DNA from: Hygrocybe punicea
Lineage: Eukaryota; Basidiomycota; Agaricomycetes; Agaricales; Hygrophoraceae
Reading direction: 5' to 3'
Length of the DNA stretch: 64,000 bases
Assembly: GCA_963556145.1 (NCBI GenBank)
Contig: OY744467.1
Coordinates: 4,340,001-4,404,000, forward strand
Positions 1 to 64,000 of this stretch are shown in pieces. The number at the start of each line of letters is the position of its first letter. Positions within the stretch are counted from its first letter, which is position 1. Under the pieces are notes generated by a model that did not search any database, was not told the origin of the DNA, and saw nothing but the letters and a program-made list of their open reading frames with translations. The position numbers and the translations under genes are program-made.

Positions 1-1752
1 GACTGAGGGTGTGGGCATTGCGAACGGGAAGGCCAGTACTCTCGGTTGACTATGGCAAGGCCCCCGAGTGTGAGTGGTGCATCACCTTTCCCAAAATACT
101 GGAGAAAACTCATCATCTATAGATCCGTACCCGTTCGCGATCGACGAGGCTTACGACGTGTATCGTGTGTTGGTCGAGTCTGCGGGCACTGTTATCGGGA
201 TGTCTGGTCGGAAGCTTAACATCATCATCTCCGGCGACTCTGCGTAAGCGATCGCTCATTTATATGAGCAGATGATGAGTGAACATTATTTCCACAGTGG
301 TGCTACCATTGCCGTGAATGTCGTCATCAAGATCCTGGAACATAACTCGCCACCGCTGGCGCCACCCCCACCCCCTGGCGAGCTGCTGCCGAAGCCACGG
401 GCGTTGGTGCTCAACTACGCTGCACTCGACTTCAATTTTACGTCGTGGATGTCCCCGGCGCACCTTCACGTGCTGCGCTCGGAGCAGTCATCTGGAAACC
501 TCCCCGGTCTCCTGGGGCTTGCAGCACAGAAAGACCATTTGCAGCACGTTAGCCCGCTGAGTATGGTTGGCGATAAGCGCCCGCGTACACGAGGGAAACG
601 GCTGCGCCGCCGTACGAGCTGGCGGGATGCGTTACGGGGGCTAGCGAATGGGAACGAAGGCAAGGTGAATCGGGAGGAACCACCGGCACTGAGGACACGT
701 TCATCCACTAGTGCAGTGCGAATGCAGGGTGTCATACGGACACCCACTGGCGTGCGGCGTGGGATGTCACACCCGCTGCTGAACAATGGAGATGACAGGG
801 CTGAACTTGCGGATACAGAGAGCGATGAGGAAGAAGACTTTGAGCAATGGAGGGAGGAGGACCGACCAATTGGAGCACGGGTGCGGTATGTGTATCAGCA
901 CTCGCCCTCTGCGCCCGAGGGTGGCGAACAGGCAGGAGAGGAGTCGAGTGGTGGGGCAGAAGGATGGGATTCGAAGGGGAAAGAGCCCATTGGCACGAGA
1001 TTGACGATGACGAGTCGGACTGGATACTTCCAGGACCGAATTATCTCACCTAGCATGGCAAGTCCCTGAAGCAGAAGGGACAAGATTGGTACTGATACAT
1101 TGTGCAGATGCGTGCGATGGCGATCTTATACATAGGGCCGCACCGCAACCCGGACTTTGCCACGGACTTCCATATCTCGCCGATATTAACACCTCCTGAG
1201 CTGCTGGCGCAGTTCCCGCCGTTGTTAATGCAATGCGGGGAAAAGGATCCGTTCGTGGACGACACAGTAATTTTCGCGGGGCGAGTGCGGGAGGCGAAGC
1301 GGGCGCGACGGGCGGAGCTAGACTTGCTGCTGAGTGGGAAGAGCGCGCGGTTCGGGGAGGAGTTGCGGATGAGCGTTGCGGAGGGGAGTGGGGACGAGGG
1401 AGGATTGAGGAAGGAGCGGGAGCAATTGGGGAGAGAGGGGGATGAGGAATGGGTAGAGATGGTGCTGTTCTCTGAGTGGAGTCACGGGTATCTGCAGATG
1501 CAGAGCCTGATGAGCGAGGCGAGGGGGGTTGTGAGTGAGCTAGGGGATTGGATTGGCAGAGCGTTTGTGAAGTACTCGGGTGAGGAGACGACGGGTGGTG
1601 AAGGAGTGGCGTCTGAGACAGAGGACGAGTCGAGCGTGATTAGGTTTATCGCAGGGAGTCGGAAGCGAACACCGCCTGCAGGTGCCAGTGTGGAGAGCGG
1701 ACCGACGATTACGGAGAGCGAACTGATGAGGAGGCGACGACTGCTTATATAA
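1..1752 (+). CDS. Hormone-sensitive-lipase-type alpha/beta hydrolase, 5' end outside window
   Basis: Predicted serine esterase/lipase of the HSL family. Visible exons are 3-69, 123-243, 298-1057 and 1108-1752, joined in one frame and ending in TAA. The nucleophile motif GDSAG is made by joining exons 2 and 3. The acid is probably the Asp in EKDPFVDD and the base the His in EWSHGY, both in the last exon. The segment YGKAPEYPYPFAIDEA before the nucleophile is typical of the family. A long acidic, low-complexity insert (roughly 560-1040) separates nucleophile and acid, as in fungal HSL-like proteins. Intron 1058-1107 starts with GCAAGT, a GC-AG intron. The start codon and the HGGG oxyanion motif lie before base 1. 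The family call is strong; the substrate is unknown. Confidence 0.88.
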
Positions 1753-1897
1753 TAATTGATAATTAGGTAATACGATTCGATCATGCTGTGTCAGCACAGC
1801 CACCCAGCGAGAGAATGAACGTGATCCGCTACCGGAGTGTGATCAGTTCCTATTAGGCTGTGTTTTTCTTCCCTACTCGCAACACCCATCTCTCCCA

Positions 1898-2972
1898 ATG
1901 TCCCACCATCCCATAAACTCTGACCTGCACAGGAACCACTCTCTCCAGCACACCCCTTTCTCTGTCCGTCCTCCATACACGCTTCACCACCTCCCCCAAG
2001 GTATGCCCTACCCACCCCAACCCCTCCCACCACCTTCTCTCCTCCACAACACGCCTTCAACACGCACAGACGGCAGAATAACCCCAAAATCAGACCCTTT
2101 CTTTGCCCCAAACGCTGCAGCTCTCTACAATCACGCCCAGGCGCTTGCTGCATCCCCTTCCCCGGGCCCTGACGCGGCAGCCGGTGGCGGTGCAGGCGCG
2201 GAGAGCACAGCCAATGCTGCCGCTGCTGCTGCTGCTGTTGCTGCTGCTGCCCACTATGCCTCAGCGGGCGGCGTAACGCGGCTACCGCCCATTTTGCAGG
2301 TCGAGAAACAACAAGTCACCACCTCCGCGACCCAGATGGCCAGTGCGAGTCGGCGCAGGAACGAGGCCCACTTTGTGTGTCCCGTGCCTGGGTGTGGGAG
2401 CACCTTTACCCGGCGGTTCAACTTGAGAGGTGTGTGTGTTTTTGTGTTTTTGCTGCTTGGGATGTGCTGATGCGTGAGAGGGGGGTCAAGGTCACTTGCG
2501 GTCACACACAGAGGAGCGCCCGTATGTTTGTGAATGGCCAGGGTGCCAGAAAGGTTTCGCTCGACAGCACGATTGCAAGTCTGTATCAAGATTTATGGTT
2601 CTGCATTTCTTTTCTAATTTTCTTGCCATTTAGGAGGCACCAGGCTCTTCACACTACAAAAGCGCAGTCCAATATATGTCACGGTTGCCACAAGACATTT
2701 AGCAGACTCGATGCCCTAAATGTACGTCCAACTTCCCCATATCTGGATAGTCATCTCCTCACCTCACCTCACCTCCCTTGCAGAGACACCGTGAGTTTTC
2801 TAGTCGCCTGTCACTTCAGACTAGTGTGTTAATGTTCTGCAACGCAACAGTGCGGTCCGACAATGCTGCAGATTGCAGGCAGGCGGCGGAGATGCGTGCC
2901 GTCTCGACCAACCAAAAACCTGGCTGCGACGACGACTGGGACGGCGGGAGTGTACACAGCAAGGGATCATAG
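1898..2972 (+). CDS. C2H2 zinc-finger transcription factor, 278 aa
   Basis: Exons 1898-2429, 2491-2578, 2634-2721, 2784-2790 and 2851-2972 join to 278 codons plus stop. The N-terminal 140 residues are rich in Pro, His and Ala, with an alanine run near residues 108-120, and look disordered. Three zinc-finger units follow: two C-x4-C fingers (CPVPGC and CEWPGC), each completed by H-x3-H across an intron, and a third C-x2-C finger (CHGC) ending in LDALNRHLRSD. It probably binds DNA in the nucleus; the target is unknown. The 7-base fourth exon is unusual. Retaining the next intron (60 bp, no stop) would give a longer protein in the same frame. The ATG at 1898 is the first one in frame. Confidence 0.82.
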
Positions 2973-3289
2973 CAAACAGTTAGACTTTTTTTTTTTCCCC
3001 TTCTTTTGTCGCGCTGTAACTCTGCTGAGTGACCCACTATTCTAAGCATTGTGATTATAATTTGTTGGACCGCTATCTTGACAAAAATAGGTTTACTAGT
3101 AAAACGAATATCAGACCTGAAGAAGTGAATTAGACTCAGTAGCACCAGCTAGCGACACTGCGACAATCGTCCATGGCCCGACACCGCAGCACACTATGAA
3201 ATCCAGTATGAGCTCTAGACTTGGCGATAGCAGCTACCTTCACGTTACCAGTGGGACAAGGAGACCCAGTGGGACAAGGGGACTAACGC
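2973..3289. other. Intergenic region, no gene recognised
   Basis: No supported coding sequence. It should contain the 3' UTR of the zinc-finger gene. Near 3247-3284 a short imperfect tandem duplication of CAGTGGGACAAGG is visible. Confidence 0.5.
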
Positions 3290-4430
3290 TTCGTCGTCGA
3301 ACAAGCCAGCCACGTGATCGAAGGGTACCCCAAAACAAAGAACTTCAAGTTGAATCAACCACATATATATCTCCACGATCTACGGGCCCCGCAACGAATG
3401 ATGGTCTTCCACATGGGTGCCGTAAAGCTGCACGAAGTCCCTACATATTTATGATCAACCATAGGACTTCACACACTGGGACCAGATACAAGAATACCCC
3501 CGATATCGTTTGCAAATTCGCCCTGTTCGCGCGTTGGTTCGAGGAGACATCCACGCTCGACGAACCAAATACTTCGAGGAGAAGGGATCACTCTTCGTGC
3601 TAGATCCGCGATTAATGCTTGTGTAAGTTTTTTTTACAACAACAAAAACAAAAACGAGGGATAACAGAAGTTTCAATACCGTAACAGACGATCAACTAAT
3701 CAGAAAGTTGGTACCAGTTGCGCTGAATCTGTTTCTCTGCTGAGGTGTGGTCGCATATTCTTGAGCGGATGCAAAAGCTCGGTATGTTTTTGTGGACTTG
3801 TTGGGACGGGAAGTGTGAAGTCACAGGTATGTATGTGGAAGGACCTGCCCCTATCCCCACATTACCGCTAACGATCTCAGCGATGGTCTTATCCACCCAA
3901 ACGCAGATCCACCGTCACCGTCAAGTGCAACTACCGCCATCCTTGTTGCGAAAACATCAGCATTGCCTTAGCCTCCGAGCCATTGAATTAAGCCTTGTAC
4001 GCCTCACCCGTCATTGGCCACAAGTCAATATCCTGGCCTTAGGAGCATAATATTGTGGAAACACTCGACACCAGCTTTTCTGGCCCATACAACCGAATTC
4101 TACACGTCTTGTCCCCCACCTCTCCATCACTCGCTGGCACGCGCCGTATCCTACCATATTATATCTTCAATGGTTTCTGGCACGCGCCTACTTTGATCCT
4201 GTGGGCGATTTCCGCAACAAATCTACCCGAACCTGATAATTTCTATTCTGGATTCCACCTCTTTACAAGACAGCTCTGTGGCCTAGCAATGTGCGAGGAA
4301 AATTCAACAAGACTCGACCTTGGTCATTTCGTGCATGGCATCCTTATCGGCCACGTTAATTTCTTTCAGGTGTATGTGCCGCACCTTGTTCTCTTTGTAC
4401 AGAGATTTTGCTAATCTATATCATCCCTTA
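3290..4430 (+). pseudogene. Decayed multi-exon gene of unknown family
   Basis: Protein-like stretches appear in order on the plus strand, separated by plausible introns. About 3293-3423 reads EGYPKTKNFKLNQPHI and HDLRAPQRMM. About 3464-3609 reads DFTHWDQIQEYPRYRLQIRP, then ALVRGDIHARRTKYFEEKG. Beyond 3690 come LIRKLVPVALNLF and AEVWSHILERMQKLG, which are in different frames. Beyond 3915 the frame CNYRHPCCENI contains in-frame TAA and TAG before a further open stretch to about 4400. I could not assign a family. The frame changes and stops argue for a pseudogene, although some stops could fall in introns I did not resolve. Confidence 0.45.
3921..4008 (+). repeat. Dispersed repeat, copy 1 (matches 16573-16657)
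   Basis: An 88 bp segment starting TCAAGTGCAACTACCGCCAT and ending near GCCTTGTACGCCTCACC recurs at 16573-16657 on the same strand, with a few substitutions and short indels. Both copies share an in-frame TAA after TTGAAT. It looks like part of the decayed gene at 3290-4430. Confidence 0.8.
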
Positions 4431-4638
4431 GCTAGGTCTTTCTTTACGTTGTTCGCCAGTGATAATTATGTTACCACTTTTGTCGTAGTTCTTGTATTTG
4501 TAGTTTTGTAGATTGCTCCGTCTACGGAGTCGAATTTCATTTACCGTGAACCCAATATTCTGATAATTACGAGGGGAATTTCGTGGAATTGCAGCCAAGG
4601 GAACGAAGTTATTCGAACGGTATCGAAGGAGACAAGGT

Positions 4639-6555
4639 TTAAACGAGCAGGTACTGATCACTCGTCAGGATTGTGTCTTGGGAGAACACCGTCTCCTCGC
4701 CACTCCCAATCTGTTTTGCGGATTCAACATGGAGTCCAGCCATGCTGTCCTGTCCGACAAAGGAAACTTTCACCGGGAAGAATGAACCTGCATCGTCCCC
4801 GCCGACGCTAAACTCCATTGAACCCGAGTTTTCAGATTGCGTGATCAATGCGATAGTCCAATCAAGGGAGTGGCAGGAAGGGTTAAGAGACCAGTCGCCC
4901 ATATGAGAGGAAACGGTGGGGTAGGAGCCCGGTCTGTCGATGAGATGATAAATTGATGTATCAGTATTTTCAAGTACGAGAGATAGCGTACGGAAGAGGA
5001 ACTGAGATGACGACATCGTGAAGTGTAAGGTTTTCGTTCTCGAGTTCGTACTCGAGGTTCACGAGACATGTCCCGTCATTAGATGGTGTCGGCCAGCAAC
5101 TGACTGTGCGTGTGTTAGTTTACGGTCGCCGTTGTTTCGTTATGGAGGTACTACCTGACAAGGGTACAAAGCTCTCATCCACGCCAGCGTACCTCCATTT
5201 CAATACCGCAAGTGATTGGCCTACAGGAAAGGCGCGAGATGGGTCCTTCAACGCTACGACTCTTTCCTGACCTGGGATGAATTTCGCAACGTTGGGATGC
5301 TGTTTGAATTGCAGTGCAGTCCCGAAATCAGTCGTGGTTGGCGCCAATAACAGTCGTACGTGTGCTAGTGCGGGGTCGGAGATCTGGAGATTCATTTCGC
5401 CTTTGAGCTCCATAGATTTGAGGCCACCCTCGTGCATAAGGGAAAGTGAAATCTGCTCTTTGATGACAATATGTATGCTGGAGAGAATGTCACCATAAAG
5501 TTGAATGAAACCATCGGGGAAATATGTACCTTTCTGGCGCCACGACAGGTAAGCTCCCCCTCGTATCTGTCCGCACTACGGGTTCGGAGACAACGGGCGT
5601 CTGCGGGACGGACAATGCCATTTCCTCTGGCACGAAGGCTTCTCCGCCTAGAGCATCTAATAATTCCGCCTGCTTGGTTCTTTTGCTACCTAGCTTCATA
5701 CCGGATCCCTTGAATGCCGGTGGCCGCGCTGAGGGCATTGCGGGAGACGATATACTGCGTGTGAGACTGATATCTGGTGCTTCAAATCTGGGAATTGATG
5801 TATAGCCTGTAATACTTGTACCCAGGTAGCTGGATCCACCGCCTCCGCCGGAAGCGGCGCGTTTCTGCTGCTCTCGACGTTGCATTTCGAGCTGCTTAGC
5901 ACGTCGTTTGAGTTCCTCCTTTGCCTCAGCCTCTTTGTTCTGAAATGGTTGTTAAGAACGGGTGGTGGGGTAGACGTAGACAAGCACCTACCCTTGCAAT
6001 GATTTCTTGAATCTTTTCTTCGTGACTCTCCATTTCCAGTACACTCCGTACTTGCATAAAATTCGCCGTCTCTTTATATCCCAAGCTCACCACCTCATCG
6101 AAGGCGCCCAACAACTCGAATGCATTTTTCAAAATTTCCCGTTCACTCGCGCTCTTGCACATGTCAGATACAACCCGTGCGAAGAGGTGAAGGGTCTCGA
6201 TGTCTTGAAGGATGTTCGAGGCCTTGTTGGTGATAAGTAGGATGTACAGGTCTTCCAGCGGCTGGTATACATATCGGACTTCGGCGGTCTCGACGCAGGT
6301 GTGCTGGGTATTGGTGGGGATTAGCTTGGGGAAAGAGGCGAGCAAGGACTCGATTCTAGTTCGTGTCATGTCGCGAAATTGCCGTGAAATTACGGCTATA
6401 CACAGCAATGGAGTCAACAATCTATGTGGATATAAACTTATGATTGAACCTTTTCCGCCTTTGGTACAGATTGAGGCTGCAAGGACGACCTGAAAAGCGA
6501 ATAAAAATACTAAGTGACGAGGTTGGTTTGAACGGACTGTTTGAAGGCCTACCAT
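4639..6555 (-). CDS. RET2: Coatomer subunit delta (delta-COP), 528 aa
   Basis: Subunit of the COPI coat for retrograde Golgi-to-ER transport. Coding exons on the minus strand are 6555-6553, 6489-6450, 6395-5992, 5939-5530, 5477-5155, 5103-4992 and 4933-4639. They sum to 529 codons including the stop. The N-terminus MVVLAASICTKGGKA starts the longin-like domain. A Lys/Glu/Arg-rich helix and a Ser/Gly-rich linker follow near residues 150-230. The C-terminal half, from about residue 285 (IHIVIKEQISFSL) to the end, is the mu-homology domain. The first coding exon contains only the ATG. The gene is head to head with the GEN1-like gene, 170 bp between start codons. Confidence 0.95.
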
Positions 6556-6725
6556 GATATACAAGACTTTGCTTTCGCCTCGAGTCCTTCTGTGAGAAAT
6601 AGCGCAGCACTGACTCCGAGTCGAGCTTGAATAAATTTATGTTTGTGCACGTGCACTACTTTCAAATTCGCGCCTTCACCGGCACGCCCGTTGCCAGTGG
6701 TCGAAGCACCCATTCTTGAGGTTAA
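6556..6725. promoter_or_regulatory. Shared divergent promoter of delta-COP and GEN1-like genes
   Basis: The 170 bp between the two start codons must hold both 5' UTRs and promoters. A perfect 12-base palindrome, GTGCACGTGCAC (6645-6656), containing a CACGTG core, lies in the middle. A regulatory role is inference. Confidence 0.5.
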
Positions 6726-9514
6726 ATGGGTGTCGCAGGGTTATGGGATGTACGCAAACCACCACTTTTCTTTTCAACTTTCGTAACCCTTTCGCATAGA
6801 TTCTCCGACCCGCAGGAGAGGCTCGTTCGTTGACCCATCTCGCCGTGGTTGATGGTTTTGAGAAAAACCCGGACGGCATACGCGGTTTTCGTATTGGAAT
6901 AGATGCAAGTCTCTGGTTCTTTCATGCTACTTATGGCAAGGAGGGCGAAAACCCCGAACTTCGAACGTTGTTCTTTCGATGTGCCACTCTCATGCGCGCG
7001 CCATTTCTCCCGCTGTTTGTATTCGATGGCCCCAAAAGACCCTCTGTGAAGAGAGGCAAGAGGGTAAGCGGAACTGCCCATTGGCTCACCACTGGCATGA
7101 AGAACATCATCGAAGCGTTCGGTTTTGAGTGGAGAACAGTAAGCACGTATTTCTACTCTATATTCGATACTCAGACGTTCGAGGTAGGCTCCTGGAGAAG
7201 CTGAGGCCGAACTCGCTTACCTAAATCGAATCGGCATCATAGATGGAGTCTTGTCCGATGATGTCGACAACTTTTTATTTGGCGCCACCGTGGTCATTCG
7301 CAAGTATGTCACCACGATGAACGATAACAACCAACGAATTAACATCTTGCTCATTTCAGTTCAAGCAATACTTTGAGCGGAAATCGAGCCCATCCAATAA
7401 AAAATTCAGCGGGGAAAGACGACAAGAACCACAGCGTTATCTATCGATTGAAAGACATATCGGCGCGACCAGACGTTAGTCTCACTCGTGGGGGGCTCAT
7501 ACTAATTGGACTGTTGAGTGGTGGAGACTACCACCAGGCTGGGCTACCACGGTGCGGGACCAAGATCGCGCATGCTTTGGCGAAGTGTGGTTTCGGAGAC
7601 ACTTTATACGAGGCCGCTTTGAATTATTCTCGCCACGAGCTACCACATTACTTGTCGGGTTGGCGGGAGGAGCTTCGCCAAGAGCTACGTACCAACTCTC
7701 AAGGCCATCAACGCGGCAAGAATGTTGCTTTGGCAAAGTGTGTTCCTGATGACTTTCCTGACATTGATATCCTGCTTTCATACACTAATCCAATCACATC
7801 TGAGACGGAAGGTAGAGCCCAAGACTACCTCAAGATCACCTGGGCCAAAGAACCAGATTTGGGGAAGCTGGCGAATATCTGCGAGCTCTACTTTGAGTGG
7901 GGCGTTAAACCCATCATTATTAAGCGATTCAGAACTGTTATCTGGCCGTCAGCTGTATTGCGCATCCTGCGTCGAGCAGCACTGGACGCAGACTACGCTT
8001 CCGAGGGTAATTGCCCCTCTACACCGAAGAAGAATGGGAAGCAAAGAGCGGATCCAATTGGGACTCCTTCAAAATTGCTCATGAAAAATTTCTCCTCAAT
8101 GCAGTTGCACTCACCCTCTCGTGATGTATCTGACCAGGAAGGCGACGACGCGTTGATCGTCAAAATCCATTCGACAAGAACTCATGCCTCTACGGATGGG
8201 TTATTGGAATACCGTCTAGAAATCGCCCCAGCGCCACTGGTACGCCTTTCCGAAGCAGGCGTAACAGGTATTCGCCCGCCGATTGCAGATGACGAATGGG
8301 TAGAGGGAAACGAGGATGATGAGGACGGGAATCGGAAGGGCCTAAAAAGTACACCAGTAGTTCCTCTCAGCCATCTTCGGATGTGGATGCCGGCGTCTAT
8401 GGTTCGAATCGTTGAACCAGGTTTGGTCGACGAGTTTGAAGGCATACAGGAACGAAATCGGCAGAAGAAAGCGGGTGCGGCAGCCAGGAAGGCTGGGTCC
8501 AAATCGAAGGCCAAATCGGCCAGTTTCGAGACGATGGACCCTGCTGCGTCAGGATGTGAGGATTCACCGAAGAGAAAGGAGATAGTCAGGAAGTCCAAGG
8601 CCGTCAAGAAGACGTCTAGCTCTGTTACAAAGCCCGTCGCCATCATGAAGGAGGACGAAGGGAGCTTGTCATCGGGAGATAATTGGTCAAATGTCAAAGC
8701 GGTTGTTGCGAATACGGCCGTACGACAAGACATGAAGTCATACTTCACGGTTGGCAAGAACACGGCAAATTCTCTAGCTACCAAGAACTCCAAGGCGAAA
8801 CCGGGAAGATTGACCAAAGCGGCCGCCACGAAACCCATCCCTCCAGTTCCCACCATCATCGAATTGAGTGACTCCGATGACCTCCCATCCCCAGGACCAT
8901 CTCGGGCTCCTTCGGCTATAACAGCGCCCAAGTCTTTCACAGCGATACGGCGTACAGCGAACCTTCGGGACATTTTCCCCACCTTCTTGAGTTCTGAGGA
9001 AGAGGAAGAACTTGCTGTGTCCAAGGATACCCAGCCAAACCCTTTCCCCATATCGTTTGAGAATGCTGTTTGTGGGCAGGCTGACAAATTCTTTGCGGAG
9101 TCCTCGCGCTCTCGGCCCTCCACCCCCACACCGAAACACTCCCGGAAGAAGGTGCAATTGACTTCAGAGTCTGACTCATACCAAGAGGGTCTGAAGAAGT
9201 CACCGCGCAAATCTGCAATGCATAACTCTCCGCGGTCCAAGGACCCAGGTACGAATTCACAGAACTATGGAGAGGATAATACCCGCCCGATTTCCCCCTC
9301 GCCTACACAATTCCGAGTGACAGTGACTGGTTCGGAGCCAGTCATCGAAATATCGAGTGACTCTGACGCACTTCCTTCAAAGCCAAATACTCGACCATTG
9401 CTTGTTGCGAGAGCGAAAAAGCTCCAGCACAAGACCACATTCTCTCAAAATGACCTGAAGGCATCTGTGGAGACGAAGGTAGCTGTGCAAGTGGATATCA
9501 TTGATTTGACATGA
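6726..9514 (+). CDS. GEN1: GEN1/Yen1-type Holliday junction resolvase (XPG/Rad2 family), 877 aa
   Basis: Structure-specific nuclease of the Rad2/XPG family. Exons are 6726-6749, 6800-7138, 7188-7303 and 7360-9514, all in frame. MGVAGLWDILRPAGE opens the XPG-N domain. Catalytic acidic residues are visible in GIDASLWFF, APGEAEAELAYLN and LSDDVDNFLFG. The helix-hairpin-helix region contains LLSGGDYHQAGLPRCG, about residue 205. The C-terminal half (about residue 400 onward) is basic, Ser/Thr-rich and probably disordered. It repeats the pattern I-E-[IL]-S-x-S-D, with IIELSDSDD and VIEISSDSD, plus a final VDIIDLT, which resemble SUMO-interacting motifs. GEN1/Yen1 is favoured over FEN1, EXO1 or XPG because of overall length and the GEN1-like sequence around SGTAHWLTTGM. 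Confidence 0.93.
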
Positions 9515-9827
9515 TATATCATATATTCCCAAGTAAATCTTTCACGTTGGGTTGGTTACCCACGAATGGGATTATTTAATATTGTTGAAGAGGATGGGGC
9601 AGGGACATGGATAGGATGAAATACTACGGAAATGTCCTATTTGATACAGCATTCCATAATTCATCCTTCAGGTCGTCGTGAAGCCTTCTGATCTCTAATT
9701 CCCTCCACTCGACGGGAAAGTGGGCGTCAAGTACTGGTTGCATTCGGAAACATTTTATGGTTTGCGCCAATTCGTCGTCCTTTCGTCGTTCAGTGCCGCA
9801 TTGCGTAGGCCAAAAGATCGGGCAAAT
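9515..9827. other. Intergenic flank of the mariner-type element
   Basis: 3' UTR of the GEN1-like gene, then sequence up to the TA at 9828-9829 that precedes the transposon. A minus-strand open stretch (9624-9829) encodes residues such as HFPVEWRELEIRRLHDD but matches nothing I recognise. It may be the cut end of the gene interrupted by the transposon. Confidence 0.4.
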
Positions 9828-9829
9828 TA

Positions 9830-9986
9830 TTGCCATTTGCAGCCAAGTTTGCGGAGCCGCATTTTCCATCCAAATTTGGTCATTTCAAGTCCCCAGCATC
9901 GGGGAGCCATAACTCATTGAAAAATGCTCTGAACATGGTGATTGTATAGTGAAAAATGATCCTCTCTGTGAGCTCCAGGTGCCCCT
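9830..9986 (+). repeat. Left terminal inverted repeat of the mariner-type element
   Basis: Begins TTGCCATTTGCAGCC and ends GAGCTCCAGGTGCCCCT. The reverse complement of 13214-13370 aligns along the whole length with scattered substitutions. Confidence 0.9.
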
Positions 9987-10289
9987 TTGGTCAAAATAAA
10001 AATATAGTTTGTTTTCAAGGCATCTCCAAAATTGTATTTTATAGCCTGTGCATTGCGATCAGAGGGTAATTACACAGGATAAGACACATCCTGTCATAGG
10101 TGGGGTATAATACATTGTCATTATAGCTTTGCAGAAGATGCCCCAGAGCATTAGCCGACCCCCAAGAGCGGAGCGGGAAATGTGCTGAAAATTTCGGTGT
10201 TTCCTCTTTGGTTTATTCCTCAACACATTTCTTGCTCATTTCAATCTCTTTTATTTATCTATCACTACACAACACTCTCTTAGGTTTCA

Positions 10290-11823
10290 ATGGGAAACCG
10301 GAGAACTGCTGAGAAGCGACTCCCAGCTGGCTCGAAAACCACTGCAACTGGTTCTCGAAAAACAGCCAAATCCAAGATAGATCCACCTCCACCGGCTAAA
10401 GCTAGGCCCAAACCGACACCAAAATTTGCTAAGAAGGTGCAAATTGCTGACATCGAGGATGTAGAAGGGCCTATGATGGATGACATTATTCATGAGGCAA
10501 TCGATATCAATGACAGTGATGCTGAGCAAGTGCCAGCAGCTGATGGGAACGAGGAGCCGGAATTCATAGATCTTGATGAAAACAGCGAAGACGGTGATAG
10601 TAAGTGACATTCAATTGCTGTTTTGCAATGGCCGACAGCTTTACAGGCACATCAGAGGTAGCCACCGCTGCCTTCAATATAAAATATGAAATCCCTTTCA
10701 AAAACGCTAGCCGCGATCTCAATTTGCCATCATCGATATCGTTTTCTAATTTCCTCATAGCTGTCGCTGCAAAAATGGAGACACGAGTAACACTTCTCAC
10801 CTCTATCGGTTATATCCCATCCTACCGACCCAAAACTCCCAAACCAGTTCCAAAACTCCTTGAAGATGAGGATAGCTATGAAGCCATGATGGACGACGTC
10901 GATGAATTTATTGCGACGTGCAAGGCGAAGAAACGTGGTAAAGGAGATGTCAAGCCATTCTGTATTCGCATCATCGACACCTCAGAGGCTCCAGTCAATA
11001 CAACTAAGGTAACTAGACATTTTAATATGTATATATGGACACTAATTCTTGTTTAGACTGGAGCCAAAAAAGAAACGAAGCCAGCTTTAGTCGTCGATGA
11101 TGAAACGGAACAAGAACATAAGCTCATGAAGCAGATTGAGAAACACCATGCGTGCGTGGAGCACAAAGACAAAGCATGTTATGTTCGCAACGATGGAACA
11201 CATTATCAATACACATTCACGGATCTGTCGTTGTGGGCTACTTTATTGGTATGTCAATTTTATTTCATTGTTCCATCATCTCACCATCAATTTAGCGTAA
11301 ACGAACTGCGACCATCGATACCCCTCCCGACAGATTGAATATCGCTGACAAACAAGGAACTCAACTTCTCGTTAAGCAACGCAGTAATGCACAGTGGCCT
11401 GCCCAGATGATGATGATGCCGCCCTGGCCATATCCCCCAACATACCCACCAGTAAACTGGTCCACGATGGGACAGCAGCCATCAACGGGAGGATCTATGT
11501 CATCGAAGGTTTCTGAGTCAGGCCATTCATCCTCCAACAAGGCGGCAGCGACTTCTATCAAGTATCCTCCCATTTCTAATTGGCTCGAGTCCCTCGACAA
11601 GCACACTGAGCGTGGCCAAGATGGCCTGAACTATGCACAGTATGCTTCCCCACTAAAGGCCAACGGCATTATACGCCTTGATGACCTCATCGCCATTCGC
11701 ACCCCAGAGAAGTTGCAGGATCTGGCAGGAATGAATTGGGGTACCGCTAACCGTTTGATCAGATTTGCAGAACAGGACCGGGATGAAGGGTTTTTGGTTG
11801 GCGAAAAGATGGACACTACGTAG
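10290..11823 (+). CDS. Cargo gene of the mariner-type element, unknown function, SAM-like C-terminus, 463 aa
   Basis: Exons 10290-10599, 10647-11008, 11057-11248 and 11296-11823 join to 463 codons plus TAG with no break. The first 100 residues are basic then acidic, with DDIIHEAIDI. A middle part (residues about 110-225) is mixed. It contains HACVEHKDKACYV, which has two Cys and two His and might bind metal. Then comes a Met/Pro/Trp-rich linker (MMMMPPWPYPPTYPP) and a C-terminal helical region from about residue 385. That region (NWLESLDKH, IIRLDDL, LAGMNWGTANRLIRFAEQD) resembles a SAM domain. The gene lies wholly between the terminal repeats and converges on the transposase. It is intact although the transposase is not. 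Function unknown. Confidence 0.75.
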
Positions 11824-11946
11824 CAAAATTATGCATGCTTGAATTTTTCTCTCGTTTCATTTTTCAACAAACAGTAGTCTTACAACGACGACAGAATCCA
11901 TGTTTTGAATACAACAATACATATTTCAAAAAGTACATACACAATC

Positions 11947-13196
11947 CTAGATGTAGCCACAATGATGGAACCAACCAAGAGCATCATCAGCGGTTACAGA
12001 GAATGCCGCGTCCAAAAGTGCCTCATATACATAGCTATCATCCACAGTTTGATCTACGTCTTCACGTCCAAGGGTTCTGTCACGGCGAACATGAGCTTTG
12101 ATAGCCGAGAAAGCAAGCTCTATAGGGTTATAATCTGGAGAGTACGGCGGGAGATACATGATTTGATAGCCTCTGAATATTAGTTTAGCCACTATATTTA
12201 TAGTCAGGTTATGTCGACGTACCGTTCTCTAATCTAAGCTGCAACATCTGGGTGTTTATGAATACGCGCATTATCCATCACGATGACTGAGCCAGGAGGC
12301 ATTCTTCGATCCATCTGATCCATGAGACCTTCAAGGAATTCTTGGAAGAGCGGCCGTGTAAAGGATCCTTCGACGATTTTGGCATACAACATGCCTTGCA
12401 TGGATAGTGCGGGAAGGAGTGAGTAGCTATGCCAGAAAGTCAGATGGTGATCAAATGAATAAAATACAGACTCACCGCCGTCCGCGAATGAAAAAACATT
12501 GGCGATATGCACGCCGTCCCTTCAAAGCCCAAGCCTTGCCTCGGATCGACGTGCGACGATCAAATGAGCTTTCGTCGACAAAAACAGTCTCATCTGGAAC
12601 ATAGGAAACACCATAGTCATAACGGTAGGTAGTGCGTCGTTGTTCATTCCGTTCAAGTGCCTCGTGAGTGAGCTGTCATGGAAATTTTACCATGCAAAGA
12701 ATCTAACCGGATGTTATGTTTTCATACCTTTTTCATTGTGAAACCGCTTCTCATAAGAGCCCTCCATATTGTAGATTCATGAATATTTGTCCCACTCCGC
12801 TCCATTAGCAGTTCCTTGAGTTCGTCGAGGTAAACATCTGGGCAACGTCGGACTTGACCTTGGAGAAACTTTGCCCATAGTTGATCAGTCCTCAGCACGA
12901 AAATAGACACATTTTCGTCTTACCAATGTGCCGTCCATTGTAAGGACTCTGTTGCTTCGAAGTGGATGAGATGTAGCATGAACAGCAACCATTCCTGTCT
13001 TGTGATATTTTGATAAGATCCCCTCGATCGTACGCTTGCTGATGGTACCAGTGAGATTAACAATGGAATCTATACTTAGACGCTTCGCCATGTTGATGAT
13101 AACCCATCGGAGGTCCTCTGAAATGAAACGGCCCCTCATAAAGCCTTTGGGTGTATTCAGCGTGCCACAAAAAGAACGGTGATAAAATATCATCAA
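11947..13196 (-). pseudogene. Tc1/mariner (IS630-like) DD34E transposase with one nonsense codon
   Basis: Exons on the minus strand are 13196-12924, 12868-12728, 12672-12476, 12426-12223 and 12172-11947. They total 347 codons in one frame. Helix-turn-helix DNA-binding segments come first (ISEDLRWVIINMAKRLSID and YLDELKELLMER). The DDE domain has the first Asp in VFVDESSFD, the second in VIVMDNARIH and the final Glu in PPYSPDYNPIE, with 34 residues between the last two. An in-frame TAG at 12236-12234 lies between the second Asp and the Glu, where CAG (Gln) would fit. No other damage is seen, so the copy seems recently inactivated. The start at 13196 is the first ATG; an ATG at residue 20 (MRGRFISED) is an alternative. 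Confidence 0.85.
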
Positions 13197-13213
13197 ACCT
13201 TTATTCTGACTGT

Positions 13214-13370
13214 AGGGGCACCTGGAGCTCCCAGAGAGGAACAGATTTCACTATACAATCACAGTGTTCTGAGCGTTTTTCGAGGAGATATGGCTCTCCG
13301 ATGATGACGGTTGAAACTGACCAAATTTAGACAGAAAACGCGGCTCCGCAAACTTGGCTGCAAATGGCAA
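13214..13370 (-). repeat. Right terminal inverted repeat of the mariner-type element
   Basis: Reverse complement of the left repeat at 9830-9986. The outer end reads GGCTGCAAATGGCAA followed by TA. Confidence 0.9.
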
Positions 13371-13372
13371 TA

Positions 13373-14310
13373 ATCAGCCAGAAAGTTCAGTTGTCCGGCA
13401 AGGGGATCCAGCCATTTAGCATTGTTGAACTGTCTTTGAAAACACGATGCATCGAAAACCAATTCCCTGAATTCTAAGTTCCAGACGCGGATTGTCTTGT
13501 CCCATGATCCCGAGACGACACGCGTGCCGTCCTGCGAGAAGGCCACGGAGCTGACATTACTGGTGTGCCCTTCCAAAAATGATTTCACCCGTGTATGCAG
13601 ATGCGGACTGTCTTGTCCAATGATCTGAGGCGACACGTTTGCCGTCCTGCGACAGGGTAACAGAGGTGACACTATCGGTGTGCCCTCGAAAAGGTTCAGA
13701 AATGATATCTCCCGTCTTTGTGTGCCATATGCGGATCGTCTTGTCATCTGATCCAGAGACGAGACGAGACGTTTGCCATCCTGCGAAAAAAGATAACAGA
13801 GGAGACTCTGTCGGTGTGTCATCTGAATGTACCATGGCCAATAGTTGTTCCCGCCTCGACATCCCAGATGTGGATCATTCAGACGATCCCGAAACGACAC
13901 GTTTGCTGTCGTGAGAGCTCACATTCGAGGGTAGAAATGGCTGCTACAGCCTCTGTATTCCAGTCTTGTCAGTTGATCCTGACTTGTTTGTCGTCCTGCG
14001 AAAAGGCAACAGAGACGATACTGCAGGAGTACCCTCTTTCCCTGTCTCCGCATCGCAGATAATGATCATCATATCATCGACATGACATGTTTTGTTTACC
14101 GTCCTGTGAAAAGGTCACGGAGAAGACCCATGAACGGACCAGCAATAATTTCTCTTGTCTCTACATCCGAGAGTAAAGTTTCCTGTCATATGATCTGGAG
14201 ACCACACGCTTGCTATCCTGTGATAATACGACGGAAGTCAGGTTCTTCTCAAAACCGTCAACCAAGACGGGTCAACGGTCAACGGTTCAACGTTCACAGC
14301 GCTTAGCTGC
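13373..14310 (-). pseudogene. Fragmented WD40-repeat gene (NLR-type remnant)
   Basis: Reading the minus strand, several WD40 blades are visible in changing frames. About 13580-13470 gives [20 protein letters not shown] then [10 protein letters not shown]. About 13760-13640 gives [17 protein letters not shown] and [20 protein letters not shown]. More decayed copies of the same blade run up to about 14300. The blades are close paralogues of each other, as in the fast-evolving WD40 arrays of fungal NLRs. Frameshifts between blades show it is broken. The mariner-type element abuts its 3' side. Confidence 0.75.
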
Positions 14311-14368
14311 CGTGCCTTGTTCCTGATTCCGACTGTCATCACTCTCCTCCCACCTCCAAGCTGTAACA

Positions 14369-15857
14369 ATGGATCGAATCTTCAGGGTTTTTCGAAAAGG
14401 TGAAGCAGCGGAATCCAACCCAACGTCGACGACATTTCATCCTGTTGGCTGTGAAACTCTTCCACGGTGTGGCACCCATCGTGGCCGAATGGGTTCTAGG
14501 ACAAAGAACGACGTATGTTGGCCCGAGGAGCTTCTGTCGAAGGAGGGGGCGCTATCTCACACCCGTGTCCTGACGTTTGGGTACGGCGCCAATCTCGTCA
14601 AATTTATGCGCCACGCGTCTCCGAACACTTTATTCGACCATTCGATAACTCTGCTAAATATGACCTGTCGCGAGAAAGGAGGCAGGATGTTGGTGGAATC
14701 TTCCGGGAAATGATTCGAATTCCATCCATCTAGCGGTATCCCCATAATTTTTTGTTGCACACTCTCGGTGGACTGCTTGTTAAAGATGCGTGTTATTTAA
14801 ACCTAGTCCATCCCCTAATGATCACGGCAGATTGCTTTCGTAGGCACTTGATCATTCGGGACAGAGTTCGGGATACCCATCCCCATCTCTTCCGCATCTT
14901 TTTGGCTACGCGAGGTATAATTTGCCTCGGCACTCCTCACAAGGGGAGCGGCATGACTTCGCCAGCGAAGGTGGTATCCTCTATTGCAAGGATGGCTTTG
15001 CAAAATGTGAATGGTCATCTGATCGAAGACCTTGAGAGGGATTCCCAAACCCTTGATCTAATTTCAGCCGAATTTTAGACAAGCGCAAATTGGCCGTCTG
15101 GTCTTTCGTAGAGGAACTGGATATGATAGGTGTAGGGAGGGTATAGATATCACTTGCGACCGGGTGACTCGATATCTAATTTTTCATCGTTCAGGTCGTG
15201 TCTAGGGATTCCGCGATAATTATGATGCTCGTGAAAATCGCGAGTCCATTTACGCCGACCACATTGGCATGGCGAAATTCTCAGCAAGAGTGATGCTGGG
15301 TACAAAAAGATCCTGTATGCGATAGAGATGTTGGTTGAGGGACTACTCGAGGACGAGCTGTCTCCAGCCAACCAAGGTATGCATAAATTTGTGCATTATC
15401 TGCATATTACAAGGTTAATCATTCTCCGTTATTGTGAAAAGGTGATTCGGAAGTCCTTCCATACAAGGAGGTCACACCTGCTCATCCAATTCTCTGACAC
15501 AACTTCTCATCGATTATTCAGGTCATGACTCTTTATGACATCCCTCCACTCCAAGTGCCTCACTTCGTGTCACGAAAAGCCTTAATTACTCGCCTCGACA
15601 AGTTGTTCGAACGATCCACAACCACTTCCTTCCGATCGATTGTGGTATCGCTTGGAGTGGGCGGGGCAGGAAAAAGTCAACTTGCGCTTGAATGTTGCAG
15701 GCGTCTGAAAGACTCAGGAAAATTTAAAGCAATATTCTGGCTTGATGCTTCTTCTCGAAATGCCCTATACGGTTCGATGGAGGTCATCGCCAAGCGACTG
15801 CTACCGAAGCGAGTGCTGGACAAGGGTTTTGTATATCTGGGTGTTGCCAGCGCTTAA
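14369..15857 (+). pseudogene. Broken NLR-type gene: alpha/beta hydrolase domain followed by NB-ARC start
   Basis: From 14369 the sequence reads as a PGAP1/DUF676-like hydrolase domain: CWPEELLSKEGALSHTRVLT, then after frame changes HTLGGLLVKDACY (14758), RIFLATRGIICLGTPHKGSG and LERDSQTLDLISAEF. A stop and frameshift near 15076 precede KRKLAVWSFVEEL. From 15525 an NB-ARC domain begins with PHFVSRKALITRL and an intact Walker A motif, GVGGAGKSQLAL, then stops at 15857. The hydrolase nucleophile Ser expected in HSLGG is Thr here. This architecture (hydrolase effector plus NB-ARC sensor) is typical of fungal STAND/NLR proteins. The copy is truncated and frameshifted. Confidence 0.78.
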
Positions 15858-16081
15858 ACGGTCATATTAATGTTCCTTACTGTCTTAAGATCACTAGACT
15901 TCTATATATTCTTGACCTTCACAAGTCATCAGGAAATCGACGAAAACCATTACAAGGACCAGCTAGTTCATGCATACATAGACTGAATTTGGTGAAGCCA
16001 ATTCGTTCTCGGATATCAATGTGAGAGAGCCATATATATAGCTATGCGGCTGCAGTTTAATCGCGCTGAAGAACACTTGGT

Positions 16082-16522
16082 CTACGCCTTCCCTGCTGTT
16101 AGAGCCTCGTACTGTTTGGGGGAGAATGTTCTCTGGTGCTGTAGGGTCAGTTTCGATTGAAGTGGAAGGTCAAGAGTCGGTTTACCTGAGAGAATGCATG
16201 CATCTGCGCGATCTCAGCCTTGAGCAGCTCGTTCACTGTAAATCAGGGCAAAAATGAGCAGTCAACGACAATAAATCCGATACATAGATGATAATACCCA
16301 GCCGGTGTCTCGCCAGGGTTGTCTTTCCCTCGAAAGCCTGTGTTCCAGCAGGTTATATAAACATAAAACCACCATGAAAGGAAAGACAACACGACGCACT
16401 TCGCTGACGAGGACGATCGCGTAATTATCCCCACAGCCATTTGATTGATCCTCGATTTCCAAATGGGTGACTGGTATTCCGTTACGGATGGTGTTCTCGA
16501 TGTCCTCGACGTTGACTGGCAT
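16082..16522 (-). CDS. BOL2: BolA-family protein (Bol2/Fra2-like), 89 aa
   Basis: Exons on the minus strand are 16522-16400, 16337-16298, 16235-16186 and 16138-16082, giving 89 codons plus TAG. The protein runs MPVNVEDIENTI, THLEIEDQSNGCGDNYAIVL, FEGKTTLARHRLVNELLKAE, then IAQMHAFSQ. The His in QMHAFS is the conserved BolA ligand for a 2Fe-2S cluster shared with a monothiol glutaredoxin, and the Cys in SNGCGDNY is also conserved. Length and sequence fit the cytosolic Bol2/Fra2 subfamily involved in iron sensing. It is an intact housekeeping gene lying between NLR remnants. Confidence 0.92.
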
Positions 16523-16572
16523 CGTGATCGCTGATAATTGTAAGTCACGTGCATTCCGACAACTGCCGCAGG

Positions 16573-16657
16573 TCAAGTGCAACTACCGCCATCCGTCTTG
16601 CGAACACATCACTTCCTTAGCCTCGGAGCCGTTGAATTAAGCCTTGTACGCCTCACC
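16573..16657 (+). repeat. Dispersed repeat, copy 2 (matches 3921-4008)
   Basis: An 85 bp segment starting TCAAGTGCAACTACCGCCAT, same strand as the copy in the decayed gene at 3290-4430. It lies 51 bp upstream of the BolA start codon and abuts the NACHT remnant. Confidence 0.8.
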
Positions 16658-16659
16658 GT

Positions 16660-17380
16660 CGATCCCCGGTCTCGAGTGAGATGTGATGACAGACATTTCG
16701 CAATGTCTGCGGTATGTTTTGGTCCCGACTCGTAATCAAGAGCTTGAATGACGGGTGGAGGCGAGACCATTTCGTAAGGGTGTCTATGACGGTTCGTCGT
16801 TGCGTGAGTGGAAATCCGTTAGAGCCACCACATCCATCTAAAGCATCCACTGGCAGAACAACCACCGGAAACTGCATGTCCAATCCTCCCCAACCATCAT
16901 CCTTCGACTGATCGACGTGTTCCGTAGAAGGTTCATCCATTCCCGTAATTCGTCTGCATCGCCAGCGCCTCTGTTTGCCTCTGCCAAGACTTTGTCAAGG
17001 GATCCTTGATTAGATACTTGAAATGCGCCTCGATGTCCGCCCACGTGGATATCCACTCTCCTTTCCTTCACATTCTCAATCAGCCTTTTGACGAAGATAC
17101 TACAGTATAGGAGTACCTCGAGCGAGATCGAATGCAACGGTGCGCCAGACAGCAGCGGGATCGCTCAGAGCGACATCTTCTCGCTTACTGCAAAAGAAGC
17201 TTGAAAATATCCGCCCCGATGAGGACAGTTTGAGCACCAACGTTAACGTCGAGGTTATGGTTGATTCACCAGCCCCTGGGCCAGAGCTTCCCCTCAGCAA
17301 ATGGGTGTTGGATCACGGAGCCGGCTGCGAATCTGGTCTATTATCCTTCCGTGCAAAGCGATTCACAATGGATCATTGAT
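16660..17380 (-). pseudogene. NACHT-domain NLR remnant
   Basis: Minus-strand fragments in NACHT order but in different frames. Walker A region with GSSGPGAGESTITSTLT near 17290-17240. Then IFSSFFCSKRED and DPAAVWRTVAFDLARGTPIL, followed by KVLAEANRGAGDADELREW near 16990-16920. The Walker B region reads VVVLPVDALDGCGGS, then LLITSRDQNIPQTLRNVCHH near 16880-16690. The Walker A Lys is Glu (codon at 17267-17265). Frameshifts and the missing N-terminal effector and C-terminal repeats show a dead fragment. Confidence 0.8.
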
Positions 17381-17503
17381 ATGGTTTCGTAACACAGGTT
17401 TGCACCAATATTTGCCTGTTAGTAGTCCGTAGTGTTGGAGAGGTACTCATGATAGCCGCTTTGTATATACGTAGCTACCACATATAACCGACCTGATAGA
17501 CGT

Positions 17504-17541
17504 CTTCAATCTTCAAGCTTCAAGCTTCAAGCTTCAAGCTT
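17504..17541 (+). repeat. Short tandem repeat, CTTCAAG unit
   Basis: Five 7-base units (the first CTTCAAT, then four perfect CTTCAAG) and a partial unit, about 85 bp before the PEX5 start codon, likely in its promoter or 5' UTR. Confidence 0.85.
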
Positions 17542-17626
17542 GGATACCGGACTTGGACTTGCAATTGTGGGAACTTCTAGTGCTTTAACATATGCCTGCG
17601 ATTCCAATTTCTCAAAGCTTACCGCC

Positions 17627-20389
17627 ATGGCCCTCCCTCTGCTAATCAATGGATCAGAATGTGTTCCCTCGAATCCTCTCCAAGGACTCTCCAAACGGTT
17701 TGATCACGACAGAGGTCTGCAACAGGTCCGTCAAACACCACCCCCTCTACTCAAAAATTCCCCTCATTCCCCAAACAAAGGATCACTTCGGTGCCAGTCG
17801 CGCAACGTCCTCGAGAGAAGTATGTCTGCCGTGTTTAAACGCTGCAGGTTTACCTTAACTTTGCAAAACAGACTTTCAGGACACAGCACGCTCTTGCACC
17901 CGGTCTCGACCAAGATGCGACGTCCTTCTTCGCTGCAGCTGCGCCCCAACCCTCTGCATTTGATCTCTCCGCTCTCCACATCTCCCTGCCGCCGTCATTG
18001 AGCGTGCAAATGCCCGATCAATCCGTACACCCACAGCAACAGCAAAACGCTCCGGAGGGTTGGGCTGCGGATTTCATGCAGGTCTCCGCCTCACAGATCG
18101 CAAGCCAAATTCCAAATATCGAGATGCAACAGCAAGTCCCTGCTGGAGTTCACTCACACCATGTCATCCAAGGTACGATCTCTCCCATGTGTTGTGTTTT
18201 TCTTGCCCGCTTACCATATGGGTTATGTAGGTGCCATGCAGCAACAGTGGGGCCCTACTTTCTCTGGATACGGAGTAGGCCAAATGCCAGTCTCATTCAT
18301 GCCTGTTGCGCCCACCCAGTCCCACGCACCCATCGTTCAGGTCAACCGTGCGTTACCTTCATTCTCATTCACCTCACCTAATTCCTACCCACGTACGCGT
18401 ACAACTGAATGACCGTTTGTAGAATTGCTATGGGACAGAGAGTTCCAGTCCCAAGAACAGTCACTGACCTTCCAGGCACCCACACCCACAATTGAAGCGC
18501 CCGCCGCATCACTCCTAGCCACCACCGAACAGACACAGACACGAACACATGCTACGCCGCACGAGCAGGACGAACTCGCTCGCACCGCTGGACTTCTCGT
18601 CGACTCTGTTCGGGACGAGATCGAAGTCAACCCCAAGTTCCAGAACAGCCTTTTCATGGGGCTGATGCGGCAGCTGCGCGACGGTGCCGTCGTCGTGGAA
18701 GGGAACCGCATGGTGGAAGTGGAGGCGGGAGGAACAGCCGACACGTCCACCTCTATGGGATTAAGGAGTGATTTTCAAGCGGATCCGGTGGGGAAGGGAA
18801 AGGCGCGGGCTTTGGATCCGGTGCTCCTCCGCGAGGGAAATGTTGAGTCGCTGGCCGATCAATCAACTAATCAGGACCTCGTCGCTGAGCAGCGGCAAGA
18901 GGAAGATGCCAACGACGTATACTTCCGGCAAGAAAACGAATCGTTCACCAAATATTGGAACGAATTCCATACCGAGGCCGCCGCCGCACCTCTGGGTGTC
19001 TCCAGCGAGTCGAGTTCCTGGGACAAATTGCAGCGAGATTGGGATCAATTCGAGGCCACATCTACCGGTATTAGGGCGATTGATAATTACCAGTTCCAGT
19101 CGAACAATCCGTATCTCCTTGGGGACTCCTCAAGGACACGACACCACTTGCTGCATGTGGAGGGACAGCCAAAAGTTCTTTTCGAGGTACTTTTCATTTT
19201 CTTCTTCTCGTCACACATTAACATGACCCGCAGAGCGTGCTTGAGCTGGAGGCCACCGTCCAAAGCGACCCGACAAATGCCCGCGCATGGTATGAGCTTG
19301 GTGTCAAGCAGCAGGAGAATGAACGCGAGCAGAAGGCACTGCAGGCGCTCCAGCGTGCCGTGGAACTGGACCCCGCGCACCTCCCTGCGTGGCTTGCACT
19401 GAGCGTGTCACACACAAATGACGGGAATCGCCTCGGGACGTATGCCGCGATCCGGGAGTGGGTAGAGCGCAATGAGAAGTACGCGGTGGCGGTGCAGAGG
19501 CATCGTGCACGCATGCCTGAGGAAGAGGGCCCGTCAGTGGCCACTTCAGAGCGGTTCGCGTGGTTGGTGCAGTGTTTGATCACAATGGCACAGAGTGAGG
19601 GTGCTGGGGAAGTGGATGCTGATATACAAATAGCGCTGGCGGTGCTTTTAAATACGATCGAGGTATGTTTTTTTGAAGGAGTGGAGTTTGTGTTGCCGTA
19701 CGGTGATCTGGATGAATGATTTCTAGGATTATGGTAAAGCCCAAGACTGTTTTCGGACAGCATTGGCTGTTAGGCCAGACGTATGCAGTAACGTCTTGTG
19801 TTGCGTGCTGATGTACTCACGACTTTCTATTTATTCACAGGATTGGTTGCTCTATAACAGAGTTGGTGCTACAATGGCCAACAGTGGTCGTGCAGAGGAT
19901 GCACTCCAGTTTTATTACCGAGCTCTGGAGCTCAATCCAGCTTACATTCGGGCCAGGTGATTGCCATTTCTCAAATTTGTAGCCCTTCATACCTTGATAT
20001 TCATCTCCCCCCCCCAAGATTCAACTTGGGCATTTCTTGTATAAATCTTAGAGTGAGTATCTCATTCCAAAATTTAGTCTCTTACCCATACGATTCGTGG
20101 TCAGCGATATGAAGAAGCGGCTCATCACATCCTGGACGCGCTGGTGTTGCAAGACAGCGACAGTGTCGGGGACGCTTCGGACCACAATGACAAGCGTGGC
20201 GTTACGTCTGCGGCTTTGTGGGAAAGCTTGAAGACGACCTGCTTGCATATGCAACGAATGGATTTGGCAGCCCTTTCCGAGTTGCGAGATGTCCATAGTA
20301 TGTTTTGGTTTGCCACACACGATTTTCGTGGAAGTGCTGACGGACGAGTGGTCATAAATACAGGCTTCCGCAATGCCTTTCTGCAATAA
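17627..20389 (+). CDS. PEX5: Peroxisomal targeting signal 1 receptor Pex5, 723 aa
   Basis: Cytosolic/peroxisomal import receptor for PTS1 proteins. Exons are 17627-17725, 17781-17819, 17872-18172, 18231-18347, 18423-19186, 19234-19662, 19727-19780, 19841-19956, 20019-20052, 20105-20297 and 20364-20389. They sum to 724 codons including the stop. The conserved N-terminal Cys, site of recycling ubiquitination in Pex5, is Cys12 (NGSECVPSNPLQGLSKRF). Two WxxxF/Y motifs, which bind Pex14/Pex13, are seen as WAADF and WDREF. The C-terminal TPR domain starts near FESVLELEATVQSDP and includes ALQALQRAVELDPAHLPAW, DWLLYNRVGATMANSG and LQFYYRALELNPAYIRARF. No breaks found. Confidence 0.95.
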
Positions 20390-20492
20390 TCGTCCGCTCT
20401 GAAACAAGGAGTTGGTATTGGTGCGACTGCCTTTGGGCGTGAGATGCGGTGGTTTGCATGTCCTGCTTCAAAATATTCACCCAGTAGTTGAA

Positions 20493-20831
20493 TCAGTTTG
20501 AGGATGAACCTGTGTTACCTACTAGTAAGCCATTGAGGAAAACAAGGAAACAGAAAACGGGGAACCCACCCCCAGCACTTTGCCCGGCCTGCTGCATCCC
20601 CAGCCGCGCCTCCTTCTCCTTCTCCTTCTCCCTGCGGGCGTTGACGACGTCCTTCAACTGCAACAGCATCTGGACATCCTCATCGTCAAGGGTCTTCTCT
20701 GCCATCCGCTTCATCCTGAGCATGATCTTTTGGTGGTTGTACGCCTCTGCCCTCTGTTTTGAGACCATGTCGCGGACGTCCTGCACGTCCAGGTCACCCA
20801 TGGGGATCAACGTGGGATTCCGGCGTATCAT
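20493..20831 (-). CDS. CDC26: Candidate anaphase-promoting complex subunit CDC26/Hcn1, 92 aa
   Basis: Exons 20831-20570 and 20509-20493 on the minus strand join to 92 codons plus TGA. The protein starts MIRRNPTLIPMGDLDVQDV. This fits the short N-terminal signature of CDC26/Hcn1 (Met, hydrophobic, Arg, Arg, x, Pro, Thr, x, Ile), the segment that inserts into APC6/Cut9. The rest is a charged helix (about residues 25-80, ending ARREKEKEKEARLG). CDC26 proteins are small and poorly conserved beyond the N-terminus, so the call rests mainly on that motif. An upstream exon is possible because the frame stays open before the chosen ATG. It is head to head with PRA1, 185 bp between start codons. Confidence 0.6.
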   Translation of the reverse strand: MIRRNPTLIPMGDLDVQDVRDMVSKQRAEAYNHQKIMLRMKRMAEKTLDDEDVQMLLQLKDVVNARREKEKEKEARLGMQQAGQSAGGGFPVFCFLVFLNGLLVGNTGSSSN

Positions 20832-21016
20832 GATAGGAAGTTCTCCGAGTGTGAAGGGGGTGGCAGTGGCAGCAGTCGACAACACTGGGTGTGGCTGCGC
20901 CGCAGAAACCCGCAGCCCAAGTTTGAACTCGAACAAAGTAAAAAAGCCGACCTTACGGTTACCTTCGCCCGTCACTATTCTAACCTCCTCTCTCTTGAAC
21001 CACCATCTGAACCACC

Positions 21017-21801
21017 ATGGAAGCTGCTCTACGTGTTAGCGAGGCCATTAAATCATTCAGAGTGGGTTCTCAGTGTCCAGCTCGCACTGGCCTCCTGTGT
21101 TAAAATTTCAAGTATGTTCCTTATTATGCAGGAAACACGCCTCAGCGCTCTGCGGTCACCAAGCGAATTCTTCGACTATCACCGTATCTCGAGGCCAGCA
21201 GATTTTAACCAGGCTACATCGGTGAGACCTCCCAGAACTCGAAACGTTCGGCTGACAGACTGTGTGGTGTACAGCGCATATCATACAACACACGGTACTT
21301 CTCGGGTACGCTCACATGAATGCGCATTTTTACTACCCCCCTTGCTGATATTGTGATGTAAGGGAACTATGGGGTCATCGTGGCCATTTTGGCGGTATAT
21401 GCCCTGTGCGTGTTTTTTTATGCCTTTGTCTCGTCACAACTTGCTTACATTAAAATACAGGCTCACCAACTACATTCTCTTGTTCGCTATCGCCTTTCTG
21501 GTCGGGGGGTTCACAGGCATTAACAGATTCGGTGGGCACACCGTTTCTCTCCTTTCACACGTTTTATTAAAGCCTCGCCCAAACAGCTCCTGAGCCAATG
21601 CAAGTGGGAGAACACATCATAACCCAAAAACACCTTTACATCGGATTATTCGTGATAGGCATCCCTCTCCTATGGTTTTCCTCGCCAATTGGTACCGTCT
21701 TCTGGCTCATCGGGGCGTCCTCCGTCCTCATCTTCGGCCATGCATGCCTGATCGAGCCCGGCATCGAGAGTGAATATGCCACGGTGCAGGATACCGTTTA
21801 G
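21017..21801 (+). CDS. PRA1/Yip3 family protein, 164 aa
   Basis: Integral membrane protein of the prenylated Rab acceptor family, acting at ER/Golgi membranes in Rab delivery. Exons 21017-21061, 21132-21221, 21275-21305, 21363-21405, 21461-21531 and 21587-21801 join in frame to 164 codons plus TAG. The protein begins MEAALRVSEAIKSFR. It has the family segment EFFDYHRISRPAD followed by RISYNTRYFSGNYGVI. Four hydrophobic segments lie in two pairs (GVIVAILAVYALLTNYILLF, IAFLVGGF, then YIGLFVIGIPLLWF and GTVFWLIGASSVLIF). It ends EPGIESEYATVQDTV. Confidence 0.92.
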
Positions 21802-22015
21802 AATGAATGATTCGGTTCCGCTGTCGGCTGATCTGGACACTGGAATGGTCGTGTTTCGCTACATCTCATATCATATTTTTTTCGACTTCTGAACCACGTA
21901 ATATAAATATGTCGCTGCAAAGATGTAGCTTACAGCGACGTTCTGAATAGCGACCGTCCCTGGACGACGTGTCTATATACAAAGCATAAGTATACGACAT
22001 AGCATAGATTAGCTT

Positions 22016-24095
22016 TTAAAGAAGCGGCAGCCATTGGCCTGTGATCAACGTCTGTAAGCGTTACAACAAACAGACGCTTCGACATACCTATAACCAAACT
22101 CGGCAGATCGAACAGATCTCTCCGTACTGAGAAGCAGAACGTGCAAGGTATGGGACCTCCGGAAGGCTTCAGCAATACGCAGTGCGAATTCACTGTCTTG
22201 GTCGTGTTTTCGAATGCGTGAGATGCGAAGTTCTCCCAGTATTCCACCACCGACTGGTTTTCGAGTAGCTAATGCCCAGAAATGAATCACTAAGGTATAT
22301 ATGCCAAGTCTAGACAGATTGACGCACTTCATAAATGTATTTCCGATGGCCAACACCTATCAGTTCTTCACGTGACCATTCTGTGAGCATAATGAATTCT
22401 GGGGCGACAAGGCAAATCTCCCCGGTGCGCCTCCACACAACCGTCGGCGTTCCGCTGAAATCAATAAGCTTGCCAAGTTCCTGAATTAATTTTTCGTAAG
22501 ACAAAAAAGGACGAAAGTCATTCAGGTGGACACACCAGTAATGATCTCTGGAAGCACTTCTCTACAAACACTTCGTCCTCTACTGACAAAGGCATTTGTA
22601 GAGCAATCAGCGAAGGTCGGTAGATAGCCAATGCGCGAACGATGCGCAAAATATCATTCTTCTCAAATCTTATTCCCCCCGTGGAAACAGAAGAAAAAAT
22701 GAGACGCCATAATCAGAGGTCGAGCCCCAAGGGCACTACGACATCTGTACGCACCGGCTGTGCAAGTGCTTCATCAGAAAGTGGTACCCTTCTGTGTAAT
22801 CGTATGGAGCTGTTACGCGATCGTTGATATTCTGGAGTTGACAATTTGAGGATGTGGACAGCGCGGGTGTCTCAGCAGCAATCAGATCTGAGCCGCCAAG
22901 GGCGGCAGAGGTGGTTGAGCTATGGGAGTGGTTTGACAGCGCCGGGGAGATGAGCGCTCGAGAAAGGGTCTCTTTCGGCGTTTCCTGAGTCACATTGGAT
23001 GCGTTGGAGTACCGCGGTTGTAACGGATGCAATTGAGGGAGCGCCTGCGACTCTTGTGGGGGGAACTGTGGTGGGTACTGGAGTTGCGGGTCTTGCGAAG
23101 GGTTGAGTTGCTGTGTAGATGGATATAACGCCAAAAAATCCGGAGATAAAGTTGGGGAAGATAAGGTTGCTTCTGGTGGTTGCATCGACATCTGTGGCTC
23201 GCCATAACCAGAAGAGTACCCATTGCCTAACTGAGCAGATTGTCCATATTGGTGCTGTGGAACAGAACTGGCAGACCAGGAAGTGTCTGAAATATTCTGG
23301 GTGTACTGAAGCTGTGTAGTTCCTGTATCAGGAGGACTTGGACTGCCAAGGATGGCGGAGAGAATGGAATATTCCCTATCAGCCGCTTCGGAACCAAAGA
23401 CTGCGAAGTTTGCATCAAAGCCAACGGGGAAGAGTGAATCGGTAGCGGGAAAACTCTCGGCTAGCGAAGAAGTACGTGAGCGTGATGCAATAGATAAGAG
23501 AATAATTCTGACATGGCGGTATGGGAGGCGGTTCCGTATTGTTCTCAGGCGCGGACGATTTTTGCTTCAGTTGTTCTGGCTCCACGTGATTAGAGTTTTG
23601 GTATTGGAATGAAGAAATTTCAGTACCAAGCTCTTCGTCGTCAAGCAGATATTTCGCCTTCTTCCGATGACCTTCCGTACAGTTGGCTGAGAAGCCGCGT
23701 TTTATACACCGCTGACAAGGTCGCGCTTGGGGGTCCATCAGAATGAGCGTATCGCACGGGAAATTCGAACAAAACATACAATCGTCACAAGTAAGATGAG
23801 CTTTCTGACAGTGAAAGCAGGCGCGATTGGCCTTCTTCTTCTTTGGACCATCTCTATTCTTGCGCTGGGATGAAGAGTCGCCACTTTCCTCGGGAGTGTC
23901 TGTCCGTTTCCGCTTTAAGTTTGCGGGAGACTTTCTCTTGGATGATGCAGACAGGAAATTGGATGACGAGGGCCCTGCTTGCGCGTTGTGTGATAGTATC
24001 TGTGATGGGTTAATATAGGACAGTGGCGAGACGAGGCTGGGATCGATCACGAGCGTAGCGCCATTGGAATAACGACCGTTTAGAGTTGCCTGCAT
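22016..24095 (-). CDS. ERT1: Zn(2)Cys(6) transcription activator of gluconeogenesis, ERT1/AcuK type, 574 aa
   Basis: Nuclear regulator of gluconeogenic genes. Exons on the minus strand are 24095-23780, 23725-23513, 23460-22755, 22668-22536, 22480-22328, 22268-22088 and 22038-22016. They sum to 575 codons including the stop. The zinc cluster, split by the first intron, reads [14 protein letters not shown] then [11 protein letters not shown] and ANC. A long Gln/Pro/Ser-rich linker follows, then the ERT1 core [18 protein letters not shown]. The PAS-like domain contains [19 protein letters not shown] and [16 protein letters not shown]. The protein ends GQWLPLL, a typical terminus of this family. 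It is head to head with the methyltransferase gene, 142 bp between start codons. Confidence 0.93.
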
Positions 24096-24237
24096 GGCTA
24101 TGGGAGCAGGAACACACAGAGCGACGAGCTTGGGGTGTTGAACGGACGAGAGGATGAGGACGGTGATGGGGATGACGAGGAGAGGTCAACCCGTTGGTGA
24201 CGAGCCTGACCCCGTTCAAGTTCTCACCTGATACTTT

Positions 24238-25347
24238 ATGTGCTCAATTTTACCGGAAGCGTGTGAACGTTGGGTTCATTTTATCATGGAACCATCCCGA
24301 TTCTTCGGCGCCGCCGTGTCGTGTCACGTGTGTCTTCCGCCGGCCATCCTTGAGGACGAGGACGGTCTTCCAGGCTTTATGCGTCGAGTCGCCAAAATAC
24401 CTCTCCAGCGGCGAAGACAACTCTTTGATGTCCTGGCTTCGTCAATCGGACCAGATAGCGCGAAATTGGAATTTTTATGGATGCGCAACCATGCCGCAGG
24501 CGTTCCGAAAAGTCACCTCAAAGTTCCCCCTAATGACTTGGAGACAATGGTCATGCGGAGAGTAATGGGTGAACCTCTGCAGTACATTCTTGGTATGGCA
24601 TTGAACCCCCGCAACTTTGGTGGCATGCCGTTAACCGACATTTCTACAGGTACTCAGCCCTTTGGACCACTTGATATCCGCGTTCGTCCGCCTGTACTCA
24701 TCCCCCGCCCCGAAACTGAACATTGGACCCTGAAGCTTTCCGAAATCGTTTGTCCCACTCTTCAGAGCCCTATATCTGTCCTGGACCTCTGTACTGGCTC
24801 AGGATGTATTCCTCTACTTCTATGTCATCTCTGGCCCAAAGGGAGTGTGCATGCGTACGGTGTAGACATTTCCTCAGACGCGATCGAGCTGGCCAAGGAT
24901 AACGCATATTTTTGCCACATACCCATTGATCCAAGAAGACTGGGGCAGCAAAATTATTTCATTCCGTTTCTTGCTGATATTCGCGATCCGACCTTTATAA
25001 ATAACCTCCATCTGCCGTTTGACATTGTGACGTCCAACCCGCCATACATATCCAGGAAAGACTACGAGTTGCTTCCTCCCGACGTCAAATACCACGAAGA
25101 TCCCCGTGCTCTATTGGGAGATCCAGAGGGTACTGAAACTCAGAACGGACTTTCATTTTATCATGCGATTGCTCAACTCGTCTCTCATCATGGCTTGCTG
25201 AAAGAAAATGGTCTCGTGGTACTCGAAGTCGGTGAGGGACAAGCAAATACCGTCGAGGATATCATGCAACAAGAAGGCGGATTGCGGAAAACGGAGATTT
25301 GGAAGGATTATTGGGGCAAGGGTAGAACTGTCGTAGCTCGCAAGTGA
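24238..25347 (+). CDS. MTQ1: HemK/PrmC-type protein N5-glutamine methyltransferase (mitochondrial Mtq1-like)
   Basis: Predicted SAM-dependent enzyme that methylates the GGQ glutamine of a peptide release factor. The SAM-binding motif LDLCTGSGCIPLLL and the catalytic SNPPYIS are both clear. QYILG followed by PPVLIPRPETEHW is the usual HemK N-terminal signature. The frame is open from 24238 to TGA at 25347, but 24593-24649 looks like an intron. It starts GTATGG, ends CTACAG, is 57 bases long and contains no stop. Its removal joins QYILG directly to TQPFGPLDI as in relatives, giving about 350 residues. The start is uncertain: the ATG at 24289 is also possible. Mitochondrial location is inferred from the family. 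Confidence 0.88.
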   Translation: MCSILPEACERWVHFIMEPSRFFGAAVSCHVCLPPAILEDEDGLPGFMRRVAKIPLQRRRQLFDVLASSIGPDSAKLEFLWMRNHAAGVPKSHLKVPPNDLETMVMRRVMGEPLQYILGMALNPRNFGGMPLTDISTGTQPFGPLDIRVRPPVLIPRPETEHWTLKLSEIVCPTLQSPISVLDLCTGSGCIPLLLCHLWPKGSVHAYGVDISSDAIELAKDNAYFCHIPIDPRRLGQQNYFIPFLADIRDPTFINNLHLPFDIVTSNPPYISRKDYELLPPDVKYHEDPRALLGDPEGTETQNGLSFYHAIAQLVSHHGLLKENGLVVLEVGEGQANTVEDIMQQEGGLRKTEIWKDYWGKGRTVVARK

Positions 25348-26083
25348 TCAACCATTGGCATTGTATGTACGTGCTCACCACCCCTAAATCCGTCACTCCT
25401 ATTGCGCTGAACGCAAATTCGAGCATTGATGACTACCATTTTTTCAGCTGATGCGCCTGAAACTCAGTGTCCAAATTCTTGAGCTTCTGTACATCTGGCC
25501 GTCCCACTCATAGTCACGCTGTTTTGGACTGTAAGTCGGTTTTGGTCGTTATAAGGCGCCTGATGATGTTGAACGCAGTAGAAACGCAGCGGATCCGGAC
25601 AAAATCCGCAGTCATCCATGTGGACATCGATGTTGGCCTCAATGCATACCGTTAGAGATTTGGCTGCAACTGTAAATTGTTCTTCCATCGTCGAACGCCT
25701 TGGATATACCAGTGGCCACGGCCTCAGATTAATATTCCAATATCCACTTGGATGGCTTGCCCTTCATACCCTACCTTGGGGGAACATTATTTTGACCTCG
25801 AATTTTGGGCAAACAACTTTGGAAACTCCAAGTGCTCTCCTGTAGGAGCTTCGACATCAATGGGGTCACCCGGAATTTCAGAGAGAAATGGACCTACTAA
25901 GTATGCCTTCATGAAACGGATTATCACCGATATCATTTCAAATTCTTCGTGAAACGCGTGAGTTTATCGATCGTGCACACGCGTGACCAACGTGATTAAC
26001 TTAACTTTAAGCTTCCTCTATCGGACCTTGGCTGTTATTGTTTCGACAATAGCCTGAGAGTCAGCCATTTTTTACCTGCAGTC
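25348..26083. other. Intergenic region between methyltransferase and allantoicase genes
   Basis: No gene I can support. Minus-strand open pieces with protein-like composition occur (about 25950-25830 with FMKAYLVGPFLSEIPGDPID, and 25688-25464 with IDVHMDDCGFCPDPLRFYC) but they do not join into a recognisable product. Confidence 0.35.
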
Positions 26084-28326
26084 ATGTCTTCAAGTTTCTT
26101 GCCAGTGTCCTTGCAAGACTTTCATCCAACCTTCTTTGGAAACATTGGTGCCTACTAACTTCAACGATATGACTGCCTTGCTTTTTGGCTCACATCGTTG
26201 ACAGAATTATCTAGTGTCGTCTTGGGTGGACGAGTGGTTTCAGTGTCGGATGACTTCTTTGCAAAAGCATTTCACTTGCTTCTGGTGGAGGTGGGCATGT
26301 GTCTTTCATTGTGGTCACCTTCACTGAGAATATTACATTAGCCTCCTCCGAGTTTGAAGGGCCAATTTGGCCCGCAAGGAGCATTGTTCAGCGGCTGGGA
26401 AAGTCGGCGACACAATCAAACTTACGATTGGTTGGTCCAGTCTGGTGGAATTAATGAACCACTCTGATACTTTGACAAGGTGTATCATCAGACTTGGCAT
26501 TCCGGGTACTGTTCTTGGTCTTGACATTGACACGACGCATTTCAATGGTGGGTCTCCGAATTCTGTCTGACAATATGTAAATTTACTGGAATCAGGTAAT
26601 GAGGCACCGCAGGCATCTGTCCAAGCCCTTTACACACCCTCATCTGAGGAGCCTGACCAACGTGACCGTAGGGTGAGCTTCGACTCATTCTACAAGATCG
26701 TGAATAAACAAATTTTTGGTCCACAGTGGTCGGAAATTCTTCCCATGGTGAATCTTGGGCCCAACTCAAGACACTTGTTCAAAATACCACAGACATCGAG
26801 TGTGAGTCATGTGAAGCTGAACATATACCCTGACGGTGGAATTGTGAGCCCCATTGTCCCTATCTTGCGGACATCCTTTTACCTAATGAGGGAACTCGTG
26901 TAGGCGCGATTCCGAGTGTATGGGCTCGTTCGACCCGTCTTTCCCAACGATATTTCAGAACCTTTTGATCTCGCACATGTTATTTCGGGCGGCAGCGTTC
27001 CGTTTACTTCCGACCAGCATTTTGGTGTGGGTTCGAATCTAATCCTTCCGGGAAGAGGTAAGACGGAATACCTCTCATATCAAGGAGTGCCAGAATCTGA
27101 TTCTTTTATGCGTGATTAGGCAAGGATATGAGAGATGGATGGGAAACGAAACGGAGTAGACAGAAAGATCACAAGGATTGGGTAATCATTAAGTTGTCAG
27201 TAAGCCTGTCATTAGCAACTCCAAGATTGCTGCTAAATGCACTGTAGAGGTGTGCCCGGATGGCTCGAATCCGCCGAGATAGATACGGCACATTACAAGG
27301 GTAATTTTCCAGAAAGCTGCGAGCTACATGCGACTTCGAGTATCAACATAGACAATGTGAAGGAAGCTACACACTGGACGTCAATACTATCCCGAACCAA
27401 ACTCGGTCCTCACAACATGCATCATTTCAAGCTAGAGAATGTACAAGACCAGGCATTCACCCACGTCAAACTAACGATATACCCGGATGGAGGCATCAAA
27501 AGGATTAGGATCATTGGCCGAAGAACTGAGGAGAGCAACGCAAAGATATCAGCGTTGGACAACTTGAGGCCTGTTTCGTTTGTTCTCAAGCCTACTTCCA
27601 CTCAGATCCACACGACGTTCATTCCTGTCTTGCCTCTCACTACCGCCGCATTCAAACCTTTTGGACAGGTCATCCAAGCGTATGGAGATCACGACGCAGC
27701 GCCCCGCGCTACACGCGTCACGCAAGCAAACCAAGGCACCGCGATCAAGTTCAACAAACTTGCCCTTCTCTGCTCGTCGTATCCCCCGGGAGTAAATGCA
27801 ACGGCGGGATTGTCGATCTATCGGTGCCAACCCCTTCAGGATCTGGTTGGAGATGGGACATGGGAGATAACGACACTGGAGCGACATCCATTCACGAACC
27901 AGGCATTCATCCCGATGGGCTGTAGCGACATGGGGGACGATGATGGTTTGAAGCAACCTGGAACATCGTATTTGGTGGTTGTGGCGAAGAACAGCTTGGA
28001 TGATAAACCCGACATGACAACATTGAGAGCATTTGTGGCTACTTCTGCGCAAGGAATCATGTACAACCAAGCGGTTTGGCGTACGTGGTTGCTACCACCA
28101 GTCCGAATTCTTAATTGACCACCTTCACGCTACGCAGATCAACCGATGACGGTTTTTGAAAGGGTGTGTAGAAAAAACACTCCAGCGTGTTGAGTGAACT
28201 GATTGATCGACTGGGTAGCCCATGGATTTCACTTGCATTGAAACACAGATTGGAAACAGCGACAAGGCAGATTGTGAAATTTTCGAGTTAGACCGCACAG
28301 AGGGGGTATACAAGTTAAGGCTTTAG
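26084..28326 (+). CDS. Bifunctional allantoicase / ureidoglycolate lyase fusion, 565 aa
   Basis: Purine catabolism: allantoate to ureidoglycolate plus urea, then ureidoglycolate to glyoxylate plus urea. Eleven exons: 26084-26147, 26205-26290, 26342-26430, 26480-26547, 26596-26672, 26727-26843, 26904-27057, 27120-27195, 27248-28080, 28138-28163 and 28219-28326. They sum to 566 codons including TAG. Two allantoicase repeats are visible. The first has [19 protein letters not shown] and DTTHFNGN; the second has [19 protein letters not shown] and [17 protein letters not shown]. Each ends in a VKL-x-IYPDGGI strand. From about residue 345 ([20 protein letters not shown]) a ureidoglycolate lyase domain follows, with [19 protein letters not shown] near its end. 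The last two short exons are needed to complete this domain. Confidence 0.92.
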
Positions 28327-28507
28327 ATCATAAGAGTAAACGAGGAAATGATATCCGTGTAGAGTTGCGGACCTTAGCGAGCCGAGACTCGGACAAAGTA
28401 ACAAAAAATTGAGCCACATCGGAGATCAAAACAATCAACTTTTCCCAACACCACCCATAAAGTCATTATTTCGATACCGTAGCTGCCTGACATCTCTCAA
28501 CGTCGTG

Positions 28508-31500
28508 ATGGAGGCGGAATCACGAAAGAGACCGCATGTCGACGAGGGCGATCCCGTACAGACGAAGAAACGTGTTCTCGCGAGTGCGAACGGTAGCCCG
28601 CATGTGAATGGCATTGCTGAAACAGAGGAACCATCGGATGGTAATAATCTTGAGGTAATGATTGCCTTGCGGAAGTTCTGGAACACTTTTTGAATAATAT
28701 CTCGCCATAGCTCTTCCGTAAGGAAGCCATTTTTCGCAGAATGAAACATTATTCTCGGGAGAATGAACGAAGCCAGGTGCGAATAGCAGAGCTAGAACGG
28801 CAGAAGAATACTTGCGAAGCAGGCCTCGCAGCGTTGTCTGCATGTTGGACACAGGTACAACTTTGATCTAATCTAATCCCCATTTCTAACAACCACAATC
28901 GCTTAGTTAGTGGAGGCAATACGACTACTCATTCGACCCGAGGATCTTCCTCCAGTAGATATAAAAACCAGAGGCTTGTGCTACTTCATTCATTGGAATT
29001 CTAAACACATAATCATTTGACCTGCGGAACAGAAATCTTCGATTTGACTACTCATATTGCCACTCCAGCACCAAGTTTAGCCGCCGCATTGGCAGTCAAC
29101 TTGGATGCCACCCAGAAACTCGTTACAAAGTTCGTACAACTCGGTGGACAAAGCCAATCCATGGTATTACATGATGAATTATATCTGAAATGTCAAGCAG
29201 TGCAGACCGAGGTACACACCCTCCGTACACACACCTTTTCATTTGTTTCTCATCAGAATCTATTAGTGTACCTCTCTTCGCTCTCAGATGGATATCATAC
29301 GCCTCCAACTTCGCGATTCCGTGGCGGAGAAGGAAATCTTACACGATGCGCTCGTTGCAGCTGAAATTCGAGCCGACCGGTTACAAAGTGACACCGTTCT
29401 GGCAATGCAAGCCCGAGCTGTCGTGGATAATTGTACCAAGGAGGAAGAGACTGAGGAGCCACTGAGAAAGTTACCGTCCTCTCCTGCAGTGAGTGGTCCG
29501 GTCAATTGGTGGGAGTTTAGTCTTCTAATTCTAACTTCGCTCTCTAATTGTTCTTTAGCCCTCGCAACCTGTTGACAATGTTCAGAAGTCACAGGAGTTA
29601 GACGGGTGGCAAGAGGTAGCCAAAGCCAGACACGAGAAAATAATTGAATTGGAGAACGAGAATGCGGTGCTTCGGGATGAGAAGAATATTCTCAGTACAG
29701 AGGTGAGTATTCATGCTACTGACTCTCGTTGATGACCGTCGAGGAATTTTGTAGTTAAAATGCGCTTCGCCTAAAACCATTGCGGACAATCCACATTACC
29801 AAGCTCTCTTAGAACACAAGTCCAAATTGGAACGTAAGGTTGGTGGTCACCAAGAGGAACTTAAACAGCTGCGCGAAGAGGTCGACCAACTTCATCGCAC
29901 ACGAAAGGAATTCGAGGCAGACATCATCGTAGGGCAATCATTTTAAGGGTGACGGAGTCCACCTGACATTAAAATTAGGCCACTACTGGACAAGCCAACC
30001 AAGAGCTCAGAAATTTATTGGCGAAGAGAGATGCTGAAAATGTCCGACTCCGCGACCAGCGAGATCAACAAAGCTCGGAATTGCTTGAGCGGAAACACAA
30101 AGACAGTGTGAAGATGGCTTCACTGCACGAGCTGAAGTCTCTCGTCGAGTCCCGTTCTGCAAGTCGTCTGCAACCTGCCTGCGTGGTTTTTATATTCATA
30201 GGTGATTATCGTAGGAACGGATTCTCGTATTGGAATCGGAAGTCAAAAGACACAAAGCCAGGCTTGCCGCTCACGCTGGCAATGAAGATCTAATGTCCTT
30301 TATTCTTCAGGGTCAGACTGAAGACATGTCGTATGTTGAAGACTTACAAGCCAGGCTCAGGCAAGTGGCAGCCATTTGCCATACCCTTTTTTCCAACTGA
30401 TGTTTTCCAATTAGGACGGCGGAAACTCGGGTTGCTGCCCTGGAACGGACAATTTCTGAGAATAGGCATCCTGATGCGGTCAAGTACATGAAAAGCGAAG
30501 CCGAAGCACGCCAGGAGTTGGAGGAAGTTGTAAGGCAGCTCGAGAAATACCAGTCAGTCTACGGCGATGCATCCACTCTTCCTCCCGACGTACACAAGCT
30601 GTCCGTTCAGTTACGACAGCAGGACGGCGAAATACGGAAGCTACGATTGCTCGACACACAGCGTGCTCAGGTGATCAAACTATTGATGCATACAAGCTTT
30701 GATTGACTTGCTAGTTGTGCGGACAGGCCGAGACATCACTATACACTGAAATAGACAAGTTATCGGCCGCATGGGAAACACTCGACCGACAGGTTAATAG
30801 CAAAGTTTTCGATCTCATGGCAATGGAGGAGCGTCTGAACAGGAATGGAATGGACGTTCGTCACAATCACTTTCTCAAGCTTCGCAGGTAAGAGCTGATT
30901 CATTTCACATATAGAAAGCAAAGTTGGAAAACAAGTTCTACGCTGCTATGCGAGACAAGGAAGCCATTGAGAATGAACGCAAGAACCTTTCGCGAAATCT
31001 CGAAAAGCAAGCGAAGGTGGTAGAGCGGCTGGTGGATTCAGAGAAAAATCTTGCGGCGCAGGTTGTGGGTGATTTCCTGATTTTCTATTGAGAAAAAGCT
31101 TTTCATGACCAGTTTGGTAGGCTGATTCGGAAAAAGAGGTAAAGCATTGGAAAAAGAACGCAGAAACACATGAACTCAGAGCCGACGCCCTCGAGAAGGA
31201 GTGTGTGGACTGGAAACACCGGTTAACTTTTGAGAAAAATCGGTCTGAAGAGGTGCCTCTGCTTTGACAAATATTTCTCTCCATTCTTTTCACACGTTGT
31301 TATTCCAGTTTCACGTCTTAACGCAGGAACAGGATAGGGCGCTCGAGAGGAAAAAAGCTGAGTTAAGAAAGGCCGAGGACAATCTCTCGCGGTCCAACAA
31401 GGAAGTGGAGCGACAAGCAGCTAAATTACAAATGGTCAGTACAGGCCCTTCCTCTCAGAAAGAGGCCCAGCTGCAGAACGAAGTGGACGGATTGATGGTG

Positions 31501-31784
31501 CGTCCAAAGGGAAAGAATAGCAAGAAGAAAAAAAGCTGACCGATTGGATTGTACGCAGCGTCTCCTCAAATGCTCAACTTGCAAGATGCGCATGCGCGAT
31601 ACCGTTATCACTAAATGCATGCATAGTGAGTTGCAGTGATGATTTAAGTTGTTGCAATTCAGATTTCTTGCCAGTGTTTTGCAAGGAGTGCGTGGACACA
31701 CGACTAACCCTTCGAAACCGAAAGTGTCCCTTCTGTAACCTCGCCTTTTCGCAATCCGATGTCCAGCCCGTCTTTCATCAATGA
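28508..31784 (+). CDS. BRE1: E3 ubiquitin-protein ligase Bre1 (histone H2B), 803 aa
   Basis: RING-type E3 that, with Rad6, monoubiquitinates histone H2B. Sixteen exons from ATG 28508 to TGA 31784 sum to 804 codons including the stop. Boundaries: 28508-28654, 28711-28854, 28907-28973, 29033-29211, 29288-29488, 29559-29702, 29755-29928, 29979-30158, 30215-30360, 30415-30670, 30727-30855, 30915-31061, 31121-31252, 31309-31497, 31559-31625 and 31675-31784. The N-terminus [14 protein letters not shown] is typical. A long coiled coil fills residues about 50-730. The C-terminal RING has [18 protein letters not shown], then FCKECV and CPFCN, ending VFHQ. Introns 30159-30214 and 30361-30414 start GCAAGT, and intron 28974-29032 starts GCTTGT, so up to three are GC-AG introns. 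Confidence 0.94.
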
Positions 31785-31927
31785 ATATCTTATTGTTTTT
31801 GCCCTTTATTTTTATTGTCTTGGACAATAGAAACTCTCGTTAATGACGTTCGTTTCCAGTATGACCTTTGCAACGACCCTTTTATTCACTTTGCACTTTC
31901 TGTAGAGTAGGAATGCCGCAATCACAA

Positions 31928-33084
31928 CTATCGTTTCACCCAGGTATACTGGATGAATAAACGGATGAGTTTTACCACCGACCAGGTTATGGTCATAATG
32001 ACATACCCGCTTGCGCGCCTTTGCCAAGCCCGTCTTTTTCCGTTCAACCATGCGTGGATCCCTTCTCAACAGTTTCGCTGCAGGCAGTGGAATCAGCACC
32101 AATTGCAAAATCATGACAGAAAATATTACCTCTCCGCAAGACCATGTCAACCTCGGGCTCATGCGCTGACAATCCTTTTGCTATGCCATGAGCGACAGCG
32201 CCAGATTGCCCGCTCGTGCCCCCTCCCCGTACAAGGGTAAAAACGTTATAAGCACCGAGCACGCCGGCAAGCTTAAGCGGGCGGAGAACACGTTCGCGGT
32301 CGGCGGGAATAGGAAAGTACTCTGCAACGGGAAGATTGTTGACGAGAATACTTGTGGTCGATATTGTGACTGGATGATCGGGTGATGCTATTGTGTTCAT
32401 TGGAGGAACAGTTCCCGAATCCAGACCTAATAGTGCACCAGCTAATTCAGCGTCCGTGGTTGGTCTCTCTTGCGTGGAGGTCTCCGCCTCCTTTTGTTGA
32501 ACTGGTATCATCCACACTCGAGCCGCACTCGTCTTCCTCTTCCCAACAGTATACGTCCGGCCGTACTGGTCAAACGGAACAGGCTTTCTTTTCCCCCTTG
32601 CTAGCACTGCCTCCCTGTTCTCTCTTTCAAACATCTGAAGTATTCCTGAGATGCCATTGCCGAGTTCGTAACACCCTGCAGTCGATGCGATGCGTTGATA
32701 GTCATTTAATTGGTTTAGAAGAGTGGTTACTCGTCGATATCGTGAGGTAGTCAGTGTACTGTTGAAAACCGGTGACATGTCCTCCTTCTGTTTCCACACA
32801 GGCTGCCGCGGTTCCAGCTTCTCGCGCGCGAATGCAGGCAAAGGAATAAGTTGAAGGCTGGTGAGAGCATGACGAGAGTGATTGACGGCAGTCTCTAGTT
32901 GAATAAGTTGATCATAATATGACGCTCGGCCAGTGTAAAATGTCGGGGAGCCGGGTTTGACCCTTAGGTCGCGTTTTGCCCGTCTAGGCTCTCTTTCGAA
33001 GCCCGGTAACGACGTGGGGGGCACGAAAGGCACAGCAGAGTACATCCGGTGAAGAATTTTGAAAGGTTGTCGGATAAGGCTCAT
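31928..33084 (-). CDS. MRPS9: Mitochondrial small ribosomal subunit protein uS9m, 348 aa
   Basis: Exons 33084-32130, 32077-32007 and 31948-31928 on the minus strand join to 348 codons plus TAG. The first 45 residues are basic with few acidic residues, fitting a mitochondrial targeting sequence. A fungal N-terminal extension follows. The uS9 domain begins near GRTYTVGKRKTSAARVW and includes LVRGGGTSGQSGAVAHGIAK. It ends in the very conserved tail RKKTGLAKARKRYTWVKR, which is completed only by the 21-base last exon. It is head to head with the kinase-like gene, 70 bp between start codons. Confidence 0.94.
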
Positions 33085-33154
33085 GGTCGCGCGTGAAAAA
33101 AGAATTTACATAAATATTGTAACTCGCGGTGACTTCTGCGCGCCATCTCTCAAC

Positions 33155-36048
33155 ATGGCATCAAGTGCATCAGACCCATTGGCTGTTATTCCCCAGGCAC
33201 TCAAGGACGTATTCTCCTGGAATCCACCTCAGCTGGACCCGCTACCTGACAAGAAAATGTCGAAAAACACTCGTCCAGCAGCGTTGTTCAATAAGCACTT
33301 CAGCAAAGAGCTTAAGCTCCTCCGTGTGAAGCGTCTTCCGTCACTTGTCCACGATATCACCGCCATCGTCGACAAAACCCTCGAGTCCTTCAACGGCAGT
33401 ATCCAGTTTCCGCCATCAGATGAATTCTACTCGGCAAAGGACATCGGTCGTACTGCGAGGAACGTCGACGAGAACATGGCAGATGAGAAAGACGTGGCCA
33501 GTTTTTATGACAAAACTACTGCTACATTCTGCGCACCCGTAGCTTCGACTCTCGCTCTTGGAGTCCCGAGTGTGCTCATGTGGACTCAGTCAGCCAATGT
33601 GTCTGGCTATGCGATCGCTGACGGATTCCTGAAATTTACCGGCCCGAAAGCTTTAGACAAACGTATTGCGCAGCTTAAGGAGGACCTGGATAAAGAAACG
33701 TTGGAGATTTTCCAACGGCTGGCTAAGCGTCGTTCGTCTTTGACAACATATGAAATCAAGAATTTGGCCGCTGGTGGTCCTGAAGTAATGCTTGCGATTC
33801 CTAACCTGTCAAATTCGCCGATATTCGAATGGACTAGTTGCAATACTCCGAGGTGTGCTTCGATCACAAAGCACAAGAAGGAGCGCCAAAAGGTAGCCGC
33901 TGTGATCGTGGGGCCCGACGCCAAAAGCACCCCGTGGATGTTCGACTCATGTTCAAATCCGTACCTAGAGGATCGTGAGAAACCAGTTCAACCACAACAC
34001 CCGACACCTTCCCAGCCTCATCCGATTGCACTGGCTTCAACCTCTGCGCAGTTGCCAGACTCTGTTCCGCCCCCGGCGCTATCAACCCGGAGCTTCAACA
34101 CGCAAACTAGGAAGGTCGAGAAACGAAAGCAAGGCGATGGCAGTAACAACCAAGGCACGGCAAGTTCATTGTTATCCACTCTAGGGATACTCCTCATGAC
34201 GCCACAGGCTAATCTTTCCGTTTCTCGCGCTCCAACGGGTCCATCGCCAACCACACGCCAAGGCACTGTCCCCCGAAGGAGTTCCCGGTTGGCTTCAACT
34301 ACCACGCCCCTGTTGCCTCCACCCACAGCCAGGAAGAGGATTAAGACACAGGAGCAGGGGGATCTTACCAACGTCTGTTTATCCGTCTATAGTGATAATC
34401 GTCGCTCATGAGAAAATCGTGAAGGTCACGCAATCTACAGGTCTCATGCCACCACCACCGGTACCAATACGAGGTGATGAAGTGGAAGCCGCTTTTCCAA
34501 GGCGACGGCAAAAGGGGAAGGGGAAGGGAGTGATAGAAGGAATGATACAAGCTGGAGGCAATGACGAAGACGGTGAACGTGATCACCTACTTGTCGATGA
34601 CCCATCCTACAAGGATCGGCATGACTTGTCCGCACATTGCATCGTTCAACAGGCAAGCTAACATCCCATACTTCCCGAGATCCATAGCGCTGATTCGAGA
34701 TTTTACTCAGGCTTGGGCACAGGCCACGCGGGTAGATTGTTCCATCCTTGTTATCCACTCCGGCAATCACGAGTTCATTGGCGTTCGCAATCGAAGTAAT
34801 CAAACTCTCTATATCTCGGATCTGATCGAGCCGTACGCCTGCAAGGAGCCATCATACGGAAAACTCCATGTTGGCATATATGTTGCGGCAATTAAGGATG
34901 CAATCGATCGGGAACGCCAGGTGCACGATGCTCGGCCACCTGATGGCAGTAATGGTCCACCTAGCGATGGCGGGGGCGATGGCGGTGACGATGGGGGTAG
35001 TCCGAACGGCGGTGATCCAGATAATGGGGACTGGGGCAACCATGGGGATGACCACGGAGGTCGTGAGCAAGAACGAAAAGATGGCAGTGGTGGGCCTAAA
35101 GGAGGGCATAGCATGCAGCCAAAAGGGGGCGGTGGTGGGCCAAAAGAGTGGGGTAACCAGCGGGGTAGAGTAGTCAACAGTATTGCCAAGGGGTGGACTA
35201 TAGCTGCGATGAATGAAATGGCAAAGAAGGTGGGTTTCAACTGATGTTACGATATGTACGGTGCACCTAATGTTCATGTCAGAATGCCCTGGGACTAGTC
35301 AGCACCCGCAATGTGATCTTGCTGTACCTCCAATACGGTATTTACGATTCACCAGCTCCCTCCACGTTTGTTCGCTGTGGTTGGACTGGACAGGCCCCTA
35401 ACCCACTTCCTTCACAGGAAACTGTTCGAAACTATCGGCTCGACGAATGTCTCACCATTGTCCTGAAGTCCGAGATAGGACATGGAGCAACTGGGGAGGT
35501 TCGTAGTAGTATGCTTGAGGTTGAGGCGTCGGCATGTCCATCGTTGGATGTTGCTGTCAAGCTTGCGTTTACTAGTGAGGGGCTCAATGCACTAAGGAAT
35601 GAGTATAAAATCTATCGTTGGCTGAAGTCCTGTGGGGTTACCACCGGAATCACAACGCCATTGGGTTTATTTTACGATGCCGAGGGGGGGGCATGTGCAC
35701 TTGTAATGCCATATGTAGGCATTTCGCTCGCTGCAATGCCTGAGCTTGTTTTGCCCATTTCATATCAGTGCGTTGCTATTTTGTTCCATTCTTACCCACA
35801 TTGTCTGACACGTTTGGAACAGGGAAACCATTCTTGCGATTTTGGCAGAAATTCATCACGCTCACGTACTCCACGGCGATCTTCGTTTGGACAACATACT
35901 TTTGGCGGATTCAGGCCCCACAATAATAGACTTCGGTCGATCGCGAGTGTGCAATGATCAAGACGCAAAAAATAGGGAAGATTCACAGCTTCGATCTCTC
36001 CTCCGACTTGCAAAGGTGGAACGGACAGTGAAAAGTCTAGTGCTATGA
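33155..36048 (+). CDS. Large protein with C-terminal protein-kinase-like domain, 879 aa
   Basis: Exons 33155-34372, 34441-34473, 34552-35229, 35283-35767 and 35823-36048 join to 879 codons plus TGA. The N-terminal 300 residues (DVFSWNPPQLDPLP, SASNVSGY-like segments) match nothing I can name. They are followed by a Pro/Ser/Thr-rich linker. The central part contains TRIGMTCPHIASFNRQANIP then a Gly/Asp/Asn-rich stretch (about residues 550-620). The kinase-like domain has the glycine loop IGHGATGEV, Lys in DVAVKLAF, Glu in RNEYKIYRWL, catalytic loop LHGDLRLDN and IDFGRS. The C-lobe after IDFG is only about 35 residues, so it is short. An upstream in-frame ATG exists at 33059. The 33-base second exon is the least certain part. 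Such multidomain kinase-like proteins are commonly expanded in agaricomycetes. Confidence 0.75.
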
Positions 36049-36229
36049 GAAGGACTCATCGTCACATAACTTGTAACCACAGCGAGCACATTTCTTGGTG
36101 TTTTTGCACAACTATCATGCAGCATATCTTTGATGTTGGATGTGGAATATGTCAGGACCATGGTTGCTGTTTGTATTGACTTTGTTCACACTCATCTTTT
36201 CCTTGTTTTGTTGGCTCACATGCGATGAA

Positions 36230-37234
36230 TGGGTTTTTGTCGGATCATTGTGGAAATAATTGGGCTTGCTATACTGCATCCTCATTTTGACCCACTGCTT
36301 GAGCTCAAAGTCAAACCTGGCTTTGTACACCAGGTTCTGAGATCTGCTTTCTGTCAAGTAAGAAACCCGCCATATGGAAGAACTCTCTATAATATTCTCC
36401 TAACTTGGTGTGGGTATGAATCCCATGTCGGGCTTGTGTAATAGTGAGGTGATTGAGATCCACAACCAAATCATCCTCAGCACTGGGATATAATTGTATA
36501 ACCACTTTCCAGAAGGCCTCAAAATTGCCACCAGCTGCTGTCAGTAAATGATCCCAGATCTCAAAGTTGGCTATACTGGCATACCAAAGACTAAGTTTAA
36601 TTTTGCACCTATCATTAAGTTTGGCCTCATTGGCTAAGAGGTTGACCTCATTGAAGAAGAATTTAAGATTTAATGGGTTCCTGTTGAAAGTCAGAGCCAT
36701 GGCGTGGCCACATGCAGGCATTTGATGGGTAGTGGTCATGATGGATGTAGGAACAGGAACTGAGGAGGTAGATGTAGATGGAATGAGAATGACAGGAACT
36801 GGAATTGATGATGCAAAGACTATAGGAGATGAGATTGCAAGATTTGACAAATAGGGAGGTGAAGCACTAAAATTCGTAGACAACGAAGTTGAGGATACAG
36901 ATGAGATGATACTAGATGTTGGAATGGGATCAGGGGTCAAAATCGAAGATGGGACAATAGATGGAATGGTACTAGAAGCAGAAACCGATTGTTGTTGAAT
37001 GGAGGAGAACAAATTTGGTGTGGAAGGCGGTGAGCTTAATTTGGAAGACTCATCTGAAGAGATGTGAATGACCAGGATTTCGAGAGGCAAATCAATAGGT
37101 TCTGGGCTATTGGACCAAGTAAATAAAGGGGTACCAGATCCTGACACAAGTGGGTGTGCAATGTGTGAGATTAGGTGGTTGGGTACATCAAATAATACTT
37201 CTTCTTGGTTTGTCAGGTCATTAACTGAAAGCAA
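36230..37234 (-). pseudogene. Gag remnant of gypsy-type element A
   Basis: Minus-strand frame from about 37234 to 36311 encodes a Ser/Thr/Pro-rich N-terminus, then a gag core: MPACGHAMALTFNRNPLNLK, FFFNEVNLLANEAKL and LGEYYREFFHMAGFLLDRK. This aligns with the intact gag of element C (MPARGHS, FDGNPLNLNCFFEEVE, LGEYYREFIRISGFLLDKG). After 36311 the frame shifts and only KPNYFHNDPTKT-like traces continue to about 36230. Protease and pol are absent. The 5' LTR and primer-binding site lie to the right. Confidence 0.85.
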
Positions 37235-37314
37235 AAGTTCTTCTTGAAGGGTTTGTGTATGTGATTGGAGTCAGGTAGTAATAGGGGACCTAGGTTGATT
37301 TGCACTTGAACCAC

Positions 37315-37332
37315 TCCTCACGGTGGGCTCCA
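37315..37332 (-). other. Primer-binding site of element A
   Basis: On the minus strand reads TGGAGCCCACCGTGAGGA, two bases after the LTR end. The same 18-mer, or a one-base variant, follows the 5' LTR of elements C, D and H. Confidence 0.8.
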
Positions 37333-37334
37333 GT

Positions 37335-38007
37335 TGTGATGGCAAGTATAGGTGTAGTTCTGGAAGAGGAATCTACAATGAAGGGTGATCAGCAGGTAGA
37401 AGTGATCAGAGGAGTGGCAAGTGGTGAATGCAAGGTCACATAAGTGGAAACTGGAGAGAATTGGGCCTGTCTGGTCAGTCAGGTTGGTTTCCAGAGTGAT
37501 TAGAGAATCAGATCTGGTTGGGTCATGGATTGGACAGAGAGTTTTTAGATAAAGTATAGACGAGTTTGTTGAGGGATAATGAGGAATGATGAGGGACTTA
37601 ATATGAAAGAGTTCTGAGTGTTTTGGAGCAAAGAATCAACTTGTTGTTTGTTGGTACAGCTATCCCTACATTTTATAGTACTAATTGAGGTGGTGCTCTG
37701 CACAGGCTAGTTAGGAGGAGAGGCGGTAAACATCAAATCTAATGAATATATCAAACTGATCAAGGTCTCTATGAAACGTCATAGGATCCTCAGGGAGTTG
37801 TAGTATAGGAGTGATTTGGTGTCAATGATTGTTGTGATGAGAACATATATAGTTGGGTTGAGTGTTGGGCTGTGTTGTGGATTGGATCCCAATCCAGGTT
37901 CGGTGGGTTTTGGAATGTATGTTGATTGGGTTCGTTATGAGCCTCTGTGCACCATCAGGTTTTTTTGATGATGGGTTTTCGTGTATAGAGGGACCATGCC
38001 CTCTACA
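37335..38007 (-). repeat. 5' LTR of element A, 673 bp
   Basis: On the minus strand it begins TGTAGAGGGCATGG and ends CCATCACA, i.e. TG...CA, directly before the primer-binding site and gag. It shares short motifs with the LTRs of elements C and D (GATCAG stretches, the TGTAGAGG start). Confidence 0.75.
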
Positions 38008-38041
38008 CCATTGCTGGTTGACAGCTAACCAGATGTCACGT

Positions 38042-39367
38042 TGTAGAGACTCAATGTCCCTCTGAGTCCGTATCGTAGATATATATACCCGACACCTCCA
38101 AACGATTCCCATTCCAACCCGATGTAACCCGACGTGATGTGATGTGATGTGACCCGACATGACCGATGTAACCTGACACATGCCGCTTTGTCACAGCCAC
38201 CTTTGGACCAAATCCGGCAGCCTCATAAGCCCTGGTGTAGAGGCTCTGGATCCTGTGGATCTGTATCCCCTTCATATCCCACACCGTTCCCGACCATTCC
38301 TATTCCTATATCATCAATTCCACTCAATTCCACTCAATTCCATTGATTCCGCTCCAGATTCCACCTCCGGAATCATTCCTACTCGCGATGCAATGTCCCT
38401 AACGACCCGGAATCAGTACATATATAGTTATATATCATGTATCTTCGTTTCCTGTCTCCTAGTATATAACACCAACCTCCTGTCTCACTCTCCTCCTCGC
38501 CCCCTATCATTTACAGCCTTCGCTTGTAGTACTTAGTTACTACAGCACAGGATCCCTCACAGTAGTATAAAAGTAGCACATTTATACTACAAACAATATA
38601 GAAAATACAGATACCCAGACACCCATATAGAAACCTCTTATCGTCCCGTCTCATTTATATTTGCCTTTGTCCTTTCCCCACACTCTCCCTCTGATTCCGG
38701 AACCCCTGGATTCAGGTTGGATTGACTAGACCTCTCTAAAGAAACAGATTCCTCTGATCACTTTCTAGCTGATCACCCCTTTTCATAGATTCCCATTCTG
38801 GGTCTACAACAGAACTCGCTGTTACACCGGAGTTCCAATTATGGGAGATGGATCTCATTGGACTAGATTCCCGACTGACTTGCCCAATATATGCATCCTG
38901 TCGTCCTTATGGAGATATGTATGAGATTTTAGATCTTTTTCTTGGATATTCATTTTCCCCTCCATTATCCTGTCACTGTCGCATTGCAACCCCCCTCTTC
39001 TCATCCCCTTTCCAACTTAGGTTTGTAGTTTCTATCGGCCGAAATGGACATGACCGAAAGCAGACTACCCATACATGTACTATAAAAATGGTCCCCAACA
39101 ACCGTACACAAAAAAGAGATACCCTTAGTCCCCATTTCCCTACAGTCAGAACCATGTTTTAATCCCTTCATATGCTTGTCCTCATAGACCCTTAGATTTT
39201 TATAGTTCACATCGTTGTTTTTATCGTTGTTCCTGTATATTCATTCATTGTTTCCAACCCAACCCAACCCGCCATACCTGACATCGTTGGCATTGTTGGG
39301 TTCATCATTATTTATCTGCTTTCACTCCGTTCATCGCTGGATTCATCATTATTTGTCTAGTTCTACA
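38042..39367 (+). repeat. Diverged element-C-type LTR (F), interrupted by another LTR
   Basis: Plus-strand start TGTAGAGACTCAATGTCCCT is a diverged match to the start of the element C LTR (TGTAGAGGGTCCTCGACCCT). The match resumes after the insertion at about 38845 (GATGGATCTCATTGGACT versus GATAGATCTCATCGGACT) and runs to near 39300. It ends TTCTACA. No primer-binding site or gag follows, so it looks like a solo LTR. Boundaries on the right are approximate. Confidence 0.65.
38236..38826 (+). repeat. Solo LTR (E) of the element-D family inside LTR F
   Basis: A 591 bp segment beginning TGTAGAGGCTC and ending CTGTTACA. Its central part (CTAACGACCCGGAATCAGTA, CAGCCTTCGCTTGTAGTAC) matches the reverse complement of the D LTRs at 45982-46564 and 50681-51263. 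Four flanking bases, CTGG on the left and CCGG on the right, could be a target duplication with one substitution. There is no internal region. Confidence 0.75.
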
Positions 39368-40103
39368 CGGTGATATGGTTTCCACGTCTATGACCCTGGA
39401 TAAAGAGATAATAAAAGATGGAAACGTCGCAAAGGTGCGACGGGACTTGGGACACTCCCGACAATAACGCGATAATGCGCGATAATATGTGCGATAATAT
39501 GCGCGATCAAATAAACAAACGTGGAGAGTCGCGAGATAACGCGAGATTGCAATGCAGTGATAAACAAGAATCGGAAGGCTTAGCTGGGTGTCCTAGATGA
39601 CAGCGTGATATGCAGTGATGACGCGACGAGACAAGGGTTCTACACTACGACTTAGGTCGCGATAGCGGAGAGTGCGCAACGAGAAAAGACGCAGATTTGA
39701 GTAGGAATGACTGGATTTTTAAACTTAAGATGCAAACTAGTGGGGAGGGGAGAACTGGGTTCTTGTGTTTTTATTTTCTACTACAGGACATTTTTTATAT
39801 TCTAAAGGGATAGGGGGAAAGGGTGGATGAGTGAAATAGAAATGCAGCAAAATATCACATGAAAGTGACGAAACGGGAACGGAATAGCGAAGGATTTGAA
39901 ATAACGGCGAATATCACATGAAAGTCGGTGAAAAGACGAAGATAAACTGGATGAATTACATTTCTGGTATCGGACTCGGTGTCCGAACGTATAGGACATG
40001 TTTAACGGTCGTGTTTCAGCGTATTGAGACTGGGCTGCGCGGTTAAGATACAGCAAAAATGTCACAGTCACGTGCGCGTCGATTGGCGTAAGTCGCGCAA
40101 GTC
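39368..40103. other. Unassigned AT-rich and repeat-derived sequence
   Basis: No coding sequence recognised. Contains an irregular tandem run of GCGATAATATG-like units (39468-39515). By position it could be the decayed 3' LTR of element B, but I could not match it to any LTR in the window. Confidence 0.35.
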
Positions 40104-40214
40104 GTGGGTGGTGCGCTGATGTTTCACATGTACGCGGGACACGGAAGAGTTGTAGGGAAAGTAGAATTGGATCCTATGAGAGATTCCGTGCCCAAAGGGA
40201 GAGACTGCGTATCA
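40104..40214 (+). repeat. Inverted repeat X, left copy (matches 54496-54606 reversed)
   Basis: About 111 bp upstream of the antisense gene of element B. Shared blocks include GCGCTGATGTTTC, GTAGGGAAAGTAGAATTG and CCCAAAGGGAGAGACTGCGT. The reverse complement of 54496-54606 aligns along its length with scattered substitutions. Confidence 0.8.
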
Positions 40215-40274
40215 TTTTTCCTCCTTACTGAAATCTTGACTGTCCTCAGTCAATCGCGTGGGCCGTGGGAAAGT

Positions 40275-40280
40275 CACGTG
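40275..40280 (+). promoter_or_regulatory. CACGTG box upstream of element B antisense gene
   Basis: Palindromic CACGTG about 80 bp before the ATG at 40359. The same hexamer precedes the equivalent genes of elements D and C. A promoter role is inference. Confidence 0.5.
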
Positions 40281-40358
40281 CGAGTCTGACTTACAAACAG
40301 AAGCGACGTGTCGATGTTTGCTAACCTTCGTCTTCGATCTTCACCACCAATCCGTACG

Positions 40359-41636
40359 ATGACACACCCGATGGCCGAATTCGTCGCCGCTGCCTTTGAG
40401 GCCCTCAAGATGCATATGGATGCGAAACCAGTGGAGGGCGCTTCCGGGGAACAGTGGATCGCGTGGGGACAGGATTTCGAAGAACTCCTGGTAAGTCATC
40501 GCAACTGCGCTAACCTTTTCGCTGACTACCTTTGATCAACAGTACAATTATCTCGAGTTCGAACGAACAACCGGGCCAATAGAGAGTAGCGAGGAAGTCG
40601 AGGAGATGCGGAGGGACGCCATCGCGGCATTGGACTTCATCGAGGATGAGCAGGCGTTGCAATGGGGCAGGGAGATTTTGCTCCCAAGGTTGCATGCCAA
40701 GGCGAAGAAAGCTCAAGAAGACGTGAGGAAGGCGAAGGAGGCTGCTGAGGCGGAGCAAAAAGCGCGCAAGGCGCACGAAGCCGAGCAGAAGAAGATTCGT
40801 GAGGCCGAGATCGAGCAGGCCAGGTTGGCAAAGGAGGCTGTGGACAGAGCTGCGGAGCAAAAGGAACGCGCCAAGGTCCTATATGCGTGGTTCCTGTGCA
40901 AGGAGATCACACGGGACGAAATGGCGATGTTGATGATGGGGTCGAACAAGGGGGATGGGGTTAGCGAGATGGAAGCGGGCTCGCAGGGGGAAGAGGAGAT
41001 AGGATTTGAAACAGAATACGAAGGGCAGGGGGGGCTGTTGAAAAAGCGCAGGAGGGTCGGTCCCGGTAAGGACCTTCGCGATGTCCAAGGCAAGGTAAGC
41101 AATTAGTAATGTTTTACCATTTGTTCTGTACTCATGAGAACTTCGTAGTGCGATTGCTGCCGCGCAGCGAGGGCCGCCAACATTGTTTGCCAGTTCGACA
41201 AGCAGGATCTGCGGTGCAAGAGGTGCCGCGACGCGAAGCAGGGATGCTTTTGGAACAGGGTGAACTGGATGGGGGAGAGGAAATGCGGGCAGAACACGCC
41301 AAGGAAGCCGGTTTCCAGCAAAGGTCGCGCGGACAAGGGCAAGGCGCAGGCGGATAAGGGGAAAGGGAGGGAGAGAAACCAGCCGCCCCCCTGAGGTAAG
41401 TCGCTAAAACGACAGGGTATCGAAAGCGCTGACTGACCATCATAGCCTATATTGGTACCCATCCGCCACGAAGTGTACGGGTCATGGATGTGGAAGCGCG
41501 CAAACGCGTGTTACGGGAAGAGATCTCGGTGATTGAAGAACGGGTCGCAGTGTGGGTGAGAGCGCAGACCGAAATGAGGCGAGAGTTGGCGCAGCTGGAG
41601 GACGAGGAGGAGGAATACGGGGAAGGTGAGGAGTAA
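40359..41636 (+). pseudogene. Antisense coiled-coil / Cys-cluster gene of element B
   Basis: Runs opposite to pol of element B. Exons: 40359-40490, 40543-41094, 41149-41395 and 41446-41636. The first two encode MTHPMAEFVAAAFEALKMHM and a long Lys/Glu/Ala coiled coil (about 40690-40880). Exon 3 opens with the cysteine cluster CDCC, then NIVCQF, RCKRCRDAKQGC: C-x2-C-x9-C-x8-C-x2-C-x6-C. An in-frame TGA at 41392-41394 ends the frame just before the third intron. The next exon, still in frame, encodes another helix (EARKRVLREEISVIEER) like the C-terminus of the D copy. So it is either truncated naturally or, more likely, killed by one CGA-to-TGA change. Confidence 0.72.
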
Positions 41637-42042
41637 ATGGGAGGAGGTGCGAAACTGCGCGCGCGTTATCTGCATCACATATATGTAAAATATTTTTAGT
41701 TGTTTTTATATCTGTATAATAAATAACAAGTCTGCTCTCAAATTGAATGAAAAATAAAGCCACAGGAAGCGGAAGAAACAAATATAAACTTATCTAGGGG
41801 AAAGGCTCAGTAGATCATCATCGCTGTAAAACCCCGCAAAGATGAAGTCTTGTGCGACAAAAGTCTCGCTTTTATCGTGACTTGAATCTTGTGCTACAAT
41901 AAAAGAAAAACAAGGTATAAGCGATAAGTGTAAAAAAAATGAGAGAAGCATAGAAATTCAGTCAATCGTTGTCGACATCAGAACCGGGTTCCTGTGCTTC
42001 AGGAGGTTGATCGTCGTCGGAAGTGTTTTTGAGTTCGTTTAG
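41637..42042. other. Spacer between antisense gene and pol end of element B
   Basis: Non-coding. The two convergent genes both end here, so it should hold their 3' UTRs. AT-rich stretches (ATAAATAACAAG, AAAATAAAG) might serve polyadenylation. Confidence 0.4.
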
Positions 42043-45000
42043 TCATTGTGTGGGAATATTGAGGAAGCACGGCGGGAGTGAGATTGAACGGCGAGCAAAA
42101 TAGGGGACTACTCGAAACGCTGCGATTGGTCGGTGAAAGACAGATCCATCAAGTTCACAGAGAATGTAAGCGCCGCCAAAGTTGCGCGAAATAACAATGA
42201 GGGGACCAAGATACCACAGGCGCATTTTCCGGTTTAGCGCTTTCTCTATCTGTGTGTTGCGAATGAGTACTAAGTCACCGCTTTTGAAATCGAAGTTGCG
42301 AATCGTCTTCGCGTGTTGCTTTTCGAAACCGTCGCGCGTCATAGACTTGCGAGTATATGCGATTAATATCGTCGCTACGTTTTTGGAGTGCGATCACGCG
42401 TCGTGCGATAAGGTCTGTAGAAGATAGGACCGAATCCGGTGGGGGTTGAAGGTATGTTGCTTCTACGATGTTGAGTGGTAATAGGGGATGAGCGCCAGTC
42501 GTTGCGAAGTAAGGTGAGCAGCCCATTCGTCGTTGGATAGTGATACGTTTGGCCCAAAATACTGAATACATCACATTGGCCCATCTAAACTGGTTGCTGT
42601 CCGCAGCTTTGAAGAGAGATTGTCGGACATCATAGTGCAGTCGTTCCATGAGACCATTTGCATGGGAATTGTAGCCGGAGATGTGAATATGGTTAACGTG
42701 GTATCGCTTCAAAAGATAAGTGAGGGATTTGATGAGCGTGGGTCCATTGTCTGTAACGATTTCACAAAGAGAACCCCATCGACAGAGAATATCTTCGAAT
42801 ATCCAATCTCCGATTGCGCGAGCATTTTCGTTGTGAAGCATTCTGAATTCGGGGTACTGAGTAAGCGAGCAGCGTCCTTGGATTATATATTTGTATCCGC
42901 TAGATGTCGGCAAGTGCATCGTGTCGATGAATATTTTGGCGAAAAGTGGGGCGGGCATTGTGACGACAGGGGGAATGAGAATCTGACGGGATTGGCGAAG
43001 CTGGCAAAGATGACATGTGCGAACGAACCAGTGGATATCAGCTTGCATGTGTGGCCACCAGAAGCGTTCTGCGATCATAGTGCGAGTTGCGTAAAATCCT
43101 TTGTGTCCTACTTCGTCGTGGGCTTGTCACATAATTGATGTTTGGTGATCGTGCGATATAACTAACTTGTGCGCGCCATTCTGGTCTTTGTGCCATAGTC
43201 TAGTTCTATTGAGGAAAAAGTCTGTACAGTATCGGATGAAGGTCGCATAGTCGGAATCGGCGAGGTCGATCAGGCGCTCTAAGTCGCTGAGCCATTTCTT
43301 TACTAGGGTTATGCGATCGTCTTCTCTGTGAGCAGCGTCAGTGCACGGTACGTCATCGTAGGTAAGTGTAGGATTGGATCCTTCCTCCTCACTGAGATGG
43401 TGACTGTCCCCAGTCACGAGTGCGGCGAAAGCGGAACAAGATCACAACAAACGCAGGGATGGATGAGGAGTATTGATCATATGTGTGAAACCATAGAGGC
43501 GGTCGATCCAGTCTTCAGTTTCTTCTACGCTGTCCTTTTCCGGCGGAGAATCCAGAGGTTGTTGTACACGCCTTGAAAGACCATCCAGGCCATGGTGCAT
43601 ACCCAGGACGTGGACTATAGTGCAGTGGAAAGTGAGAATCGTGGCAATCCAGCGGTTAACACTAGCACTTGGCGCGATGTCTGGGTTGCGTAGCATGCCT
43701 GTGATGTAGCGCGTGTCTACTTCAACGACGAGATTATGAATGCCGATTAAGTACAGCCGCAGGTCGCAGAGCGTGCGATAAAGACCGAAGATTTCTAGTT
43801 TAGGTTGAGAGAAGCGCGACTCGCGATCATTTAGTGTGATAGAACCAAAGCGGTTGTAGAAACGGCGAGAAGGGTTGTCGGGGTCACATTGACAGAGGAT
43901 GTATCCAACAGTGATGTAGGATGTGTCGACAGCAAGAATGACCGGCGAATCTGAAGTGTAGTCGATCGGACGAAGCACAGGTGAATCGAGAACGGCTTGT
44001 TTCAGGTCTGCCTGAGTGGCGATCTGGTCAGCACCAAATTTGAAGGGTGCGTCTTTGCGCGTGAGTTTAACCAGATGATGCGCACGCTGCGTGAAGTTGC
44101 AGATAAAGATTCGAAGAACGCCTACTGTGCCAAGGAATGAACGGACGTTGGACAGATTGTGGCAAGGGCCCCAGTTACGAATCGTGGCTAGTTTCTCTTC
44201 GTCAGGTAAACGGCCGTTTGTTGTGCAGCGATGGCCTACTACTGTGATTTCAGGAGCGCAGAGGGTAGACTTGAAGGCGGAAAAGGTTCCCCCACAGTAT
44301 TTCATGCGTTGGACAATGCGATTAAGCGTAGTGAAATGTTCCCAGACGAAGCGGCGAATACCCGGGTTCACGGCGATAGTTTCGTAAGAGCCGTCGTGTA
44401 GGAGATAGGACGATTTAGGGCCTTTGACTGGGACATCGTCGATGTAAGGTATTGAACACTGCGGGATCTCGGGTTGCAGGATGAAAGTAATGTCGTCGTG
44501 GAAAATTGGGACTGAATTTGTCCATCCCATAGGCAGAGTAACAAGTCGCAACACTCCGAAAGGTGTTTGGAAGGTGGTGTAGTCGCACGAAGACTCGGCG
44601 ATAGGTCGCTCGTCGTATCCGACGTATAAATCAAAGCAGGCACCACAGGATCGGCCAGCGAACTGCTTGGCCATGTGTTCGGGGATAGGAGGTACGCCAG
44701 AATGTGCGATGGTCACTGCATTAAGAGGCTCGAGACTGTGAACGATGCGAAGCGTTTTACCACCTTTCTTCAGAACCGTAAACCAACACGAGCAATAGGA
44801 GGAGTTCGAGGGTTCGTAGACTTTGGCTTCAATTTTACAGCGAATAATATTGCATACTTCCTCATAGATACCAGGAGGAATAGGAATGTTGCGCTGGAGG
44901 GAGTGTGCGGTAATACAGGGAACTCGACAGGTGGAAAGAAATCAGTGCGAAACCTTCCGCGCTCGTTGTCGGTCCACGCGAAACCATTCTCTTGTTTGCG

Positions 45001-45977
45001 TATAAAGTTGTGCATTAGTGCGTGCTCAGCCAGCCAGAGGAAGTCGCCTTCGTGAACTTTGTCGAACGCATCGCGACATTCCTGCGTGTAGCGGTCTGTG
45101 GGGACGAAAGGTGGAGGATTCGGATTGAGGTTAGGAAGTTCGGCAAGTGGATTGCCAGTGATTTTGCATTTTATATGGAATTTGTCGGGGAGTTCAGCGA
45201 TGACAGGCTTGACCTTGTGAGCGACGGGTTTGTAGACTTTCTTTTGGGCAGCGAAAACGCTAGCGAAGTCATCTGATAGTGTAGAAGGAGACGCGGATGA
45301 AGCTGAATAGGAAAAGGACGACGAGGGATCTGGCGATGAAGGAGAAACAGAGGTTGAGCATACTGGAGTAGACGGGGAACTATTAGGAAAATCGCAGGTG
45401 GAAAGATAGATGTGGGGAACTGTAGACGAAGACAATGAGTCCGCTAAATGGGTATAAGATTCAATGTACGTAGCATTGGTATGTTCATCGTGCACTATTA
45501 CTAGCGCGATGTCTCCGTCATCTAGTGCACTCAGTTCCCCTTGTTGATAAAAACCGAGGACGAGTGTAGGGGTATGCCGCGCCGTCGTGCCTCGCTTCTA
45601 GGGTACGTTGGAATTGTCGCCAATCTGTTCGAATTTGGATCGCGTATCGTAATCGTCTGGTCTTCATTGCGGTAATTCTTGACAACGCTTTCTGTAAGTA
45701 CGTCGAATGGTCGTCCCAGGAGAATATGGTACGCGGGGTCATGGATGACATGCATCTGCAGGAAAAGTGTGATGTCGCCAATTTTACAAGGAACATTCCA
45801 CGCGAGACCCAGGGACTGATCAATCGAACCATTCGCCGACTGCATATTGAGATGAATTGTCGGGTCGTAGGGGAGACTAAACTGATGACAGACGTCTTCC
45901 GACATTGCAACAATTTGCGAACCAGGGTCAATGATGCTACCGACTTGTTCTTGTCCATCGACGAGCAAATTAACGGC
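42043..45977 (-). pseudogene. Protease-reverse transcriptase-RNase H-integrase of element B, frameshifted
   Basis: From right to left: protease (LLVDGQEQVGSIIDPGSQIV; HILLGRPFDVL) in 45977-45531. Then pol linker (45495-44880), reverse transcriptase with SIPYIDDVPVKG (catalytic YxDD) and RNase H (ILAVDTSYITVGYIL). Then integrase with a zinc-binding HxxCHLCQ region, DTMHLP, VTDNGPT and MERLH for the catalytic triad, and a tail ending at 42043. Damage: a frameshift near 44880, TGA at about 43442 and 43127, and a second frameshift near 42300. Between these points the frame is well conserved and aligns with element C pol, so decay is fairly recent. Confidence 0.9.
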
Positions 45978-45981
45978 GCGT

Positions 45982-46564
45982 TGTGACGGTGAGTTCTGTT
46001 GTAGACCCGAATGGGAATCTACGAAAGGGTGATCAGCTAAGAAGTGATCAGAGGAGTTTAGTGTCTATGTAGTCTAGTCAATCCAACCCGAATCCGGGGT
46101 TCCGGATCAGAGGGGAAGTGAAGGGGGTGGAGTACGAAGACTAATATGGAGACGATACGAAGCGAGGACTAAGAAAATAGAACTGAAGGGGAGCGGTAAC
46201 CTGTATTTTCTATATAGTTTGTAGTATAAGGGTACATCTTTTATACTACTGGGAGTGATCCTGTGCTGTAGTAACTATGTACTACAAGCGAAGGCTGTAA
46301 CTGATAGGAGTAGAGTGGAGTGGAGGAATGCTATGTACTAGGAGACGGGAAACATAGATACATGATATATGACTATAAATGTACTGATTCCGGGTCGTTA
46401 GAGACATTGCAGTGCATGTAGGAACGAATCTGGAGGCGGAATCCGGAGCGGAATCGATGGAAACGACCGGAATCGGGCGGAATCGACGATACATGAATGG
46501 GAATGGACGGGGACGATGTGGGATATAAAGAGGATTCGGGTCCAGACGGCCCGGAGCCTCTACA
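45982..46564 (-). repeat. LTR of element D, left copy (3' LTR)
   Basis: 583 bp, nearly identical to 50681-51263. In the minus sense it begins TGTAGAGGCTCCGGGC and ends CACCGTCACA. Confidence 0.95.
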
Positions 46565-46902
46565 TCCGGTCAGGACTCAGATAGAGACCATCCCTGGTCG
46601 ATCCATACGAAATAACGAAGATACCGGGGTCGTGGGAATAAATGAGCGGAGGCGATGTCGAAAATGGGCGGAAACGATGGTACAACGTGAACGAGATCGA
46701 AGCCGGCGGGTATCGAAGCGTCGGGAAGCAGTGGTCCGGAGCTACTAAAAGAGGGTGGGGCGAAACGGCTGGATAAAGGAACAACGGTCACGTGATGGGG
46801 CAACAAATACAAACAAGAAAACTTTTCAACGCAACTTCAACAATCTCGACAACATCCTCAACAAGCCCAACAAACCCAACAAGTATCAATACCAACACCA
46901 AG
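46565..46902 (+). promoter_or_regulatory. Promoter and leader of element D antisense gene, with CACGTG
   Basis: The 338 bp between the LTR and the antisense ATG at 46903. It contains CACGTG at 46789-46794, 109 bp before the ATG, and a CA-rich leader (46800-46900) typical of a fungal 5' UTR. No coding sequence is needed here, although an in-frame upstream ATG occurs at 46795. Confidence 0.5.
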
Positions 46903-48395
46903 ATGTTGACGGAATACAACCATTTCCTCAATACTCTCGATGTGGAAACGCGGCAAGATTTCGAGAGCGCCGTGGCCGAGTTACTAGAAGTCGACGCGGC
47001 CGGAATCGATATCGTACACGACGGATTCGAGAATGAAGCACGGCAATGGGTGGTGAGACGACGACGGGCCATGGTAAGAGATCCCGTTTCTGTAAACGGC
47101 ACGGACTAACGATACCTGGCAGCGGAACTACAGGGGAATCTTGACGGAAATCCGAGACAATGGAATCGACGTGACAGAACCGAGGGATTTCTCGATGGGC
47201 GGAGAGATGGTGGTCGAGGTCGAGGAATGGTTGCGGAATCGTGAGGAGTACAAGAAGCGGGAACGGGAAGAGGCTGTGCGTCGGGAAGTCGAGGAAGCGT
47301 CATGTTTACAGGAGGAGAAGGAGGAGGAAAATAGGAGGGCAGAAGCGAGGAAACAACAGGTCGAGGAGGCGGAAAGGATCGAGCGGAAACGGGTGGAGGA
47401 ATCGCGTCAATACGAAGAGGAGATGAATAGGAGGGCGGAGGCAGAGAAGCGGATCGAGGAGGCGGAAAGGGCGAAGGCGGCAGAGGCAGCAAAAAGGGAT
47501 AATGCAGCCGTGGAAAGGGACCGGGAGGAGACTGCACAAACCAGCCATCACGGAAGCGAGGACGAGGAGGGCACCTGGTCCGATCAGCAACTACGAAAAT
47601 ACGAGCGGCTTCAAGCACTCAACGCAATCAAACACAAAAAGCTCAACCGGGATAAGAGGGTCAACCGGGACGATGAGACCATTCACGGGGACTACAACAG
47701 CGGCAACAATTTCTCAAATGCGAGCGGGAACGAGGATGCGGAACCGAAGGGAAAGATTCCGGGGGTAAGTGATATCTCGCGGACTCGTATATCCGTGGTG
47801 CCTAACTAATCCGTAGTACATGCAGTCGTTCCGGATCCGGCAATGCGATGCGTGCGTGACCGCCAATGCAGTTTGTCGCGGAATCGAGGGGTACGCGTGC
47901 GATCGATGCAAAAGGCTTAAACGACGTTGCGGGTTATCGACGAAGGGACCGGCCACCGGATCCGGAAAAGCGGAAAGGAAAGGGAAGGCAAAGGTGGGTA
48001 GTCCAAAGAGGAAAATCGTCGCGAAGAAAATACCAAAGCCCGTGAGGAAGCCTAGGTTGCGGACCGGAGAGGCGTCGACGAGTAAGCGGACGTTGACCGA
48101 CGTCGAACCGGATACGGAATCGGAGCGGGACGAAGGGAGACGAGGAAATCCATTCAAGCACCCGCGGATCGGAGCCGGAATCAATGACCACATCTGGGCA
48201 GTGCACAAGATGGCGACGGAAACGCAGAGGGAGATATCGACGATCGCGGACGGCCTCTCGGAGTATGTTGCGGAGGTCCATTTGAAGCTAACCCGTTGGA
48301 CGAAGGAGCTGAACCAACTACGTGCGAACCAAGCCCATATCTTTGGCCAACTGGACATGATCGACACAAAACTCGACGAAAGGAGAAGGGAGTAG
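46903..48395 (+). CDS. Antisense coiled-coil / Zn(2)Cys(6)-like gene of element D, 463 aa
   Basis: Opposite strand to gag of the same element. Exons 46903-47073, 47123-47764 and 47817-48395 join to 463 codons plus TAG, all introns in phase 0. Domain order: short N-terminal domain (MLTEYNHFLNTLDVETRQDF), a second domain starting RNYRGILTEIRDNG at exon 2, and a Glu/Arg-rich coiled coil (residues about 90-200). Exon 3 has the cluster CDACVTANAVC, then ACDRCKRLKRRC: C-x2-C-x6-C-x7-C-x2-C-x6-C, the fungal Zn(2)Cys(6) spacing. A basic region and a C-terminal coiled coil (HKMATETQREISTIADGLSE) follow. It is homologous to the 62086-63482 gene of element C with the same intron positions. Nuclear DNA binding is inference. 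Confidence 0.82.
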
Positions 48396-49538
48396 AAGGG
48401 AAATGGACGGAAAAGGAGGGGAAACGAACCGCGGGACAATGTACATAAAAATAAAATGTGTACATAATAAAATCTATAACGGAAAGGGAGAAATGGGTAA
48501 CTACATAAGCCAGAATCTGGAGGTCGAGGTGGAGGGCAGGACCGGAATACAACGGACACGGAATGGGATCGAAACAAATGGGAAACAAAGAAAACTATAA
48601 ACGGAAACGAAAATATAAAAAAGTGGAGGCCGGGAGCGTGAACGGAAAGCGGAACGGAGGACGAAAACGCAAAAATGGGTGACGGAAACGGGTCTATATC
48701 CCCACAAGAGTTTCTGAAAGAAGGTCAGAGGCGGAATGACGAGAGGAGGCGGAGAACTTCTTGCAAATGTTTGAGCGAGGTGTCGAGGGGGTGGAGGTCC
48801 AAAATGCGATGACAAAGTAGAATGAAGACGGAAACGAGGAACAATAAAAATTTGAGAACCGGAGTGCCGACACCAACACGATCCCATATAACGGGTGTGC
48901 CGCGTGATGGGTCTAAAAATGACGGGGTGCCCCAAGCGGGCGAAGACAGAACCGACAACGATACGGGAGCGGAAACGATGAGGGGAACCGGGAACGAAGG
49001 GGTCGACATAACGGAATCGGAACCGGAATCAAAATCAAATAAAAGGGGAGGAATGGGGTCCGGAATGGGAACGGGTACGGAATACTCAACCAAAGTCGAC
49101 GGAATCTCAGTAGACGGTGACGGAGGACAATATGGTGACAATATCGGGGACGGAATGTCTATTTCTGGAGAATCCAATGACAATGGGAGCGGGTCCAGTA
49201 CGAGTTCATGGACGGAAAGCGGAGGGGTCGAATCCGGAGACGACGTGGACGAAATAGGAAATGAATTGGATAGGATGACGATGTCTGTGTCAATGACGTA
49301 TCGAGGGGTGATGTCTTGTCCTGTGTGTAGAACAACGTGGTCCACCTGATGTCGGTATTCATCCAAGAAAGGGTATCATTGTAAACGAGTGTGGGAGGTA
49401 TCAAGATTATAGATGGAAAAGGATAAATGAACGTGGGTCCAGGTTTCGAGTCATGGCATGAGTTACAAGCTGTGGGAACAAGTCGTCGGGTACTGCATTG
49501 AAGCGGTGTCGTGCGAACAATATACAATAGGGGTTGGT
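48396..49538 (-). other. Spacer of element D with Ser/Pro-rich open frame
   Basis: A minus-strand frame (49366-48725, 213 codons) is rich in Ser, Pro, Asp and Ile/Leu (PSPILSPYCPPSPSTEIP) and resembles the low-complexity leader of gypsy gag proteins. It has no recognisable domain. It may be a leftover of a second gag copy, or non-coding. Confidence 0.4.
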
Positions 49539-50486
49539 TCACTGTTTGGGAAGTCGTATGGTCTGTGGTCGAAGTCCAAAAGAGTATGCTCCGGCAATGG
49601 TCGGATTAGAGAGAACAGTGACCGGCATCGATAAATCGGGAATGGGATCGGACGGGGACAACACGGGACTGGACGACAATACCTGTAAACAAATGACGGT
49701 CTCGACGGGCACCGGAATGGACAGGGACGGAATATGCGATAAAGGGGACGGAGTATACGTAGGACCGGAATGAACATGGGCGACGGAACGAACGACGTTG
49801 GGCGGGATCGAGGTCAGAATCGGGACCGGAGATGACAAAGCTATGACGGGTGGGGGACTGGGACCAGAATCGGGACTAGAGATGGTAACGGCAAGGGAAG
49901 GGGATTTCGGAACGGAGCGATAACCGGAAAGTAGGAATAAGGCGGCATCGTGGAAAACATCGAGCGGGTACGGATCGTCGTGGTAATGGTCAGGAAGAAG
50001 GTAATGGAGGCGTTCTTCAATACGTAGACGAAGGTCTGAGTCGAATCCGTTGGCGAAGTATGTGTTCCGTTGCTTATCCGTTAGACGGCCGTTGTCAAAC
50101 AAGACACCGGAAATGCATATGAAATCCCGGAAATATTGTCCTAAGTCCGCTTTGTTCTCTATACCGTAAGCCGATTGTCGTCGCGTAAGTTGATTGAGAT
50201 CCGAGATTGTATACCGGATGGAATCCGTAGCACCGGGATAAAAGTCGAAGACGGCACGTCGGAAAGCAATGAAGTCCTTTGATGAAGCGGCGGGTAGGGT
50301 AGACCAAAGTTCGTAATCGTCGTTATCGAGGTACCGGAGCGTGTAGCGAATCTTCATAGCGTCCGTGAGTCCACAGTCGGAGCCGAGCATGTCAATTTCG
50401 TCAAAGAAGCAGGGAAGGTTGAGTTCATTTCTGTCGAATGTTGGGGCTGAGGGATCACCTTGGAGAGGCATGAATCCGGTTGTCAT
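49539..50486 (-). CDS. Gag-like protein of element D, about 315 aa
   Basis: Minus-strand frame with the gypsy gag core: PTFDRNELNLPCFFDEIDML, YTLRYLDNDDYELWSTLPAA, ADLGQYFRDFICISGVLFD and FFANGFDSDL-like sequence. This aligns with gag of element C (FDGNPLNLNCFFEEVE, LRYASLSDYELWASLPSA). After about residue 200 it becomes Ser/Pro-rich. No zinc knuckle or protease is seen, unlike element C. The frame is open upstream of the listed ATG toward the primer-binding site, so the true start is uncertain. Confidence 0.78.
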   Translation of the reverse strand: MTTGFMPLQGDPSAPTFDRNELNLPCFFDEIDMLGSDCGLTDAMKIRYTLRYLDNDDYELWSTLPAASSKDFIAFRRAVFDFYPGATDSIRYTISDLNQLTRRQSAYGIENKADLGQYFRDFICISGVLFDNGRLTDKQRNTYFANGFDSDLRLRIEERLHYLLPDHYHDDPYPLDVFHDAALFLLSGYRSVPKSPSLAVTISSPDSGPSPPPVIALSSPVPILTSIPPNVVRSVAHVHSGPTYTPSPLSHIPSLSIPVPVETVICLQVLSSSPVLSPSDPIPDLSMPVTVLSNPTIAGAYSFGLRPQTIRLPKQ

Positions 50487-50660
50487 ATCGGGAATGTCTA
50501 AATCGGGATGCGGGTCGGAAAGCGGGTCGGGTCGAGGAGGTTCGAGGTCGAGGTCGAAGTCATAAGCGGAACTAACTAACTAGAGTCGGGTAGAAGAGGG
50601 AAACGTCATGAAAGTCAAAGCCGACTGTGGGGAGGGTATGAAAAGACAAAAGAAATAAAC

Positions 50661-50678
50661 TCCTCACGGTGGGCTCCA
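50661..50678 (-). other. Primer-binding site of element D
   Basis: Minus strand TGGAGCCCACCGTGAGGA, two bases from the LTR end at 50681. Identical to that of element A and one base different from C and H. Confidence 0.82.
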
Positions 50679-50680
50679 GT

Positions 50681-51263
50681 TGTGACGGCGAGTTCTGTTG
50701 TAGACCCGAATGGGAATCTACGAAAGGGTGATCAGCTAAGAAGTGATCAGAGGAGTTTAGTGTCTATGTAGTCTAGTCAATCCAACCCGAATCCGGGGTT
50801 CCGGATCAGAGGGGAAGTGAAGGGGGTGGAGTACGAAGACTAATATGGAGACGATACGAAGCGAGGACTAAGAAAATAGAACTGAAGGGGAGCGATAACC
50901 TGTATTTTCTATATAGTTTGTAGTATAAGGGTACATCTTTTATACTACTGAGAGTGATCCTGTGCTGTAGTAATTATGTACTACAAGCGAAGGCTGTAAC
51001 TGATAGGAGTGGAGTGGAGTGGAGGAATGCTATGTACTAGGAGACGGGAAACGTAGATACATGATATATGACTATAAATGTACTGATTCCGGGTCGTTAG
51101 AGACATTGCAGTGCATGTAGGAACGAATCCGGAGGCGGAATCCGGAGCGGAATCGATGGAAACGACCGGAATCGGGCGGAATCGACGATACATGAATGGG
51201 AATGGACGGGGACGATGTGGGATATAAAGAGAATTCGGGTCCAGACGGCCCAGAGCCTCTACA
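50681..51263 (-). repeat. LTR of element D, right copy (5' LTR)
   Basis: 583 bp, nine transitions from the left copy. It is followed on the right by the target duplication GCGT. Confidence 0.95.
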
Positions 51264-51267
51264 GCGT

Positions 51268-51477
51268 AGAGCATGCGATTCTTTTGCGACGGTAAGGATT
51301 TCAGGAATTTTGCCTGGCGAGAGACTCATGAGGTAGGTCTCATATGGGTCGGGAACAATGATGGGTTGTGGTTCAGCAGAGGCATTTTTGCAAGTGTTCT
51401 CACATGATGCAAAAGGAAGTGGGTCGTCGGCGAAGATGTTAACTTTTACTGGTGATGCGCCAGGAGGTTGGACACGC
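51268..51477 (-). pseudogene. Gag-protease segment of element B between insertions D and H
   Basis: Minus strand encodes RVQPPGASPVKVNIFADDP then ENTCKNASAEPQPIIVPDP and ends VAKESHALR. The frame continues across the D insertion into AVNLLVDGQEQVGSIID at 45977. In the other direction it continues across H from SKLRNDITPKR at 53984. Element C has the equivalent VPLRAVYPLINGK. Confidence 0.88.
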
Positions 51478-51658
51478 TGTGGTGAACGCGGCCTGGGTAG
51501 GCGCGGATTCGGGGTGTGCGAGATCGTTGTCACTGGGGTCAAAACCCAAAACTCTTCTTGTTTGTGACTATTTACAACAGCCACTACATACAAATAGAAC
51601 AAATAGGAAATATAGTAAAATGAGTGAATATGTACCCAGAGATATAGATGTCTCTACA
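51478..51658 (-). repeat. LTR of element H, left copy
   Basis: 181 bp, plus-strand start TGTGGTGAACGCGG and end GATGTCTCTACA. One difference (T for C) from 53803-53983. Confidence 0.95.
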
Positions 51659-51804
51659 TCCAGTAGGGACACAAATAGAGACTGTCCCCAGTCTCACACA
51701 AGGCAAGGGAGAAAGAAATAGGAAAAAGAAAAAGGGAGGGAGGGAAGGGACAATACTGAAAACAAAACAAACAAAACAAAAACAAAAACAAAAATCCAAT
51801 CAAC

Positions 51805-53874
51805 TCAACACAAATCTTCCAACACAAAGTCTTCCAACTTCTCCAACCGATCCACCAACTTTACCAACTTTTGCTCCAGAACCTTGAGGGCCTTGAGGGA
51901 TAACAATGCTGACTCGAGCGCAAGCAATGTCGCAGCAGGTATGTCGTCAGTGGCAAACGTGGACGTTGGTAGTGTGCCCGACAAGGGTGTAGTGGGTACA
52001 AAGTCATGGAGCGGCAGTGCATGGGCATAGCAGGACGGGGTCGAGCGCAGGGTCGTGGTATGGGCTACTGAATGGGCCTGCGAGGCTCCATGGGGTGGAT
52101 CGTGGGCATGCAGGGTTGACTGGGGTAGCGGGTGACATGGTGTGTTGGGGGCATCGAAGAGGGACAGGGCCGGACTCGTTTGGGACGGGAGGGGGCCGTA
52201 CAGAGGTGTGGGGGCGTGAACGTGGGCGTAGGGGCTAGTCTGTGGGTCCATTGGGGGCTCGAACATGGCGGGGGCGGCTTGTACGGCGTCACGGAGGGTG
52301 ATATGGGGGTCCTGGCGGTGGTACGCGGCTGCCGGGGGTCGAAACAAGAGCGGAACGGGGGCGGATGTGGCGGAATTGGTCAAAAACAAGGTATGTTTGG
52401 GGCTGGCGCGGGTTTCTGGGGACGGCGGGGGCTCAGACGGCGGGGGCGTGTCACGGATGGCCTCTGGGGACAACGGCGAGGGCGGAGACGTGGACGGCTG
52501 GCGACACAAGGGTGAAACGAGGGCGGATACGCTGGGACAGGTCAAAAATGGCGTCCGTTGAGTGTCGGCACGGTTTTCTGGAGACGGCGCGGGGACAGAC
52601 GGCGGGGGCGTGTAACGGTTCGCCTCTAGGGATGACGTCGAGGCCGTGGACGCGAACGCGGGGCGAAACGGGGGTGAAACGGAGGCAGACGCGCCGGGAC
52701 GCGTGGAAATCGGCCTTGGGCGCGCGCGGAGGCGTTTTCCTGGGGATGGTGCGCGTTCAAACGACGGGTGTACGTCGTGGCTTGCATCCGGGGACGACGG
52801 AGAGGGCGTAGACGCTGACGGCAGGCGAATCGAGGGCGAAACGAGGGTGGACACGGCTGGAAATGGGTTGGTGGATGAAGGGGGCAACGGCGAGGGCGAT
52901 TTCGGGTTCGGCTCTGGCCCAAATGTTGGCGGCGTGGCGTGGCTCGTTGCTGGGGATAACGGCGAGGCCGTTGACGCAAACGGGGGGCGATTCGGGTCTG
53001 AAACGGGGGGGAACGCGTTGATACGCGCATTATCGTCGCGTTGGCGCGCGCGGACGCATTTTTCCGGGGACGGCGCGGGCGCAGACGATGGCGGCGTGTG
53101 TTGGAACATCGCTGGGGATGATTGCGAGGGCGTAGGCGCAAACGGCGGGCGAAACGAGACGGAAACGGAGGTGGACACGTCAATACGCGTCCTACCCTCG
53201 CGTTGGCGCGCGCGGACGCGTTTTCCTGCACGGCAACCACGGGAACGACGGGGGGCATACCTAAAGGTGCACATGCAACAGCCGTTGCATGGCGGGCGTT
53301 TTCCTTCATCTACAGGGCGTCCGTTACTCGTTTGATGCGCGAGACGCGCTCCATGTTGGACGGGCTCGTTGCGGCCGTTTTGGGGCTTTCCGGGCGCGGT
53401 TTTTCGAGCGGGATCTGTGGGGCGTTGAATACCGGGTCCGTTGGATGTGTTGAAATGAGTGGAGGTGGCGGGATTAGTGAAATAAATGGGAAATGCGGAG
53501 GGGGGGATGTATTGAACACCGTGTGACGTGGCTGTGATGCCGTGACAAAAAGGCAAAAGAGCCGTGTTCTGCAGCCAAGGAGGCGCAACTGGTACAAAGA
53601 AAGTATACTGAGGTGTCGAAAACATCGGGGATGGGTCTAAGAGCTGACAGAAGACTAGGGGTGCTCGAAATGCTGACGAATACGGGGCGCTGTTGACTAT
53701 GGGGCGCTGTTGCTGCCAGAAAGAGAGAGAAAGGTGTAAAAATGGTGAATTCAAAGAGGGAAAGGTGAAGTGAGCTTGACACTCCTCGCGGTGGGCTCCA
53801 GATGTGGTGAACGCGGCCTGGGTAGGCGCGGATTCGGGGTGTGCGAGATCGTTGTCACTGGGGTCAAAACCCAA
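51805..53874 (-). CDS. Proline/serine-rich tandem-repeat protein of element H, up to 689 aa
   Basis: One open minus-strand frame covers nearly the whole element. Its first ATG (53874) lies inside the LTR; an internal start at MFSTPQYTFFVP is possible. Residues about 215-510 contain five or six degenerate repeats of about 53 residues, built on the pattern KRVRARQR, SVS-FRPPFA, SP-, TPPSSAPAPSPE. A segment before the repeats (NGCCMCTFRYAPRRSRGCRA) has four Cys and is basic. The C-terminus (ALLSLKALKVLEQKLVKLVD and RLEKLEDFVLED) is a predicted coiled coil. The function is unknown; the long intact frame in a young element suggests it is used, perhaps as a structural protein. Confidence 0.6.
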   Translation of the reverse strand: MGFDPSDNDLAHPESAPTQAAFTTSGAHREECQAHFTFPSLNSPFLHLSLSFWQQQRPIVNSAPYSSAFRAPLVFCQLLDPSPMFSTPQYTFFVPVAPPWLQNTALLPFCHGITATSHGVQYIPPSAFPIYFTNPATSTHFNTSNGPGIQRPTDPARKTAPGKPQNGRNEPVQHGARLAHQTSNGRPVDEGKRPPCNGCCMCTFRYAPRRSRGCRAGKRVRARQREGRTRIDVSTSVSVSFRPPFAPTPSQSSPAMFQHTPPSSAPAPSPEKCVRARQRDDNARINAFPPVSDPNRPPFASTASPLSPATSHATPPTFGPEPNPKSPSPLPPSSTNPFPAVSTLVSPSIRLPSASTPSPSSPDASHDVHPSFERAPSPGKRLRARPRPISTRPGASASVSPPFRPAFASTASTSSLEANRYTPPPSVPAPSPENRADTQRTPFLTCPSVSALVSPLCRQPSTSPPSPLSPEAIRDTPPPSEPPPSPETRASPKHTLFLTNSATSAPVPLLFRPPAAAYHRQDPHITLRDAVQAAPAMFEPPMDPQTSPYAHVHAPTPLYGPLPSQTSPALSLFDAPNTPCHPLPQSTLHAHDPPHGASQAHSVAHTTTLRSTPSCYAHALPLHDFVPTTPLSGTLPTSTFATDDIPAATLLALESALLSLKALKVLEQKLVKLVDRLEKLEDFVLEDLC
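53783..53800 (-). other. Primer-binding site of element H
   Basis: Minus strand TGGAGCCCACCGCGAGGA, identical to the site of element C at 55404-55421. Confidence 0.85.
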
Positions 53875-53983
53875 AACTCTTCTTGTTTGTGACTATTTAC
53901 AACAGCCACTACATACAAATAGAACAAATAGGAAATATAGTAAAATGAGTGAATACGTACCCAGAGATATAGATGTCTCTACA
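53803..53983 (-). repeat. LTR of element H, right copy (5' LTR)
   Basis: 181 bp, followed by the target duplication ACGC at 53984-53987. Confidence 0.95.
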
Positions 53984-54454
53984 ACGCTTGGGCGTAATAT
54001 CATTGCGAAGTTTCGAACGACAGTCCGGAGAAATTGAGAACAATTCCATTGGTGTGAGCGTGACACAGGGAGCCGCCATAGAGCGCGAGTAAACCTCACT
54101 AATAATCTTAGAGTCCTGGATAGGGGCTTGAGTGCGATACACGGGTTCTTTATCCTTAGATTGTTTTAACGGTGGACCTGCAAAATTACGTTCATGTGGC
54201 AGGCGGTACGCGGTTTCCGGTGCGGATGCGAAGGGATGGATGGGTGGTTCTGCGGTAGGAGCGGGTGTCGCAGGCAAAGGGGCTTGTTGCGCGGTTGATT
54301 GATCAGGTGCGGGCTGAGTGCATGGACGAGGTAAATTGGTGGTAGACGGGACGGGTTTGCGCTGACGAGAAATATCTACACCGTCAAATTTTACCTTTTT
54401 AAGCGCGAAAAGTTTGCACTCCAGTTCCTCAATGCGCAAGTCGTTAGAGCTCAT
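53984..54454 (-). pseudogene. Gag C-terminal segment of element B
   Basis: Minus strand from MSSNDLRIEELECKLFALKK, then VKFDGVDISRQRK, to VTLTPMELFSISPDCRSKLR and NDITPKR. It aligns with the C gag region RLRKRVRFDGVEIPSKAKGK and ISQRELLAMSSDARRHMKDL. Upstream (54455-54495) the gag homology stops, so the N-terminal two thirds of gag are missing. Confidence 0.85.
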
Positions 54455-54495
54455 CGCCGACGCCAGGACATTGGCGTGAACTGCAGGAGATACGC

Positions 54496-54606
54496 TGATA
54501 CGCAGTCTCTCCCTTTGGGCACAGAATCTCTCATATGGTCAATTCTACTTTCCCTACGACTCTTCCGCAGTCCCGCATACATGCGAAACATCAGCGCGCC
54601 GCCCGC
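54496..54606 (-). repeat. Inverted repeat X, right copy (matches 40104-40214 reversed)
   Basis: Reverse complement of the segment upstream of the element B antisense gene. Element C begins directly after it at 54607. Confidence 0.8.
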
Positions 54607-55401
54607 TGTAGAGGGTCCTCGACCCTCTGAGGCCGTAACATCGATATCTAGCGAATCCGCTCGAACCCGACGTCTCTAGCAGTCTACGCTCGAACCCGAC
54701 GTAACCCGACGCAACCCGATGCATACCGACTAGCATGGCCGCTCACGTACCTGGTCGGTCTATCTCATAAACTCACGGAACTTCAAATATCGAAGATAGA
54801 TCTCATCGGACTGGGATCCCGACATCGGACTTGCCTTATTCACGCCTAGCGTCTCCCTTATGGGGATATAGTAAAGTATATTGCATCTTTTACGGTTTTT
54901 CATATCTTCCACCCATTTTCCCTGTCATCGTCGCCTCGCAACGCTCTTCCTACTTCCCCATTTTTATTCTCCTTTGTCTCCTCTCATCGGCCGAGGACTC
55001 TCGTCCGAATCTAGGTACACAAATTTGTAGTATAAAAACGGTGCCCAAGCGCCGTCTCAAAATAAGAAACCAGTTCCCCCATTTCCTCTCTCTGAGAATT
55101 AAGTCTCTCAGTAAATTCCATCGCACACATTGCTCGTTGGATTCCTCGACGCCCTCCCCGTCGTTCTACCGCCTTTATCTCTACGTTTCTCGTCACCCGA
55201 CACCCGACCCGCCGTACCCGACATCGTCAGCTTCGTTGGCTTCGATCGGTCTCGATAGATTTCAGTAGTTTACTCGGCGGCTTCTTACTTTTTATATCCT
55301 ATTATCTTACTGAAGCTTGTTAGACTATTCCTAGTCACTTCTACACTGACCTCTCAGGCTTAGGATCATTATTCCGCAGCCACCCCGACCTCGCCTTTAC
55401 A
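54607..55401 (+). repeat. 5' LTR of element C, 795 bp
   Basis: Begins TGTAGAGGGTCCTCG and ends CGCCTTTACA (TG...CA). Its start recurs at 63653. Confidence 0.92.
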
Positions 55402-55403
55402 TC

Positions 55404-55421
55404 TGGAGCCCACCGCGAGGA
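55404..55421 (+). other. Primer-binding site of element C
   Basis: TGGAGCCCACCGCGAGGA, two bases after the LTR. The leading TGG fits the CCA end of a tRNA primer; I cannot name the tRNA. Confidence 0.85.
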
Positions 55422-55719
55422 ATAGTCTAGCACCACCATAGCTTCCTCTTCCCATATCCCTCCCTCTGACCGTCGTCTTCGAGATCTTCCTCGAAGAACT
55501 CTTCAACAAGAACTCTCTTTAGCCGCCTTCGACCCGACAATCGACGACGACTTCTTCCAGCTAGTACCCGACCACCTCGCTTGACATAACAATCTCCCGC
55601 TCGTCTCAGGGTCAAACACCCCCCTATATCTTTCATCCAACAGTCTCGAATCGGTCGATATACCGATAATTACCATCACACCCGACTCATCCGATCTCAG
55701 TTCGACACCCGCATCGCCT

Positions 55720-58236
55720 ATGTCCCCGACTTCGACCTCGTTAGAACCCCCGTCCACGTCTTCGCTCTCGATATCGAAAACTCCGTCATCGTCATCGTCT
55801 CCGTCTTCGCTCTCGACATCGAATAATCCGTCATCGTCATCGTCCCCGTCATCGTCATCGCCTACGCCGTCATCGTCCCCGTCATTGTCTTCGCCTACGC
55901 CGTCATCGTCCACGTTACCCAACCCGCTCATCGCACACCCGACAACCGCTTCATCGACATCTCAGCTCCTTCCACCCACAATGACTTCGACCTCTGGATC
56001 CTCGACTGCTCCCCACGTTACCGCTCCCCATGTTACTCCACGACAAATGCCCGCTCGCGGTCACTCCACGGCCCCGACCTTCGACGGGAACCCGCTCAAT
56101 TTAAACTGTTTCTTCGAAGAAGTCGAGATACTTGCTGCCGATGCCGCTCTCGACGATGCAGGACGCATTAAGCATAGTCTGCGCTACGCGTCGCTTAGCG
56201 ACTACGAGCTTTGGGCAAGTTTGCCTAGCGCGACCGGCGTCGATTATGCCGCATTCAAGAAGAGCGTACTCGTGCTATACCCGGGTACGGAAGACGATCA
56301 CCGGTACACTATGGCGGATCTCGACCGTCTTATGCACACCCAAACCGCTTACGGTATCCGTACCCACGCCGAACTTGGCGAATATTACCGCGAGTTCATC
56401 CGGATCTCGGGATTCCTCTTAGACAAGGGTCGAATCTCTCCCCGAGAACGCAACATCGCGTACGAGAACGGCTTCCATGTCGAGCTTAAAAAGGACATCA
56501 AAACCCGTCTGCAGTACCAAAAGCCGAACCATTTCCATAGCGACCCTTACGACTTCCAGGACTTCCACAATTGCGCCCACTTCCTGCTGGCCGGAACCGC
56601 GGCCGAACCGTCCACCGTCTCTCATCTTTCGTCAACGTCGCCTGCCGCCATCCAGTACTCGACTCCAATGGAACCCGCCACCCGCTACCCGCCACCCGCT
56701 CGCTATGACCCGGTCATTCCTAAAGCGGAACCGGTCGAACCTAACGTATCCGACCTATTTCGTCTCGTTTCGGAACAACTCGCCGTCCTCACGCAAGCCC
56801 TCACCGAACGCAACAACCCCCCAAAGCCGTGTGCAAATAGGGCTGAGCCGACCACCGCGGGACAGGGTTTCACCAATTTCAACTGCCTCTTTTGCGATGA
56901 CCCGTTCCATCGTATACGCGATTGTCCTATTTGCGAGCAGTACACTCGAGACGGGATATGCCGCAAGAACGAGCACGGCCGCATCGTGTTGCCTAACGGA
57001 ATGTATCTTCCAAAGGCTATCGTTGGCAAAAATATGAGGGAACGCTTCGACGCGTGGCACGCACAGAACCCCGGCAACCGCGCTCCCCCTGCCCGCAACC
57101 CCACAGAACCGTTCCAACGCGACCCGCCGCCTCATGTCAAAGCTAACTTCGTCTCCGCTGTCGAAGTAACCACCTACGAACCAGAGGCCACTACCGAGTA
57201 CGCCGACATCTTTCAGTCCACGACGTCCGACATCGACGACGACAACGAACAGATTAAGGTTCTGGAAGCCGAAGTGCAGCGGCTTCGTAAACGGGTTAGA
57301 TTCGACGGTGTAGAGATCCCATCAAAGGCGAAAGGCAAGTCTAGAGAAACGTTTCCCAATCTGCCCACCACTTCCACGTCTGTCCCCGCCGCGAAACCCG
57401 CCGAGAAAACGACCAGACCTATCAACGAGCAGCCGATCACCATAGTCCCCCCTTCGAACACGCGGCCGACCGAGCCGACCGCCCTTGTACCGCGCACTCC
57501 CCAGAACCTTCCCGCATCGCACCCCCAATACCGCTACCAAGCCCCCATTGAAGATCCCGGTATCGCCAAATCCGTCATCGACCGCGCGCTCGATTCTCAA
57601 GTCTGCATTTCGCAGCGAGAACTTTTAGCCATGTCGTCCGACGCCCGCCGTCACATGAAGGACCTCACTACGTCGAAAAAGGTCACCGCCGAGAGTAACA
57701 ACGTCGAGGTCTTCCACTTTCACGCACCCGAAATCCCCACTCGCGCCTGTCAACACTGTCAGGAAAACGTCCCGCTCGTCGTCGGCCGCGACTCAGTCCC
57801 TCTCCGTGCGGTCTACCCGCTCATCAACGGCAAATCCGTATTCGAGTGCATCCTCGACAACGGTTCCATGATCATCGGCATGCGGCGCGATATTTGGGAG
57901 AAACTCGGTTACGGCCTCCAAAATATGAAGATGTGGATGCAGTCGGCAAATAAAAGCGACAACGACACCCTCGGCCGGATCGCCAACCTAAAATTCACTT
58001 TTGGCGACGTCGATCTTTTCCTCCAAGTCCAAGTCGTCGACGACGCCCCCTACGAGATCCTCATCGGCCGCCCGTTCTTCACGCTTTCCGAAGCCCTTAC
58101 GAAGGATTATAAAAACGGAGAACAACAAGTCACGATCACGGACCCAAACACCGGCGCTGTCGTCACCTTGCCCACCATCGAGCACAACCAAAAGAACCGA
58201 CGAGAGCGGTCCGACACCGGAAAGCCGGATTTTTAG
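55720..58236 (+). CDS. Gag-protease of element C, 838 aa
   Basis: Ser/Pro-rich N-terminus (about 1-110), then the gag core from MPARGHSTAPTFDGNPLNLN to about residue 310 (HNCAHFLLAGTAAEP). A zinc knuckle, CLFCDDPFHRIRDC (C-x2-C-x4-H-x4-C), lies near residue 388. The aspartic protease follows near residue 700: FECILDNGSMIIGM with Asp-Asn-Gly in place of the usual Asp-Ser/Thr-Gly, and ILIGRPFF near the end. The frame ends at TAG 58234-58236, directly after TTTTT. The start ATG is the first in a long open stretch; an ATG at MTSTSGSSTAP is possible. Confidence 0.9.
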   Translation: MSPTSTSLEPPSTSSLSISKTPSSSSSPSSLSTSNNPSSSSSPSSSSPTPSSSPSLSSPTPSSSTLPNPLIAHPTTASSTSQLLPPTMTSTSGSSTAPHVTAPHVTPRQMPARGHSTAPTFDGNPLNLNCFFEEVEILAADAALDDAGRIKHSLRYASLSDYELWASLPSATGVDYAAFKKSVLVLYPGTEDDHRYTMADLDRLMHTQTAYGIRTHAELGEYYREFIRISGFLLDKGRISPRERNIAYENGFHVELKKDIKTRLQYQKPNHFHSDPYDFQDFHNCAHFLLAGTAAEPSTVSHLSSTSPAAIQYSTPMEPATRYPPPARYDPVIPKAEPVEPNVSDLFRLVSEQLAVLTQALTERNNPPKPCANRAEPTTAGQGFTNFNCLFCDDPFHRIRDCPICEQYTRDGICRKNEHGRIVLPNGMYLPKAIVGKNMRERFDAWHAQNPGNRAPPARNPTEPFQRDPPPHVKANFVSAVEVTTYEPEATTEYADIFQSTTSDIDDDNEQIKVLEAEVQRLRKRVRFDGVEIPSKAKGKSRETFPNLPTTSTSVPAAKPAEKTTRPINEQPITIVPPSNTRPTEPTALVPRTPQNLPASHPQYRYQAPIEDPGIAKSVIDRALDSQVCISQRELLAMSSDARRHMKDLTTSKKVTAESNNVEVFHFHAPEIPTRACQHCQENVPLVVGRDSVPLRAVYPLINGKSVFECILDNGSMIIGMRRDIWEKLGYGLQNMKMWMQSANKSDNDTLGRIANLKFTFGDVDLFLQVQVVDDAPYEILIGRPFFTLSEALTKDYKNGEQQVTITDPNTGAVVTLPTIEHNQKNRRERSDTGKPDF
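58230..58236 (+). promoter_or_regulatory. Candidate -1 frameshift site at the gag stop
   Basis: Gag ends GAT TTT TAG. Slipping back one base on the TTTTT run reads TTT TTA GAA GTC and enters the pol frame (FLEVEDPEIPLGKDAPGDEK). Pol has no plausible ATG until well inside the frame, so frameshifting is the likely route to pol. Confidence 0.55.
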
Positions 58237-61200
58237 AAGTCGAGGACCCGGAGATACCTCTCGGAAAGGACGCACCGGGAGATGAGAAGCCGCCACTCGA
58301 AAGCGACCACACATATACCACGAACTATGCTTCCCTTTTGCCGTTTCCCCTAGAAGAGGACTTATGTTTTTCTATCGATTTAGATTTCTCTTCGTCTCAG
58401 CCTCAGACTGCCGCCCAGTACATTTCATTGTTGACCGATGTACAAAATCAGCTACGTACTACCGATACCCTTCCTTCGTCTTGTTCCGTCTCCGCTCCTG
58501 CGTCACATATTTCCTCTTCGAATATTTGTAACAAAGCCTCTACTGAACACGCTACTTATATCTCGTATACCACCCCCCCTACCAGGGACCTAAAAGGAGT
58601 CGTTACCAAGAAAAAGTATAAGAAGGTAGCCGATTGTATCCGCCCAATTTCTACCACTCTCCCCGACGAATACCGCATCATACGCGAGATCACCGGCGAC
58701 CCGCTAGCCGATTTACCCACGCTCCCGACTCACCCGCCCGACTTTACACCCGGCACCCGCTATACCCAGGAACGACACGACGCGATGCCGATGAACCCGG
58801 ATGGATTCCTTTGGCCTGAGGAAGAAAAACTCGGCCACCATATCATCAAAACGCAAGAAGCCGCCTTCGCCTGGAACGAATCCGAGAAAGGCCAGTTCAA
58901 TACGGACTACTTCCCGCCGATCCACATTCCCACCGTACCGCACGACCCGTGGGTCCATCACAATATCCCAATCCCACCCGGCATCCTTAACGAAGTCATC
59001 GGCATCATCAAAGACAAAATTAACGCCGGTACCTATGAACCCTCGAATTCATCATATCGCTCCCGCTGGTTTTGCGTTTTGAAAAAGGACGGGAAGTCTC
59101 TTCGAATCGTCCACGATCTACAGCCGCTTAACGCCGTCACTATCCGCGATCCCGCCGTACCGCCCATGACCGAACACTTGGCCGAGGCCTTTGGCGGCCA
59201 CTCTTGCTACGCTTCCTTTGACCTCTTCGTCTCTTTCGACCAACGCCTCATCCACCCCTCGTCTCGGGACTATATGACTTTTCAGTCTCCACTCGGAACG
59301 CTTCGACTTACGCGGATTGCTATGGGATACACAAATTCCCCGCAGATCCTACACGGTGACTCCACGTACATCCTCCGTGACGAAATCCCTCATCTTGCCG
59401 TTCCGTATATGGACGATATTCCCGTTAAAGGGCCTCCAACCCGCTACGAGCAACCCGACGGTACCTACGAGACTATACCCGAGAACCCGGCAATCCGACG
59501 TTTCATTTGGGAACACTTCCAAGGTGTCAACCGCGTCATCCAGCGTTTCCGCTATGTCGGCGGTACCTTCAACGGCAAAAAACTCGAGTTGTGTCGACCC
59601 TCAGTCATCGTTGTTGGCCACCGATGCACATACGAAGGAAGAGTAGCCGATGACTCCAAAGTACAGAAGATTCGCGATTGGCCACTGCCGACCAACCTCA
59701 CCGAAGTTCGCGCCTTTCTCGGTATCTGCGGCGTCTTGCGTATTTTTATCAAGGACTTCTCGCTTCACTCCCGACCCCTCGTCCGCCTTACCCGCAAAGG
59801 TATACCCTTCGAATTTGGTGAAGAAGAAGAGACCGCCGTCGACTACCTCAAAAACGCCGTCATTACGTCGCCAGCGCTGCGCGCTATCGACTACACGCGT
59901 GAATGGGAAGTGATTCTCGCCGTCGATTCATCCGTTCTTGGAGTCGGCTTCGTTCTTATGCAAATCCGCGCCGACGGAAAGCGCTATCCGAATCGCTTTG
60001 GTTCAATATCGTGGAACGAACGTGAAGCCCAATACTCTCAGTCCAAGCTCGAGCTTTACGGTCTCTTCAGGGCCCTCCGCGCCTATCGGATTTTCATTAT
60101 CGGCGTCCGCAACCTCACCGTTGAAGTCGACGCGAAGTACATAAAAGGGATGCTCAACAACCCCGACATTCAGCCCAATGCAACGATCAACCGATGGATA
60201 GCCGGCGTGCTCTTATTTGACTTTAGACTCGTTCACGTACCCGCTTCCGCACACGGTGCACCCGACGGACTCTCCCGACGTCCCCGCGCTGCAGAAGACC
60301 CCGAGGAGATCAACGACTCCGACGATTGGCTCGACCACTCCTACGGTTTCTTTATGGAAGTCGTCAACTACCGACCCGTCCCCATACCGTCTAAGCCGAT
60401 TGCCGTATGCGGCCGCTGCCGTGCCACAGCCGACCGACTCCAAGAATTACCGGCCGTCCTCGTCTACACAAATCAGGAAGCCGTTTCTGACATACCACGA
60501 TCCGATAAAGCCCGCGCGGCCGACGTTCGTCTTGCCCTCGTCGAGACTTGGTTACGAGATCTAACCCGACCCGCGAACTTCACGGACGAAGAATACCGTC
60601 TGTTCCTACGATACGCCCTTGAATTCTTCGTCACCGATAACAAGCTTTGGCGCAAAGACCGTCACGGAAAACACAAACTCGTCATACCGCCCGACCGCCG
60701 GCTTCAGTTACTCAAAGACGCTCATGACTCTCTCGGCCACAAAGGTATATTCTCCGTCTGCGCTCGGCTACTCGACCGTTTCTGGTGGCCGCACCTCGAC
60801 CACGACGTCAAGTGGTACGTCCAGTCTTGCCATCAGTGCCAAGTACGGCAAATGCGTTATCATCACATTCTGCCTACCGTCGCTACACCGGCCTCGCTAT
60901 TTCGTAAAGCGTATGTCGACACAATGTTTATGCCACGATCCGGCGGCTATCGATACATCGTCCAAGCCCGTTGCTCCCTGTCCGCCTACCCTGAGTTCCG
61001 CATGTTACGCCGCGAGACCGGCTCCACCATCGGCACGTTCTTGTTCGAAGACATCTTATGCCGTTGGGACGCTCTCGAAGAAATCGTCACCGACAACGGC
61101 AAGCCGTTCGTAGAAGCGCTCGACTATCTCGCCTCCCGCTACGGTATCCGCCACATCCGCATTTCGCCCTATAACTCACAAGCGAACGGACCCGTTGAGC

Positions 61201-61886
61201 GTCGCCACCTAGATGTCCGGGAGGCCATTATGAAAAGTTGTGACGGAGATGAAAAGAAATGGCACACCGTAACCCACTCCGTATTTTGGGCCGAACGGGT
61301 CACGACACACAAAAGCCTCGGATACTCATCCTACTACATCGCACACGGAGTAGAACCGCTGTTTCCATTCGATTTTGCCGAAGCTACGTACATGGTTCCG
61401 ACGCAAGATACGATGTCTACGACCGACCTCATAGTCATCCGCGCCCGACAACTTCGTAAACGAGAAGCCGACCTCGATCGGGTCAAAGAAAAGCTTACCA
61501 AATCTCGGCTCGCGTCCGCCCGGCAATTCGAGCAGAAATACGCCAACACGATCAAAGTTTACGACTTCGAACCCGGTAACCTCGTTCTCGTCCGAAATTC
61601 ACGTATCGAAATGTCTCTCGATCGTAAAGCAAAACCGCGGTACTTTGGACCCATGGTTGTCGTCAGGAAAACAGAAGGCGGATCCTACATACTCGCCGAA
61701 CTCGACGGTGTGGTTTCTAAATCTCGATTTGCCGCTTTCCGAGTCGTACCCTACCACGCCCGCTCAAAAATATCGATACCGTTGGATGACTTCTTACAAT
61801 ATCCCGATGCCGACGATACCGATTCAAACGATCTTGATGAACCGACGTACCCGCCCTCTATAGACTCCTCACCCGACGACGATTAA
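58237..61886 (+). CDS. Pol (reverse transcriptase, RNase H, integrase) of element C
   Basis: Open in the frame one base behind gag. Reverse transcriptase: SRWFCVLKKDGKSLRIVHDL, CYASFDLFVSFDQRL and VPYMDDIPVKG with the YxDD catalytic pair (near 59406). RNase H: VILAVDSSVLGVGFVLMQ and QSKLELYGLFRALR. Integrase: zinc-binding H-x-H and CHQCQ (60739-60840), catalytic residues in AYVDTMFMP, EIVTDNGKPF and ANGPVERRH. The C-terminal tail contains NLVLVRNSRIEM then YFGPMVVVRK and ends in an acidic stretch (DSSPDDD). The domain order RT-RH-IN places it in Ty3/gypsy (Metaviridae). No damage is seen. Confidence 0.93.
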
Positions 61887-62085
61887 GCATTTCATTCTGT
61901 CCACGTTATACCCCCATTTTATTTAGTTCCTCTTAGTTTTCTAACGATAAGACGAATGATGCGAATAGTCCTATGTCTTCGGGAGCCGATCGGCTTTCCT
62001 TAGCTGGGTGAACAAGCTGACACGTCTTTTATATACACGATATATTTTTTATATACAACGGGCTCGTTATTTATATATATATATT
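61887..62085. other. Short spacer between convergent pol and antisense gene of element C
   Basis: AT-rich with runs such as TATATATATATATTTT near 62071-62086. It should hold both 3' UTRs. Confidence 0.5.
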
Positions 62086-63482
62086 TTACAGGCGGCCGGT
62101 CTCGTAATCCCGCTTCAACATCACCAACCTTGAGGTCGACCGTTCGAGATCGACGCGAAGCCGCTGGAACTCTTGACCGAAGTGGACGAGGTGACGGTTG
62201 ACGTTGGTGCCCAGGGCTCCCAGCTCCTCCGTAAGGACCGCTAGCCGCGCCGACACTTGCTCGTAATTCTCCATCGTCAAAACGAACGGGTTCGCTGCCG
62301 AGGCCGTCCTAAGCCTTTTCGTCGGCCGCTCTTCCTCCGACTCCTCCTCGTCTTCGTCATCGTCCTCGACCGACTCCACCTCCTCGACCCGCGGTTTGCT
62401 CGTTGAGGCCCGGGCAGGCCTACTGCGGATGGGTTTTGTCGTGAACGACAGCGGCTTCCTCGTGCCGACCGCGACCTCTTTGCCCTTTCCGGTATCCACC
62501 TTGCGCCGACCCCCGCCCGTCCGGTGTGTAGCGTTAGTACATCTCTTCTTCAGCCTCCGGCATCGTTCGCACACGTAGCCCGTGACGCCTCGACACGCCT
62601 CTTGCGCCTTGACGCAGTTGGTGCAGGGTTGTAGGGGAAACGGCCCGGTGAACTGTTACCAGGATCAGTAACTAAAGAACATATGAACCGACACAAGAAC
62701 TCACCGTCGTACCAGCCAAGTCTCCGGTCTCTACGCCCGGCGTATCTACGTCTTCTACATCGGCCGGTGTCTCTGGTGCCGGGTCGACGGGGCCTTCCTC
62801 TGGCTCAACTGCGGCTTCGCCCTCCGGAATCGACTCAGTCCTTGGTTCACCCGCGACCGATGCGTTTGCTTCAGCTCGCCGTTCTTCGCTGAGCCGCCGC
62901 CGATACGCGGCTCCATCCCTTTCAACCCGGTCCGCTTCTTGATGCCAGTGCTGCTCGTGTTGTTCTATTCTAAGCTGCTCCCGCCTTTCCTCTGCCGCCT
63001 TTCGCCTTTTCTCCGCCTCCGCTCGTGCGTTTGCCTCTGCCATCCGTCTGGCCTCCTCTTCCCGCGTAGCCGCTTCTTCATCCGCCTGCCGTCTGGCTTC
63101 TTCCTGTTCCTGCCTCTCCCGGTCCGCCGCTTCTTTCAGCCACTCTTCGACATTGTTGGCGTACGATTGGCGGTCGGCCCATAACGGTGGCATTACTGGC
63201 CTCGTACCACCAGCTCGGAGTTCCGCGACGATTCCATTGTAAGCACGCTGACGGGACGACATGAGCTATCTTAAGACACGCGTAGTCAATAAGGAAACTC
63301 ACCAGCGCCTTCTTGCGGCCGCTTAACCATTGTTGGGCCATCCCCTCGTTGCCGTCCACCATCGTTACGAGGTCGTCGCTATGAAACACGGTGACCGCGT
63401 TGACGGCCTCTTCGTAGTCCGCCCGGACATCGGGTTCGATGCTTTCGACGAAAGCGAGGAAGTTGTCGTAGACTTGGGACAT
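62086..63482 (-). CDS. Antisense coiled-coil / Zn(2)Cys(6)-like gene of element C, 429 aa
   Basis: Lies between pol and the 3' LTR, on the opposite strand to gag-pol. Exons 63482-63303, 63247-62705 and 62652-62086 join to 429 codons plus TAA, introns in phase 0. N-terminal domain: MSQVYDNFLAFVESIEPDVR, aligning with the D copy. Exon 2 opens RAYNGIVAELRAGG and contains a Glu/Arg/Ala coiled coil with VEEWLKEAADRERQEQEE. Exon 3 carries CTNCVKAQEAC and VCERCRRLKKRC: C-x2-C-x6-C-x7-C-x2-C-x6-C, matching the Zn(2)Cys(6) consensus. An acidic stretch (DDDEDEEESEEE) and a C-terminal helix follow. Possible roles (inference): regulating the LTR promoter, host-gene targeting or nuclear import. It is intact. 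Confidence 0.85.
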
Positions 63483-63567
63483 TGTGAACGTGTGATGGTG
63501 TAGAGGAAAGGTCGGATCAACAACGAGAAATTTTTATTTTTATTTACTTTGCCGTTGTTTGGCCGCT

Positions 63568-63573
63568 CACGTG
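63568..63573 (-). promoter_or_regulatory. CACGTG box upstream of element C antisense gene
   Basis: Palindromic CACGTG 85 bp before the ATG at 63482, in the short stretch between that gene and the 3' LTR. Equivalent boxes occur at 40275 and 46789. Confidence 0.5.
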
Positions 63574-63652
63574 ATTGGCCACATTCGCGACCCGCATTCG
63601 GAGACCCCATATTCTCGACCACGGATGGTCTCTATTAGAAGACCCAAGGAGA

Positions 63653-64000
63653 TGTAGAGGGTCCTCGACCCTCTGAGGCCATAACATCGATATCTAGCGA
63701 ATCCGCTCGAACCCGACGTCTCTAGCAGTCTACGCTCGAACCCGACGTAACCCCACGCAACCCGATGCATACCGACTAGCACGGCCGCTCACGTACCTGG
63801 TCGGTCTATCTCATAAACTCACGGAACTTCAAATATCGAAGATAGATCTCATCGGACTGGGATCCCGACATCGGACTTGCCTTATTCACGCCTAGCGTCT
63901 CCCTTATGGGGATATAGTAAAGTATATTGCATCTTTTACGGTTTTTCATATCTTCCACCCATTTTCCCTGTCATCGTCGCCTCGCAACGCTCTTCCTACT
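63653..64000 (+). repeat. 3' LTR of element C, first 348 bp, cut by window end
   Basis: Starts TGTAGAGGGTCCTCG and follows 54607 onward with three visible differences. A short purine stretch (AAGGAGA) just before it may be the polypurine tract. Confidence 0.93.

Follow-up and report, generated by a model that had tools for sequence, protein, structure and literature searches.

The gypsy retrotransposons of Hygrocybe punicea carry an accessory gene on the strand opposite to their own genes. It is present in at least four families, and its protein is under purifying selection in B, C and D, the three families tested. We put about even confidence in the reading that this protein is a dimeric DNA-binding regulator, which would act on the 3' end of its own element. 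New here is a palindrome that four families carry some 22 bp away from the 3' LTR (family E being represented by one copy), with arms that change in step, together with an E-box. A candidate DNA target adjoins a protein under selection, and a binding assay with one protein and one site makes the question directly testable. The many copies in one genome give codon-level evidence of selection, including in a family whose examined member has no protease or pol.

The window is the whole stretch of DNA that was analyzed, 64,000 nucleotides at positions 4340001-4404000 of contig 33 in a genome of 92.2 Mb (42 contigs). Pfam places host genes at 7346-9514 (GEN1 C-terminal), 18413-19402 (PEX18/PEX21 C-terminal), 27237-28118 (allantoicase and ureidoglycolate lyase in one frame), and 32044-33105 (ribosomal S9). 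At 51478-53983, 181-bp direct repeats, 2325 bp apart, flank a minus-strand open frame of 695 aa (51805-53892) with internal 162-nt repeats and no Pfam match.

Gene D lies at 63482-62086 on the minus strand, antisense to its element, between the stop codon of pol (61886) and the start of the 3' LTR (63653). The earlier note had described a spliced gene here, and it is borne out: three exons, joined across GT..AG introns of 55 and 52 nt, encode 429 aa. Exon 1 (63303-63482) encodes the N-terminal part. Exon 2 (62705-63247) encodes a charged region that is coiled-coil-like, an assignment made by eye alone. Exon 3 (62086-62652) encodes the six-Cys cluster CTNCVKAQEACRGVTGYVCERCRRLKKRC (62539-62625), a basic tail, and a C-terminal helix. 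This helix is the only confident part of two AlphaFold predictions. The model of the cluster segment is weak (mean pLDDT 64.8) and gave no fold match. An AT-hook-like KPIRSRP in D has no counterpart in C or B and is given no weight.

Element D is delimited by a 5' LTR (54607-55401, plus strand, TG..CA, end read by eye) and a 3' LTR (63653-64000) that is cut by the end of the window; the pair shows 8 differences across 797 compared bases. The primer-binding site (PBS) TGGAGCCC starts at 55404. The gag-protease frame (55585-58236, plus strand) matches DUF4100 above the cut-off and Asp_protease_2 below it, and has a CCHC knuckle. The pol frame (58113-61886, plus strand) contains RNase H domains of the reverse transcriptase (RT) and an integrase H2C2 domain above the cut-off and rve below it; RVT_1 was not among the Pfam matches for the element. 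With its LTRs, PBS, gag, protease, and an RT-RNase H ahead of the integrase, D is a Ty3/gypsy element. A search of IMG/VR with a piece of D pol gave no confirmed relative. The element is inserted in B-like sequence, as the flank at 54496-54606 and that of locus L001 beyond 64448 both match the region upstream of B.

Element C (45980-51263, minus strand, 5284 bp, LTRs at 45980-46564 and 50679-51263) has a capsid-type gag frame (49539-50579, minus strand) that is 46% identical to D gag residues 143-344. This gag is without the CCHC knuckle that D gag has. Comparison with the D gag and pol proteins revealed no protease or pol in element C and one chance-level stretch besides gag. Gene C is antisense to its element and lies in the interval from gag to the 3' LTR. 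Its spliced frame consists of exon 1 (46903-47073), exon 2 (47123-47764), and exon 3 (47817-48395), all on the plus strand, with introns of 49 and 52 nt and the cluster at 47844-47930, and encodes 463 aa. The window copies of genes C and D are open throughout, which agrees with the claim of two intact copies, one of them in a pol-less element. The window's element C presumably needs the enzymes of another family; its PBS is common to C and D. Family C has many copies (loci L009-L018 and L039-L068), and its member in the window consists of the capsid-type gag and the antisense gene only.

Gene B has four exons on the plus strand (40359-40490, 40543-41094, 41149-41395, and 41446-41636), antisense to a B-type RT, and its window copy contains an in-frame stop at 41392-41394. 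The RT/RNase H frame of element B (43442-44941, minus strand) matches RVT_1 below the cut-off and RNase H domains above it. The presence of the gene at the same place in B, C, and D is thus confirmed, and a fourth family, E, with an RT 66-69% identical to that of B, also carries one. At one E locus (L089, G000:C35:2691200-2693700), one strand carries two six-Cys exons at a distance of about 0.9 kb, which looks like a duplication of the antisense gene.

An alignment of 387 columns shows the C and D proteins to be homologues (32% identity, probability 99.5, E 3.6e-23). Both of their introns are at identical positions, as claimed before, and in phase 0. In a profile comparison, B matches C around the cluster only (E 0.001, probability 21). 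As this match is weak, B is taken as a homologue of C and D on the strength of its place, its introns, and the order of its parts. Phase 0 introns after the N-terminal part and just before the cluster are common to B, C, D, and E. A third intron is common to B and E in the same phase. All intron borders of E were read by eye in one copy.

The whole 429-aa protein found no match in sequence searches, where coiled-coil words probably swamped the query. Exon 3 of D alone found one protein (P0001), which is without the cluster; phage records searched with this exon gave no match. Exon 3 of C as a protein query found the JGI proteins P0002-P0004 (87, 79, and 42% identity), in which the cluster is kept. 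No NCBIfam family scored above the cut-off, and Foldseek, VIA-align, and sequence searches of solved structures yielded no relative worth keeping.

The gene is closely linked to the gypsy RT among the RT matches scored. A search with B pol, in which 86 of 825 candidates were scored, gave matches assigned by identity as 36 B-type, 7 E-type, and 43 D-type (54-55% to B). An antisense gene lies within 20 kb downstream of the RT in 43/43 D-type, 33/36 B-type, and 6/7 E-type matches, a count that uses 64 of the 70 rows of one list, the six weakest left out, with RT types assigned by identity. The gap between RT and gene is 1715-1742 bp in 41 of 43 D cases and 2047-2078 bp in 20 of 33 B cases. In E it ranges from 2.6 to 14.8 kb; such wide gaps suggest insertions and make the E linkage weaker. 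These counts answer the question, raised in the earlier note, of whether matches sit antisense beside gypsy pol.

Gene D is present as DNA in at least 40 copies (40 of 263 candidates scored), all at least 96% identical, gene C in at least 40 (40 of 240), and gene B in at least 40 (40 of 55). Exon 3 gave at least 150 matches each for D (150 of 484 candidates scored) and C (150 of 502). For D, 131 of these 150 are free of stops, and 18 of the other 19 contain TGA only. Among the loci retrieved, some of which represent one copy twice, 18/18 D loci have the D LTR on the upstream side of the gene, at a distance of about 170 bp, and pol on the downstream side; the C LTR adjoins the gene in 37/40 C loci (the exceptions are L044, L056, and L065). 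The region behind the C gene resembles that of the window's C in 40/40 loci, so pol is not directly there. Eleven weak cluster matches with no listed RT nearby are E copies by their DNA. Stand-alone host genes, a concern raised at the outset, were absent from the matches listed for the D, C exon 3, and B/E exon searches.

Selection was measured on aligned copies. The loci that yielded a whole gene number 37 of 40 for C, 31 of 38 for D, and 10 of 10 for B; minus identical ones, these are 28, 28, and 10 copies. Intron lengths are nearly constant among them. Read by hand and with search-trimmed ends ignored, the frame is open throughout in 24/28 C, 19/28 D, and 4/10 B copies. One of the 19 open D copies has a 135-base in-frame deletion. 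Twenty D loci come from the low-scoring end of the 150 exon-3 matches, so the intactness of D is not that of a random sample.

Plain all-pairs dN/dS is 0.24 in C, 0.27 in D, and 0.34 in B. Because this measure ignores a strong transition bias, the variants were classed as CpG transitions, other transitions, and transversions, and a class-corrected omega was calculated against the selection-free expectation from the gene's own sequence. For variants shared by at least two copies, omega is 0.45 in C (N 109, S 115, p 1.6e-9), 0.50 in D (N 92, S 97, p 1.7e-6), and 0.59 in B (N 67, S 53, p 0.0035), where the p-values assume independent variants, yet the copies are related. These values are not near 1, and the gene is kept by selection, as the earlier note had supposed, including in family C, whose examined member is without protease or pol. 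For single-copy variants, which reflect mostly decay after insertion, omega is 0.89 in C, 0.74 in D, and 0.71 in B. A test of shared against single-copy variants gave p 6.3e-4 in C, a borderline 0.054 in D, and no contrast in B (0.53).

In C and D the constraint is specific to the spliced frame. Controls on these two gave omega of 1.38-1.68 for shared variants when the frame was shifted by one or two bases, and 0.82-1.41, with stops, in the sense-strand frames. With GT..AG kept at every intron in all 66 aligned copies (28 C, 28 D, 10 B), antisense genes with such splice signals are not a product of chance. By exon 1, 2, and 3, shared-variant omega is 0.54, 0.54, and 0.32 in C (exon 3, p 2.1e-7) and 0.29, 0.90, and 0.35 in D (exon 1, p 8.9e-4; exon 3, p 2.3e-6). 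Exon 3 is strongly constrained in both, and exon 1 likewise in D, while D exon 2 shows no clear constraint. Indels in C exon 2 are mostly multiples of three. In the same 15 D copies, shared omega is 0.26 for the antisense gene and 0.08 for a 1.3 kb piece of pol; constraint on the antisense gene is thus present but weaker than on pol. In these copies the single-copy values are low as well (antisense 0.57, pol 0.55).

The six-Cys cluster of C and D has the spacing C-x2-C-x6-C-x7-C-x2-C-x6-C, as first reported, and all six Cys are kept in 28/28 C and 27/28 D copies. The fungal Zn(2)Cys(6) spacing is C-x2-C-x6-C-x(5-16)-C-x2-C-x(6-8)-C. It is present in C, D, and P0002-P0004; the B cluster (C-x2-C-x9-C-x8-C-x2-C-x6-C, unlike C and D) and the first E cluster, which is also longer-spaced, deviate from it, with x9 and x8 between the second and third Cys, respectively. 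The Pfam profile Zn_clus (PF00172, cut-off 21) scores 11.2-15.2 bits on the window's C and D proteins, 9.6-14.1 bits on P0002-P0004, and 19.2 bits on the second-half piece of C alone. Neither first half gives a match, and the clusters of B and E give none either. The opening 14 positions of the profile, which form its canonical basic half, pair with the second half of the cluster. In Zn(2)Cys(6) domains a basic stretch lies between the second and third Cys. Here these positions read VKAQEA or VTANAV, and the basic RRLKKR or KRLKRR lies between the fifth and sixth Cys. The motifs RRLKKRC and KRLKRRC, which had been placed after the cluster, instead lie inside it, starting just past the fifth Cys and ending with the sixth. 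That the protein belongs to the Zn(2)Cys(6) family is not supported, with scores below the cut-off of 21 and the start of the profile aligned to the second half. We do not claim it; judged by sequence, the cluster resembles Zn(2)Cys(6) with its halves swapped.

Each family has one inverted repeat with arms of at least five bases and a four-base spacer between the antisense ATG and the 3' LTR. In D it is GACCA-4-TGGTC (63617-63630), 22 bp before the 3' LTR and kept in 15/15 distinct copies. In C the same palindrome (46586-46599) stands 21 bp from the 3' LTR and is exact in 25/26 distinct copies. B has TTGACTG-4-CAGTCAA (40236-40253), with a core that is kept in 10/10 copies 23 bp from the 3' LTR start, and E has TTGACTG/CAGTCAA 22 bp from the LTR start in one copy, both of these starts being placed by the sequence TGATAC and not by an LTR pair. 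In the four families the spacer reads NGGA on the element strand. The change in the arms amounts to a single event that separates C/D from B/E, in a comparison made after the motif was seen. Inverted repeats of this kind number 65 in the 64 kb window, so the weight of the palindrome lies in its place, its conservation, and its in-step change. The core GACTG-4-CAGTC occurs twice more, at 43402 and 51680, in other surroundings and with no recognized antisense promoter adjoining.

An E-box lies upstream of each antisense ATG, with CACGTG at 114 (C), 91 (D), 84 (B), and 109 (E) bp. In the putative promoter of gene D it is part of TCACGTGA (63567-63574), kept in 15/15 distinct copies. The same sequence upstream of gene C (46788-46795) is exact in 24/26 distinct copies, and the CACGTG of gene B (40275-40280) is present in 8/10 copies. 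Gene B has a second E-box 290 bp upstream. A third exact TCACGTGA in the window, at 22368, has no recognized antisense promoter adjoining. We read the E-box as a putative promoter and the palindrome as a candidate dimer site. The palindrome adjoins only the 3' LTR and has no counterpart at the 5' LTR, from which the genomic RNA is driven. Its distance is fixed to the LTR and not to the ATG, with which a role in reverse transcription also fits; the chief alternative for the palindrome is a function close to the plus-strand primer.

As RNA, the palindrome stretch folds no better than shuffled sequences, with z-scores of 0.49 (C), 0.95 (D), -0.65 (B), and -0.62 (E). The minimum-energy folds contain the hairpin in C, B, and E, and that of D does not. 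Reading the palindrome as an RNA hairpin is not supported by these folds, which leave it some probability.

The copies decay at CpG. Single-copy C-to-T change per CpG site is 0.32 in C, 0.32 in D, and 0.38 in B, compared to approximately 0.05 at other C. The 25 stops counted in aligned copies of B, C, and D are all TGA. This decay is the mark of CpG methylation or of a CpG-directed mutator, and the excess suggests that the copies are probably methylated and silenced. It makes an anti-silencing role of the protein attractive.

In the mechanism that we propose, the regulator would be made from its own spliced antisense mRNA, whose transcription may be driven by a host E-box promoter and begin at a point that separates the 3' LTR from the ATG. 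Since the gene is opposite to the genomic RNA, its introns would stay in that RNA and survive reverse transcription. The coiled-coil-like part and the C-terminal helix would hold the protein together as a dimer. DNA would be bound by the cluster and its basic half (CxRCxRLKxRC), with the palindrome beside the 3' LTR as the most likely target. Such binding might keep the promoter region of the element transcribable, or antagonize silencing by CpG methylation. The conserved palindrome, the E-box, and the CpG decay help this idea, and we infer a regulator or silencing antagonist of the kind suggested in the earlier note. The palindrome and the basic half are common to C and D, so the D product might serve C; in that case a trans-acting factor explains selection on the C gene less easily.

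Within the putative promoter of the antisense gene, the palindrome stands farther upstream than the E-box, a position that would also suit a repressor that binds there and autoregulates its own gene or limits copy number. We consider this unlikely, as self-restraint gives a pol-less element no obvious reason to keep the gene under selection. Selection shows need and not mechanism, and a needed protein could instead act on the host, in nuclear import, integration targeting, or interference with defence, and never bind the palindrome. Plant antisense ORF proteins have been proposed for nuclear steps in the available part of one review (PMC7264820). We judge this reading improbable too, since it leaves the in-step change of the palindrome arms unexplained. 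A role as nucleic-acid chaperone or as part of the particle, in reverse transcription or packaging and not in regulation, has in our view a small probability. It would accord with a basic, Cys-rich protein, with a palindrome at a fixed 21-23 bp from the LTR near the plus-strand primer, with a palindrome hairpin in three of four RNA folds, and with the knuckle that C gag lacks and D gag has. However, in D the knuckle is present alongside the antisense gene, and an antisense gene of its own would be an odd route to a structural protein.

The antisense transcript could matter in place of the protein, as double-stranded or non-coding RNA with incidental open frames, and such roles are described for other elements (PMC7264820, available part). 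This is very improbable given codon-specific constraint in the spliced frame, but not in the shifted or sense frames, and C exon-2 indels that are mostly multiples of three. Introns suggest a cellular origin, yet we can practically dismiss a captured host gene riding as a neutral passenger: the gene keeps its place across families whose RTs are as little as 54-55% identical, is under purifying selection in three families, and has no host relative among the matches listed.

HBZ of HTLV-1 is a bZIP protein. It is like the present protein in being encoded antisense, in its case by a retrovirus, and it is nuclear (PMC11963269, in the passages available); the antisense promoter of HTLV-1 lies in the 3' LTR, according to the available part of PMC7264820. 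Here, in contrast, the whole D protein has no bZIP match in Pfam, and the putative promoter lies between LTR and gene. VANDAL elements are DNA transposons with a sense gene. The VANC proteins that they encode in Arabidopsis act against silencing in a sequence-specific manner through short target motifs in the element, and proteins and targets evolve together between related elements (PMC5735166, as excerpted). If the proposed reading is true, the present protein is likewise element-encoded and sequence-specific, with target motifs inside the element. The likeness is drawn from the description in that excerpt, and it differs in that VANC targets are often tandem repeats and the carriers are DNA transposons. 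Fungal DNA transposons with a TET/JBP gene likely escape silencing (PMC12730594, in part), and the available text of PMC5408684 holds no nearer precedent for element-encoded anti-silencing. The full extension of our reading, namely a set of sequence-specific regulators encoded by fungal retrotransposons in which a swapped-half cluster reads the palindrome and changes together with it, is kept after the loss of pol, and acts against silencing in the manner of VANC or HBZ, is tentative and rather doubtful.

The likeness to fungal Zn(2)Cys(6) factors consists of six Cys at canonical spacing (C and D) and a half-motif, CxRCxRLKxRC, that scores against Zn_clus. The present proteins differ from these factors in that the basic half comes second instead of first, the Pfam score is below the cut-off, the coiled-coil-like part precedes the cluster, and the whole D protein has no regulatory middle domain by Pfam.

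Plant gypsy elements carry antisense ORFs between pol and the 3' LTR, the aORF-3R type, which includes Grande gene23, RIRE2, and Retand TRP28; gene23 comes with a promoter of its own, and its product is nuclear (PMC7264820 and PMC11963269, in the parts available). What antisense genes do in gypsy elements is described as unknown in the available part of a 2020 review (PMC7264820). The gene described here shares with these ORFs its antisense orientation, its place between pol and the 3' LTR (D and B), its presence in most copies, and its conservation across families. It differs by its six-Cys cluster and by its split into three or four exons; neither "intron" nor "zinc" appears as a word in the main text, as available, of PMC7264820 and PMC11963269. 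Pfam found no TRP28 match in the whole D protein, C exon 3, or one B exon.

Zhao 2011 is reportedly the source cited for brtn, an antisense gene of fungi. It belongs to Boty-like gypsy elements of Botrytis and Sclerotinia (PMC7264820 and PMC8365987, available passages) and occupies the same place in the Boty elements of Botrytis (passages also in PMC4227169). The earlier note knew of no report of a zinc-cluster factor encoded antisense in fungal gypsy elements. A fungal gypsy antisense gene is thus already in print, and the part of the claim that concerns the zinc cluster stands, as no six-Cys or zinc-cluster antisense gene of a fungal gypsy element was among the matches listed in a literature search by title and start of abstract with few subscription papers. 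Like the present gene, brtn is an extra antisense gene between pol and the 3' LTR of a fungal gypsy element; the two are compared by description only, and the available passages do not mention a zinc cluster for brtn. With antisense gypsy genes known as aORF-3R in plants and as brtn in Botrytis, the present gene is a variant of a known arrangement.
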